DNA from: Clytia hemisphaerica
Taxonomy: Eukaryota; Cnidaria; Hydrozoa; Leptothecata; Clytiidae
DNA: 64,000 nucleotides
Direction: 5' to 3'
NCBI GenBank assembly: GCA_902728285.1
Contig: CACVBU010000024.1
Coordinates: 377,580 to 441,579 of the forward strand
The notes below the pieces were generated by a model. It did not search any database, had not been told where the DNA came from, and saw only the letters and a list, made by a program, of their open reading frames with translations. This document shows, piece by piece, positions 1 through 64,000 of this stretch. Within the stretch, counting starts at the first letter, position 1; every line of letters begins with the position of its first letter. A program made the position numbers and the translations under genes.

Positions 1-822
1 GATTTTATTTAGGGAAAAAAATCGTTTTCCATAATGTGGGATATTTTGTCGGGCCGCAAACTCAACATTTACCAATAGATGCTTACAACTACATAAACTT
101 CACAAACATCCGTAAGTCAGTTGATGAGTATTGCGAGTTTTTAGAAGGTGTCTCGTAAAAAGTACTGTGTTAGACCACTTCCACTTCAAATGTATTTGCC
201 GACTTTTCATATCCCTTTTCGATCACAAGTCATAGCCCTTTGAAATAGGTCTATTTCGACCCGTTTTTATCAATTTATCGCCTTTTTTTGGACATATTAA
301 GAGGGCTGTGGAGATGAAAAGTCATCCAGAAAAATCTGAATACACTTGTGAAACCAGCATTGTTCAAAGTTTCAAAAAAATGAAAAAACAAAATTTTTAG
401 TCAATTTTATAAAAAAACTTCATTTTAAATTTTCCAGTTTCGCGAGGCAGGAAAATTACGAATTCAATGTAAAAATCTTTTTCGCGAGCATATATATTGG
501 TAATTCTAGAATTGCTTTTTGTTTGGTAGAGAGTACACCGATCTAATATCGTTGGATCCGTGGTAATTCAGGTCGGATAGGGGGCCCCCAAAAAATAACG
601 CATAGGATAGCTAAACTTTCTCGTTTCCGGCAAAACTTACTTATTACCACTTTACAACGGTAAAAGACCAAGAGCTACGCATTTGTACGCAATAAATTTT
701 GTCGGTTTTTTTGTCAAAAAGATCCAAAAATACTTCAGGAATGTTTCCCGGGAATGAAGAAAGTTAAGATATCCTACGGTATGCTTGGGTATTTGACCAA
801 ATAAATTATCTCTTATTTTCAG
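1..822. other. non-coding; probable intron of the PA14 gene
   Basis: No exon, RNA gene or clear inverted repeat was recognised here. The stretch ends in a pyrimidine-rich tract and AG at 821-822, the acceptor of the first visible PA14 exon. It is therefore most likely the 3' part of an intron. Confidence 0.5.
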
Positions 823-3120
823 CTGGCGCTGTTAAAGCATCGGCTTGGACATTTAACCAAATAGATCTTGAAGCTGTTCGTACGTTAGGACCTCCACATT
901 TCCAAGGAAGATATGATAATTTCCAAAGCTATAACTTTGATGGTAGATGGAATGATTATTCAATGATGTTGCAGTCGTTCTTTGTGCCACCAACCAATGG
1001 ATTATACCAATTTATCTTGGTATCGGATGATAACGCCAAACTTTACATATCAAATGACCATCAAGAAAGTGGCAGATACGAGATCATTCATAATACTGAA
1101 TGGGGCCCCATTGATGACTATAGGTACGTTTGTTAACTATGACGTCATATTGCTCACTTTCTGCATCAATAACTCTTTTTCACTTGGTTTTTACCCTATG
1201 AGATAAACCCTTTTTGAAATCTTTTTCCGATCGATTTCCGATCCAACGATGCACCAAGGTATAATATGACCATATTTGTAAAGGTTGAAATTTCACCTTA
1301 GCTTGACCAGTCTGACGTCTGATGACGTCACAAAAATCTCAAAAAGGTCTGGAAACGAGAAAAGGGAGGGAATAGCCAGTAAAACTTTTCTGAATAATTT
1401 CATGTCATAAAACAAGTTCCAAAAGATTTTGGATTCTTCACACTAAGATTTCAAGTGGTCCAGCAACCTGACTATAAGGTTAACGGTTTAATACTAGGTT
1501 ATCTTAAAAAGTTTTTTCGACTTTATAAACCCGAGAGTGACTTCAAACTCGTATACAGTCGATAGCCGATTGGTAGTGTGAAGGTTTCGAACACAGACTT
1601 ACACTGCAATGGACTGTGTTCGAATCCCAAGCACCTTCAGGCAGGATGTTAAGGAATTATGGTAATAGACTCTCTACCTTAACTCATATATCATTTTCTC
1701 TCAACCCGGCCGATAATCGAAGTATCGTTTGACGTCAAATGAGCTTAGTAAAGCTCAAATTGCAGATGTAGAACGATAAACTCGGTAAACATCGTAAACA
1801 GTCCTTAGCTTTCTTTTTTGAAGACTCTGGGTACGAGATATTAGAGTGACGTGTATATACCTTCAAAATTACTAACTTAAGGCTATAACTCCTGACCACT
1901 TGATTTAAAGGGACAAGTTTGAGCTCATCCCGATTTAAAAGGGCACAAACAAGATGCCTAAGGAAAATGGAGGTTTTGGCACTTTTTCAGGAAAATTTAA
2001 AAAAGATGGGGGGGGGGGTCATTATAAAACGTTATTTGAGTGATTTTTGCAAAGTAATCCCGATACAATTAAGCACAAAAGAGTGTCTTTCAAATAGTAC
2101 CAGAACTATTGTCTAACTCTCAAGTTAAAAGCTTAAATGTCAGTTTGAAAATTTTTCACATTTTCAAAAAAAGTTTTGCCATATGCTGTATGGAAGGAAA
2201 CAGTGGATTTGAAATAGGAAATTATAAACGTTTGATTCCATTATGGCCGATTTTCTTTAAGTAATATAACCACTTAGGCAAAACCTTGAAATACCTCGAT
2301 CAAAAGGGCTGTGATATTCGTTCATCGATTTCTTTCTGTATCGGGGAAAATTTGACTGACGATACTCTCGAAGACCTTGAACGCACTTCCTCCGATACGA
2401 CTGTATGTAATTTTGCGGCAAAACATATTTTTGTAGGGTTCATACGATAGATTTATAAAGCCCGAAGGGGCTAGATGTCGTACGTTTGCTGAAAAGTGTG
2501 CCGTGGTTAGGTAGGAAATCCTACCTTGGTCACGTGACATTACAATAGAATTTCAGCGCTTGACTAATCAGGTCAAGCTTCTCGGATTTTCGAAAACAAT
2601 CCCCCCGCGGGGTGTAAGAACAGATCTGTAAAGCCCGAAGGGCTAGATTTGCGGCTTCTATCGAAAAGTGAAGCCTAGTTTTGGAAGGATTTCCTACCAA
2701 AATCACGTGACTAAAATATGCAATTTCACCGGTTTGAGAGATGTGAAATAGCGTTTGCCGCCTACTTTTTTTGATCTCGTGCTCCGAAAACAATTAAAAT
2801 GCTAGATCCTATCCATCGAAACGAAATTTAAAAAGTCAAATTTTTGCTTCACTTTTTTTTGCTGGAGAAAGCTTAAAGTTGCCTATCTAGCCCTTCGGGC
2901 TTTACAGATATCCGTGGGTGTAAGTAGGTGGTTTCTGAATTTCTTTTTCCATTCTAGCCATCGATCAAGTCAAATCGAACTGGTGGCTGGTAAAGAATAC
3001 TATTTGGAAATCATCGGTCACGACAATAGTAACGATGAATATTTTATTGCTGGTGTTATTCTACCAAGTGGTGAAGTGATCGTACCTATAACATATAAAT
3101 ATCTAAAGCCATATTGGTGA
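823..3120 (+). CDS. PA14-domain protein, C-terminal two exons (5' part outside window)
   Basis: Two exons join in frame: 823-1123 (acceptor AG 821-822, donor GT 1124) and 2958-3120 (acceptor AG 2956-2957, stop TGA 3118-3120). The first enters with two bases completing a codon, so earlier exons lie left of the window. About 153 residues are visible. They read as a PA14-type beta-sandwich: F-Q-G-R-Y and S-F-F-V-P-P strands, then G-L-Y-Q-F-I-L-V-S-D-D-N-A-K-L-Y, a conserved core with the paired Asp, and after the junction S-S-Q-I-E-L-V-A-G-K-E-Y-Y-L-E-I-I. PA14 domains bind glycans or sit in secreted and cell-surface proteins, including fibrocystin-like ones. That function is inferred from the family. 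The protein ends 25-30 residues after the domain with no membrane anchor, which suggests a secreted product. The full architecture and gene name cannot be known from this fragment. Confidence 0.82.
1556..1700 (+). repeat. tRNA-derived SINE (head)
   Basis: A tRNA-like pol III promoter lies in the PA14 intron. The A-box-like TAGCCGATTGGTAGTGTGAA is at 1563-1582 and the B-box-like TGTTCGAATCCC at 1617-1628, with spacing near that of a true tRNA. No complete cloverleaf or acceptor stem is evident, so this is a SINE or tRNA pseudogene, not a working tRNA. Confidence 0.5.
2451..2546 (+). repeat. partial copy of the 2624-2909 MITE
   Basis: This stretch begins AAAGCCCGAAGGGGCTAGAT and continues with sequence alignable to 2628-2740, including the bases around a shared CACGTGAC. 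It lacks a right inverted terminus and sits immediately before the complete element in the same orientation. Confidence 0.6.
2624..2909. mobile_element. MITE with ~24-bp terminal inverted repeats (AAGCCCGAAGGGCTAGAT type)
   Basis: The left end TCTGTAAAGCCCGAAGGGCT (from 2625) is exactly inverted at the right end (AGCCCTTCGGGCTTTACAGA, to 2909). The interior has no coding capacity. It lies in the PA14 intron just before the last exon. A diverged relative is seen at 10432-10665. Confidence 0.75.
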
Positions 3121-3738
3121 AGTAATGTCGACCCGTCTATCTGTGTCACCAACTTACGCCGACTTTTCCGACACAAAACGTTGTGTCAACGTTCATCTAA
3201 CATTTATGAACCTTAGCTCTAGACCTTTAGACGGTCGACTTTATGTCCTGTCTATCAAAATTGTTAGAGTAGTCAAAAAAGTGGGCAGAAATTTGACAGC
3301 TAAAGATTTTAATTGATGAAAAAGATTAAGTCATTATATTAACGTCTAAAGAGGGCAATATATTGAATTAAGATAACCAAATTTCTGCCCACATGATTAG
3401 GTTCGACAGAACGAAAAGTGGGCCGTCTAAACTAGGACTTATGAACATTAAATGGACATCACTGCGAAGAAAGATAATGGTCAAAAGAACAATAATGTGG
3501 AAAAGCCCACACATACTTTCTAACCATCTTATTTGAGAATAAAAGTATGTCCAGAAAGGTGGGAAGCGGAACAGATCCGAATCCGAAAAAAATATTTCAA
3601 AACTTCCACGTTGGAAAGATTATTAACGACTTTCTGGTTCAGAGTAAACTTAGCGTAGATTGCTGTGGTTTCTACGATATCCCTTTTCGTACAAACACGC
3701 ACAAAAGCTTCATTGATACTGACGAGGCTATTGAAATT
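3121..3738. other. 3' flank / 3' UTR of the PA14 gene
   Basis: Sequence follows the TGA of the PA14 gene directly. Short open frames here have no recognisable protein. It probably contributes the 3' UTR. Confidence 0.4.
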
Positions 3739-4026
3739 AAACACCCCTGTCTCACAGCCCCGGGGGAACTTTTTTCCTCAGTGGGTATAACAATTTCTAG
3801 TGAAATTCCAATGACAGTTGGGGATAGAAATTCTATTGTTATAAGGTTAAAAATTTCAGTGGGGATGGTTTTGGAGTGCCAATTTTAAACATTGAATTTC
3901 GAATTGGGATGAAATCAAAGTCTATTTCCCAGTGGGGCTAAAATTCAAGGTATTTTTCAACCAGGAACGAAATTTTAGCCAAATTTTGGGGCTGGGGTCT
4001 CAGCGGGTCTGTGACACAGGGGTGTA
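3739..4026. mobile_element. MITE, termini ACACCCCTGTNTCACAG
   Basis: The left end ACACCCCTGTCTCACAGCCC (about 3740) is inverted at the right end CTGTGACACAGGGGTGT (about 4008-4025). The interior alternates 'GGGG' patches with AT-rich DNA and is non-coding. Related pieces occur at 10107-10405, 37026-37262 and 42955-43085, so this is a dispersed family. Confidence 0.7.
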
Positions 4027-4099
4027 ATTGACATGGAACGTTAAGAACAAAGAACAAAATAACAATCGGATTAGCATTAAAACGATTAAATAATTCTAC

Positions 4100-4165
4100 G
4101 AGTAAAAGTAAATAATGAATATTTAGTGCTGATGAGAACCAACATCAAAATTTTACCGAGAACTT
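4100..4165 (+). repeat. direct repeat, copy 1 (partner 4673-4725)
   Basis: Both copies contain ATATTTAGTG and GAACCAACATCAAAATTTT in the same order. Copy 2 abuts the TTAAAGG end of the next MITE. Confidence 0.6.
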
Positions 4166-4406
4166 TTTTTATAAAATATCACATCATCCAGTATTATCCA
4201 ACCAGGATTATTCCCGGTAAGATAAAGTTGATATGACATTGGCAATCGTTATCCTAAAAAAGCTATAAATTTGTAATATCAGTGGGCGAAATTGATGGAC
4301 CCCTCAAAGTATTCGAAATTATGTTAAAGGTTGTTTTTTTATGTTGTGTTGTTTTGAAGTTTGTTTATAATATGTTTCAGAGTTACATTAAGGAGGATAA
4401 TTCGTT

Positions 4407-4414
4407 GTAAATAA
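4407..4414 (+). promoter_or_regulatory. candidate polyadenylation signal
   Basis: An AATAAA lies in the context GTAAATAAAGT about 1.3 kb after the PA14 stop codon. It is the first well-placed signal on this strand, but no cleavage-site evidence exists. Confidence 0.3.
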
Positions 4415-4445
4415 AGTATTTTATAAAGTAAAACATTTCATTTTA

Positions 4446-4545
4446 GTCGGCTTTTGGAAGAATCCCTAGTTTGATTCGCAAACCTCTATAGATATATCTC
4501 CTATAAGAAACTTTTTTCGGTAGAGGATGAGCAGAATCCTAAAGA
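4446..4545 (+). repeat. dispersed repeat, copy 1 (partner 10690-10795)
   Basis: This segment matches 10690-10795 along about 100 bases, sharing AAGAAACTTTTTTCG and AGAGGATGAGCAGAA. It is non-coding, and the family could not be assigned. Confidence 0.6.
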
Positions 4546-4726
4546 ATCACAAGACCCAGAAAGTTAAAAGTGTAAATTTGTTGAGTCTGTGTGAAAAAAT
4601 TAAGAATCGAGATAAGAATTGAGATGGAGACACCTCCATCATGGGGATGTCTGGAGACAGGTGCGGATCCTGGAGTAAAAACAATAAATATTTAGTGGTG
4701 ATAAGAACCAACATCAAAATTTTCTC

Positions 4727-5270
4727 TTAAAGGTTTTATTTTTACATAAGTGTTCCCGTTTCATATCAGAAATATGTTTCATATCAGGACAGTGTCTGCC
4801 TATTGTTATGTGTGCTGATATAAGCAAAATATGCTCCACATCCATGGCTGGAACCCCCTGGCCTGAGGGGGGTCTAGAAGGTCAAGCAGCAATTGGTAAC
4901 TGATTTTAGCCTGTGGCTAGGGGGGACTAACCATGTTAGGGGTCACCTAAATTTTTTCAGATGGACCTGGGGGCTAGATTCTATGTTTGGTGATTTTTTT
5001 CTGAACTTGTTTTTCTTTCATCATAAACTTCACTATAGAATGTCTTCTGTCTAAAAAAAGTGTGTTTCTGAGAAAACTGTGTGTGCGCTGAGCTATTCCT
5101 AAAAGTTTGACGTGTCATTGGCTTAGAGAACCAGGGGTTAACTAAATCTTAGGGGTCACCTGAATTCTTAAGGGGCACCTAAGACCTGCTGCCAAGCCAT
5201 GACATCCATGTCAATGCAATATTAAAAAGCTTGAATTGATATCACTCTTATTTAAAAACAGAACCTTTAA
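4727..5270. mobile_element. TTAAAGG MITE, copy 1 (with internal insertion)
   Basis: The termini TTAAAGGTTTTATTTTTAC (4727) and TTTAAAAACAGAACCTTTAA (to 5270) are inverted. The inner motif CAGGACAGTGTCTGCCTATT is shared with copies at 11375-11606, 25844-26079 and 62288-62447 (reverse). This copy is about 545 bp, versus about 235 bp for the others. The extra DNA, beginning near the run of C and G at 4850, looks like a later insertion. Confidence 0.8.
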
Positions 5271-5334
5271 CGGTTTTTCGTTTCCCGTCTACCGTATGAC
5301 ATCTATCAGTCCAAAATTGGAAGGAAAAAAAGGG

Positions 5335-5485
5335 ACGAGTTGGAGTTTTTACAAGCTCTTCTTTGATTTGATTGGTCGTCAACCTGTAATAAAACAGTTT
5401 TGTTACTTTTCTTTAAAGAACGGGTCATCTCTATTACCTTAAATGACCAATCAATGAAGTATCTTATAAAAACTTCAGCTCATCT
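5335..5485. mobile_element. short MITE, GAGTTTTTACAAG termini, copy 1
   Basis: The left end TTGGAGTTTTTACAAGCTCT is inverted at the right end near TATAAAAACTTCAGCTCATC. The interior matches 9850-10003 in the opposite orientation (shared ATGACCAATCAATGAAGTAT-like and GGTCATCTC tracts). Size is about 150 bp. Confidence 0.75.
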
Positions 5486-5734
5486 CGAAAAAAAAACAGG
5501 AAAACTGTACATAGAAATATGGACTGTATGGATATACATGTTTTTTTTATAAGAATAACTTCCATAAAAAGGGTGAGAATTTGGAGTTAGAACAATAGTC
5601 CTATTGTTTAGTGTTTAGAACAATAGAAAATGAGAATAATGCTTACCCTCAGCCAAAAAAAAAACTATTCTTATAAAATAAAGCGTATGACAGCACAATC
5701 CAGTCATAATTACGATGGCCCTGAGATGTCACTG

Positions 5735-5975
5735 TTTCGTCACAAAATTTCAGTGTTTTATCACAAAATTTTTAGTTTCATCACAATATTTTTAGTTTCG
5801 TCACATAAAATTTTTAGTTTCATCACAGAAGTTCTTAGTTTCGTCACAAAGTTTTTAGTTTGTCACATGAAATTTTTAGTTTCATCACAGAATTTCAGTG
5901 TTTCGTCACAACTTTCCAGGACTTTTCAGTGTTTCATTACGAAACTTTCAGTGTTTCATTATTAATATATTTCTT
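5735..5975 (+). repeat. minisatellite array, TTTTAGTTTCATCACA unit
   Basis: About 10 degenerate units of 20-25 bp alternate TTTAGTTTC and CAGTGTTTC with (A/G)TCACAAA. The array is inverted relative to 7120-7350. Confidence 0.75.
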
Positions 5976-6600
5976 TATGAAACTAAAAATAAATTTTTCT
6001 TTCTTGCTTTTAATACAGGCATGAAGGATCCATATTTCAAAAGACGATATTTTTGCCACCAGTGATTAAGGGTGTTGATGAAAACGTGATTAGTATTTTC
6101 CCACTTCTTCGATACTCATTTCTTGAGATATTGAAAAATATTTCAGGCCTCCTTTTCAAAACGCAGTTACCAAGATAAGTCAAAATCCCATGGTACATGG
6201 TTTTGAGCTTTTCGACTCGATTTTCAAATTTATAATTCTCTTAATCTGATGCAAACGAATTTATTCGTTCTCTTAGGTGTAGTAGTGTCCACCACCCTTT
6301 TCTTGTTTGAATTATTTTTTATAAAGTGTTCAAAATTAAAAAATTTACTTAAGAGAAAGATTTCATGCAGCTAATTTAGAAAGCCTCCTTGCTATAGCCT
6401 AATATTCCCTACTTCAATGACAGAAAATTTTGCGTCTAGAAAATTTTGCGAATGACCCCTTAATTCGCGAAATTAAATGGCGAGAAAAAATTCTTTTGGC
6501 TGACCAGAGAGATGTGCTGATTCCTGAAAACTAATTCCTTTGAAAAACGAGCTTCTCAGTTTTCTTTGTATTTCTTTTTCGCAAAATAATATGAAAACAG

Positions 6601-7050
6601 GATCTTGCCGGGGGCACTCGATTTCGAAACGACGGTATGTGCCGCGCAAAATTTGCTTTTCAAAATCGTACCCTTACAGTGCAGCTCAATATGCCTGAAA
6701 AGGTACCCTTTCAGTGCATTTTATCTTGATTTACCCAACCCTTATAGTGCACTATATTTCTCAGCTGTAAATCCGCGTGAAAGAATTAGCTTGGGAAATT
6801 TTCTGTTTCAAAGAAAAACCGGGAAAATTATTCTTGTCAGCTGTAATTATCAGACAATAGAAACTTTTTCAAACAAACGAGAAGTATAAACCTTTCTTTT
6901 TAACAATTATTTTGATTTAAAATTGCAGTGCAATCTCACAGAAACACACCCTTTCAGTGCATTTTGGGATGCTGAAAAACCCCACCCTTAAGCACGGCAC
7001 ATGACGAAGGCCAGATCATATGAGTGCCCCATCCCCCCCCCCCCCGGGAT
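6601..7050. mobile_element. nested element with CCCTTTCAGTGCATTTT motifs
   Basis: The ends GGATCTTGCCGGGGGCACTC (6600) and the region GAGTGCCCC...GGGATCTTGC (7021-7053) are roughly inverted. Four imperfect copies of ACCCTTNCAGTGCA lie at about 6669, 6705, 6739 and 6950. The open frame across this stretch resembles no known protein. Confidence 0.45.
7028..7046. repeat. poly-C tract
   Basis: An uninterrupted run of C lies at the right end of the nested element. Its length is likely to be uncertain in any assembly. Confidence 0.8.
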
Positions 7051-7119
7051 CTTGCGCCTGCTGATCAAATTTTCGCCTGATCCTACCGCCACAAGAAAAA
7101 AAGTTTTTTTTAGTTTCAT

Positions 7120-7350
7120 AAAAAAATATATTAATAATGAAACACTGAAAAGTCCTGTAAATTTGTGACGAAACACTGAAAATCTGTGATGAAACACTGA
7201 AAAATTGTGATGAAACTAAAAGTTTTTGTGATGAAACTAAAAATTTTTGTGATGAAACTAAAAATTTTTGTGATGAAACTAAGGATTTTTGTGACGAAAC
7301 TAAAAATTTTGTGATGAAACTAAGAATTTTTGTTATGAAACTAAAAAATT
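7120..7350 (-). repeat. minisatellite array, inverted partner of 5735-5975
   Basis: About 10 units of GATGAAACTAAAAATTTTTGT and GATGAAACACTGAAAA type form the reverse complement of the 5.7-kb array. The pair could fold into a long stem. Confidence 0.75.
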
Positions 7351-8099
7351 CTTTGATGAAACCATGGAGGTATAAAGAAAGACAGGAGAAGTATGCTATT
7401 GTAACCAAGCTCGCCCTACGATTAAAAAAGTTACGATGTATGCATGCTCATAATCTCATATATCGTGCATTTTTAATGAGCTCTTTTATCCATAGGTTAA
7501 ATCTTATTGGCTCATTTAAGCTTTAGAAATTAGATGAGACGAGATTCATTGTTTCTGACATCAGTGTAAGAAAATATTTGGACTAAAAAAAGGCCTGTAA
7601 ACTTGGCAATCCTTCATCAAATGATAAGATTTTTCGATCAATGTTTTCTTTCAGGTGAACTCTATTGCTTGATACTTTCCTCCAAAATTCTCCAGCGACT
7701 TTATGTCTACAAATTGAGTCTGAAATCGTGTGTGCTTATAAAGAACTTTTCATTTTCTGGCTTGAGAAAATATCTTTTCAAAACAAAATTGAACGGATAG
7801 CGAAATGGAACATAAATTTGTTTCGTGGACGAAGTTTTATCTAATTTTCGTATATTAAAAGGCTAGAATCTTCAATACTGATTATTAGAATGTTCAGAGC
7901 AAACTTGAGTTCTACTAAAAAGTCTTATTTCATCGGGCGAGCTTAGAATTTCTTTTGATACATTTTATAAAAGAAATCAAAAGACTTTAACGACCTATTA
8001 CCGACACATTCAACTCCTGTTTTCTTTATACCTCTATGATGAAACTAAGAATTTTTGTGACAAAACAGTGACATCTCCGGGCCACCGTACATAATCAAA

Positions 8100-9849
8100 G
8101 AATGATTTGACCACTCATGGATGCTTCAGTATAATCATGGAATTATTATAGACACTGGAAAAACAATGAGCTGATTTTTGCCAATTTCTCATGTACAAGC
8201 CTTGTCCGCAGTAATGACATTATTGTTCACCCTCCTTCCACCATTAAATGATTTTCCGTATTATTTTAATTGCATTTCTCATCAAAATACACTTATCCAA
8301 TTCCCAAATGAGACTTTAAGTTCTCCTCCGAGATTCAAACTCGTCTAGGTAATTAATAATTATACGTCGTTCTGACGTTTAAAATTTCGAGAAAGATGGA
8401 AAAACATGTTATGTATAAGAAATTGAATATTGACACCAGAAATTTTTAAACTTCAACCTCAAAAAGTCCACCGTGCCACCACGTGCCACCAAAAGATTTT
8501 CATACCACGGTGGAGCTATGAGACTCACATCTAATATATGTCAATCTCAGCTCTTCTCGGAGAAATATTGGAAAGATATTCCCAATTCAAAATTTCGTGT
8601 CATTATAAGCATTTTGTTCGATTTTACTCATCTGATGATTTTTTTCTCACACCAGATTTCATAAATGTATCCGTTTGGTATTCTAGCATTTATTTTCAAA
8701 CTTTTGGCCAGCAAAAGTACGAATAGAAAAAGTTAGAAAACTTTTTAGAAATTAGAGTATTAATCATTTTTCAAAATCAGAGGCCTTCGAGCCGCCATGA
8801 CAGTTGTCCTTTGCGGACAAAGCTAGAACATCAATTGTTTTCTGAAACAATAGAAAGACAATACTTTTCTCTCCACCGTTTCATTTGATGTTTATCCAGA
8901 GTCTCTATAATAAATCCATGGTATAATACACCTTTTCAACCGTAGCCGCCAATTGCCGCGCGGGCATTTTTTGTCCATTTTACCACCCTAAAACCGTCCC
9001 AATATTTTTTCGCGCCTAAAGACAATAGAAAAAAGTGTAAAATAAGGATTGGGTCGAGTTTAGGGTGATAAATCAAATAATAAAGTCGCACGCGTCTGAC
9101 GCGCGACTACGATCGAAAATAAAGGTATATTCACAGCGACATTCTAGTAAGCTTAACTTAATCGAGGCTGGCCTAAAATTAATTTCTAAAGATTGTGGAA
9201 GGAGTTCATACTGTTACATATTCCTACGAGTTTTATAATTTGAAGAAAAATATAATTTCACTAAATCGTGACACATACTGGCATTCCCAAATAGGGTTAA
9301 TTCAACTTAAACAACCCTTTTTTTAATTAGGAATTAAAATAAAATCATTAGAAGGTTGGACCTCTCATTTAACACCCCGAGTGAGTTTAGCGTGAGCTTG
9401 TCCTGAGAACCCTTGAGGAAAATCAAACTTAATGATATCCTAAGGAATTCAAGACCATGAAATAATTAGGGGAAATCATTTTTAAGGTTACCTAATGTTT
9501 TAAATATTGTTTTTTAAATCCTCCCCTGCCGAGATTAAAAACAGTTATAAATAAGAACAAAATTTTAATCGTTATCCGCAGTTTGAAAAACGGAAAAACG
9601 TAATGAAGAAAGAAAAGGAGCATATCTTTGAAGTATTTCATTTTCATTTTGTTATCTTTTCCCCGGAAAAATCCCACCTATTTTCCGTCTGAATGAGGAA
9701 ATTTTGAGAAGGTTTGTGTAATCCGGAGTAGAAAAGTTCAATAAGTACGCGATATTTGATAACATAGTTTTTCATAAAAGACAAAGGTAGCGAAGAGTGA
9801 CTTCACTTACAAAATCTACTTAAATCTCATCTAATGGGGATGAAATATT
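8100..9849. other. intergenic, no gene seen
   Basis: No exon or RNA gene was recognised. A GC-richer patch at about 8940-9115 carries several CGCG words, but no paired terminus was found. Confidence 0.4.
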
Positions 9850-10003
9850 GGGATGAGCTGGAGTTTTTACAAGATACTTCACTAATTGGTCATTTGAAGT
9901 GATAGAGATGACGCGTTCTTTAGAAAAAGTAACAAATTTGTTTTATTACTGGTTAACAACCAACCAAATCAAATAAGAGCTTGTAAAAACTCCAGCTTGT
10001 CCC
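9850..10003. mobile_element. short MITE, GAGTTTTTACAAG termini, copy 2
   Basis: The left end GAGCTGGAGTTTTTACAAG is inverted at the right end CTTGTAAAAACTCCAGCTTG. It is about 150 bp and its interior matches 5335-5485 in reverse. The short loop makes it a strong hairpin. Confidence 0.8.
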
Positions 10004-10106
10004 TAGGGTATTTTCATTACGGGACGTGTGTTCTAGTTGGTGTGTGACTCATGGTGTTCTTCTGTTTTATGACGTCATAAATTCTTTTGTCTTTGTTTTA
10101 TTTTCA

Positions 10107-10405
10107 AATGCACCGGATACGGTAGGACACCCCCTTCTCGCAGACCCGGTAGGATTTTTCCAGCCGGTGGGGATAAAAATAATGAACTGAAAATCATTGG
10201 AGATTGATATTCTTACATTTTTCATGGCTGGGGATTTCAATTTTTTTGTTTTAAAATCAGAAAATTCAACGGGCATGAGAAAAATAGCAAATATTTTGTA
10301 GTGAGGATTGGTTTACTTGATAATTTTCAGTGGGGACAAAAACTGGAGAATAATTTTCTACCGGGGATGATATTTTGGCCAATTTGTCTGTGAGAAGTGG
10401 GTGTG
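10107..10405. mobile_element. MITE related to 3739-4026
   Basis: The left end ACACCCCCTTCTCGCAGACC and the right end CTGTGAGAAGTGGGTGT are inverted. The interior shares GGATTTTT, GGGGATAAAAATAATGAA and TTCATGGCTGGGGATT with 37026-37262. Confidence 0.7.
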
Positions 10406-10431
10406 GTAGGTACTGCAGTCCATTTATTTCA

Positions 10432-10665
10432 AAGCCTCAAGGGGCTATACTTTAAACTTTTGGTTGGGGAATGAAGCCACTTATTCCCCATCCAAAACAC
10501 GTAACCCGCCTGGTTTTTACACAAATGCTAGATTGAAAGTAAAATCCATTGGCAGATTTTGAAAAGTATGAAAACAAAGAAAGAGCTAGACCCAATCAGC
10601 CATTCTAAATACGGTGCAAATCTTGAGAAAGGATACATTCTTCTCTAGCCCCTTTAAACTCAATA
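10432..10665. mobile_element. probable MITE related to 2624-2909
   Basis: The left end resembles AAAGCCTCAAGGGGCTA and the right end TCTAGCCCCTTTAA, a loose inverted pair of the CCCGAAGGGCTAGA type. The interior has the same order of landmarks (gaagcc, a CACGT core) as the 2.6-kb element. Confidence 0.4.
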
Positions 10666-10689
10666 CGCCAGTCCCCAGATATTTTCAGA

Positions 10690-10795
10690 ATATCTTACAA
10701 ATTGCTAGTCTGAATCGCAGACCTTTATAGATATACTTCCTAAATAAGAAACTTTTTTCGCAAGAGGATGAGCAGAAGCCTAACAAATTGATCAC
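10690..10795 (+). repeat. dispersed repeat, copy 2 (partner 4446-4545)
   Basis: The segment aligns to 4446-4545 in direct orientation, sharing AAGAAACTTTTTTCG and GAGGATGAGCAGAA. In both places it lies a few hundred bases before a TTAAAGG MITE. Confidence 0.6.
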
Positions 10796-11374
10796 TTCGT
10801 CCGTAAAATTGCTTTATTTTTCGTATTCTTTTCATTCGCCGTACTGAACCTGATTTCGAAATCTTCCTTTCCTGATTTTAAAGTCTATTTCAAATTAGCT
10901 GGCGAGTACGAAACCGCTAACTAATTCAAATTCTATCAAAAGTTATTGAGGTTTGAAAAAACACTATCAGCTAATTTCAAATAGACTATAGGAAAGTTGA
11001 AGCCATACGTTGAGCTTTAGGAACAGATTTTCTGAGAAATTGAAGGAAATATTTAATGCTTTCCCAAGAAGGTAGTTTCATCATCACTTAGATATTTGCA
11101 ATAGATGTCGTAAAAAGGAAAAGTATTCCGGTTATATTCAAACCACCCTTTAAAGGGCCGTAAAAGTACTGACGAAATTTGTAAACAAACCGTATGCAGC
11201 GGGATACAAAATAAAAACAAATGTCATATGTCAAAATAAAAAATAAAAACAAATATGGCTGATTTTGATTGTTTCAATTGTTTTACAATTTTGTTTTGGA
11301 CACGTGATTTTAATTGTTCTCTTTAATGACACGTGGTTCGCGCAATGTTTACATTTTACTACTTTTATGTCCCT

Positions 11375-11606
11375 TTAAAGGTTTTATTTTTACGTAAGTG
11401 TTCCCGTTTCATATCAGACACATATTTCATATCAGGACAGTGTCTGCCTATTGTTATATTATGCTTATATAAGCATAATAATATATAAGCATTTTTCTGA
11501 CCAATCTTGCTTCACATTCGTGTCAATTCCATGTGAAGAAACTTGTGAATTAAAATTGATGAGTAAGCAAATTATATCACTCTTATTTAAAAACAAAAAC
11601 CTTTGA
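11375..11606. mobile_element. TTAAAGG MITE, copy 2
   Basis: The ends TTAAAGGTTTTATTTTTACG and TTTAAAAACAAAAACCTTTG form inverted termini. The core CAGGACAGTGTCTGCCTATT and the segment ATTGATGAGTAAGCAAA match the other copies. Confidence 0.85.
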
Positions 11607-12205
11607 AAATAACAAAATGCTCAATAGGTAGCGACTGAAAAATGGGGGAGGGGCCACTTAATCTGAAAACTACCGTATTTGGGACAGAAATTTGGGTCTC
11701 AAGGATTAGCCAAATTTGAACAAGTTCGGCCAAAAAATCGACTGTTATGGTGTATTATTTGAAAACATTTATTTATTTATTTATTTAAACATATTATTTA
11801 TAACATTATCAATTGTGTGTGTTTGTCTCCTAGAGACACTAAGACATGGAAGAACAAGAGAGCGATTATTTTAACCGGCAAAATTGGTCAGATTTTCTAA
11901 AATCGTGCCTATAATAAAACTTCACCTTTCTAACGTATTAAGACCCTGGCATTTTGCGCCCCCTCCATGGGATAGCGAGTATACAAAAATTAGTATCTTT
12001 CTTCTAGATAATCAACATTTTTCGTAAGCAATTCAATTTTTTTGCCTTTTTTGTGCTTTTACTCACTTATATGCTAAGTCATGTTTTCAAGGGGGTCACA
12101 CATAGCGTCTTTAAATATAATTTGATAGAGGAAAAAGAACAACGCTTATCTTTTATCAGTTAGTAAGCTGGTCTCTTTAAAAACCTTATCTTATTTTTTG
12201 GTACA

Positions 12206-12460
12206 AATTTAATGACAAGAGGTTAAACTCAAACTACGAAAATAGAGTCAAGGCTTTTCAAATAGAAATTGAAGATATTGACGGTGAGATAAAGTCCCAA
12301 AACGTGAAATAAGGTAGTTGAAAAAGAAGAAAAGCTTGAACTACGCACAGTTTTTTGTTGAGAGAGAATTTTTATACATACTTGAAAACAGGGGCAACGT
12401 TTTAAAAAAAAAGCTGTTGATTGTACTGTGCGTGTCTTGTTTGAAAAATTTATAATTTTA
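12206..12460 (+). pseudogene. coding-like fragment with frame breaks (possible decayed exon)
   Basis: The + strand reads as about 40 residues of charged, helix-like protein (from F-N-D-K-R-L to E-I-K-S-Q-N) before a stop at about 12309. It continues in another frame (V-V-E-K-E-E-K-L-E-L) and then a third (F-V-E-R-E-F-L-Y-I-L-E-N). The composition resembles the coiled-coil gene that follows. It could be a decayed exon of that gene, a failed duplicate, or chance in AT-rich DNA. A GTGAGA donor-like site lies at about 12274. Confidence is low. Confidence 0.25.
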
Positions 12461-12592
12461 TGAAAAATAAAACCTTTGTTTATGCTAGCTACAGGGATAA
12501 AAAAAATTTCCCCCTCTAAAATTTCATGTTTTCGAATATATAAAAAGAGGTAGTTTGAAATGGAAATGGGAATTTTCATTTTGATGTTTCAG

Positions 12593-12642
12593 CTATGCAA
12601 GGAGCTTAAACAGATGGGTAGGAAAGATGTTATCTTGACAGG
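12593..12642 (+). CDS. candidate upstream exon of the coiled-coil gene
   Basis: A good acceptor (TTTTGATGTTTCAG, AG at 12591-12592) is followed by a short open frame, L-C-K-E-L-K-Q-M-G-R-K. A weak donor (GTGCC at 12643) would leave two bases, exactly the phase the next exon needs. The fit of phase and composition is the only support. Confidence 0.3.
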
Positions 12643-12883
12643 GTGCCAGATCAAATGTTCCAGGAAATAATAATATGACACCTTCAGGTTGACAAAAAAG
12701 GGTGAAGTCGCCAAATTAGGTAAACAAAAAGGTCCAATTCTGAATGAATATTGTAATATTGGAGTTGCTGAATTTTATAACTATTGCTAAATGGTTAGAC
12801 AGTTTTTAGTAATATAGCATATATTGTTCCTGGAAAATATTTCCCTTGATTAGCACAATTCTTTTCACTTATATAACACTTAG

Positions 12884-14104
12884 ATATAAAATCGATCAAG
12901 TGAAAAAGAAATTTATTGAAGAATCAGAAGTCGAAAAACATTTGGTTGATGAGAAAGAAGTGAAGATCGAGAAAAAAAATTTGGTACGCGATACACATCA
13001 AAATTTTTGGGTCTTGATTCTTATGGATTTGAGCAAATTGAAAAGTAAAGTTGAAATTGGACCATTGCCAAACGTTGTTATATTCTTTGAGACTTTTCAC
13101 AATGCATTAGTACAGGATTTCAATAAGAAAATTGATGACATTGGAGAAACTTGGACTGAAACGAAAGACGCTATTGGGAATTTAAAAGTGGCTTCTAAAG
13201 AAGTACTTCGCGTCCGCGGTGAAACCGCGCGACGGATTGAAGAAAGAGATTACTGGAAACAGGTAAAGTCAATGTATATTTTAATTTCTCCTTTCATCTG
13301 GTCCGTCTGAAATTTAAGTTCCACTACAATTAGAGAAAACATTTACCAATCTTGACATTTTACGTGGCACTTTGAGTTTTGCAAGGGATAAAGGCTTGGA
13401 ATGTTGAAACCTTTGTCTTGGTCGTTTGAATCATTTCCAATGTTATATAAAGATAAAAAGTTATGGTTTTATGAAAAATACAATGACATCGTTAAAAAAA
13501 GTTTGGTAAATTAGAAGAATATTCTAAATTTCGACTGATTTGATTTAACAGCCTCAATAGCGTAGACAGAATGCCCCTCCTGGTCTACACTTTACTGAGC
13601 CTTGTTGGATTTCATGCCTTGTTGAACAAAACGGGGAGCAGTTCCTGTTCTGTTCATCAAGGTATGAAAATTGAAATTCCTATTTACACGACCAGTCATT
13701 TGTACGAGAAAAACTGACCCATTCTTCACTTATAATTTTCTTCACTTTTTATTTTGTAGCTTTACGAAAAAGAAAAAGCTGAGAAAGAGGAAGCATACAA
13801 ACGAGTAGATGAAATTAAAAACGAACTCTTAAAAGTCAAAGAAGACAAGAAGGTTAAAAATGAATACATTCTGATCAACAATGAAAATCTGGTCCGTAAA
13901 TTACACGAAGAGAGACAATTACGGTTAGGATTAATAGACGATATGCTTGATTCAAGAAGTTTTTTAAACCAAGCGAAAATGTCACAGAAGAAGGAATTAT
14001 TATCAGACTTAAGAGAACAATGCATCACTGACATTGAGAAAATGAAGCTCTCCACCAAAACACGAAAAATCTCTTTATCGCCAAAGAAGGCTTCGTTTGT
14101 ATGA
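12884..14104 (+). CDS. coiled-coil protein, unrecognised; 3' two exons
   Basis: Exon 12884-13262 (acceptor AG 12882-12883, donor GT 13263) joins in phase 0 to exon 13760-14104 (acceptor AG 13758-13759, stop TGA 14102-14104), giving about 241 residues. The protein is very rich in Lys and Glu, with long heptad-like stretches: E-R-D-Y-W-K-Q across the junction, then K-E-K-A-E-K-E-E and further acidic/basic helices. A less charged segment (M-D-L-S-K-L through V-V-I-F-F-E-T-F) interrupts it. The C-terminus is basic and Ser-rich (K-I-S-L-S-P-K-K). No signal peptide or membrane segment is visible. I do not recognise a family; a cytoskeletal or scaffold role would be a guess. Its start is not resolved and must lie upstream. 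It converges with the RhoGEF-MORN gene, with about 2.6 kb between their stop codons. Confidence 0.65.
13613..13666 (+). ncRNA. intronic hairpin, pre-miRNA-like (candidate)
   Basis: In the last intron of the coiled-coil gene, CATGCCTTGTTGAACAAAAC pairs with GTTCTGTTCATCAAGGTATG. The stem has about 25 pairs with two mismatches and three G:U pairs, closed by a 4-nt loop. It extends a few A:U pairs outward. The shape fits a short pre-miRNA or a tiny MITE; no expression evidence exists. Confidence 0.3.
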
Positions 14105-16749
14105 TGGATGGACGGATGGAATTCCTAACAACTATTTTTTGATGATATCAGCAAATGCTACTTTTATCATATTTTTATCATAGATTTTAAATTTATAAAT
14201 GTAAAAGAACAAACTTAAAAGAGCAAATTTGTTTAATTTGAGTAATGATCTATGTCATCTATGGTAAAATCAGTGGAAGACAGGTAGGTAGATAGACAGA
14301 CAGACAGATAACTAGTAACTGCATTTACACACTTACAGCATACATCGATTGTCCATTGTCCATTTAGACATCATAACAAACTCCAACGAAGATGCCTGAA
14401 GATGAAGAGTGTAGAATAGAAGTTAAATTAATATTTGTTAAGCCTAGCTTTCAGGTCATAAATACCTATTCTCAGGTGCCCTCGTAAGCGTCATCCTCGC
14501 TAATTAATTTTACATCTAGGACAGACTTATTTTTGTTTCGCTGTCTCGATCATTCCAGTCCTGGATCCGTCTAATAAGGCACCTGAGAGTATCTAGCTAG
14601 ACTGGAATCGTTTAAAATGCGTGTAATATAGTAGTATAATCGTTATATGATAATACGATTACTGTTAAGGAATTTAATTTGTATAAACGACTGGAAGAAT
14701 CCGGTGTTCCGGTCTTATAGATACCCCGGCTAGCTACGCAGAAACTTGCGCAGAGAGAAAAAAAAATTATCAAGCAACAACAAAATTTGAAAATTTTTTT
14801 AGGAAAACTTATAATTGCAATATTGATTTCTTTTGTTTGGAGACTAAAATTGTTCCCTCCTTTACTATTTGCTTTATTTCTACTGAATTAGTCGTCTAGC
14901 TTGCTAGACTAGTATTTAGCAAGAAATGCACAAACAACGTTCATCAAGTTGGGAACCTTACCGTCAATTAGAGTTACTTTCATAAGCGAAAAAAATATTA
15001 ATTTGGTCTGGAGGCGATAATTGTTACCCCTAGCTTACGAAAGTAGTCCCTGGTATCTAAGGTAATTTTGCCCTAAGATGCTCACAACATAATATCTAAG
15101 AAAACATTGATGTGAGCAAAGAAGTAGGGGAGAAAATAAATGATATACACTTACATACTTTACACTTGAATAGCAAATATGCCACATATGACAGAGAGAC
15201 TTTTGAACCACCATTCCTCGACATCTATCATATTTCGATATTTAATTTTTTTTTACTTGTGAGCTGAAAGATCAAAGTGTATTAAATGTATATTCTCGAT
15301 TTCTAGCAATTAATTTTCAGAGAATCAAACTTTCTTGAATTGGAAAGAGGAAATTTTGCACATTTTAAGCCTGAGACAGCCCTTCACAAAAACAAGTGGG
15401 CAGATTCAATGTCATTTTACATTTGGAAAAGGTTTAAACTCAAAAATGTTTATTTAAAGATATCTTACAAAAAGTAAATTTCTAAAAATTCTAACAAAAA
15501 ATAACAAAGAAAAAAATCAGGCGTTTGAATTCGAAGAGTGATTATATTATAATCGATATCAAATATGGTGGTTCGATGTCAATTGTTTTCTATGATTTTC
15601 TCATCCTCCTAGAGGCTCTCAAATATGGTTTGTTTGGAAACCTTGGTCCACCTCTAAATGGCAGAGGGAATCACTTTTGGCAATAGTATTTTTGAGTAAG
15701 AAAAAAAATTGTTCATAAAAATATTAGAAATTTTTGGCAGACAAAAATAATTTAGATTTCGAAAGTGAATTATACAAATGCGAAAAAAAATACATGTTTA
15801 AAAATAAATAACACCAACACCAAATTGAAAGATTTTTGTTATTTGGCATTTTCATAAATTTGACATTTGAACGAGGGAATGCGTAAGAGAAACTGCGTTT
15901 TAAATGTTCTGGTTGTAATATAGTAAAACTCTTCAAAAGGAAAATATTATTCGCTCTTTGTTTAGACTTGTTTCTAAGCTATATGAGTAATGTCTGAAAT
16001 TGTGAAATCATTGTTTTGCTTTTTGAAAATATTATATGATGTATGTGCCTCTAATATAAAAAAAAATTCATAAAAATTTATAAAAAAATAATAAATTAAT
16101 AATCAAACGAAATAGCAAAAGACTCCCACTTCAATTCACAAAAAAAATAAAATTTCTCTTAAAAAATAAAGGTCACGTCAGCAAATCTCATTCACAACGA
16201 CTTTCTGGTTCTTCTGATATAAAAATAATCATTCCTGGAAATTCTCCTCGTTAAAACCAAGTATTTTTTAAAGTAAGAGTACATGTTGTTTTTTATGAGC
16301 ATAATATCCGAGACCTGAACAAGCATATTACTGAGCTTGCATTTGAGGTGAAAAAAATTTTTTTTTTTAATAGATAGAAAAGAAGTCGTTGAAATACAAT
16401 TGTTGTACTTTTATTTCCCTATCCCTATGTCTTGGAGAGTAAAAAAAAAACTGAAATTTAGGGTAGAAGTTAAAAATATTCAAGTTTTCTAGAAAGAAAC
16501 CCCGATGATTTCCAACTAGCTGAAAAAGTACATGATGAACACATCTTTAGACTCAGACAGTAAGGATCTTGTTAACCTACAATGATTGTTCTGAAAGTTG
16601 TGAAGAGTCGAGTATCTTTATCACACCACGAAAACTCTTGAGATACCACACATGTTACTTGCTTGTCAAAATGAATTTAAAGACTATTAAATCACAAGAA
16701 GAGGTACTGCAATGACCGAATCTCGAAAACGGAATGAAAACATACACCA
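14105..16749. other. convergent intergenic region / overlapping 3' UTRs
   Basis: No coding exon was recognised. A GATA/GACA microsatellite-like patch lies at about 14280-14310. An AATAAA on the minus strand (TTTATT at about 16410) is a plausible polyadenylation signal for the RhoGEF-MORN gene. The segment at about 14598-14665 (CTAGACTGGAATCGTTT...) repeats at about 19845-19915. Confidence 0.4.
14598..14665 (+). repeat. dispersed repeat, copy 1 (partner 19845-19915)
   Basis: Both copies begin CTAGACTGGA and contain GTGTAATA and ATGATAATAC in the same order. They are short and non-coding, and the family is not recognised. Confidence 0.5.
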
Positions 16750-19700
16750 CTACAACCATCGTTGAAGAAGAGGTATATCTCTGGGCGGTAGATCAGTTGG
16801 CGCCCTCACCAAACACCCATAGTTCCAGATTTGGTGTTCTATTGTGTGTTGTCTCCGCAGTGTAAAAGCACCATTCTTTTGTCCACGTAACCATGTTCCT
16901 TTGTAGATTGAACCGTCTTTGAATTTCTCTTCACCAGACCCTTGTCGCTGAAATAGAATGAATAAAATATCATTAGAATTCTACTAAGGGATAATCAGAT
17001 GGTTTGAGATTTTTGGCGTGTGTAATCTTTCTATTGTCCTGAGCACAACGTCAAAATATTTTTACCTAAATATTTTCCAAAGTCGAGGTATTTAAATTAC
17101 AAGTTTTTGGCTTTCAGTAAGAAAACAATAGAATTTCAACGTAAGAACCCATTTTCAGAATTTTCAAATTGTGATATCTCGACTTTGGAACATAGTTACT
17201 CAAACATAATTGGAGGTTTTACTCAAACTTTCATCTTAAACCATCTGATTATCTCTTTAAGCGGTTAAATTTACACGTGGACCTTTTTACGAATTGAAAG
17301 TCCAAAATTTTCGCATGGGTTAATTTCGCCAAACAGCATCTTTTTCACCTATTTCTTCTTTCATTTTGCTGGAGGGTTTTTACCAAATTTTTCGCGATGA
17401 CTATATTTCGCGAAAAGGATCAAAATTCTTAAAAACCGCGAAAGTTTAATCAAGGTAAGATTTATGGCACAAAAAAGTTTGATTTCATATTTTCATAGCA
17501 GGAGAAGCCGAGCTTCAATTAAAAAGCACTACAGTAAATGCGCCGGACTTAAGAAGTTACCGTAGGATGGCGAGACTTTCTCGTTCCCGGCTAAACTTTC
17601 CTATTGCCATTTTACATCTAAAAAAGACCAAGACTCTTGGGATGTGGAATAGTAACTTAAATTGTTAGACGTTCAGTCTTGAGGCTGTAAGGTTTTGTCC
17701 AGGTGCAGCAGAAAAATTATTTTTGCTGGTACACCAGGAAAACAGGGGAAAGATCCCGAAAATGTGCCAGGAATGTCTCCCCGGGAGTGAGAAAGTGTAA
17801 TGATCCTTCGATTCTCGTTTCCATAACACTTAAATTTTTTTTTCTTTAAAAATGAAAAATCGACGGACTTGAAAATGCTATCAGTCCAAAAAGTTGCTTG
17901 TAAGCTTGTAATCTTTAGTTCCTTTGACATCAGCTAGCCCATTTATTTTTTGAGGAAGATATCAAGTAATGTAAATTCATACCATATCTTCCACAAACGT
18001 CCCTTCGAATGTTGAATCTTTGAGTTTTTCTTTTCCTTTCCCTTCTTTTACACCATTCACCCATTGACCTAAGAAAAATGTTAGAGGTATATAGAATGGT
18101 ACTGTATCTTTAAATTTAAAGTATGATAGATAAATGAGAGGAACATTATTGGTAATGCAATTCAATCAGACGGTGCTAAGCAAAGTTAGTGAGCATTTTC
18201 ATCTGATGGCTGTCGGCGGAGCCAGGAGTGAGAGAGTTTATCCCCTTTTCTATTTGCGCTAGACCTGGGAAGTCGAATGCTTAGGTGGAGCGCCACACCT
18301 ACTCTCAGCTCCCAGTAATTTACCGCATATACCCAATCTAAACTACTCATTCGCTGAGTTGACAGTGACCGGAGATTGAACCCCCAACCTGTAGATTGTA
18401 AGGCGAGATGGTCTAAATCAGTCAGCGAAGTTTAGGTTTTTGAAAGCAATGGACCGACTAAGCTACCCAGAGCTACCCGGATACTTATTAAAATTAAAAA
18501 TGGTAATTTGATTTTTGGTCAAACTTAAATAATCTTCAATGAGCCATTAGTAAAAAAGTGTTCGATGTCTAACATACCTTCATAAGAGTAGTTGTTGACG
18601 GGATCGTTCAATAAGCAAAGACCGTGTTGCTAGAAAAGATATGGAATGAAGTGAAATTATTAAATCAAAGCTTGTGCATAGTGAAAGATTGAAATGTTGC
18701 ATTTTTGAAAATGGAACTACTTTTGAGGAATTCTATCTACGCGAAATTTAATCCAATTAAGAAAAATACATCTATGGAAAGTGGAAGAAGAGGTCATACT
18801 TTTCCTTGCTGCCAATGACCATCACAAGACCATTGACCAGGTTTGGTGAGGATACCTTTTCCACACTGACAATTATCTTGCCATTCACCTATGAAGAGAC
18901 AAGCGTATCAAGTTACAGTACAAGATATGGGAATCCCAATGTTATCATACTAAGTCTTCAGGCCCGTAGGAAGCATTTTCATTTTGAGGGGGCAAAGTGA
19001 GAAATATAAACCGAGGGCCAGCCATGGTTTGGCCCTAGGGAGAACATTTCGCAATTTAAGGTGTCTAGATTGCTGGAAAAAGCATCTAATTAAAGGATTA
19101 TGTTCAAAATGAAGCCATTAATACAAGATTTTTAAAGCTATTTATTTTTGGAAAAATCTTTTTTTTTGGGGGGGGGGGCAAATGCCCCTGTCGCCCCCGG
19201 TTGCTACGGGCCTGGTCTTGTTTAGACCGGAGCTAATACAAGGCAATTCTCTGAATTAATCAAAAGCCAGACCGTAAGATAAATAAAAATCTTGATTGAT
19301 GTAAAGGAATTTGATTTGCTGCACTGATTACTTATTGAGGAAAGTATATTCGGAATTTATTTTTGTTGGGAAAATTTTTGTTGGAAAAAATTAGCCACTA
19401 AGCCGAAATCTGTTTCAGATTGATTGGGGAGGACTTACTCAGGCTTTATTTCCCCCGATATTTTATTTAGAATCTAATGTGATTGAATTTCAAAGGAAGG
19501 AAAGGAGGAATGTGAATTACCATTGTACATAGCACCATTTTTATATTTCATCTTTCCTGAGCCGCACATCTATAAAAGAAAAGCAAAGTCGAGATTTATC
19601 TACCAAGTAAATAAACACTTTTTTCGAACGCATTTAGGAACCAGGACTTCAACTTATTTTCTCGGCCCTAGCCTTGATTGGGCAACTAAATTGGGTCAAG

Positions 19701-22700
19701 CTGAGAAAAAAATACAGGGATACTACTAACTAAAGTATCTGGGATCGAAGAGATGGGCATTATTTATACGAAAAGAGAATGTATATGCCCACCTTCTATT
19801 AGCAAGAAGGAGGTTTTTCTACAAATGACCAGTTTTTAACTAGACTGGATTCGTTTATAATCCGTGTAATACAGTAACATGTGTGTAATTATGATAATAC
19901 CATAATTGTAACGGAATAATATCTGGAATAACCAGGAATAACTACAGGTTGTATACACTACAATTTATCCCTTTAATTTTTTTTCGCTTATTTTCTACTT
20001 TGTCTGATTTAGTCAACTTAGAATGTTAGACCTGTTTTTACCTTATTATAAAGAGAGAAAAAATACAGGGATAATACTAAGTAACATATCTAGAAGCCAA
20101 GGAGATTGGCATCATTTATACCATTTTACCTTATTATAATGAAATTCGCCATCATAAGTTGAACCGTCTTTCAATTCAAGAACACCAGAGCCATGCATCA
20201 AGTCACTTTGCCACTGACCTCTGTAAAAACCACCGTAACTGTACACCATCACGCCTTGTCCAATACGCTGTAAAAGAACGGAGTGAAGGTTTTTTTATTT
20301 TCATATAGGGTCTCAACGAATCAAAAGTTTCAAGGAAAGATTTGGTTAAGGTGGGAGTCACATGAAAAATTGAGAAAGATGATTTTTTACATTTTCCTGT
20401 ATAACTTTTGAACTTGAAGAGATTTTTAAATGAAATTTTCTACAGAGGTAACTTAACAATAGAAGATTTCAAAAATGTAAAAAAAAGTCTAAAAATAGCC
20501 AAGACGGGGGTAAAATCAGCCAGGGGGTAATGTACTGTGAAAATATTGTGTCAACGTTTTAGAAAAATCTACAAAACCTATCACAAAAATTTTTTTTGCA
20601 GCTTGTTAATATTTGGATAAGGAGTGTTATGAATGGAATTTTTTCTTGAAATTTCATTCCAGGGGGTCTGGAAACTAAAAAATGCATTTTTTGAATTTAG
20701 AAATGAAAAAAGTATTTTTTCAAAAATGTAATCCATTCATAATACTCTAGACCATAAATTGAATTTCTCCTGAAAACTTCAAGTTCATAGCACTTGTCAA
20801 TCCTGAGAAAACGTTGCCAAGGTGTGCGAAAACCCCCTGAAACCTATTTTGAGAAAACGGTCCGTAAAGTCAGAAGTAGATATATTATCTCTATTTCTCT
20901 GTAATAAATCGACCGTTTTACAAAATTCTTTCGCTGTTTGACTAAAATGGACTATAGTTCTACTTTAAATACTTTAAAAAAGGCTTTGAAATATCAAAAT
21001 AGTCCAGAAATTCCAAATTATCACTTTCACGTGATGTGCGCCAATCCTTAAAATTTTGCGCCAAACTGCCAAACTCCACGTCAACATTGATTTAATAAGC
21101 GGCAGGTACAAAATGCATAAAACATAATGCATATTGCATAATAGTAATGTGTAATTTACAGAACGATTTTATATTTTCTAAAACTCTCCTTTGTAGAGGC
21201 TAAAACCGTGAAACCCTGTTTAGAAGAGTTTCCTAAGTAAACATTCCAATCAGAGGGATTTCCCCAGACATGATATTTACTTTTCGAATTCGAACAAAAG
21301 AGAAAACATTCGAATCATAACAACAAAGGGTTTTCCGCCAGCATAAATAATAAGAAGATGCAACAGATCAGAAAGGTTTCCCCCTTCTTCTTTCTCAAAA
21401 AAGGTAAACACATTTAAACATTCGAATGTAAAATGATTCGAAGTCTATTTTCTTTGATCTAGCTTTCGCATTAAGCTCTTTACTTCATATTGGCTGGATA
21501 TTGGTTTATCTAACAAAAAGCATTCACATGGTTAATGCTTTGTAAGAGGGAAAACCCGTTGAAATTTGTTAGAAATTGTTCGAAAAGATCTCCGAGAAAA
21601 CCCAGAATAAAGATCTTGCTATAAAATTTACGTTTTCGAGTTTTCGCTTTCGAAAAGTAATATACGGAGGAGATATTTTCGTGTTTTTTCTACACTATAC
21701 TACATTCTGTAAAATACAACTATGAAAATCAAAATGGCGACAAGCATTTTCAGTGGATCATGGATTTTCTTCATCATCTAAAATACAGATTTACAGCTTT
21801 TCTACCCTTTATTTTCTGGTAGAAAATGGTATATTTGTTTTGTTGAAAGTAACATCTTTCAAATTCTCCTTATTGTAGACTCTAAAATTGACATTTTTCA
21901 AATATTATGCATTATGCATTATGCAATATGCATTATGTTTTATGCATTTTGAACCTGCCGATTTAATAAGTCAATTTAAATGTGTTTTCACAACAAAAAC
22001 CATATTTTCAATGTAATAGATCATCCTAGTATATTTTCCTCACTGATTCTGCCAGTTATAGGTTAATATAAAGTTGATCTGTTGTGATACAAGAATCCAC
22101 TTGGACATCTAGCCGTGCACGATTTCTTCGTGAATGTAAATAATCCAGCCAGAGGGTGGAGGGAGCGCCCCAGACCTTCAATAATTCATCACACACAATT
22201 GTTAAACCAGCCTCCAGGCTTTCAATTCCTTTAACACTTGGATCTTTAAATAGATACATCATTGGATATGCCTTTGGTCTTCGTCCTTCAATAACTTTTT
22301 CGGTGTCGTCAAACTAAGTTCATATCGAAAACGTTGAGTTTGAGAATCAAGTCTTTGGTTTCACCTAGCTCAAGCTTTCTTAGTTGAGAAGAATGACATT
22401 AAAGAGCTAAAAATGTCATCAGTCAATCCAACATTTCCAAATTAAAGCAGTTTTCATAGTGACAGCCTCCAAAATTTATGTTTTTAAAAATATCATTTCT
22501 TTGGTTACCATCTTTGATTACGTCATATTAGGAAATCCCGCGAAAAAAAGGCGGTATTGATTTAGACGCCCGAAAAGGGCGTAAAAAGATCTTTCGTTTG
22601 GTATGTCATGATCCTATGTTTAGATCAGCCATAAAGAAATCGGGCCCTAGCAACGGGTATGATTTTTCGTTGCTAAGGAAAATACTTTAGATCAGGGTCT

Positions 22701-25700
22701 AGAAAAACCCTTATATCTCAGGAAATATAAATGCTACGGCCTTAAAATTTTCAGAGTGTGTTCAGAAAGGGTATAGGGTCATAAAACGCGCAAAATCCCG
22801 AAATCGATAATTTTTTCACCAAATCTCAAAACTTCATGTGACTCCCACCTTAAATAATATAGGCAACTATATTATTAGTATGTTCAGTAAATTCGTATTT
22901 TAGGACGGTAATCTTTCTATTCTTTAGCAACAGAACGACAAGAAAGAAAAAAATGATCATTTATAAAGACATGAAGAAGTTGCAGTTACTTACTGACAAA
23001 AAAAGGCCCAAAAGCCCTTCAATAAATTAAATAGAATGATTCCACTGGACTTTCTAGAGAGTTTAGCCTCTGTCTCGAATGTTCTTAACTTTTCGTCATC
23101 AAATCTTAAATGTTCACATTCTTCTTAGCCTTTTCGAAATTATTATCCTTAGCTTGTTCTATGGATTTGGCTAGAAAAAGTCTGCGTGATATCATAATGA
23201 AGAAGTGGGTTTGAAAAATATAATCATACCATATCTTGCATCCATGTTCCTTCGTAAACATCTCCATTTTCGTATTCCATCTTCCCTCTGCCATCTTTCA
23301 AATCGTGCATCCACTGGCCTTCATACGAAACACCACCCGGTTGTGTGTACGTCCCCTGACCACTACGTTCTCCGCGGTCAAACTCTCCTTTGTATATTGA
23401 GCCGTCTGGGTAGAGTAGTTCACCGGTACCGTGGAATTTGTTGAATTTGAACGCTCCACTGTAAAAATAATTAAAATTGTTGGAGAGTCTGCACTCTTTA
23501 TGTAAGGAGTCAATGAACATGGCAGGGTTGCTAAATCATTGACTTTCTTCTGACTTTTACCCTTTTCCCAGCGCTGCTGGCATCATACGAGATTGTCTGA
23601 TTTTGTACAGAACCTAAGAGTGAAGAAGCCCTGCATCATGAATCCGCCCAAGGATTTCAAAAGCGGTAAATTTTCCTTTGCTCGGGCGTGAAGGCGCATT
23701 TGAGATCAAAGTTAAAAAGTATTGGCTTTTAACTTTCGTCGACAATATATTCATTCTATAGGGAATAGAGACAGGATTATACAATTCTTACGTGTATTCG
23801 TAGCCATCAGGCGTTACTAAGTGACCGTTGCCGTGTTGCTAAAAGAGTATAAAATGATTTTTAAAAGAATCGGGTAGACAGAAGCAGTGGAAAACAAATT
23901 GTCCATTTAAAACTTAGGCTGCTGGTATCTACTGACAGATTTGTGGTTCTTATAGATAAATATACTACCTGTGGTTTTGCAGAGGTCTGCGAATCAGACT
24001 ACTGTGTGATCAAACTTCAAAAGATCACAACTTGGTACAGTCCTTACCAAATTATCTTTCCACTGTCCTTTATATCTGTACCCATTCTTGCAGACAAGTT
24101 CTCCTTCCCCAACAATCTTATCGTCCATACAGAAACCATGGAAACTGTCGCCATTATGATATTCAATAATGACGTCACCGTTTTTGATACCATCTTTCCA
24201 CGTGCCCGTCACTTTGTCACCACGCTTGTTCGTGTAAACACCTTCGCCGTCTACAATGTATAAAATCATGGTCGAATTAATACGAGATTATTAATTATTG
24301 CGGTCGAATTAATACGAGATTATTAATTATTGCGGTCGAATTAATACGACATTATTAATTATTGCGGGATAGTATATGGCATTCCAAAGAAAGGGTATGA
24401 TAAGACATGCTCTTTTTTGACTTGGTATCACCAGCCGCAACTCATCCACAACTCATATGTTGTAGATTGACGCCACTTAAAGTTATTGCGGAACTGTTCC
24501 AAGGAACTAATGTCACTTGAATTTAAAGTAAAACACGTAAAACGTGATAGACCAATAAAGTGATAAAGAAATCTCTTGTAGGGATAGGCTACCATACAGG
24601 TGCTTTCGGAATAGATGTGGTTTACTTTTTAGAAAATATTTATTGGAACTAATTTTCGCGGGAATTAATATTCGCGGTCGAAAAAAAAAATCGGGAAAAT
24701 AGCATTTCGCGAGTTTTAATTTTCGTGGTTTTGCCCTTTTTAAGACAATTTTCTTTAATTTTCCTTAGGGATTTTTCAAATTTTTCGATAAAATTGGAAA
24801 AAATTGTATTTCGCGGGTTCAAAATTTCGCAGTTTTGCCAAAATTAATTCCCGAGAAAATTAATTCCAATAAGGTACCCGACAAAAACAGGATTTGTTAT
24901 GGCAAACAAATAAAGTTGTTGCAGTTAAGGACTCTGTTAGTGATCTGTGGTACCTTGTTTATTATCGAGCCATTGTCCTTCGTAATTATCACCGCACGCG
25001 TAATTCAAAACACCGTAACCATTTCGTTCGTCATCCTCCCATTCACCCTGTCAAAAGACACAGAAAATTAAGAATAATAAAGCTTCTAATAATACGCAAA
25101 AGCCCTTTCCAGCATAATGAATTTTGGTGTATAAATCGTTACTCTTGTCAAAGTCAGAGCTGAACACTTGATTGAACTGCTTTAAAGCACCTTAAAATAA
25201 CCTTGACATAAAATATGTCGAGCTATGATTCATGTAGATCGATTTGATTAGAGGGAGTTTATCCAAAGAATCCTACATTTTACTAAAAATAGACAAAGGG
25301 AACGGCAAATTTCATAAAATACGACAAATTTCGCCGTCCACAACCCCAATCCGGTTAGTTTGTACGTACCCCTACGAATTCATTCCTCTTTGTTTATCAC
25401 GGGAATTAACTACATATGGTTCAAAGAACGATAAATTACGCATGCGTGTTACAATGCAGGATTCTTTAGAGGAATAGACTGTTAGTAGCAAAATGACCAG
25501 AAAAAAAACAAAAATTGTCATTCCGATTCATTTATGCAAGTAGGTCATCATTAAAAACCAAAAAAGCTTTAAACTTACAATATAGGTGAACAGATTCGGC
25601 CACATTCCAGTTCCTTGGCCTTGTCTCTAAAAAGTGGAGAGGAAACTTATGTTTTACAAGAATTCAAAGGGTTTGAGAAAGCTCGAATAGTTATCTATCA

Positions 25701-26172
25701 GAGTATAGCGTCATCTAAACTTAGGCTCCAAACACTGGTCCCTGAAAAAAGAAAACTCTTGCTTTTCTAGGACATTTTCTTTCCAACATGTTTGTAGAGC
25801 GCTGAAAGACGCGGAGGATAATTATACCTGGAAGTATTGGTTTTTAAGGGTTTTCTTTTTACATAAGTGTTCTTGTCTCATATCAGACACATATTTCATA
25901 TCAGGACAGTGTCTGCCTATTGTTATATTGTGCTTATAAAAACAAAACAAAAATTTTCTTTTCCTCTTTCTGACCAATCTTGCTCCGCATTCGTGTCAAT
26001 CCAATGTGAAAAAGCTTGTGAATCAAAATTGATGAGTAAGCAAACACTATCACTCTTATTTAAAAACAAAACCTTTAAACAGCAAAACTAGTAACCAAAC
26101 GTACCTTGGCTTTGCAATAGAAACCAGAATAAACTGTTTCGTCTTTGTAAGTGAAGTTGGTCTTGCGAATGT
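16750..26172 (-). CDS. RhoGEF-MORN gene, exons 15-26: MORN repeat array
   Basis: Twelve exons encode about 17 MORN units of about 23 residues with the pattern Y-x-G-x-W-x-x-x-x-x-x-G-x-G. Clear ones are Y-E-G-Q-W-L-D-N-K-Q-D-G-E-G, Y-K-G-E-F-D-R-G-E-R-S-G-Q-G and Y-R-G-Q-W-Q-S-D-L-M-H-G-S-G. MORN arrays bind membranes or act as dimerisation and scaffold surfaces. Units 4, 5, 14 and 17 are degenerate. The final exon reads to TAG at 16750-16752. It also contains a strong GTGAGG donor at 16809, so an alternative form could splice on to an exon not seen here. In the sequence down to 14.1 kb I find no VPS9-like exon. Many junctions fall at the same two points within the repeat unit. Confidence 0.87.
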
Positions 26173-29100
26173 CTAAAAAGGAAACGATAGAGTTTGAGAC
26201 GAATACAGGAGAAGACAGCTTTTAAAAAATATTGGGAATTCCATTTTCTACTGGTTGTATAGCTCGGCTTATAGCAGGCTTTTAACGGTTTCCCTTTTTC
26301 ATATTAATAGCCCAAAATTTAGACAATGTTTGTCTTATACCATGGACGTTGGATGGATGTTACTTAGACGCTTTTGTTTATTTAACAAACTCGTAGTTCA
26401 ATTTAAAAAAAATCAAGCATTCCACCTCCTTGGTTACTAACTGGGCGTTCCACTATTTGAGTAAATCTACTTCTAATTTGGTTCTATACGCTTTTGGCTA
26501 TATTCTGAAAGTAAAACAAGCTTCAAGATGGTGGTGTTCGAGTCTTGAAAGATTTTTACTTCCCTACCACCCTACAGACATTGGTTGCCCGTAAACCTAT
26601 TTCTATTTTCTAGTTTATCACTAGCAGGGGGCTAAGCTTCCGTAGAATAATTACATGGGTTAGCCAAATATGTCAATGCCAAAGTTAATTGGAAAATGTA
26701 TCACTCCAGTGTACTTCCCCTCCAACTTATATTCTCTAAGAATATAACGTTGGAGAAAATGAAATCCAAACCTGTTTCTGTATTCTCTTTATCATTTTGT
26801 CCGTAAAGGTTTGATCGAATAGTTTCTCGTAAATTTTTTAGCCAAATCTTCTTCTCCCCAATACCGCCCACGTACATGGTGTAAGGGCGTTCGGGCGTAT
26901 AAATACCGATAGCATCTTTCTTGGCTGGAAATTGAAAGGGAAAAATATTATAAGAACAAAAGTCCTCGCCAAGAAGAACGCAACAAGATTGGAACAGTGC
27001 ACTGAAGTGAGAAACTTGACACAGTCACATTCTTAAAAAGATCGGGAGTAGTACTTACTCGTTTGAGGGTCTAATTCATGTAGATCTTCTATCCAAACGT
27101 TTTTGATTTCCAGTGCGAGTTCAACCGACATCTGACGCACGCCACTCTTCACTGCAAACACTAACAAGTCATTGAACAAAACACACTAAAAAAGGAGAAG
27201 CGAAAAATTCGTCTGTTTAAGAAATTTTACGAGGGAAGCATTACTTTCATCACTAGGGCTTCTGAAGTACATATTATAGTAATGAATCCTTCTTGACTCT
27301 TGCAAAACCCTCCAAGTCAATTCCGGTCCCCCATTTCTTTGGATTTCTTAAGATATTAAATATACATCAGACAACCAACTCCCTTGTGCACTGATACAGA
27401 ATCCTGAAATATGGAAATCTAGATCCATAGCTGATCCCAAATCCAGATCTTTTCAAATTTGTTACTCACGTGGTATGTCTTTTTACTCGTCATCAAGCAT
27501 ACATCTCCTTCGTGAACTAACGTACGATCTGGTGTGTAGTAGGCCTTAAGTCCTGTGATTTGTGTCTGTAATGCCTCTAGGGCTTTAGCGCATTGAGCTT
27601 GTTTTAACTGTTCGTTGATATATTTAGCAGACTTTTCCTAAAATACGAATTATCATAATGAGGAGTTTCATAACGACGACGAAAATTTCGTAGGGAAAGT
27701 CAGATAGCTACTATCTAAATCCATCCAAATGACAGTATAGAAACGACACCGCGATGCGCCACTGCCACAGGCCAAAGTACCTCTTCGACCTTTATAAATA
27801 AGATGAAGAAGATAGGGTGAAGATAATGAAAATAGAAAATTCAACCCCTCGATTCTATGATATCCAGGCTTAAAAAAATATTTTCAATTGGATCTCAAAG
27901 GGTTGGAAAAGCTATGATTTTTATTTTTTATTTTTGATGGAAAAAATTGTAAAAAAAATCTCTCCAAGGGCAGGAAGTTTTCTGAAAATCTAAGAAAATT
28001 TTTCAAAAATGTCTCTATAAGGGTCACTTTTTCAGATTCTGGAGGTCCGGTCCACAAATACCCGACATTCTTCATGTGTAAATCAAAAATAAGCCAGCAA
28101 AATCAAGCTTTTCTACACTAATCTTACCATCATTTCTTGTGCTTTGACCAGGTTTGAATAATCCGGATGGTCATTGTTGGTCTTTTTGATCAAGTCTTTC
28201 AATAGTAAAATGTATCGTGGTATCCTTTGTATCACCGTGATCAAATACGAAGGGAGAGTCAATCCTGGCACACATATCGGGTTACTGTAACATGCCTACG
28301 ATTAAAAAGTAACGAGGATTCAAAAAACAAACTTCTCCTGAAAAAAATTGGAGCTTCATCAGGGGGGAGCTTTTACCGTATTACTTCGAATAAACATCCC
28401 TCAATTGAAGAAAAAAATTCTTAATAAACGGCCCATTGGAATAAACACCTTCCCTCTCTAAAGGGCATTTATATGAAACCAGTAGCTGAAAGAAAGTGTA
28501 ACGCGAAGGAAAACCTAAGGTCTGTTAAGGTGACCTTAGTCGAAGATTATAGAAAAACGAAGCGAAGAAGGAAGCTTCTTTAAAGCGCCGCCCCTAAAAT
28601 AATAACACAAGAGAGTTTTGGCAAGCTTCACCTTGGTTTCTGTTCATCTTTAAAAGAATATTTCTCATTACATCACATTACATTAGAAGTGTTGACTTTG
28701 AAGGAATGGACTAAGTATACGAAAAGGATGGCATGCTACCCACATGGTAGGGCCGTTGGGAGCCTACGAATTCTACGCGATCACCGTTTACTGGTGATCT
28801 AGCGCCTTATACCGACCAACCCTTTGCTACGAAAGTTTTGGAATGATTCTCAACCGTGCGACCGAAGCGGGCATCGGGAGTATCGTGTTTGAAATGTGTA
28901 AGTATGACGTGACACCTCGCAGGATGTTCAGGTGAACTGAATCTAACCGAACTAAGCTTTTGAAGTGTCTAGCACTCTTGGCTCCCGATAATAAGAGAGA
29001 CATTTTCTCATACAGACTTGAACAGTTTTGAATAATTTTTTACTTGTGGTTTTAATAAAGGTCGTTTGGGAAATTCCCTTTGACCACTCAAGTTACTTTT

Positions 29101-32100
29101 GCACTGTTTTAGATTTATAACATTGTTATTCCTCAAAACAATTGACAACAATTCTATATCAATGATTAGAGATTGTATCTAAATAATACACAATCATTAT
29201 TAAGCAATTAATTTGATTAATTAGGGAAGTTTTTCATAAGAAAAGATTTAAGTGTTTTTCCACAATATTCTTTTTCATAAATCTCATTTGAAACTTTGAA
29301 ACGAGTGGAACCGTTTCAGGCTGTTTTATGTATCAGCCTTCTGTATAATTGATTGGTATGGTAAAAATATGAGCTACGAATCATCGTAAGAATAATGAGC
29401 TGAATAATATTTAGGTTTCTTATAAAAAAACCATATAAAATAACTCAAATACTCAGCAAGAATTCATAACGGATTGCTTAGAATCTCAACGGTCCTGCTG
29501 AGTGCTGATATATGAAGAATGCTCGCCTTTTCAGGACAGGACACTGTTTCCGCACGAAACATGAAATTATTTCTGATCGGCTTCTATGGTATCCCGTTGG
29601 CCCAAAGCGTTCGAGAAATCACAACTTCTGAGATATTTTTAAAACAGACAACGAAACTTAGAGCCCGTAACCGATTTTTAACCAGTCAAAGTCAAATGAC
29701 ATGGAGTTTTGTCAAATGGAGAAAGCAAGTGTGGAATCTGGCTAGTCTAGAAGAACTCTACAACAACAGGCTGAGTGAATCCGTAGGACCGTGGAAGCAG
29801 CCCAAGTGTCTAGACTAAGTGAAGAATAGATAAACGTAAACGCTATAACGCTGAAAGTATAGTAATGGAAATTATTTTTAGGTTGATGTTCCGTATGGCT
29901 AAAGTGTCTCACTGGATCTGTAACTTAGATGTATTTTACATACCGTTAGCAATGTTTCCAGATCTTTTCGTTTCTTTAGTTTCTGCTTGATCAATGCTTC
30001 ACTCGTGTCATAGTTCTTGCAGTACTCCGAATATGTCTTGAATTCGTTCTCCTGGAAAGGGGGATGAAATTTCAGTATTTCTAATATGTACATTTTAGCT
30101 ATATTATTTCAGTATTTCTAATATGTATATTTTAGCTATACTTCTCCGAGTAATATGAACACTGGAGACTCCATAATTTGAACACCTACGGGGAACATAA
30201 ATTTGTTAAAGTTATGAAAATTTCGAGTTATGAAGGTTGTTTTATAAGGCAATGTTAACTGAAAGGACAAGAAAACTTGCTCGAGTTAAGAAGACATTCG
30301 TGAGTTCAAGAATTAATGATGGGGATCCCTTCACATTTGTTTCATGTTTTACCGAGAAAAACCATCGTGGCGAGTTATATCTCAGAGTCTACAGACCGGA
30401 TTGAAATTTTGGCTGAGATTTCAAACAGAACATAAACAGAAATAAAGCAGGGTGAGACGAAAGGAAACCGACATTGTTTAGTGTTAAGTAGTGTTTAACC
30501 CTTCCTACCTTAGGCCCAAATTGTGTAATTATCATGCATGGTGATTTCCCCTTCATTTCGGTCATAAATCGCTTGAAAACTGACCTTATTTTTTTTCTGG
30601 GTAGTCATTTTACATTAAAGGAAGAAATTTTCACGGAATTTATAATTTAATTTCGAATTTTTTTGACAAATCCGCGAAATCAAATTCCACGAAACTAGAA
30701 TATTCTCAGGATTTAAAAAATCACCCCTAAAATTTATCAGGGCAAAAAAGGCCATACTGTAAACAAAATATTCTCTCAAAATGAAATTAAATTCCGCGAA
30801 ACTTCCGAATTTTGAGCTATGAACCGTAAAATTAGACTTATGCTGTTCCAAATTTGCATGATTTTTATGAATTTTGTCACCAGTCGGGCCTACTATACTG
30901 ATTGCACACTTAAATTGAATAACTAAACAACCAATTCGTGTGCATATACTCGTGGCACTGTCAAAAGAAATTCACATACATGGTTGATGAAAATATCACC
31001 GATACATTGTTCGTCTGACCAATCACTGATTCGTTCGAAGATTTCTTCTAATATGTCGCGGTTGATTTCCAGGATCCTGAAAATACAAATCATTATAGAT
31101 AACAATGAACGCAATAAAGATTTATGAAGTCATAAAGTTATCCGGTCCAAGAATATAAGTGACGAACATAAAATATATAAAATGACGAGTTTAGAGATAG
31201 ATAGATACGAGCCCTCCGAATGCATTCGGGATGGGTCCTACCCACGAAGGAGTATAGGAATCACGGCGCTGACAGACACTGCGACTTGACAGACGCGAGC
31301 TGCCAAGCCATGGCGTAAACCATGACACTCGAACGACACTGGGAGAGCGATGCTCACGCGAGGCCGAACCTTATAAGTGCCACGGCACGTCACAATGTTT
31401 GTCTAATCTACCCACACTCTTGTATCAGAGTAATGGTACCCAATTCTCCTCACATGGTATAGGTTGACCCGGGCGAAGGTATATTCACTTGCCAAGTGAA
31501 TCGTAGAGACACGGTGGGTATCGAACTAGGGCCTCCCAGGCGGGAGTCAAGGATGATAACCACTATACCACTGCGCCTACGTCCCAGTTTAGAGATATTC
31601 TGCAACCATTCAAACCAAGTGCATAACCTTCAAAGTCTTCCTATATATCATTATTGATTGTATTGATAAAAGAGAATGTGTGTAATGCAACAAATTTGAC
31701 CCGTTTCGCTCTTTAGCGGATATAAGCAACGTTCCTTCGTTCTTCGTTTCTACCCTTTAAATATCATTTTGGAAGAGAGAAATGCGCATCTTCTTTCCCA
31801 ATCATTTTAAGGGAAATATTATTGGAATTGACTTACTCGTCAATGTTGGCAAAGATCGATTTGATATCCTTTGCATCTAGTATATTGTTCATTGAAATCT
31901 TTCGTTTGAAGAGCTATAATTGGAGTGAATAAATGGTTTAATAATAAGGACAGCTTGTTAAGAGAATCCTGCAGATTCATTTCAATTTTAAAATGAATAG
32001 CTTGATACATTGAGAGATTCTATATTCGAAAGTCTAGAGCTTGACGACTAATTAAAAATAGTCCTATACATGTAAGGCCTAACAATCATTTGTTCAAGAT

Positions 32101-35100
32101 TTGTTTACTATTCCAACTCCGAAATCCAACGGTATGTTTGTTTTAGCAGGGTTACTCCAATATTAATCAGTAGGATTACTCAGTATTAATGATTAAAGAG
32201 TAATACGAGGTCAAAACCTTAGCGAAAACCTTATTGCAGTTGAGTCTCCATAACTCGAACACCCACGGGAACACAAATCTGTTTGAGTTAATGAAATTTT
32301 GAGATAAGGAGTAAAGAAAACTTGTCCGAGTTAAGAAAACATTCGAGTTATAGTAGTTCGAGTTAAAGAGACTTTACTGTATGTACACTCACTCACCAAA
32401 ACAATGATTTCCAATCCTCGAACGAACGTTCGTTCCGTGGTATAAAGTTCCAATGCGATGAGGGAACGTCGGTCCGAGGGAAAGGACGGCAGGTGTGTTG
32501 GATAACCATCAGTTAACAACACGAAAGGTTCACTCTGAAAAAGCAATGAATGGTTAAAATAAACTATTATCAATCTGATCGTCCAACGAATAACTAGCAA
32601 TAAACTTTCATTGTTTCAGCAAGAAAAAGACAGGAAATCTTATTGAATCGAAAATTGATGACTTCATTGATAGATGATACCTACCTTACTTTGGAAGCTT
32701 CGCATCAAAGGCAACGTTAACATTTTATGACTAGAAGTTGCCATATCGAAATTATTGGTGAATGGTGATTGCAACGCAGGACTCTCTAGACTCCAACGTC
32801 TTCGACGTGGTGCCCTCGGTGAAAGTTTTGGTAACATTTTGTATTTCTACTAAATTGTACTAACAATAAGGTAAAAAATTCGGCATAGCCCCAGGATCAA
32901 AATCTGAACTCTACTCTTGGGATGAGTGCCACCCAATATCTACTAAGAACTCTCTAAGTCAATTAAAAGTAACTTTGATGTCAGTAAAAGTGTGTATGAA
33001 TATTCAATAATTCTTCAATCTTAATCTTTTTTCTTCTGGCGTTTCATTCAAGCTAATCAACCATGCTTAAAAAAAACACAATCAAAACTAACGCATGCCA
33101 AATCACAACAAAATATTTTGTCTTATAACAACAAACAACATGAGATCTTGACTAAATGACATCTAGCACCAAAGCTGAACTAATATCATTAATCTATTCC
33201 ACAAGTAGCGATATCCGTTTGGTAGATTATAAAAGAACAGAATAATAAATAAGGAAAATTGTGGAAATAAAAAAACACAAGTTTGTGAGAAAGCTTCAAT
33301 CCAGTGGTAATTTTCTGTTTTCTTTTGCTGACAAGTGAATAATACTCTATAAAAAAACTTCAACTAAACATCTAAAAATCAATCCGATGATGATTTCAAT
33401 AAAAATATATATAAAGAATGTTGCAAGGGCTTTACAAAAGATCGATAAAATCATGTTATATGATCAAGCTCATGTGTAATGTAAACATGGGAAAAATTGC
33501 ATCTTGCATGTCTGAAGGTCAAACGAGAAGTTCACGTCAACATCTTCTACAGCATGAAGTTTATAGACCTAGGCTTTGCAACAACTAAATGAGAAAACAA
33601 GAGCTATAATACATCTCGATTATGATTTAGCCTAAGAGAAATCACTATCATTATAAAAATAACCACAAACTCAAAAGTAAATTTGCAAACGTTTTTTTTT
33701 TTGCCTAAAAGAGTTTACAGCCGGTAGTTTGACGGACGTTTGATCCTATGTAACACTACCGCCAATATTTTTTCCGCCATACAGTGCATATCCCACTTTT
33801 ACCATCCCTTTGTCTAACGGATGATAACATCGTTAATAATAATAGAGTAGCATCGGTATTGATGCTATCACTAAAACTAGTAAAATAGAAAGGTTGTACT
33901 TTTTCTAAAGCTCGATAACCTTTGTGCACAGGTAGTATAGGCTATTGAGCTAATCAAGCTTGCATACTTAATTGCTATAATGGTTAATTATGTGAATGAA
34001 ATATACTATTGTAAAGACTGCATAATACAAATAATATAAAACTGAATAGCAAGCACCTCACCAAAAAATGGGATTTTTGATTCCGTTTCTTGGTGAGTTC
34101 CACTTTGATGGTTTTCGTAAAATAGAAGCCTTTCAAGTGTTCTGACGCATATTCGATATTTTGGCTACTGCAAGAGCTTCAAAAGTTTAAAGTGACGTCA
34201 AAAAATCGGAGCCCGGAAATCTGGGCTCAAAACATTCTAAAAAAGTCGCCAAGTGGAATAGACGTTACGGCGTAGAAAAAAAAACGTGACGTCTAGTATA
34301 GGCTACCAACTGAAGTGTTCACCATAGATAGTAATATCCATTTTAGATCCAAGTTTTATAAATATTCCAATCCAATAACCGCTAAACGAACTTAAAAAAT
34401 CTTCAATTAGCTAACTCTCCCAACTCCCCAAAAATATACTAATAATTCAGTCCTTCGAGATGTTCGATCAGCTTCTTTAGGATTTTTTCGATAAACTTTT
34501 TACCACATATGCGTAGATGATGTTATCTATGCTAAATGAATCGTCTCTCAAAAAAAGAGGGATTATCTGGAAATTTTAGGGATATGAATCAAAAGCTGAT
34601 AAAGATTGAATTCTGTTATAAAAACAATGACAAATCTTTCCTACGTTTTCTCCAAGTACAATGGATCACATACATTTTGCTTAAATACAGATTTTATCCA
34701 TTTGAAATAGTTTTGCGTTGCCTACTCAGGAACGTAAGAAGGAATACGAAAGTGATAGACGGAAGAATGAAAAATGTGGCATAGTCATCCACTCTGCCGA
34801 TAAAGAGAAACTTTAGTATACATCCTCTAACGGACCTACGAACTTCTTAAGAGAATGCGTGCCGTGCGAGGAGTAATGAGAATCTACTCAGATATTGTGA
34901 GCATAAAAGTTCATGGTTTTGTGGAGGAGACTTTTAAAAGCTATGGGGCAACCACGAGTATGGTATGAGTGGTTACGTTTCAATTTTGCTCCGTAAATTC
35001 TATTTACAGTACATTTTCACATGTCAAAGTGATTTATCAGAATAATGATAAGTTTCGCCACCTTTTCATGATCGAGAAATAATTTAAACAAAGTAAAATG

Positions 35101-38100
35101 CCTTCGTTAAATTTACATCAAACTGTTTTAAGTTCCTTCTTCGTTTTCCACTACCGAAACCGTCAAATAAATTCTTCAAATTTTTCGAAAATACTGGTTG
35201 GAACTTACCGGTGAATTGGACTTTCTTGACGAACCAAAATCACTGAGTGGTAACGTGAACGATTTGAATCCCATTCCTCCAAAGGTTGGACGGCGATCTT
35301 TATCCGAAGGTTTACGCAAATCTATATTGAATATAAACATTGGAAATTTCTCTACTTATTTTCATTTCGATTTCATGGATTTTTGAGGGTACAAAAAAAA
35401 CAAAATGGTACAAAATAGATGGCTTTTGTAGTGAGTTCCATAGGGAATTTCCTTGAAGATCTAGGAGTAGTAATTTGAAACTTTTTATAGCACTGAGATG
35501 TTAAAAAGTGTGAAAAGGACCTGACAAACTCGTGAGACCAATTTTGCAGAGGTTTAGTAGACTAGGTCAATTTTACACATGTTACTAAGACTTAGTAAAT
35601 TAGGTTACTTTGAGAAACATTTTTGTTAGATCTATCAAATGAGGTTTTCAAAATCTGAAAGATAGCTCTACTAGTCTAGTAAACTAGTCGGTTATTACTT
35701 ATAACCTTATAATAAAACTGTCAATCAAATAGTGTAAACACTAATTAAATATTCAGCACGAGTGAGAGAAAAGGAAAATAACTTCCAACGCCTTTTTTTC
35801 TTCACCTAAAATCGTAAGGAGAGACATACAGATTTCTGTATGTCTGACCCGTGCGGGATTGCATTTATTTTTCTTTCTGTTTCTTACGTTTTTAGAAATT
35901 CTCATTTATTTATATGTTCCCATGTTCAATGTTACTATGAAATATCATTTAGTCAAAAAAGTTGGATGGTTTCTCAACAACCTAAAAAAAAGTTGTAAAA
36001 TTAAATAACGTTTTTTGAGGAAGTAGCTTCTAGTCGTTGAAATTCAGAAAAGAGACGCAACTTCACCCCTTCGATTCTTTTTATTTGGAGCTTGATTTTT
36101 TGTATATGGGTCTGCTTTCAACGACTAGTTTACTAGTCTATAGCTTTACCAACTGATCAATCAAAATTTACACCAAAGTAAGAATTGGATGATACTGGCT
36201 TTTTCCAACATTTAGGGAGAACAGACTGTTAACTAATGACATTGAATTAGTTATTTGCAGCATGGATATCCAGCCTAGCCTAACTTACCTCTATCCGTTG
36301 AAAAGGTTTGCGATGTTTTAAGGCTGACTCCAGTCACAGGTGCTGCAGGCTTCTTGCTATCGTCATCAACTAAACTATACATTGAATTGGTCTTGAATAG
36401 GGCGTCAGTATGATCTAATTCTCCTTTGGTTGTTGCAGGAGAAATATTCTGGTCAGCGTGAAGAGTTCCAACAATGTCTTCACCGACATCTACACTTTCA
36501 CCATCACCAGCAACATCATCATCACCAAATATGCTAGATCCATCGGATTCAGCGTCGCTTTCTCCACCGTCTGCTTGGTCTACAAAAAATGACGTATAGT
36601 TCTTTATAAGCAATATTGTTGACAAGTAGAGGGAGAGGAGAAGGAGGATCGTAAAGTCTTCTAGCAAAAATCAGAAAACACATATTTCCTATAAGCAGAT
36701 TCATGTAAAAAAGTCACGAGAAAACGCTCTGATTGGATGATTATTGCGCACATAAGAATATTTTTTTCAAAATGAGTTAAATCTTTGCATGTCTCAACCA
36801 ATCAGAGCTTTATCCGGCGTTTTTTCGTGACTTTTTTTATAAGAATCTGTTGACAGAAAATTTGTGTATTGGATACATAAGATACAGATCTATGTCTACC
36901 GATAAGATGTAAGTTGCTGCAATAGTCTGTACAGCGGTTTTGATAAATCTTCGAGATGTTATTATAAGTAATCGCGGACCAGAGCAGAGCTAAGTATTTC
37001 AACTTTCAATGTTCAAACTGCTTAATACACCTCCTTCTCACAGACCCGATAGGATTTTTAAGCCAGGGGAGGTAAAAATAATGAAACTGGATGGGGATTG
37101 ATATTCCCATATTTTTTTATGGCTGGGGATTCGAATTCCATTGTTTTCAAGTCAGAAAATCTTTGTAGTTACCAGATTTTTTTATTGGATTATTTTCAGC
37201 AGTGACAAAAATTAGAGGATAAATTTCCACTGGGGACGATATTTTGGATAATTTTTTCAAGGTTTTGAGCTTGTTCAAAATAGTTTGGCTGGTTAAGCTT
37301 TTCACATTGATTGTTGAAATTTAAGCATCGTTTTATAGATCTGGATAGAACATCATTATCATGATATTTAAAAAAAATTCTCACCTATCTCGAGATAGTC
37401 ATCATCCAACTCATCGACATAGACCACCATTTTGCCATCTGTATTATCATCGCCTTCGCTTTGATGTTGGTGTGGCTTGTCCTTTCGTGGAGCTATAGTG
37501 ATCACCTATACAATGAATCAATGATATTCAAAAAATCATATTCAGCTAAGAATCTGATGAACAATTTTCTGACAGAAGAAAACTTTCGAGGTCTAAAATA
37601 AAGAATGGAATCGGACAGCTGTAAATTATTTTTGAATATCAACATTTTTCACAACATCAGCTCGCTTGTTGAGATAATGTACAATCTATCTAAGGTAAAT
37701 TTTACAACTTTACATTGCTATAATCTAGTCTTTTTCTAGAGTTCGGTACAACAAATTATCAAGAAAATTCAAATTACCTGCATCGCTTCACCAGATTTGG
37801 TTTGTTCCACTGATAGGTTCACAACAGTGCTGGATTGAAATTGTCTGTGTCTGCCAGAATCTGTCAAATGTTGCCTTGGAGGAGGATGTTCCTCAATCAC
37901 TCCAAAAGCCTTTTTGAACCTACCAAAAACATTGGCAAATGAAAATGCATTGGATTCTTTTTGAAGTTTTTTAGCTTCAGTTCGATCTATGATATCATAG
38001 TTATTTAAGATATCTTCGTTTTTAGAGTGCAATCTCTTTTTGCCGGGTGACTTCTTCTTAGGACTTGGTGGAGCCAGCTTTGGAGAATCTTCAGATTGAA

Positions 38101-39652
38101 TTTCTGTGGTGTTTCCATTGCTAGATGTTTGAGTTTCAGGTGTTGTGATAGCCATGTTTTGGCCAATACTGGGTAACATTTCTTCCTCATCTTCGTCCCT
38201 ACTTACAGATATTGAAGGTGTTAAATTGAAATTCACTTTACTGCGTGGTGAAGGATTTTCTATGGATGATTGATCAGCATTGTTGTCAATATTCGGTGTT
38301 TCTGATGTAACTTTAACATCATCTTCAGCATTTTGAATTATATTTGTTTCAATGATTGTGGCTTCAGTAGGAGTGGAATCCTCATTGATATTTTGAACAG
38401 GATTTAATTCACTTGTCTCTGGGGTTGGGGTCGATATTACTGGATCTTTGTCAACCAAAGAAGCTCTTACTACACTGATGTTTGTTTCAGATACTCCTTC
38501 AACAGTTGATGACATTTCTGGAGCATTTTCATCAACAGTGTCCATTCTTGTAAGGATTTTCGCTTCTAAAACAGCATCGGACTCCATTTGGCTAACATCT
38601 GAATCACAAACTTCCAAAATGGTACCTTTTTCAAGATTTTGAGCGTCCTGTTTGTCTGTATCGACGAATTGACCAAAATTGATTTCACACGAGCCTTTTA
38701 CAACAAAATCATTTGAAATATCATCTTCAATAACGACTGGCTTGTTTCTTGATAGACTAATTGGCACATCTATGAAGAAAAAAACAGATCACTCTATCAA
38801 AAAATGAATTGTTGTAATAATGCACAGCTTGATTTAAATCTGTTAAAGTTGTTTATGTTTATCTAAAGATAATCGTTTTCCAAGATGAATCTGTCAAAAT
38901 GGACAGTCTGTACTTTATAATTTGGCAAATTTCGAGAGAAAATACATGATAGTTTCCCCTTTTTGCAAATCTTCCTCTAAGTAGGTTCATGATATCCTTA
39001 TTCCTTAACTTATGGAATAGATTAAAGGAACCAGATGAAAAGGAATATTTATTCATAGCTACCATGGGGCCGTCACTGAACAATCAACTAGAAACAAAAC
39101 AGATACAACTTTTCAGAAATGGCATTACTTGAATATACCCTAAAGAATAATTTTATATGCATCATTTACGTTTTTATCGATTTCTTTGTATAGAGCTTTT
39201 ATGAATGAATTTTTTACTTGTAAATAATTAGGCAATTTTTTCAACATAGAATTTTGATAGAAAGTTTGTGATTTTTTACCAAAGGAATTCATTACAATAC
39301 TCCTTTCAGACTTAAGTTAAGTGGACCATTGGCCAATAATCAAATTTATCATAACAAAGCCTTAAAAACGGCTTACTGTTTGAAAGAAATTGATCAGAGT
39401 TGGGTTATTAAAAAAAACATAAGAGTTTCTAACAAATTGTTAAAATGTCATACTTGAGTCATCATCACCAGAATCTGATGATTCACCAACATCATCAACA
39501 TCTAGTGTTGGTATTGCCACAATGCCATCACTGGAATTGTTGTCGACCTCGTTCTCTGTTTCTATAGGTGGCAAATCATCTAACAGAGCTAAAGTGATTG
39601 GATCATCTTGTCGGGTACTGATGACAATTTCATCTTCTAGTGTTAAGCTCAT
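16750..39652 (-). CDS. RhoGEF with DH, PH and ~17 MORN repeats (alsin-core-like)
   Basis: One gene of at least 26 exons, joined by GT..AG sites and frame: 39454-39652, 37778-38769, 37385-37505, 36289-36579, 35209-35321, 32685-32846, 32397-32534, 31837-31913, 30980-31076, 29944-30051, 28128-28284, 27470-27637, 27059-27185, 26772-26924, 26105-26172, 25579-25626, 24954-25047, 24048-24250, 23792-23838, 23230-23458, 20130-20267, 19521-19569, 18800-18888, 18578-18629, 17983-18068, 16750-16947. All joints keep frame except 29944/28284, where 3n+2 bases are missing. The product is about 1,400 residues: acidic tail (1-645), DH (about 648-850), PH (about 850-965), MORN (about 980-1380). It should activate a Rho-family GTPase at a membrane or the cytoskeleton (family inference). 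DH-PH-MORN is the order found in alsin, but no RCC1 or VPS9 is seen. The start ATG at 39652 opens a clean first exon. Confidence 0.85.
18170..18482 (-). repeat. tRNA-derived SINE (intronic)
   Basis: On the minus strand, TAGCTCTGGGTAGCTTAGTC (near 18475) gives an A-box-like sequence and GGGGGTTCAATCTCC (about 18371-18385) a B-box. A further GC-richer body runs to about 18170. The box spacing is longer than in a true tRNA, consistent with a SINE head carrying an internal duplication. Confidence 0.5.
18959..19214. mobile_element. DNA-transposon MITE, CAGGCCCGTAG termini, 5-bp TSD
   Basis: The ends CAGGCCCGTAG and CTACGGGCCTG are inverted and flanked by GTCTT on both sides (18954-18958 and 19215-19219). 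The element is 256 bp, with poly-G/poly-C patches inside each end. The 5-bp duplication supports real transposition; the superfamily is not certain. Confidence 0.8.
20346..22854. mobile_element. 2.5-kb element with TTAAGGTGGGAGTCACATGA termini
   Basis: The left end TTAAGGTGGGAGTCACATGA (about 20346) is inverted at the right end TCATGTGACTCCCACCTTAA (to about 22853). The terminal TTAA on each side is what a TTAA-targeting (piggyBac or Kolobok-like) element would leave. No transposase frame is visible, so it looks non-autonomous. It is interrupted by the 21100-21960 element and lies in the intron between exons 20 and 21 of the RhoGEF-MORN gene. Confidence 0.6.
21100..21960. mobile_element. 861-bp TIR element with perfect 10-bp target duplication
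   Basis: The left end CGGCAGGTACAAAATGCATA is inverted at the right end TATGCATTTTGAACCTGCCG. The flanks carry ATTTAATAAG at 21090-21099 and again at 21961-21970, an exact 10-bp duplication. The length suggests a Mutator-like (MULE) non-autonomous element. The terminal TGCATAATGCAT tracts are AT-rich and lengthen the hairpin. It is nested inside the 20346-22854 element. Confidence 0.85.
24271..24366 (+). repeat. tandem repeat, 32-bp unit x3
   Basis: Three units of GTCGAATTAATACGAGATTA... start at 24271, 24303 and 24335 with one mismatch in the third. They lie just upstream (on the minus strand) of the exon 24048-24250. Confidence 0.85.
24641..24871. mobile_element. MITE, TATTGGAACTAATTTTCGCG termini
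   Basis: The left end TATTGGAACTAATTTTCGCG is inverted at the right end TTAATTCCAATAA. The interior is a run of TTTCGCG/CGCGAAA words. A copy of the left part lies at 48025-48250. Confidence 0.7.
25844..26079. mobile_element. TTAAAGG MITE, copy 3
   Basis: The termini TTAAGGGTTTTCTTTTTACA and TAAAAACAAAACCTTTAA flank a core with CAGGACAGTGTCTGCCTATT. It is inserted in the intron between exons 25579-25626 and 26105-26172, ending 25 bp before the latter. Confidence 0.85.
26772..32534 (-). CDS. RhoGEF-MORN gene, exons 7-14: DH and PH domains
   Basis: The DH domain starts at R-R-S-L-I-A-L-E-L-Y-T-T-E-R-T-F-V (CR1, conserved Glu). It continues D-I-K-S-I-F-A-N-I-D-E-I-L, then after exon 10 P-S-Y-L-I-T-V-I-Q-R-I-P-R-Y-I-L-L-L-K-D-L (the CR3 signature, Q-R-I-P-R-Y-x-L-L-L-K), and H-P-D-Y. 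The PH domain runs from R-T-L-V-H-E-G-D-V through V-L-F-N-D-L-L-V-F to the closing helix with its invariant Trp, K-K-I-W-L-K-N-L-R-E-T-I. Conserved catalytic-surface motifs look intact, so an active exchange factor is expected. Exons 10 (29944-30051) and 11 (28128-28284) do not join in frame. An 8-nt microexon at about 28632-28639, flanked by CAG and GT, would restore frame and is the best candidate seen. Confidence 0.85.
28632..28639 (-). CDS. candidate 8-nt microexon of the RhoGEF-MORN gene
   Basis: The minus strand reads ...GAACAG|AAACCAAG|GTGAAG. Eight bases between AG and GT would supply the missing 3n+2 bases between exons 10 and 11 and add Lys-Pro plus two bases that complete Ser. The upstream pyrimidine tract is weak. 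It is a hypothesis based on frame only. Confidence 0.25.
28751..28822 (-). repeat. tRNA-Leu-like sequence / SINE head
   Basis: On the minus strand a tRNA-like stretch reads GGTCGGTATAAGGCGCTAGA, matching the D-arm/A-box of leucine tRNAs. A perfect 6-bp anticodon-like stem (ATCACC / GGTGAT) around a 7-nt loop containing TAA follows. A weak B-box follows. The acceptor stem does not close, so a SINE or pseudo-tRNA is favoured. It is a GC-rich island inside an AT-rich intron. Confidence 0.4.
30073..30140 (+). repeat. tandem duplication, ~34-bp unit x2
   Basis: TTTCAGTATTTCTAATATGT and the following ATTTTAGCTATA occur twice in succession with one substitution. Confidence 0.75.
31195..31590 (-). 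repeat. tRNA-derived SINE with (TATC)n tail
   Basis: Minus strand: GCGCAGTGGTATAGTGGTTA (A-box, about 31580) and GGCCCTAGTTCGATACC (B-box, about 31516-31532) resemble Asp/Glu/Gly-type tRNAs. A GC-rich 300-bp body follows, and the 3' end is TATCTATCTATCTC at about 31195-31205. A pol III head plus microsatellite tail is the standard SINE layout. Confidence 0.75.
32235..32381. mobile_element. pogo/Tigger-like MITE
   Basis: The left end CAGTTGAGTCTCCATAACTC is inverted at the right end GAGTTAAAGAGACTTTACTG. CAGT..(A/G)TCTC..TAACTCGAAC termini are typical of mariner/pogo-type MITEs. A decayed relative spans about 30160-30330. Confidence 0.6.
32685..39652 (-). CDS. RhoGEF-MORN gene, exons 1-6: acidic disordered N-terminus
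   Basis: Six exons encode about 626 residues dominated by Asp, Glu, Ser, Thr and Asn, with acidic runs such as S-G-D-D-D-S-S and D-E-L-D-D-D-Y. Exon 2 (37778-38769) alone gives 331 residues. It holds a basic patch P-S-P-K-K-K-S-P-G-K-K-R and a compact motif, S-F-A-N-V-F-G-R-F-K-K-A-F-G, the only hydrophobic segment. Exon 5 has R-R-P-T-F-G-G-M-G-F and exon 6 the very basic P-R-A-P-R-R-R-R-W. No RCC1-type beta-propeller repeats are present, unlike vertebrate alsin. Low complexity and Ser/Thr-Pro sites suggest a phosphorylated linker. Exon 6 is placed after a TAG-TAG acceptor at 32847-32849, the only choice that avoids an immediate stop. Confidence 0.75.
36696..36849. mobile_element. short hairpin MITE (CAGATTC..AAAAAGTCACGA termini)
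   Basis: The left arm CAGATTCATGTAAAAAAGTC continues to GCTCTGATTGG. The right arm is its inverse, CCAATCAGAGC through GACTTTTTTTATAAGAATCTG. Arms are about 45 bp with a short loop. It lies between exons 3 and 4 of the RhoGEF-MORN gene. Confidence 0.75.
37026..37262. mobile_element. truncated MITE related to 10107-10405
   Basis: It shares ACACC(T)CCTTCTC(A/G)CAGACC, GGTAAAAATAATGAAA and ATGGCTGGGGATT with the 10.1-kb copy. The right inverted terminus is missing. The GACGATATTTTGG tail is also shared. Confidence 0.65.
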
Positions 39653-40892
39653 TTTTTCTTGTTTTACATTTGTTTTAAGTCTAATAGGAAAGAAGATTCA
39701 AGAAGCTAAGAAAGAAGATTCAAGAAGCTAAGAAACATGTTCAAGTGCATACAGCCACAACAATTCTGTAGATTGCCAAACTTCTTCTTACAAAGAAAAC
39801 AGGTGAGAATTGTTGTAAATTTCTGGTTAATTATTCAACAAAAAGATAATTACTGCACTAAATTAACAAGGGGGGTTTTGGTACTTAGTAATGAGTAATT
39901 TTAATTATCTTTTGAATCTTTTTTGAAATTATTTGTTATTTTTCAAAAAAAAAAATTCTTGATTGAAGAAGTTCAATCATTTTGCAGGCAATGGAATGTC
40001 ATCAAAATGCTTGCTGAATTCATTAAGTAACATATTGAAAAGTATTAATTTGAAAAATGAATTTTATGTTGCAAAAAATCAGCAATTGGTGAGAAAAAGG
40101 TCCCAAGAAGACAAAACTTGTCCTGAAAAGAACAAAATAAGGTGGTCTTTGTGTCAAAATTTCACCACAAGGTCTAGTACATGGTGTACTAAAATACTAC
40201 TTCCCTAAAATGGGGTGGCACTACAGTAAACCAAGAAACTCAAAGATATAATTAATTCATTTTGTAGCTTTGTGTGAAGCCATTCTGTGAAATCTGGTAA
40301 CTTGCACAAGTGGAGGGGAACTTGCATAGCCATTGCCTGACCAATCAAAGTAGCAAAATTACAAAACAAATAAAACAGTGCAAGAACTATGTAGATCTGC
40401 TCGCAGCTTTACTCATTTTAGAATCTGATATTTGCTGCCCAAAGAATTTTTGGCAACAGAATTGCAGGTAAATAAAATAACATGGTTGGATAGTAAAAAA
40501 TCATGCAAAATCACAGGTTTTAAGATGACGGGAATTCAGATGTTTATCCATGGCTGGTGGAGGTGTAATCTTAAATTTCATAATGATATTAAACATAATT
40601 ATGTATGACATCACCTTTATGATGAGAAGATATACATTTTGCAACACAAAAATTTTGCAAATCAGGCTTGTTTTGATTTAACTTTGTATTTCAATGACCA
40701 GCCAGGTCACTTATTTGAGGGCTGTGCTTGTTGTCTCCACTGATGCAAGTTTTTTTGCAGTTTAGTAGTGGAAATCTAAGGTGGGCCAAATAAGAAGTTT
40801 CAATTTTATTAACATGAAAACATACAAAAATAACTTTTGCATTCCATAATTGATGCTACAAATCCCAAATTTTGTCAAACAATTAAATTTTT
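39653..40892. promoter_or_regulatory. 5' flank of the RhoGEF-MORN gene
   Basis: This is the region upstream of the start codon at 39652. I see no TATA box or CpG-rich patch of note; a short direct repeat AAGAAAGATTCAAGAAGCT lies at 39690-39735. No coding exon was recognised. Confidence 0.35.
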
Positions 40893-42040
40893 CAATTTTT
40901 GGACCTACCTTGGAGACGCTATAAATTAACCCATGTCCATCTGTCTGTTGTTATGAATAAATAGAATTCAATGTTATGCATTTAACACATTTATAATTGA
41001 TATCTACGTGACGTGACCATTAAACAATCACTCAGAACACAAATAGTGACGATCTATTAAAATAAGTCGTTTGTTTCTTATAAAAAAAACGTTTAGAAAC
41101 CAAAATTTCGTGCTCTTGAAATATTCTTTCATATTCAAGAATTTGTGAGCAAAAACAAACATCTATCTCATCAAAAAATTGAGTAATTTGGCTAAGAACA
41201 TTGATGTATGCTTATTAATAGTGATTCTTATAGATAAAGATGCGTTTTTGAGCTGAAAAATTCTTTTTTTACAAATATCTGCTTGAGCCATCTTTTACCT
41301 ACTTTCATGCAAAAAATCAGAAAAAAACAATGATCCAATATTTCACAAAGTCATAAGAACCCTTTTTTGGCTGTTTTTTAGCTGAAATTTACCCCAAAAA
41401 TTCTTTTTCGAAAAATCGAGCTCCGCCAAATTCGAGGGTTTATAGTTATGCATGTTTGTGCAATAAATCATAAAGAATGAAAGAGCCAATCTCGAGAAAA
41501 GCTAATATCTAAGTAATTGATAATGTGCTTATAAAAAAATATCGAATTTGGCCAGTTTTTTTTATAAAAACACGCTAAGCAACCCAAATTTCCTGTCTAA
41601 ACACACATATTCTACAAAAGTACGCCCTCATGAGCAAAAAAAACATTGAAGTAATTTGACTAAGAACATTGATGTATGCTTATTACAAGTGATTCTTATA
41701 GATAAACATGCGTTTTTTGAGCCAACAAATTTTTTATGCAAAAATCTGTTTGAGCCATCTTGGTACCCTACTTTCATGCAAACAATCAGAAAAAATTAAT
41801 GATCCAATTTTTCACTAAGTCCAAAAAACCTGTTTTTTAGCCGTTTTTTGGCCCAAATTTGGCCCAAAATTTTTTTTTTCGAAAATCGAGTTCCGTCACA
41901 TTTTGTCCACCACCATTTTGCACCTTTGTACCAAAAATCAAAAGATTCCTATGATTTAATCCCGAGAAAAGTTGATAACAGACGGACGGACGGACGAACA
42001 CAGGTTAATTTATAGGACCTCAAGGTAGGTCCAAAAATTT
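40893..42040. mobile_element. 1.15-kb TIR element with internal ~470-bp tandem duplication
   Basis: The left end TTTTTGGACCTACCTTGGAG (about 40895), with TATAAATTAACC and CTGTCTGTTG, is inverted at about 41965-42038 (GACGGACGGACG...GGTTAATTTATAGG...AAGGTAGGTCCAAAAATT). Inside, about 41110-41440 and 41580-41905 are direct copies (shared CTAAGAACATTGATGTATGC, TGATTCTTATAGATAAA and TACTTTCATGCAAA). No transposase is seen. Confidence 0.75.
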
Positions 42041-42514
42041 GGTCTACTGTATAAGTAACCTTTCCTTTATATTTCATTGAAAGGAGGTTGTCACATTCAT
42101 TTGCGGCAAGTTTTTCCACGTGCTGGCGACTTACAGTAGACATAACATTAAATTACACCGGTCTTTTGGAACTGAGTTTTACCAATCTCTACATCCCATA
42201 TTGATATATTTGTTCTCAAATGATAACTGAAAAGGCAAAATTAAGTTCCAATTGACATTACTAAAGTGGTACCTTTCTTATAAATTATTCAATAAACGCC
42301 ACTTTCTTTTAAACGCCCCCCTTTGAGTAACACCCCTTCTAAAATCTAAAACATTTAATGAGCACCGAGCATTTATTCAAATAATAAGGCACTGACATTA
42401 GATCAACTTACGGTACCGATTTGGAAAGAATAAGAAAAATTGACACTCATTTTTAAAATTTTTCATACTGTTTATCAAGCGCTTGAGGAGGTTTTAACAG
42501 TGTAGGTATAACAG

Positions 42515-43739
42515 AGGGGGGGGTCGGTACTAAAATCCAAGACATATATGAGTACTAAAAGGTTTTTTGACGATTTTTGACATACCCCACCTAGTTTTGG
42601 AAAAAGGAATTTTAGTACACATGTACTAAAATTTATTTATTTGACATTTTAGCATAGTGACCACCTAAATAAGGCTTATTTTGGAATTCAGTTCGGAGAA
42701 TGCAGGTCTTTGGACTTTCAACAAAATGCCAACTCTGGTTATTTAAGCTGTCAATGAACCTGATCTATCTCTATCCATTCTAGATAAAAACTCAGAAACA
42801 GTCAAGACACTTTTGCTCTGCTCTACTTTAGTTATTGCAAAGATTGATTGGTTATTTTTCATCTCTAATTATTTAACAGCTTATCATTTCTTTTCTATCC
42901 AGTTATCCATGGTTCTTTACAAAAACAAAGCATTCAACTATGAAAAAAAAATTTATTCCAGAAAGCAGAACTGTTGGATGATGGAGTGAAATTTTTAAAA
43001 ATGGAATTTTGAGTGGGGCTAAAATTCAAGGGTATTTTACCACCGGGGACAAAATTTTTGCTTAATTTGTGACACAGGGGTGTTTAAATCTTATTCATTT
43101 TTCCTAAAATGCTCGGTTAATAGTTACATTTCCTAAAATTTGGTGATTTTTAGTACTCATGTACTAAAATTTTTCTTAAATTTCTTGAAGACCCCACACT
43201 ACTACTAGGTCTGAAAACATCAATTGTGGACACGGTTGATGTTTTTTATCCACAGTCAATCATTTTTATGGACAGTTTTTTCTTTTTCTTGACTGTTGAT
43301 GCCAGGAAATAGACAGCCAATACTTTTCATGAACTGTCAAGATTATTAAATTGACTGTCGATGTCTGATATATTGACTGTCGATATCTGATATTGACTGT
43401 TGATAGCTTTTATCTTGACTGTCAATCTCAGAAATCGACAGTCGATCTCAGATATTGACAGTCAATTTAATAATCTCGACAGTTCATAAAAAGTATTGGC
43501 TGCCTATTTCCTGGCATCAACAGTCAAGAAAAAGAAAAAACAGTCCATAAAAATGATTGACTGTGGATAAAAAACATCAACCGTGTCCACAATTGATGTT
43601 TTCAGACCTAGTAGTGCCACCTAATTTGGGATTTTATAACACATGGTACTAAAATGCTTTAAGGCTTTTTTTGTAATACCACCACGTCACTAAAAGTCAT
43701 GATGTCTGAAATTTTAGTATCGACCCCGACCCCCCCCCC
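42515..43739. mobile_element. outer fold-back with poly-G/poly-C ends and GTACTAAAAT motifs
   Basis: The left end is GGGGGGGGTCGGTACTAAAAT (42515); the right end ATTTTAGTATCGACCCCGAC followed by poly-C (to 43739) is its inverse. Palindromic pairs such as TTTTAGTAC(A/T)CATGTACTAAAA occur at about 42611-42633 and 43149-43171. A piece of the ACACCCC MITE family (about 42955-43085) and the 43199-43617 palindrome lie inside. Confidence 0.6.
43199..43617. mobile_element. near-perfect ~0.4-kb palindrome
   Basis: The arms run from about 43204 (TAGGTCTGAAAACATCAATT) inward to about 43400, and back from 43612 (AATTGATGTTTTCAGACCTA). The outer 160 bases of each arm differ at only a handful of sites. 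The centre consists of about six ATTGACTGTCGATNTCTGA-type units in both orientations. There is no coding capacity. Confidence 0.9.
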
Positions 43740-45291
43740 TGGGTATAAAAGTAAAATATTGTTTTTAAATTAAAATAAAATTTTGACTCATTTATCTATA
43801 TGAACAAATTACTTTCCTTACATTTTTGTCTGAATATGAAAGTCTTTTGTTCCTTCCTCAAATCAAAGCATAATATTTTTCTTTGGGGTCTATGATTTTA
43901 CTTTGATTATGTGTTATGTATTGACCAAACTATAGCAAAACTTCCAGTTCAAAAGACTCCAAAATAAAAGCATTAATGCTTCAAGTAGACTATTTATTGT
44001 ATTCGAGAAATCACTTTTGTATTGCTTATAACGTCATTATCGTCATATCATGGACCATTCACCTCATTTATCCATGTTTATTATGCTTGGTACAGTTAAA
44101 TTAATTTACTTTAAGGGAGACAGACATATTTTTCAAAAGTGTTTAAAACACAAGTCGTTTTTTTGCGTCTATAAACTCAGCATTTAACAACACAAATGAG
44201 CCACAATTTCTGCAACAGAGACCATGACAAATGAAATTTCACTGCTAGCACGCCCCTTTCTAATTTTTTTGTTCTTCTTCAAAATGGTTGACGCTGATTG
44301 GAGAATTATAGTGTCCACTGCCAAACTGCCCACCGCCCCAATATAATGAACAAATTATGAGCAATGTAATTTGGCACAATTACAAGCATGTAATTTGCCG
44401 CATGGGTGACATCACACAATCTATCGTGATGCTGTAAATTTCTTCTTCTTCATTTTCAAGTTGGGGGAAAGTTGAAAATGGTACCAAAATTTAGCTCACG
44501 AAAGCCACCATTCAAATTTACAAACTTTGGGAGCCCCACAACTTGCTATCAATTTCAATTGAAGTTAACGATAAATTTCTTTGATCTAAATTGACTATTT
44601 TTATTTGTTGAATACGGTAATTCTTTTACAAAAAGTCAAGCTCAAAAAGAAAGCTGGACTGATTATGTTTATACTACAAAGATTTTGATGATATTAAAAA
44701 AAAACCTTATTACACAAATATTACTAGTCATTTATCGACACGAATTGAAAAATTTTGTGTTAATAAAATCCCCCTTAATTAAAACCAGCCGTGTCCTTGA
44801 AGAAGCAAATAAAATGTGTGTTAATTTTTTGCGTGTCAATTTCAAGGCCATTGAATACTTGCCTAATAATATTTGTGTAAAAAGGTAGTCAGGGATTGAA
44901 ACACTAAAATTTTGATTTAAAAAATCACTAATGACTAATGGTAAGTAAATTCTTCTTCTCATCCTACTTTCCTCGACTTTTAATTTTGACGTTATCGATT
45001 CAGATCTAAGCAGCAGCAAAAGGAAAAATAGAAATATAGCCTGACGCCTGACGGTGTCAATTGAACAAGTTTGATTGATGTTCGAACGAAAATTGCAATC
45101 GAACCAATCGCATGTAATCTCGCAATCTCGAGTCTCAATCGAACAGCCAATTCCTGGGTAAAATTTGATTGTGTTCGATTGAGAATCGATTAGTTTGATT
45201 ACGATAATGTTCAATAAGATTGATTGCAATCAAATTAGCCCACTCCTCTGGAGTGAGGAGGCTTTAGTCTGGGCAGCACGTTCGTTTGTGC

Positions 45292-45838
45292 AGGGTAAAA
45301 TGGCGAAATGCAAAATCGATTTAGGCAAATTCTTTTTGAAAAATGACCCTACAAGATTTAACTATATCTTTTTATTCCATGAAGTAATTACTTTCAAATT
45401 AAAAAAATATATTGACAATGAATGGGTAAGTTTTAAATCTAAACATGAATTGCATAGCTTTTAGCCAAAAAATAGGACTTTAGGACCAGAAACAGTTAAA
45501 ACCAGCTTTTCCAATTTTCATTGAGTTACAGGAATTTATTCCTTTTTTGTTTTGATCTGAAATTTTCAGGAGAGGTGGCCAACATGGTTCCCTCGCTAAT
45601 GTCAAGACAGGGTGGGACGGCGGTAACAGAATTATAGTTTCTAAGTAAAATCTTAATTATCACCCAAAAAAAATAATCACCCTTTTTTGCCCATATCTTT
45701 TAAATAAATAGTCCCAGCCTTATGCCCCCTTCAGTAAAGCTTCCTATACCTTAGGAAGGCTTTTTCTTCAGAAAAACCAAAAACATTGGCCTTAATCGTT
45801 TGCTTTCAGTTCCTGTAGCCAGTAGTGTGACCGCCCTA
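45292..45838 (+). repeat. dispersed ~550-bp repeat, copy 1 (partner 48758-49301)
   Basis: It begins GGGTAAAATGGC(G/A)AAATGC and ends GTAGCCAGTAGTGTGACC, and aligns end to end with 48758-49301 at high identity in direct orientation. Both copies keep a short frame, K-N-D-P-T-R-F-x-Y-I-F-L-F-H-E, but it soon meets stops in copy 2. The element type is unknown. Confidence 0.8.
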
Positions 45839-46282
45839 TTCTATTTCATTTTGCGCGGGTTTTTCAATAGAGATGTCACATGACTCAAAGCCAGTGTCTT
45901 AAATTTCCATGTGAACTGGCACAAAAAATAATTCTCATTCTAAAACAAGATGGCGGCGAGAAAAGCATGTCTTTTTGCTTTGGATGAAAGGTTGTAAATC
46001 CTGGTTGATTTTAAGGTTTTATCTTATCTTCCCTCATTTACTTTAATTAGTAGAGGCTTCTTCAATGTTTGGGGAAGGTAAGTCTATAAAAGTTAAAAAA
46101 GTGTTCAAGAAAGTATTTTTTGTGCTCAAGATTTTTTTTCTTTACAAATTGTTGTCTTCGATCTTAAATAGATGAACGAGTATTTCACTGATGGTTATGA
46201 TTTTTTCACAGAACATAGCTAAACTATTTACTGTAAGAGCTTGGACTTTTTTACAGAATTTCAAAAAATTTGTTAGTTCTGG

Positions 46283-47430
46283 AGATATGTGTCGCTGCAA
46301 GCGATTTAGAGCACATTCAAGATCGGCCAGGATCGGCCAAGTAATTCTACGGCCAAAACCGGCCTAGTTCGGCCAGGTCCGGTTCGGATCGGCCAAGTCC
46401 GGTCTGGATCGGCCAATAACGGCCAGGTCCGGTTTTGTTAAGTTACAAACCTGATAAAACAAAAACAGTGATGTTCGGCCAATGTAAGACCGGTCTAGGC
46501 CGATATGGTCCGGCCCAGAACGTTTTACGGAAGCCGAAATACTGATTATAAGCAAAATTGTTTTCAAACAGTTTTTTCGTCGTAAATGACATACTCCCCT
46601 GTATTTCATAACCTTGACTCACTCGCTCTTATGAATCCATTTAGAAAAGATTATTAGAAATCCTCCTTAGAATAGAATTGCACTGTGTCCCTTCGTTAGT
46701 TTATTTAGACATCCCTGTTTCATTCACATATATCTCCCCTGTTATAACTAGCATGTCAATATTTTTCTTCGTATTTCATACACAGCTAGTAAAGTAAAAC
46801 CAAAACCAAAAGGAACAATTGGTTGTTTCGACCTTTTAACTAACGACAGCTTAATCTCTCAAAAAGAAACTGTTACTTGCCTTTTCCTTTGCTGATATTC
46901 CAATAATACAGTTATCTTGATAATTTATAATCTTAATTTTTAGCTCATGAAAAATTATTCTCGTGACGGTTTTCACTCTAGTGAAAACATAAAAATAAAA
47001 ATACTTCCACCTTCTTGCTTCTGTTGTGGTACTTTTCCTTTTGCTTTTGTTTAAGAGTCAGAGACTTTTCAAAACATTTGAACGTTCTCTGGAGTTCATT
47101 CGAACACTTAACAAAAAGATTCGAAAGTTTTTAGGCACTCGAAATTGTAAACAAAAAAATACCGTCATACGAAAAAGATTTGCTTGTTTGTTTTCAGACC
47201 GGACTTGGCCGAACTTGGCCGATTTGGACCGGTCTAGATCGGCCTTTGTTTAGAGAAAAGATTAAGAAACATGGCTCAGCTAAGATCGGCCTAGATTGGC
47301 CCAGATCGGTCAACATCGGCCAAATTCGGCCAGGAACGGTCCAGACCGGTCCATATCGGCCAAAATTTCGGCTTTTTAAGGATCGGCCCATTTTCAATGT
47401 GCTCCAAATCGCGTGCAGGGACACATATTG
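46283..47430. mobile_element. fold-back with arms of degenerate GGCC/CCGG motifs
   Basis: The outer arms ATATGTGTCGCTGCAAGCGA (46283) and the inverse near 47404-47430 (TCGCGTGCAGGGACACATAT) match. Next inward, 46320-46520 and 47195-47395 are crowded with GATCGGCCAA, GACCGGTCTAG and CAGGTCCGGT words every 8-12 bases. They form local GC-rich islands in AT-rich DNA. The middle (46530-47190) is AT-rich and non-coding. Confidence 0.7.
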
Positions 47431-47633
47431 AAAAATTTAGACATCGGTAGTTTGCGTTCCCAAACCAAACGAAAGTGGCGGCCACCAATATGCCATTGGA
47501 AAATCAGATAAGAATGGGGGGAGAAGACAAAACGTGGACGCCCGATATGGACCACCAATATGGACCACCGAATGGACCCCCTTGAATTTTTTTCTCCAAG
47601 CGTTCTTACTAAAAAAGAGATAACGAGTAGTGG

Positions 47634-47690
47634 TAACGAGTGGTAACCATGTGGTAACGAGTGGTAACCATGTGGTAACGAGTGGTAACG
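47634..47690 (+). repeat. minisatellite, GTGGTAACGAGTGGTAACCAT unit
   Basis: About 2.7 units of a 21-bp repeat (GTGGTAACGAGTGGTAACCA). Confidence 0.85.
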
Positions 47691-48024
47691 ACAACATTTA
47701 TCGAGAAAGTCTTTCCAACCGTAGTGTTTGGTATAATAGTTTAGAAAGAGTCTTGAGAATTCTACAGTTTTACTATCTTTGTTTTTTATCTTTTAACGAA
47801 TCTTTAATAATCTTCCATCACATGTTTTAATCACTTTTTAATGAATCAGAATTTTTTTTGTACATAAATTTCTTTTCAATACTGTTTTTAGTCACATCTG
47901 ATGATTGTACCTAAATGCATGAAACTTTTAGTTATGTTTTTAACATTTTGATTTTTGGAAAATACATATTTAGTCTAGAAAGTATATAAATTTGCCTTGT
48001 GTAAACCCAATCTCGTGAACTACC

Positions 48025-48250
48025 TTATTGGAACTAATTTTTGCGGGAACTAATTTTTGCGGTCAAAAAAAAATATCAGAAAAATTGCATTTCGCAGGTT
48101 TTAATTTTTGCGTTTTTTTCTATTCTGGAATTTTCGCGGTTTTGTCCTTTTTTGGACAAATTTCTTTCATTTTCCTAGGGATTTTCAAATTTTTCGATAA
48201 TATTGGAAAAAATTGTATTTCGCGGGAATTAATTTTCGCGGTTTTCAATT
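48025..48250 (+). mobile_element. MITE fragment related to 24641-24871
   Basis: TTATTGGAACTAATTTTTGC and the following series of TTTTGCGG/TTCGCGG words match the 24.6-kb element. The right terminus is absent. Confidence 0.6.
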
Positions 48251-48757
48251 CTCAAAATTTTTCCAACCCAACCTCAAAGTCGGAACTTTGGATTTTTATA
48301 AGCACGCGGTTGCTTATAAAAGATGTGCCTCCTTCAGCGATTCATTTTTTTTTACTCATTTTCTGCGGACAAAATTGTTGTCGGAATACTGACGCATTCG
48401 TCAAATTTTACTGTCGGACTAGAAAAGTGTCGGACTACAGACGACCTCCCCGCCGCACGAGTTTTAGGCACTAATTTGGTCTTCTTCGTTCCAGACATTC
48501 GCCTGTGTTCCACAACAGATTTTTTTTATATTAGGATTTAAAAGCCTACTCGGTGCGAAAGAGAAATGGTGTATTTTTTTAAGGCCGATGAAATTTACAT
48601 ATGAGTTTACCGTCGGCCGCCCGCATCTCTAAAAAGCACCCGAATGAAAATTTCATTATCTTCAAAATTCCTAAAATTTTCATTATTTCTATATTTCTTT
48701 ACAACTACAACCTTCATCGTTGTTAAAATCGTCTCTACGCAGGATTCCCACGTGCGT

Positions 48758-49301
48758 TTGCGTAGGGTAAAATGGCAAAATGCGAAAATCGAATTTGGCA
48801 AAAAAAATTTGAAAAATGACCCTACAAGATTTGACTATATCTTTTTATTCCATGAAGAGATTACTTTCAAATAAAAAATGTATTAACAATGAATGGGTAA
48901 GCTTTCTAGAAATCCAAACATAAATTGTATAGCTTTTACCAAAAAATAGCACTTTAGGATCAGAAACAGTCAAAAACCAGTTTTTTCCAATTTTCTTCGA
49001 GTTACAGGAATTAATTCTTTGTTTGTTTTGATCTGAAATTTTCAGTAGGGGTGGCCATTATGGTTCCCTTGCTCATATCAGGGGGGGCCGAGACGGGGGT
49101 AAGAGAATTAAAGTTTCTAAGTAAAATCTTAATTATCACCCAAAAAAGTGCCCTTTTTATGTCCATATCTTTTAAATAGATTGTCCCAGCCTTATCCCTC
49201 TTTAAGTAAAGCTTCCTATACCTTTTGTCCTTCAGAAAAACCAAAAATATTGGCCTTAATTGCTTGCTTTCAGTTCCTGTAGCCAGTAGTGTGACCCCCT
49301 G
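48758..49301 (+). repeat. dispersed ~550-bp repeat, copy 2 (partner 45292-45838)
   Basis: It aligns in direct orientation with the 45.3-kb copy, including AATGACCCTACAAGATTT, TTATTCCATGAAG and CCTGTAGCCAGTAGTGTGAC. It lies inside the 48582-51350 element. Confidence 0.8.
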
Positions 49302-49487
49302 TTAGGGTGCGCACTCGTCGGGATTTTTTGCGCGGAACGAGGAAGAATTTACAAAAATGAGCTTCAATGCATTAGTACTTACCTTTAAATCATCCAAATC
49401 TGTTCATTCTTTTTTTAAATCAATCAGGAATTATCAGGGAAACAAGTAAAAAAAAACTGCATCCAGGTATCTATTTTCTTTCCAAAT

Positions 49488-50545
49488 ATATTAGTCGCGC
49501 GGCTGAGGTCGAAAAACGTTTCATTTCGTGATACATCTTTTAGATTCCAAAAAAAACAATGGAAACTCGCGAATTAGTATGTGTAGATTACAAAATCAAA
49601 AAGTTTCCACGATATTATCGTGCAAGTAACGAGTAATTGGCGATTTTTTGCGTTTCCAGGCAAAATTGCAAATAATAATAATAATTTATTTACAACCACC
49701 CATTACTGGGTAAGGTTGGACATAGTCATGACTCTCGCCCATGAGGCCTATTCACTTCAGAGAGTTACGACTCTATGTCGAGCTATCAAAAAAGAAAAAA
49801 AACTTCAAAATTATTTTTTCTTGCTTAAGGCAAGAGTAAAATATTGGTTTAATGAAACATTTTTAAACTCCATAGCTTGGTCAAGTAACGATTTCGTTGG
49901 CCGACCTCTTTTAGTGTAGTGATCGTTATTGAAAGTTAGTAATTTGACAGTTCGTGTTACTGGCATACGAATGATATGACTAACGTAATGAAGGCCTGGA
50001 AATTCATGATTTTTGGGGGGTTTTCAAATTTAAAAAATACCTATATCAAATGATAGAGCTCTTCAAACTGAGCAAAAAAGTGAATTACACCAAAGTCCCA
50101 ACTTCTCTAGATCAAAAGTTATGGGCCTATTTGTGGTCAAAAAGGTGTTTAATTTTGCATAAATTAATGCAGATTGTGGGGAAATTCCCTGTTTTCCATC
50201 AGTTTTTTACCACAAATAGGCCAATAAATTTTGATCTAGAGAAGTTGGGACTTTGGTGTAATACACTTTTTTGCTCAGTTTGAAGAGCTCTATCATGTGA
50301 TATAGGTCTTTTTTTAATTTGAAGACCCCCCAAAAATCATGAATTTCCAGACCTTGCAATTTTGCCTGGAAACACAAAAAATCGCCATTTACTCGTTACT
50401 TGCACGATAATATCGTGGAAACTTTTTGATTTTGGAATCTACATATACTAATTCGAGAGTTTCCATCGAAAAAAGTGGAATCTAAGAGGTGTATCACGAA
50501 AATCATTTTCTAGCCACTTTTTTCGACCTCAGCCGCGCGACTATA
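49488..50545. mobile_element. 1.06-kb fold-back element, split by an insertion
   Basis: The left arm (TTAGTCGCGCGGCTGAGGTC from 49491) and right arm (GACCTCAGCCGCGCGACTAT to 50544) are inverted. They stay matched through AGTTTCCACGATATTATCGT, TTTCCAGGCAAAATTGCAA and CAACTTCTCTAGATCAAAA down to a short centre near 50145-50200. The left arm is interrupted at 49672-49992. Confidence 0.85.
49672..49992 (-). mobile_element. insertion resembling the 3' end of a LINE/SINE
   Basis: About 320 bp breaks the left arm of the fold-back. It begins with (AATAATA)n on this strand, i.e. a (TTATT)n tail on the minus strand. A body with GACTATGTCCAACCTTACCC follows. A simple-repeat tail fits a non-LTR retroelement inserted in minus orientation; no coding was recognised. 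Confidence 0.55.
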
Positions 50546-51872
50546 TTCATGTTTTTCAATGTCAAGGTGAAAACACGATTTAGCGCTGACCACGGCACCG
50601 GAAAATTCTCGACCCACATCGAAACAAATGGCTGTCGCTATTGAGCTGGTTCATCTTTTCAATCGCGGTTTTTTTAGTAAACCCAGGGTAAGGTTAGGCT
50701 ACAATCTATCACAACCTGCTTTATTTGAAAATCTACAGGCCGTCTGGAATTTGAAAAATAAGAAGAAATTGCGATTTTTTAACAAGATTGCGGACTTTTT
50801 CTTTTAAGCAGCATACACCATCTGAAAGCTGAGGGTTTCAGCTTTCTAGTGGTGAAATTTGTTTTTAGCTATCATTTCCAGCTCATTCATCATTAGCGAT
50901 AAGCTAAAGTTTAACAGTCATCGGGCCGATTTTCAGACCGCACCAGCAAAACTCCCCACACCCCGCCACACGGAAGACTAGATTTCATCCGCCATTTTTG
51001 GCGCGATTTAGGTGCTTCCGAAAATTATTTCTTGCTGGCGTGGTGTAAGGAGGCGATTCTTTGAAAAGGTGATTTTTTTGTGTTTTGAAAATGGAATAAC
51101 TTTGGGAATACTTAACCAATTCTAATAAATGACCCCTCGTTTTTCTCACAAAGGTAAGGACTTTCAAATAAAATTAGTTTGGTTTCTAAAAATTGAGGGG
51201 AAAATTTTGGCCTGTCCACCCTACCCCTGTATTTCTATTTGTGACTGTGATTTGTAATTGTGAATAATGAATAATGAATAATGAAATCATGCTGCATCTA
51301 TTTTTGGGTAAGTTCACGACGGTAAACTCATATGTAAATTTCATCGGCCTAATACGTCGTTCAATAATAACTCAAAAATGACTTTTTGGAGGTCCCGCCA
51401 TGTTTTGTCAAATAATCCCAAGTTAGAGCAGTTGACAGTATATATGTCTGATTAAAATTTCTCTGCCCCAAATGACACATGAAGATCCACAATCTACACC
51501 CGCCAACCCCTAAAACATTTGATGTTCAACGATTTCTGCCGTTGTGTTGACAAGCAACACAAGCGCAACAAGTTTGAGTTTGGATGGCTTCCCTAAGAAA
51601 ACAGTCATGGACTTTATCCTTCATTTTGCAAAACTGGTATCAGTTCCCTCTTCCTAATTTTTGATATTGAGTGATGATATTTACCTGTGCTTGTAGCTTC
51701 ACAGTCTGACAGTCAGACCAACTTCCTTTTTCTGACATTTGACCTTTCACTTGGAAACACTCCTCCTCACAACCACGTCGGTGAATCGTATTGGATTTAG
51801 TCTAAGAAAGAGCCAATCGAAATGCTCTATTTTCGCGCGTAAAATATAAATAAGACTTTGTGGTGGGGACTA

Positions 51873-52278
51873 CTTTAGGCGTACAAACTTTCGCGAGCAG
51901 AAACTTTCACGAGGACGAAAAGTCGCGAAATTCATGACATTTACTTTCGCGAATTTAACGGAAAAATATTTTTCGCGAGCATAAACTTTCGCGAATCAAG
52001 ACGTAAAATTGTCGAGGGACAAATACTTCTTTGGTTGGCTTGAAACATTTGTCCTTTGACTTATTAGTCTTTTAGCAGGCTAAAAGTGCCATAAAAGTTA
52101 CATTTTATTCAAAGTTTGAAGTTTTACAGATTTTCTATTTTGTCAAGAATTTTTCGCGAGCATAAACTTTCGCGAATGGCCCTTCCTAGAATTTTTAAAG
52201 ACATTTACGTTCGCGAAAAGGGCCAAAATTCGCGAAAATCGCGAAAGTTTCTGCTCGCGAAAGTTTCTACGCCTAAAG
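51873..52278. mobile_element. MITE, CTTTAGGCGTA + TTTCGCGAG termini
   Basis: The left end CTTTAGGCGTACAAACTTTC and the following TCGCGAGCAGAAACTTTC are inverted at 52236-52278 (GAAAGTTTCTGCTCGCGAAA, TACGCCTAAAG). The interior repeats CGCGAA(A/T) words. A fragment lies at about 56090-56165. Confidence 0.85.
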
Positions 52279-53570
52279 CTCGAATAAATATCGACCTCCC
52301 TGCAAAAAACTTGGCCTCTGGTACCCTGGGTAGTGGTGGACGGGATTGATCGTTTCTACGACGGCAGTAATGAATTTTGAAATTAGCCATAGACATCGGA
52401 TTTGAGTACAGACTAGGATTAGTCGGGACACGGCGGTGTTTTGATTATTTTCTGTGTAATAATATATATGTTTGTTAATGTTATGTTGTTTTTTCGAATA
52501 CTCAAAGATTAGATAGCAGCAAATTTTCAGAACAGCAAATGGAAAAAGTACCGTGAGAATCACAGCTCGAATAACTATTTTCTTTTTGAAAACTTGGCCG
52601 CTGATGCTCCACCAAGACCATGGAAAAAACACGTCATGAAAGAAACATCGACATACACTACAACTTTATCATCCACTTTTAAGGAGTTTTACACTCGAAA
52701 CGAAGGAAGAATGAAGTAGCCTAAGAATGACCAATACTAAACCAATTTTTTTAGGTATTTTCATGTCTTGATTATAGTAAGGTTTTAGAATATGTTTAAT
52801 TGTTTTGTTGTCTCGTTATAATTTTTGAAAACGAAAGTGAAAAAATTCTAGATGTATATATCCTCTAGTCTACTATATTGGACTCAGCGCCATGAAAATC
52901 ACCAAGAAGCAAAGTTCAGTCAGAAGAAGACTCTAGTCTAATGTTATAGCTGCTTTCGACAATAGGAGACTATTAATTTGATGTTTTATTGATGGACTAT
53001 GATAAGGAATAGAAGGAGTTGTACAGATCAGTGAATTGAAATTTTCAAACACTAAAAGTTTTATAATTATTAGGGAGGTGAAACTAGATTCTGCGGATTT
53101 ACTTAGCAAAAAGACACCCATAAAGGCGGGGCTGATGTTAAAATGATAAATATGCGAAAAATCTGCAGAGGATATCCAGGAAATCCCCCCGTTGAATTCC
53201 AATCCGGTCGACTCTCCAAAAAGTGCGTACTGAAAATCCCAAAATGTATTCCATATTATAGGATCAAAAGAAAGATTTTTCATTATTCTAATGATTTTAC
53301 ATAGATTTAATTGATTTTTCGGTTGATTAAAGATAATTCTCATATTTACAAAACTATATTTTAAAAGGCCATTTTGATATTTACAAAACAAACTGAACAA
53401 AGAAATATAAACTTTTAAATGATTACCAATCCCCAATCCAATAAGTAAAAAAATTAGATACTAAAAGACTAAAAACTGGAAAATTATTCATTTATATATT
53501 CAGATAGTCACTTTGTCAGTCAGTCAGTCGCGATTTCAGCGAAATGACTCTCCTCAAGATTATTTGTTTG

Positions 53571-53821
53571 GGATCAGGTCCAGTTGGACTGGTCGCTGGT
53601 TGGATTCTTGACTAGCTTGGGGGTAGGTCCTTGACCAGGTCGTGGGTAAATTCTTGACCAGAAAGTCAGATTCTTGACCAGCTGAGGGGTGGGTTCTTGA
53701 CCAGGTTTTTTGTAAGATTTTACGAAATCGGGTCAGTAAAATAAGTCCCGGGTGGATTCTTGACCAGTTTCAAAAACTAGTCAAGAATCCAACCAGCGAC
53801 CAGTCCAACCGGACCTGATCC
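53571..53821. mobile_element. hAT-like MITE with perfect 8-bp TSD
   Basis: The terminal inverted repeats of about 45 bp (GGATCAGGTCCAGTTGGACT... and its inverse) are flanked by TTTGTTTG at 53563-53570 and 53822-53829. An 8-bp duplication is typical of hAT elements. The interior holds four degenerate copies of GGTTCTTGACCAG. Confidence 0.88.
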
Positions 53822-54323
53822 TTTGTTTGTATATGAATTATAAATTTATCGGAGTAATTATTGTACAATTTTTCTGCAGATCAAAAGAATGAGATGGTAT
53901 ATTAATGAATATACGTTTTTTATAAGAACAAACTATATAAAAACATAAGGCTTCGATGGCCAAAATGTCAAGAACAAGTTAAGAACATTTTAAGGCTTTG
54001 CAGGCTCTAAAACATCCGATTTCTTAGGAAAATAGCCACAACATTGGGAAAATAAGAACATGTTAAGAACATTTTTAGGCTGAAAACTCAAAAGGTTAAG
54101 AGCATCCAAAAGTTTCGATTTTGGATGTTCTTGTAAAAAAAACGTGTAATAAATAAATTCAGCAAAACAACCACACAAGCTCTTCTTTATCAGATTTTTG
54201 ATTAATAAGGTTATTTAGAAATCGGCAAGCGACTAGGTTAATACGACCAATGAACTAATAATCAATACACTCCATTGCAGTGAAACATCCCCTATAAACC
54301 TATTTCAAAAAACGTTTTTTATT

Positions 54324-54372
54324 TATAAGCATTACACTTATAATAATATAAGCATTACACTTATAATAATAT
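54324..54372 (+). repeat. tandem duplication, ~23-bp unit x2
   Basis: ATAAGCATTACACTTATAAT occurs twice in direct succession. Confidence 0.8.
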
Positions 54373-55088
54373 CCAGGCTCAATTCTTGTAAAACTTTTAA
54401 ACATTTGGGAGCATATGCTGGCCCTCAGTCTCAGTTAACGAAATTTCAAAGCATTTAATCTCCTATAAATTACAAAAAAAACTATATACATAACATGCAA
54501 GATAAATTTTACAAAGGCATATCATAAGCATATTCAAGGCTCGAAAAATGGTTTTTGAGGGTCTAAGAAAATTTACCCTGAGCTTAATAAAAAGAAGTGT
54601 ATGTAAAAGTACTAAAATGAATAAAAATCTATAAAATCAATAAAATAATCTGAAAACACTCTATCTTTAAGACAATGAAACCAGTGAGCCAAAAAGCTAG
54701 ACAAATTTTAGCTACATACCAAAATAGTTAACTGATCTGATCCAACTTGGCCATTCTAGTTGAAACGAGTTTAGTACAAAGCTTTACGAGTTAGTAAATT
54801 AAATGGAATCATCAAAGTTAAACTACAAACATTATTAAAACTAAAATTGTGAATTATCGAAGAAAAATCACCTGATCAGTTCAAAATCATCAAAATTTGA
54901 ATCAAAAAAGGTTAGAGCTAATACACCAGTAATGTTTGTTAGAGTAAGCACATTCAAGTGTAATTCGACATAACAATAATTTTGACACCTCAATCGAAAT
55001 TCTTATTTAAAATCTTAAGCTTTCCAAAAGCTCAAGCTCTAAGCAGTACTAATTTCAAGTTTCATCGTTTTAAAGATAGACCGTGTCG

Positions 55089-57945
55089 TCATTGCCAAAC
55101 AAAAAAGTATACTATGAATAAATATGAGACACCAAACAAAACAAAAGGCAATCTCCCCACCGAAAGAGGACCTTTAATTAAGATGGGAGATATGGTATAA
55201 GAATCACTACTAATGCTTTCTGGCGACTCTAAAACATCACCATATTTATGTAGAAAGTCCAGTATAACACCGTTGGTCCAACCAAAACCTGTCTGAATAG
55301 CATATTCCCCACCGTGTCCTGCCTTACCTTTACTTTCAACATTGTATTTTTCAAACATGTGTCCAGTTTTCTCCCAAGCTAAATAAGAGTTTTCAAGAAA
55401 ATTTTGAGCAATTTTTCTACCACTTTCTTTCAGTTGAGAGTTGGAAGCATTGTTGTCTAAGGAATGGACAGTAATATGCTGTAAAGGTGCCCAACCATTT
55501 GGGAAATCCCACTGTTGCCCAGAGTTGATTTTAGATGTTGGAAAACCACCTTTGTAAGACATTACATTTAATCTTTCTAAAGCCGTATGGACTTCATCTC
55601 TCCGACTATTTTTCTGTAGCTCAGAATCAAAATGTTCAATCCATAATGGGAAAATATCAGACGCGTAGAAATGCGAATTCAATTTTTTCTCTTGGATAAA
55701 ATAGTCCGACCATATCCCTTTTTCTTCATTCCATAGAACCTCATTAATAGCAGTATATCGATTCATAGCATTTTTGTGTAAACTAAGAGCCATAAGAGGA
55801 TCCAATACAACTTCCTTGATGAGATAGGATAACGCCAGTTCTACAGCACATAAGATACTGTTCAAATCAACTGGTATGATATTAGCAGTTCTGATGGTTG
55901 ACATTGATATACTATTATTAAACCACCTGTAATGAAAATTAAATTGAAATGTTTAGTTATATTAATTGCGATTGAAAAAGCAGATACTCGTCTGTCATTA
56001 CTATTTAAAGAATCGAAGATATAGAGAAAATAGAGAGTATTAGTTTACTATATTTACTTACAAATTTAACAAAAAATCTTTTAAAAAAGCATAAACTTTC
56101 GCGAATGGCCCTTTCAAGAATTTCCAAAGACAAAGGGTGAATCTCGAAAGTTTGTAAGCCTAAATATGTATGTCCTCATGTTAACCTCAATCAGATTATA
56201 TCATTACATTTATCTAGTTTGTTACAGTTCTTCTGGGACTATGAATATTAATGAAATTAGTTTTTTTTTTTTTTTTTTTTTTTATCCACATCTGATGATC
56301 GCCTTGTGCGTGAAACACAGTGTAATGTTTGTTTTTAATATTTGAAGAGAAATATATGAAATGATTTAGCTCTACTTGTTATTGAGCACTATCTTCTTCA
56401 CCGTTCTTCATAATTTGAAATTAGTTTTCTTCAAAAGAAGCCCTTTCTCTGACTTCCGAGTCTGTAAGAGTAATTACCCAGCAAACACTATTCTGTTTCC
56501 CTAATCTGATGGTATCCACAGATTAGAGGTTCCACTGTAGTATTGAAATATAAAGATAAATTATTTCGTCAATTCTGCTTTGTCAGGATCAGCCTGCTTT
56601 GTACATCATCTGAGATAATACCGAGTTTATGTATGTGTGTTTTTCAGAGACGGGGACGGTAAGGTTCTAATTTGTCTGCATCCTGACTGACTGAGGACGA
56701 CGTTGGACCAGTTGGATCATTACCGTCCTCGATTTTGCAGGTCAGAGCTGCGGGTTATTCCAAACCGCTTCAGTCACTTTACCGTCCTCAAAAGTGCAAA
56801 TACATACACTCGCTAATGTTATACAGCCTGGGAGGTTGGGGTGGGGCAGCGTTTTCAAAACGTTTGACAAAAATATAATTTTTTTATCATAGGAAGAAAA
56901 GGAACACATTATATAAATCTATTTTATTATAGCAAGAAAGGATCACATACCTTGAAGAGAAATCCCATCCACTCTCAGCTGCCGAAGCAATATGAGAATA
57001 CACCTGCTGTCTTTCTTTAGGGTCAGAGTAGTGCTCTTCTACTAGTTCTTTATCCTCCTTGAAAGATTCCGGTCTTGGATATCCGAGTTTACTGAAATAT
57101 CGATTCAATGTGTAAATTGTACCATTTTTGGTAACTTTCACAACTCTTTCTCGCATCCAAAAATCATGCTCTTTGAGCAAGGTCTTGTAATTCCTTATAA
57201 CAAAACTAGCGTCTTTCGTTGCTTCATAATATTTCAGTACCATAAGTGTCAGAAACGGTGGCTGACTGCGATTCTCATAATATTTACGGCCACCGTTTGG
57301 AACAAAACCATAAAGCTGTACCATTTGTAATAAATCTTGTAAAATATTCTTAGTCGTTTCATACATTTCACAATGGAGTAAGCCTTCAATAGACCAATAA
57401 GTATCCCAGTAATACATTTCACGGAAACGTCCCCCAGGTACGACAAGCTTCTCTCGTAAATAAATCATTGAATAACGCTGACTATTTGTTTTGACATCTG
57501 GATTGATTTTGCGTACAAGTTTCTTCCATTCAAGACAAAGAAATTTAGCCCATTTCTTATAGCGTTTATCTTTGATTCGATCTATCAGCTTTAGGTCATA
57601 TTTTGAAGTAACATTTTCATTATGCCATTCTCTTGTCCCAGCTGGATAAAAATATTGGTCTAGTTTTTGTTTCAGTTCAACATCATTTTTCGCATTAACA
57701 ATTTCTTGTTCTATAGATTTTGTCCAATTCTGTTTAAGTGGCATATCCACAAACTGTTTAGAATCATTAAAAATACTACTCATTTGAACTTTTTCCAAAA
57801 CAGGTCCAGTACAAAATGGTCCATCTTCTTTACAAGGGAGTACAAAGTCCAAACCATGAACGAGAGAAAAATCTACAACCAACAATGACAATACATAATA
57901 AAGAGCCATTACTTCAGTATCATTTCTTATTTCTATTGTATTCAC
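55089..57945 (-). CDS. trehalase (GH37), two exons, probably GPI-anchored
   Basis: Exon 1 is 56951-57945 and exon 2 is 55089-55926. Donor GTATGTG and acceptor TTACAG join in frame inside the conserved G-W-D-F-S-S-R-W, giving 610 residues, a normal length. It hydrolyses trehalose to two glucoses. Family signature 1 (P-G-G-R-F-R-E-M-Y-Y-W-D-T-Y, residues 170-183) and signature 2 (Q-W-D-F-P-N-G-W-A-P, 470-479) are intact. So are P-N-G-G-R (216-220), the catalytic-acid region E-S-G-W-D (Asp328), E-K-Y-N-V and G-G-E-Y near 536-540. A signal peptide follows the in-frame Met13 (57909), which is the likelier start: M-A-L-Y-Y-V-L-S-L-L-V-V. The last ~20 residues are hydrophobic after a Ser/Pro-rich stretch, as in GPI-anchored or membrane trehalases. 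The enzyme is therefore expected at the outer cell surface. Confidence 0.95.
56090..56165. repeat. fragment of the 51873-52278 MITE family
   Basis: CATAAACTTTCGCGAATGGC and GAAAGTTTGTAAGCCTAAA match the interior and right end of the 51.9-kb element. It lies in the trehalase intron. Confidence 0.7.
56258..56283. repeat. poly-T tract (~25 bp)
   Basis: A homopolymer in the trehalase intron. On the minus strand it reads poly-A, but no retroelement body was recognised upstream. Confidence 0.85.
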
Positions 57946-58614
57946 TGAAAAGCAAGTTAACTAAAACATATTAAATTAGTCAGAAAAGATTCCGAACCGA
58001 GACAAAATCAAAAAGTGTGTCAAAAAAGTTAAATTTCAATAATTCATCATACACCATTGAAAACCAATGCAATTATATCATACAGTATTATTCTTGGTTT
58101 ATCATGTTATTCGACTGAACTTTGACTTGGCTTAATATAAAAAGTACCTTAATAAGCAATCTACCTAGAGAGAAATTATAGTAAGTATACCACAAAAACA
58201 TCAATCATTTGTCTTATCATTGGTTAGTAGCAGTCAAAATCTTAAATGATCTTTTTTTCTCAATTTTTCTCACTAGAAAGCATTACAAAGATTATCATAT
58301 CCACACAAAAAACAAATATCTTTAGTTCTAAACAACAAGTCAAAATCAATCACTTTAGAAATGATCAAATAAAACATTTTAGTAGAGCAGAGATATTCAA
58401 CAAAAAAATCAACAAAACACAAAAGAGGGAAGATTATTAAATATTATAATATTTTATATTAGACTTATATTATATCATAAAATGTTTATTTGGACTCAAG
58501 AAAATCATCAAGTCATGTTTGCACTAAAGCTTTAGTGGATTACATTTTGTGTAAATTAGTTTTTCAGGTTTTTTCGCAAATATAGTCCCCAGAAATAAAA
58601 ACGCTAGGAAAATG
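57946..58614. promoter_or_regulatory. 5' flank of trehalase
   Basis: AT-rich DNA upstream of the trehalase start. No clear core-promoter motif is recognised; no exon is seen. Confidence 0.3.
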
Positions 58615-61493
58615 CAGCGGCGGATCTGAGGGGGTTCAAATGGTTCAGCTGAACCACCCCAACCCTTTTAGTAAATAAAAAATACAAAGACCCTTTCTTC
58701 AAGTGAAATCTAGTTTTCTGATCGGAGCTGATTTTTCTTCTTGGTCATATCTCGATATTATTTTACCAGGGGTTGTATGCATGTGGCGTGCGATTCCGTG
58801 GCGCGCGCGACAAAATTTGCTTTTCCCGCGCTAAAAAATCTTTAGGTTATGTGTGTACGGCGTAGCTAGCTTTCCCGCGCTGTAAAAAATCTTTGTTATG
58901 ATTTTTTTTTGCGGGATTACATATCTAGCTGCTTCTGTGCTAGGAAATCTTTAATTTTGAACCTGGTTCAGAAAATGCATCCAGTGAAATGGCAAATTTG
59001 AGGTGGTTCAAGGAAATTTCTCGAAAATACGAGACCGAACCTGACCGACCGTTTTGAGCGTGAAAGATTTTCCTACAAAAATAACATTCAGTCGCATGTC
59101 GTCGCCGGCAAAATATTGAAATGATTTGAAGGGTAGCTATTTGTACGGCAAACGACCTCACTTCTTTGCAAGCGTTATCCCGTTTTAAAGAAAGGAATTG
59201 AAGTCCTGAAATGTGTTAATAATCAGGCAATTACTTATCTTTTTGAGGACATTTTTGGTTCAATTTAATCAGTAAATTTGAGAGAATCACACAACAATAT
59301 CAATCAATGTATGATGATTTTGACAAAGACTCTGTGTGATGGAATTTTCATCTGCTTTTGTTTGATGTGGTGAACAAAAGAAAAAGAAAAGACAACTTTC
59401 ATTTTGAGGAAATATTTTTGTTTTGGTTTATCTTTAGAGGAGAAGCATTCATACCAACCAAAACAAAACTTGAATAAATTTTGCTTGATAAATGAAGTTT
59501 GGATTTTTTTATGGGAAAGGACTTAATTGTGCAGAATTGTGAATATTTGGTGGAAGTTTATCGTGTCTTGAATATAATCACGAGATTTACGTTTGGCTCT
59601 TCTCCCCTCATCGGACATCGGGAATATCACGAGGAAAAAATCTACCTAGCTATGTATGGATCACGTGATTTGCAATTGGCTACGTTTCAAGAGAGTCTTC
59701 TCCCATCATTGGACATTGTTGAATTTCACATGGCTACGTTTCGAGGGATTCTTCTCCCATCATTGGACATTGATAAATTTCACATGGAAAAAAAGCTAGC
59801 TAGCTTTATTTTTGAAAACTATTATAGAAAAACAAAACAAAATTTGTTTTATAACAGAGACTGGAAGAAAGGTTCGGTTAGGGAACAACATTTTAGCAAT
59901 TTGATTGAATTTGGTTGAAGAATGAAATTTCTGGAAAGGTGAACCTTCATGCATGCTTCAAGATAATGTGATGCGAGGAAATATTTTGGGTTTCGTCATG
60001 TCATAATATGGTACTTTTATACAAAAAGAGACATTGGTGTTCTCTGAAAAAATCACCCTCTTGTGCTTAATTGTAGGTGGTAATTTTGCAATTTTTTGGT
60101 AAAAACCACCCAATTAGCATTTTTTAATGACCTCCAATTTATGAAATTTTCCTGATAAAGTGCCAAAACCTTCATTTTCCTTGGGTTTTTTTGGGAATTT
60201 CCCCCAAAAATCAGTTAATAATGACCCCCCATTTTATGAATTTTCTCTGAGAGTACTGCCCCTGCATCTTCCACCCCCTACAAGTAAGCATAAAATAGTA
60301 CAATTGAATGCAGAATTTATGAAATGATGTATAACAACAATCTCTACAATAGAATTATAAGCAACAATCCATACAATTGTGAAAGTTGAAAAGTGCTTTT
60401 CTACAGATTGTTGATGATTACTGTTAGTACCTTTAATAATTCTTAAAAACATCAAACTTTTTACTTTGAATGTAAAAAGTACTTTTTTATGAGATTATTC
60501 ATCTAAATTTCTGAATGAGAGCTAGAATTTCTTGAGTCTATTTGCACATAAAACACATTATATCAATACTCATGGTGTACTCCACTTTTTGTGACAATCT
60601 TTTATTTTTCCATCTTAAGAATATTGTATTCCCTTTTTTGTATTATATAAATAATCTCCTTTATTTTTTAACTTGATCACTGTTTTCAAAATATTATCCA
60701 TTTCTGGTTTTATAATGTAAACATACTCAACATGAAAAGTTTTTGCTTGATTGTCAGCCAATTAATTCGCTACAAAGAAATTCCATAAAAAATGGTTATA
60801 AGAATAAATTATCGAACTTTTTTACCATGTTTTAAACATTCACGAAATGAAACTGAAGTGTGTAAAGTATTTAATATTATAAATTGTCTTATTTTTTCTT
60901 CAAACTTTTCTTCAAAACCATTTATTTGCTCTTTTATCCATGGCTTTCTCAAAAACATTTTCTCCAAGAAACATGAATATATAAAAGAATATACACCAAA
61001 CAAGCAGTTTTGAGCATGATCTGGGTGTCTGTTTTATCAAAATAAAAGGTCAACCCAATAATTATATAAGAAATATAATACTCTTTTTCTTTGCTCAAAC
61101 TATATTTCCGTTTTATGAACGTTTTATGTGCGTTTTATGTACGTTCTATGTGCGCAATTGCAGTTAGGGAATTTCCCAATGTATATATGAATATCACCAC
61201 AAACGATTATTACACGTTCAGCATCTGGCTGTTCAAGCCGGGTCAAAAAAAAATTGGCCTGCCACCCTCCTTTCAGCGCATGTTAACCCGCTGAGGCATA
61301 TGTTTGGAGTTCATAGGTAATGGGAACTGCAGACGTGCAGGCGCTCATTAATGTTCCCCATGTTGAATGGGAAAAAGGTGACACCGCCCAAACAGGGCGG
61401 GTGCAAAATTTACGCCCAAAACGTTTGTTCCAAAAATTTTTTTTTGAAAAGAGATTTTTGAACCCCCTCAGAAAAATCCCAGATCCGCCTCTG
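58615..61493. mobile_element. 2.9-kb TIR element, CAGNGGCGGATCTG termini, 5-bp TSD
   Basis: The left end CAGCGGCGGATCTGAGGGGG is inverted at the right end (CCCCCTCAG... CAGATCCGCCTCTG to 61493). AAATG flanks both sides (58610-58614 and 61494-61498). CAG-GGCGGATC ends are common in hAT-like elements. The interior has no recognised transposase; its longest frame (59499-59918) arises from a short tandem duplication. It inserted upstream of the trehalase gene. Confidence 0.75.
59680..59790 (+). repeat. tandem duplication, ~54-bp unit x2
   Basis: GGCTACGTTTC(A/G)AG..., CTTCTCCCATCATTGGACAT and AATTTCACATGG repeat in order. A third diverged unit lies at about 59590-59640 (TCTTCTCCCCTCATCGGACA). 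Confidence 0.75.
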
Positions 61494-62287
61494 AAATGAA
61501 CTAATTTAATGAAAAAGAGATTTCTTGGAAACTTTGCAAGAAACTTGAAAGAAGTCCCCCTGAACTCATGACGTTTTATCGTTGTTACTATTTCTTACAG
61601 TCTTATGATTTTCAGACTTTTAATTAATTTTTTCTGTAGCATATTTAAAGAGTTTGTTAAATTTTTTACAAATCCAATGATTGTACACGAGACTCTGAAT
61701 TATGGATTTTCAATATTTTTATTTTAGTTTTAAAATAAATTTTGAAATGAAGAAAGATCCCTCTTTTGTATTAAGTACTTTGCCAGAAATTTATTCACCT
61801 AACAAAGCAGCGTAATTGATTCTAGATTAAGCAGTGGATATTTCATTTCCTGTTTTCAACTTTAATTTTTCAATCAAAAACTCGGCCCAAACTTACTGGT
61901 TTCCCAACCAGCCTACCCACTCTACTGAATGTGCAATATTATACCACAATTGAGAGAATTCAAGAAGACGATATTGAACACAATCTCACATTGTAATGGT
62001 TTAATTACTCAATCAAATGCTTTATAGCGATTTTTGAGTGCTGGTTGTAATTTGCCAAATTCAATTAAGTGCAGCATTCTGAGAGATTTAAAAATGGTTG
62101 ACCGAGGTTATTATTTTCATAGGACATGTTTGAAGAAGAACACACATTTCGAATTTCATTCTGCTTTGGATGGCCTGGGTTTTTTAACTGATGACTGTTA
62201 CTTTCCAAACAAAGAATACCAAATTAAATTCAACCTACTTTTCTTACCCAAAAATGAAGATATATAGAGTCGCCTGCTTAGTTGGCA

Positions 62288-62447
62288 ACCGAAATGACAA
62301 GCATGTGGAGCAAGATTGATCAGAAAGAGGAAAAGAAAAACTTCTTTTTGTTTATTCAGCACAATATAACAATAGGGAGACACTTTCCTGATATGATTTA
62401 TGTGCCTAATATGAAACAGGAACAATTATGTAAAAATAAAACCTTTG
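62288..62447. mobile_element. TTAAAGG MITE, copy 4 (reverse, truncated)
   Basis: The reverse complement begins TCAAAGGTTTTATTTTTACA and carries GTGTCTCCCTATTGTTATAT and CCTCTTTCTGATCAATCTTG, in the order seen in the other copies. The far terminus is missing. Confidence 0.75.
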
Positions 62448-62629
62448 ACTCTTTTGGTCTGCAAAATTAGTTACAGAGTTTAGTTACTCAAAACGTTAAG
62501 GTAATTTGATCTTGGATATGTTTATCATATGTCAACTTTGTGTCTAGGGTGACTCTGAAGTCTTTAACTTTGTCCTTATTTTAAATTAACGTTGATGTGT
62601 TCAAAAAGTAGAGAGAACTTTGCTTCAGG

Positions 62630-64000
62630 GCATTGATTTTCCTGTAGGCAAGGTGCTCAAATCTAAGACCATTCAGCTGCATGTTGTTGTCTTATGTCCA
62701 TTTTATAGACAGTGTCTAGATCATTTTGCAGATGATAAACATCCTCCAGTTTGGATATTTTTTCATCAATCAGGTGTCATCTACAAACGATGCCAAAATA
62801 GATTGAAAGATGTTGTTATCAATATCTTGAATCATGATTAGGAACAATATTGTTCCCAGTACATATCCTTGTGGCACCCCTGAAATAACCTCTGTTTCTG
62901 AGGACAAGAATGACTTTACTGAAACTCTCTGGGTTCGTTGAGTCAAAAAAGATCTGATCCACTCAAGGAGTTTACCGTTTATGCCATTATTTCGAAGTTG
63001 GTGCAACAAAATGTTTGAATAGATAACATTAATGTTGTTTTCATTCTCTAGGTAATGTATTAGTCTTTCTGTGTGTTGAAGCAATTGACTAAGACATGAA
63101 CGGCCTTTTCTAAGGCCATGTTGACTATTGTTATACAGATTGTTTTCTTCTAAATAATTTTGTATCTAGGCTTCAAATACCTTTGAAACATGGGATGTGA
63201 GGGCAACCAGGTCTATAGTTTTCAACCAGCCCTTGATTCTTTTTCTTGTAAACTGGGGATATATGTCCAGTTTTTTAAATGTTTTGGAGTGATTCCTTTG
63301 TTGATTATGTTTCTGATTTCTGATTAGGTTGAAAGTGACAGAGCAATGTTATTTTTAGTTTTTAGCAGAAGAATAGCTGGAAATAAGGTCCAGGAGTTGA
63401 AGATGGTGACAGTGTAATCAATTTCTTTGACAAATTCATCAATAGTGAAATTGATATCTTCAAGTGTTGGTATTTGTTGTTTGTATTGATCTTGAAGGAT
63501 ATTGGCCATGTCAGGCAATTTGTTAGTGTTTGGATCAATTAAGGGTCTAACTTTTGGTTTAGATTTTAAGAAGCAGTTAGCATACGAGTAAAAGAATTTT
63601 GGGTTGGATTTGATTTTAGAGGTTACTCAAACTTCTTTCTGTTCTCTCTCTTGAGCAAAGGATTTTTGAAGAAGCACTTCAATCTCAACACGTCTTTCTG
63701 TAGTTTTAATATTATGAAATCTTTTTCTCAGTTTCTTTCTTTTTCGCATTAAAATTTGCCTGTCTCTTCGTTTGGATTTCCTCTTGGATGAAAATATTTT
63801 TGGAGGTACATTTGTATTTGAAGATATGTTTATGCATTGTATGATAAAAGCATCATATTGACGTTCTGATTCAATTTGGCTTAAAATATCATGCCAGTCA
63901 GTTTCTGTGAAATTTTTATTGATAATAGCTCAATCAATCATAATAGAAGTTAAAACTATCAAAAGCACTGATTAAATTTTTATTATCATTATAGTTGTTT
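62630..64000 (-). mobile_element. decayed non-LTR retrotransposon (CR1/Jockey-like ORF2), partial
   Basis: Minus-strand reverse transcriptase pieces appear in domain order but in several frames: N-P-K-F-F-Y-S-Y-A (about 63600), Y-R-P-V-A-L-T-S-like (about 63200), Q-H-G-L-R-K-G-R-S-C-L (about 63120), then the open frame 62770-63084 with W-I-R-S-F-L-T-Q-R-T-Q-R-V and S-G-V-P-Q-G-Y-V-L-G. It ends with F-V-D-D where active enzymes have F-A-D-D. Downstream, N-N-M-Q-L-N continues to about 62640. Between N-V-I-Y and N-I-L-L-H-Q-L the usual D-F-(A/S)-K-A-F-D motif A is missing. With frame breaks and that loss, the copy is inactive. Its 5' part lies right of the window. Confidence 0.82.
62770..63084 (-). 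pseudogene. reverse transcriptase fragment of the LINE
   Basis: The longest surviving frame of the element, 104 codons. It spans the segment before motif A to motif C. Motif B is G-V-P-Q-G-Y-V-L-G-T, where the family usually has G-S-V-L-G-P. The first catalytic Asp (motif A) is deleted in frame, and motif C has Val for Ala before the Asp pair. The reading then breaks. Confidence 0.8.

Follow-up and report, generated by a model that had tools for sequence, protein, structure and literature searches.

A predicted Dbl-family RhoGEF with a 17-unit MORN tail and without RCC1 or VPS9 domains in Clytia hemisphaerica

Gene model and its surroundings

The stretch of Clytia hemisphaerica DNA analyzed here (the window, 64 kb) contains, on the minus strand from 39652 to 16750, a predicted gene encoding a RhoGEF (DH) domain, a PH-like region, and a long array of MORN repeats. 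A splice-aware model of this gene consists of 26 exons joined in a single open frame of 1404 amino acids. The frame opens with an ATG at 39652 and closes with a stop codon that ends at 16750. These coordinates and the number of exons agree with the original prediction. The exons of the final model are as follows:

39454..39652, minus strand: exon 1, ATG and acidic N-terminus; in-frame stop 16 codons upstream
37778..38769, minus strand: exon 2, acidic Ser/Thr/Pro-rich region; coding score 60.5
37385..37505, minus strand: exon 3, acidic region
36289..36579, minus strand: exon 4, acidic region
35209..35321, minus strand: exon 5, linker; supported by splice and codon signals only
32685..32846, minus strand: exon 6, basic linker (RRRRWS); hand-added; acceptor (-0.6) weaker than any other in the model
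32397..32534, minus strand: exon 7, DH helix 1 (CR1, conserved Glu)
31837..31913, minus strand: exon 8, DH; hand-added, brings back IFANIDEIL
30980..31076, minus strand: exon 9, DH
29944..30051, minus strand: exon 10, DH
28128..28295, minus strand: exon 11, DH CR3 with QRIPRYILLLK
27470..27637, minus strand: exon 12, end of DH (conserved Asn), start of PH
27059..27185, minus strand: exon 13, PH
26772..26924, minus strand: exon 14, C-terminal Trp helix of PH; weak donor (0.8)
26105..26172, minus strand: exon 15, start of MORN unit 1; acceptor 1.9 (fair), donor 3.9 (good)
25579..25626, minus strand: exon 16, MORN units 1-2; hand-added, brings back the 23-aa register
24954..25047, minus strand: exon 17, MORN units 2-3
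24048..24250, minus strand: exon 18, MORN units 3-6
23792..23838, minus strand: exon 19, MORN units 6-7
23230..23458, minus strand: exon 20, MORN units 7-10
20130..20267, minus strand: exon 21, MORN units 10-12; 46 aa (the length of two repeats), begins and ends in phase 0
19521..19569, minus strand: exon 22, MORN units 12-13
18800..18888, minus strand: exon 23, MORN units 13-14; weak donor (-0.2)
18578..18629, minus strand: exon 24, MORN units 14-15
17983..18068, minus strand: exon 25, MORN units 15-16
16750..16947, minus strand: exon 26, MORN units 16-17, C-terminal tail, stop; AATAAA 334 nt downstream

The exons were predicted by dynamic programming over splice-site and codon signals, with no exons forced and with a codon table derived mostly from the gene itself (15 of 17 training pieces). 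This first run yielded 25 exons; 23 were retained, two were rejected, and three (32685-32846, 31837-31913, and 25579-25626) were added by hand, the last two of which restore DH and MORN motifs. One rejected exon, 31454-31599 (minus strand), occupies the place where exon 8 supplies DH residues and overlaps a sequence at 31450-31590 (minus strand) that is tRNA-like by eye, with A-box and B-box-like motifs, and is perhaps a SINE in an intron; Rfam and tRNA (ARAGORN) scans of the window, this place included, were empty. The other, 22176-22313 (minus strand), splits MORN unit 10, into which it would insert 46 aa. Its open reading frame, with phase 0 at both ends, has no Pfam match; being in frame and predicted by both runs, it may be a cassette exon, a chance occurrence being the other possibility.

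Because the codon table of the first run came mostly from this gene, the program was retrained on two pieces of the neighboring trehalase gene only (535 codons). The region then scored 67.5, with 18 exons, of which 14 matched exons of the model exactly and 4 were extra. Random-end controls reached 16.4 at best on the plus strand (12 draws, of which 8 gave a valid path) and -1.8 at best on the reversed sequence (12 draws). Since the score of the region far exceeds the control maximum, the gene is not explained by chance. The trehalase-trained run missed 12 of the 26 exons, including exon 15 and seven of the eight DH-PH exons (7 to 14); the evidence for these exons is therefore homology and the first run, and the join between PH and MORN receives no support from the retrained program. 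Exons 5 and 6 are backed by splice and codon signals alone. Coding scores are negative for exon 26 (-3.2) and near zero for exons 8, 16, and 24.

The following features were also found in the window:

768-3117, plus strand: PA14-domain-like gene in pieces (E 0.00023, short of the cut-off), presumably resembling fibrocystin-L
5729-5911 and 7155-7362: tandem arrays of ~20-21 bp, same family, in opposite orientation
25843-26087, in an intron of the RhoGEF-MORN gene: repeat with copies at 11374-11617, 62295-62446, and 4727-4831 (pairwise identity 80-92%)
43201-43615 and 49991-50355: long fold-back palindromes (self-complementarity 91% and 85%), perhaps MITE-like
55092-57960, minus strand: trehalase gene (two open reading frames match Pfam at 1.9e-76 and 3e-39; best PDB match a trehalase, 6e-52)
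62773-63165, minus strand: retroelement reverse-transcriptase open reading frame (RVT_1 1.9e-08)

Domains of the predicted protein

The N-terminal part of the protein (aa 1-626) is acidic and has no Pfam match. In the first 640 residues, Asp and Glu make up 18%, Lys and Arg 10%, and Ser, Thr, and Pro 26%; residues 561-640 carry a net positive charge. The Pfam RhoGEF/DH profile matches aa 653-830 with an E value of 9.4e-51 over profile positions 2-180 of 180, which corresponds to a complete canonical DH domain with CR1-CR3. An intact DH domain with the motif Q-R-I-P-R-Y-x-L-L-L-K had been predicted, and the motif is present as QRIPRYILLLK. NCBIfam gave no match.

When the DH-PH part was compared with PDB, 73 sequences were found at E<=10, and 7 of the best 60 align to query residue 327 or beyond, i.e., through the PH region. 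The best matches were P-Rex2 (1.8e-24), intersectin-2 (2.4e-24), FARP2 (4.3e-24), ECT2 (2.7e-22), and FGD6 (6.6e-22), with P-Rex1 also among the best. Identity within the DH domain is 60/195 to P-Rex2 and 55/195 to intersectin-2 (ITSN2), i.e., 28-31%. The glutamate of CR1 and the asparagine of helix 6, which are catalytic in DH domains, are conserved in the alignment to these two proteins. In CR3, a lysine of intersectin-2 is replaced by threonine and the following proline by valine; P-Rex2 likewise has the threonine but retains the proline. The DH domain is of the ordinary Dbl type. While P-Rex1/2 and intersectin-1/2 are the solved structures that the DH-PH part resembles most, the additional domains carried by these proteins (DEP/PDZ in P-Rex, SH3/EH/C2 in intersectin) are absent from the Clytia protein, which has the MORN tail in their place.

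The PH domain is less clear. The C-terminal Trp helix expected from the original prediction is present (KKIWLKNLRETI), but Pfam PH matches stay below the cut-off: PH_alsin, RHG20_PH, PH_13, and PH_16 match the region with E values of 0.0025-0.021. PH_alsin is the best of them (E 0.0025; 18.1 bits versus a cut-off of 40), and the next PH profiles have E values of 0.0071 and 0.0095.

The same protein matches Pfam MORN with an E value of 1.2e-51, 11 stretches passing. A register search that favored 23-aa steps, and whose outcome needs the hand-added exon 16, places 17 MORN units at aa 986-1376; 14 of the 16 spacings are 23 aa, one is 24, and one is 22. This bears out the earlier estimate of about 17 repeats. 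Units 1, 4, 14, and 17 score weakest. Comparison of the MORN part with PDB gave 32 matches, the closest being MORN1 proteins. MORN1 of Toxoplasma, Trypanosoma, and Plasmodium likewise consists of long uninterrupted arrays of 23-aa units; unlike the Clytia protein, MORN1 proteins have no GEF domain.

Eleven introns lie within the array. Base 27 of the repeat is the site of six of them and base 7 of another two. Six introns in the same position were never obtained in 200000 trials with uniform placement and were obtained in 4 of 200000 when sites were restricted to positions after G; 8 of the 11 observed junctions come after G. Since the program had no knowledge of the repeat register, the shared intron offset supports the exon model. 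It also supports growth of the MORN array by duplication of intron-bearing units or exons, given that 6 of 11 introns share the same base of the repeat. A duplication unit of two repeats (46 aa), hinted at by the intron spacing, was rejected, as repeats at even distances are no more alike than those at odd distances (difference -3.1, reached by 4779 of 5000 shuffles).

Relation to alsin and alternative readings of the locus

Neither RCC1 nor VPS9 was detected in the 1404-aa protein (Pfam, E<=1). The flanks on the minus strand were also searched, as translations with stop codons written as X: neither the downstream flank, 6752-16749, nor the upstream flank, 39653-49650, had any Pfam match (E<=1), RCC1 and VPS9 included. 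As a positive control, the same procedure applied to 22751-32748 recovered the split DH domain (7.1e-20) and MORN (2.3e-13), with just a weak RHG20_PH match (0.095) for PH. A well-conserved RCC1 or VPS9 domain within the ~10-kb flanks should therefore have appeared; a divergent one might not. A Pfam scan of 12000-21997 on the plus strand was empty. Thus, the domain content expected of the joined protein (RhoGEF and MORN, with neither RCC1 nor VPS9) was recovered by Pfam, PH remaining below threshold, and the absence of the two end domains holds for the protein and for ~10 kb on each side.

In animals, alsin (ALS2) is the protein usually discussed as linking DH-PH to MORN, and ALS2CL also has DH-PH followed by MORN. 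Alsin is described as consisting of an RLD, DH/PH, eight MORN repeats, and VPS9, and its MORN/VPS9 part is involved in self-association (PMC8773251). The Clytia protein shares with alsin the order in which DH-PH is directly followed by MORN. The two differ at their ends, where alsin carries RCC1-like and VPS9 domains and the Clytia protein neither, in the number of MORN repeats (eight versus 17), and in the DH domain, which is divergent in alsin and canonical in the Clytia protein. The genome (417 Mb, 951 contigs) was searched in a limited, nonexhaustive manner, which revealed six VPS9 places on five contigs. No MORN match above noise was found within ~20 kb upstream of these places, or up to 30 kb for the pair on contig C472. 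The home-made MORN model used here recovers 11 MORN open reading frames of the window above the best chance match (5.7 bits) but not exon 15, which is short (4.2 bits); small MORN exons standing alone upstream of the VPS9 places may therefore be missed too. A genome search with PH_alsin gave no match, nor did it in its controls, and so it says nothing either way.

The original prediction considered that the gene might be a relative of alsin or ALS2CL from which the RCC1 and VPS9 ends were lost and in which the MORN array doubled. The order of domains is that of the middle part of alsin (PMC8773251), PH_alsin being the best PH profile mildly favors a link, and the failure of the limited genome search to find an alsin elsewhere would fit if the gene were an alsin remnant. 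However, PH_alsin lies far under its cut-off, with little lead over other PH profiles, and the DH domain is strongly canonical, whereas the DH/PH part of alsin has a mean identity of 12.5% to its 16 modeling templates (PMC8811474). Moreover, there are 17 repeats rather than 8, the acidic N-terminus has no Pfam match, and the stop codon comes directly after the MORN tail. Descent from alsin is thus disfavored by the sequence, we consider it unlikely, and the Clytia protein is probably not a shortened alsin. What stands of the earlier reading is one RhoGEF-PH-MORN gene model that lacks both RCC1 and VPS9, with about 17 repeats and with domains of Rho type rather than Rab5 type; of the two origins it weighed, descent from alsin and an independent fusion, the former is weakened by the canonical DH domain, the PH_alsin score, and the lack of MORN signal above noise in the 20-30 kb read upstream of the six VPS9 places.

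Two further explanations concern the integrity of the gene and the activity of its DH domain. The model could have merged two adjacent genes, one for a RhoGEF whose end would lie near 26.7 kb and one for a MORN protein with its start near 26.1 kb. Exon 14 has a weak donor and a frame that stays open to a stop at ~26.7 kb, and both exon 14 and exon 15 were absent from the trehalase-trained run. Yet the intron between these exons is just 599 nt long, the splice sites of exon 15 are fair to good and its phase fits, and exon 15 lacks an in-frame Met; the MORN part has its first one in exon 16, within unit 1. Two genes therefore seem very unlikely. Alternatively, the DH domain might be catalytically dead and kept for GTPase binding or scaffolding, the main work, e.g., axonemal, being done by the MORN rod. 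The Lys-to-Thr and Pro-to-Val changes in CR3 relative to intersectin-2 point in this direction, as does the fact that many of the 32 PDB MORN matches (such as RSPH1, MORN3, FAP266, and FAP207) are axonemal proteins. Against it, the same threonine occurs in P-Rex2, and the P-Rex proteins do catalyze exchange. In addition, the DH domain matches its Pfam profile very strongly and over the full length, and no exact X-box consensus occurs in the 1.5 kb upstream of the ATG (a weak test). We regard a dead DH domain as quite unlikely.

A RhoGEF joined to a MORN rod

Overall, the combination of a RhoGEF with 17 MORN units looks real and uncommon, as far as sequence can tell. The explanation that we consider probable is one gene encoding a Dbl-family RhoGEF with a MORN tail, separate from alsin, whose MORN rod dimerizes or anchors the protein and so places Rho-family activation at a scaffold. 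DH-PH units catalyze nucleotide exchange on Rho GTPases, and the one encoded here would exchange GDP for GTP on a Rho-family member. Rac or Cdc42 may be likelier substrates than RhoA, solely because the nearest solved DH domains are those of P-Rex and intersectin. The 17-unit rod would dimerize the protein or dock it on a cytoskeletal or cortical scaffold, fixing the site of GTPase activation. The acidic N-terminus, together with the basic stretch that immediately precedes the DH domain, may be a regulatory and possibly autoinhibitory region. Because VPS9 is lacking, no VPS9-type Rab5 exchange activity is expected.

The membrane scaffold envisaged in the original prediction is doubtful, given that MORN repeats have been reinterpreted as protein-protein (dimerization) modules (PMC7725318). 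In the available text of that source, MORN1 proteins form antiparallel dimers via their C-termini, and the structures do not support membrane binding.

As to origin, the DH-PH and MORN combination would have arisen apart from alsin. Caenorhabditis elegans TAG-52 (C02F12.4), which may have DH, PH, and MORN, may share the architecture of the Clytia protein, so "lineage-specific" is unproven as a description of the latter. TAG-52 is referred to as a putative guanyl-nucleotide exchange factor; the word "MORN" is absent from the text available of the paper, in which tag-52 mutants showed no difference in salt learning (PMC12851583). In the literature on MORN-RhoGEF architecture, alsin papers aside, no DH-PH-MORN protein without VPS9 was recognized among the matches listed, as far as their available text goes. 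A broader view, which we hold only tentatively and somewhat short of even chances, is that the gene represents a distinct subfamily of animal Dbl RhoGEFs apart from alsin, with a 17-unit MORN rod that grew by exon duplication and that directs Rho-family GTPase activation to a cytoskeletal scaffold; to our knowledge, vertebrates have no such DH-PH-MORN subfamily.

A joint of DH-PH and MORN with an ordinary DH domain and without RCC1 or VPS9 would let the role of this pairing itself be studied apart from Rab5, and it would open the question of whether MORN rods act as dimerizing anchors for GTPase activation.
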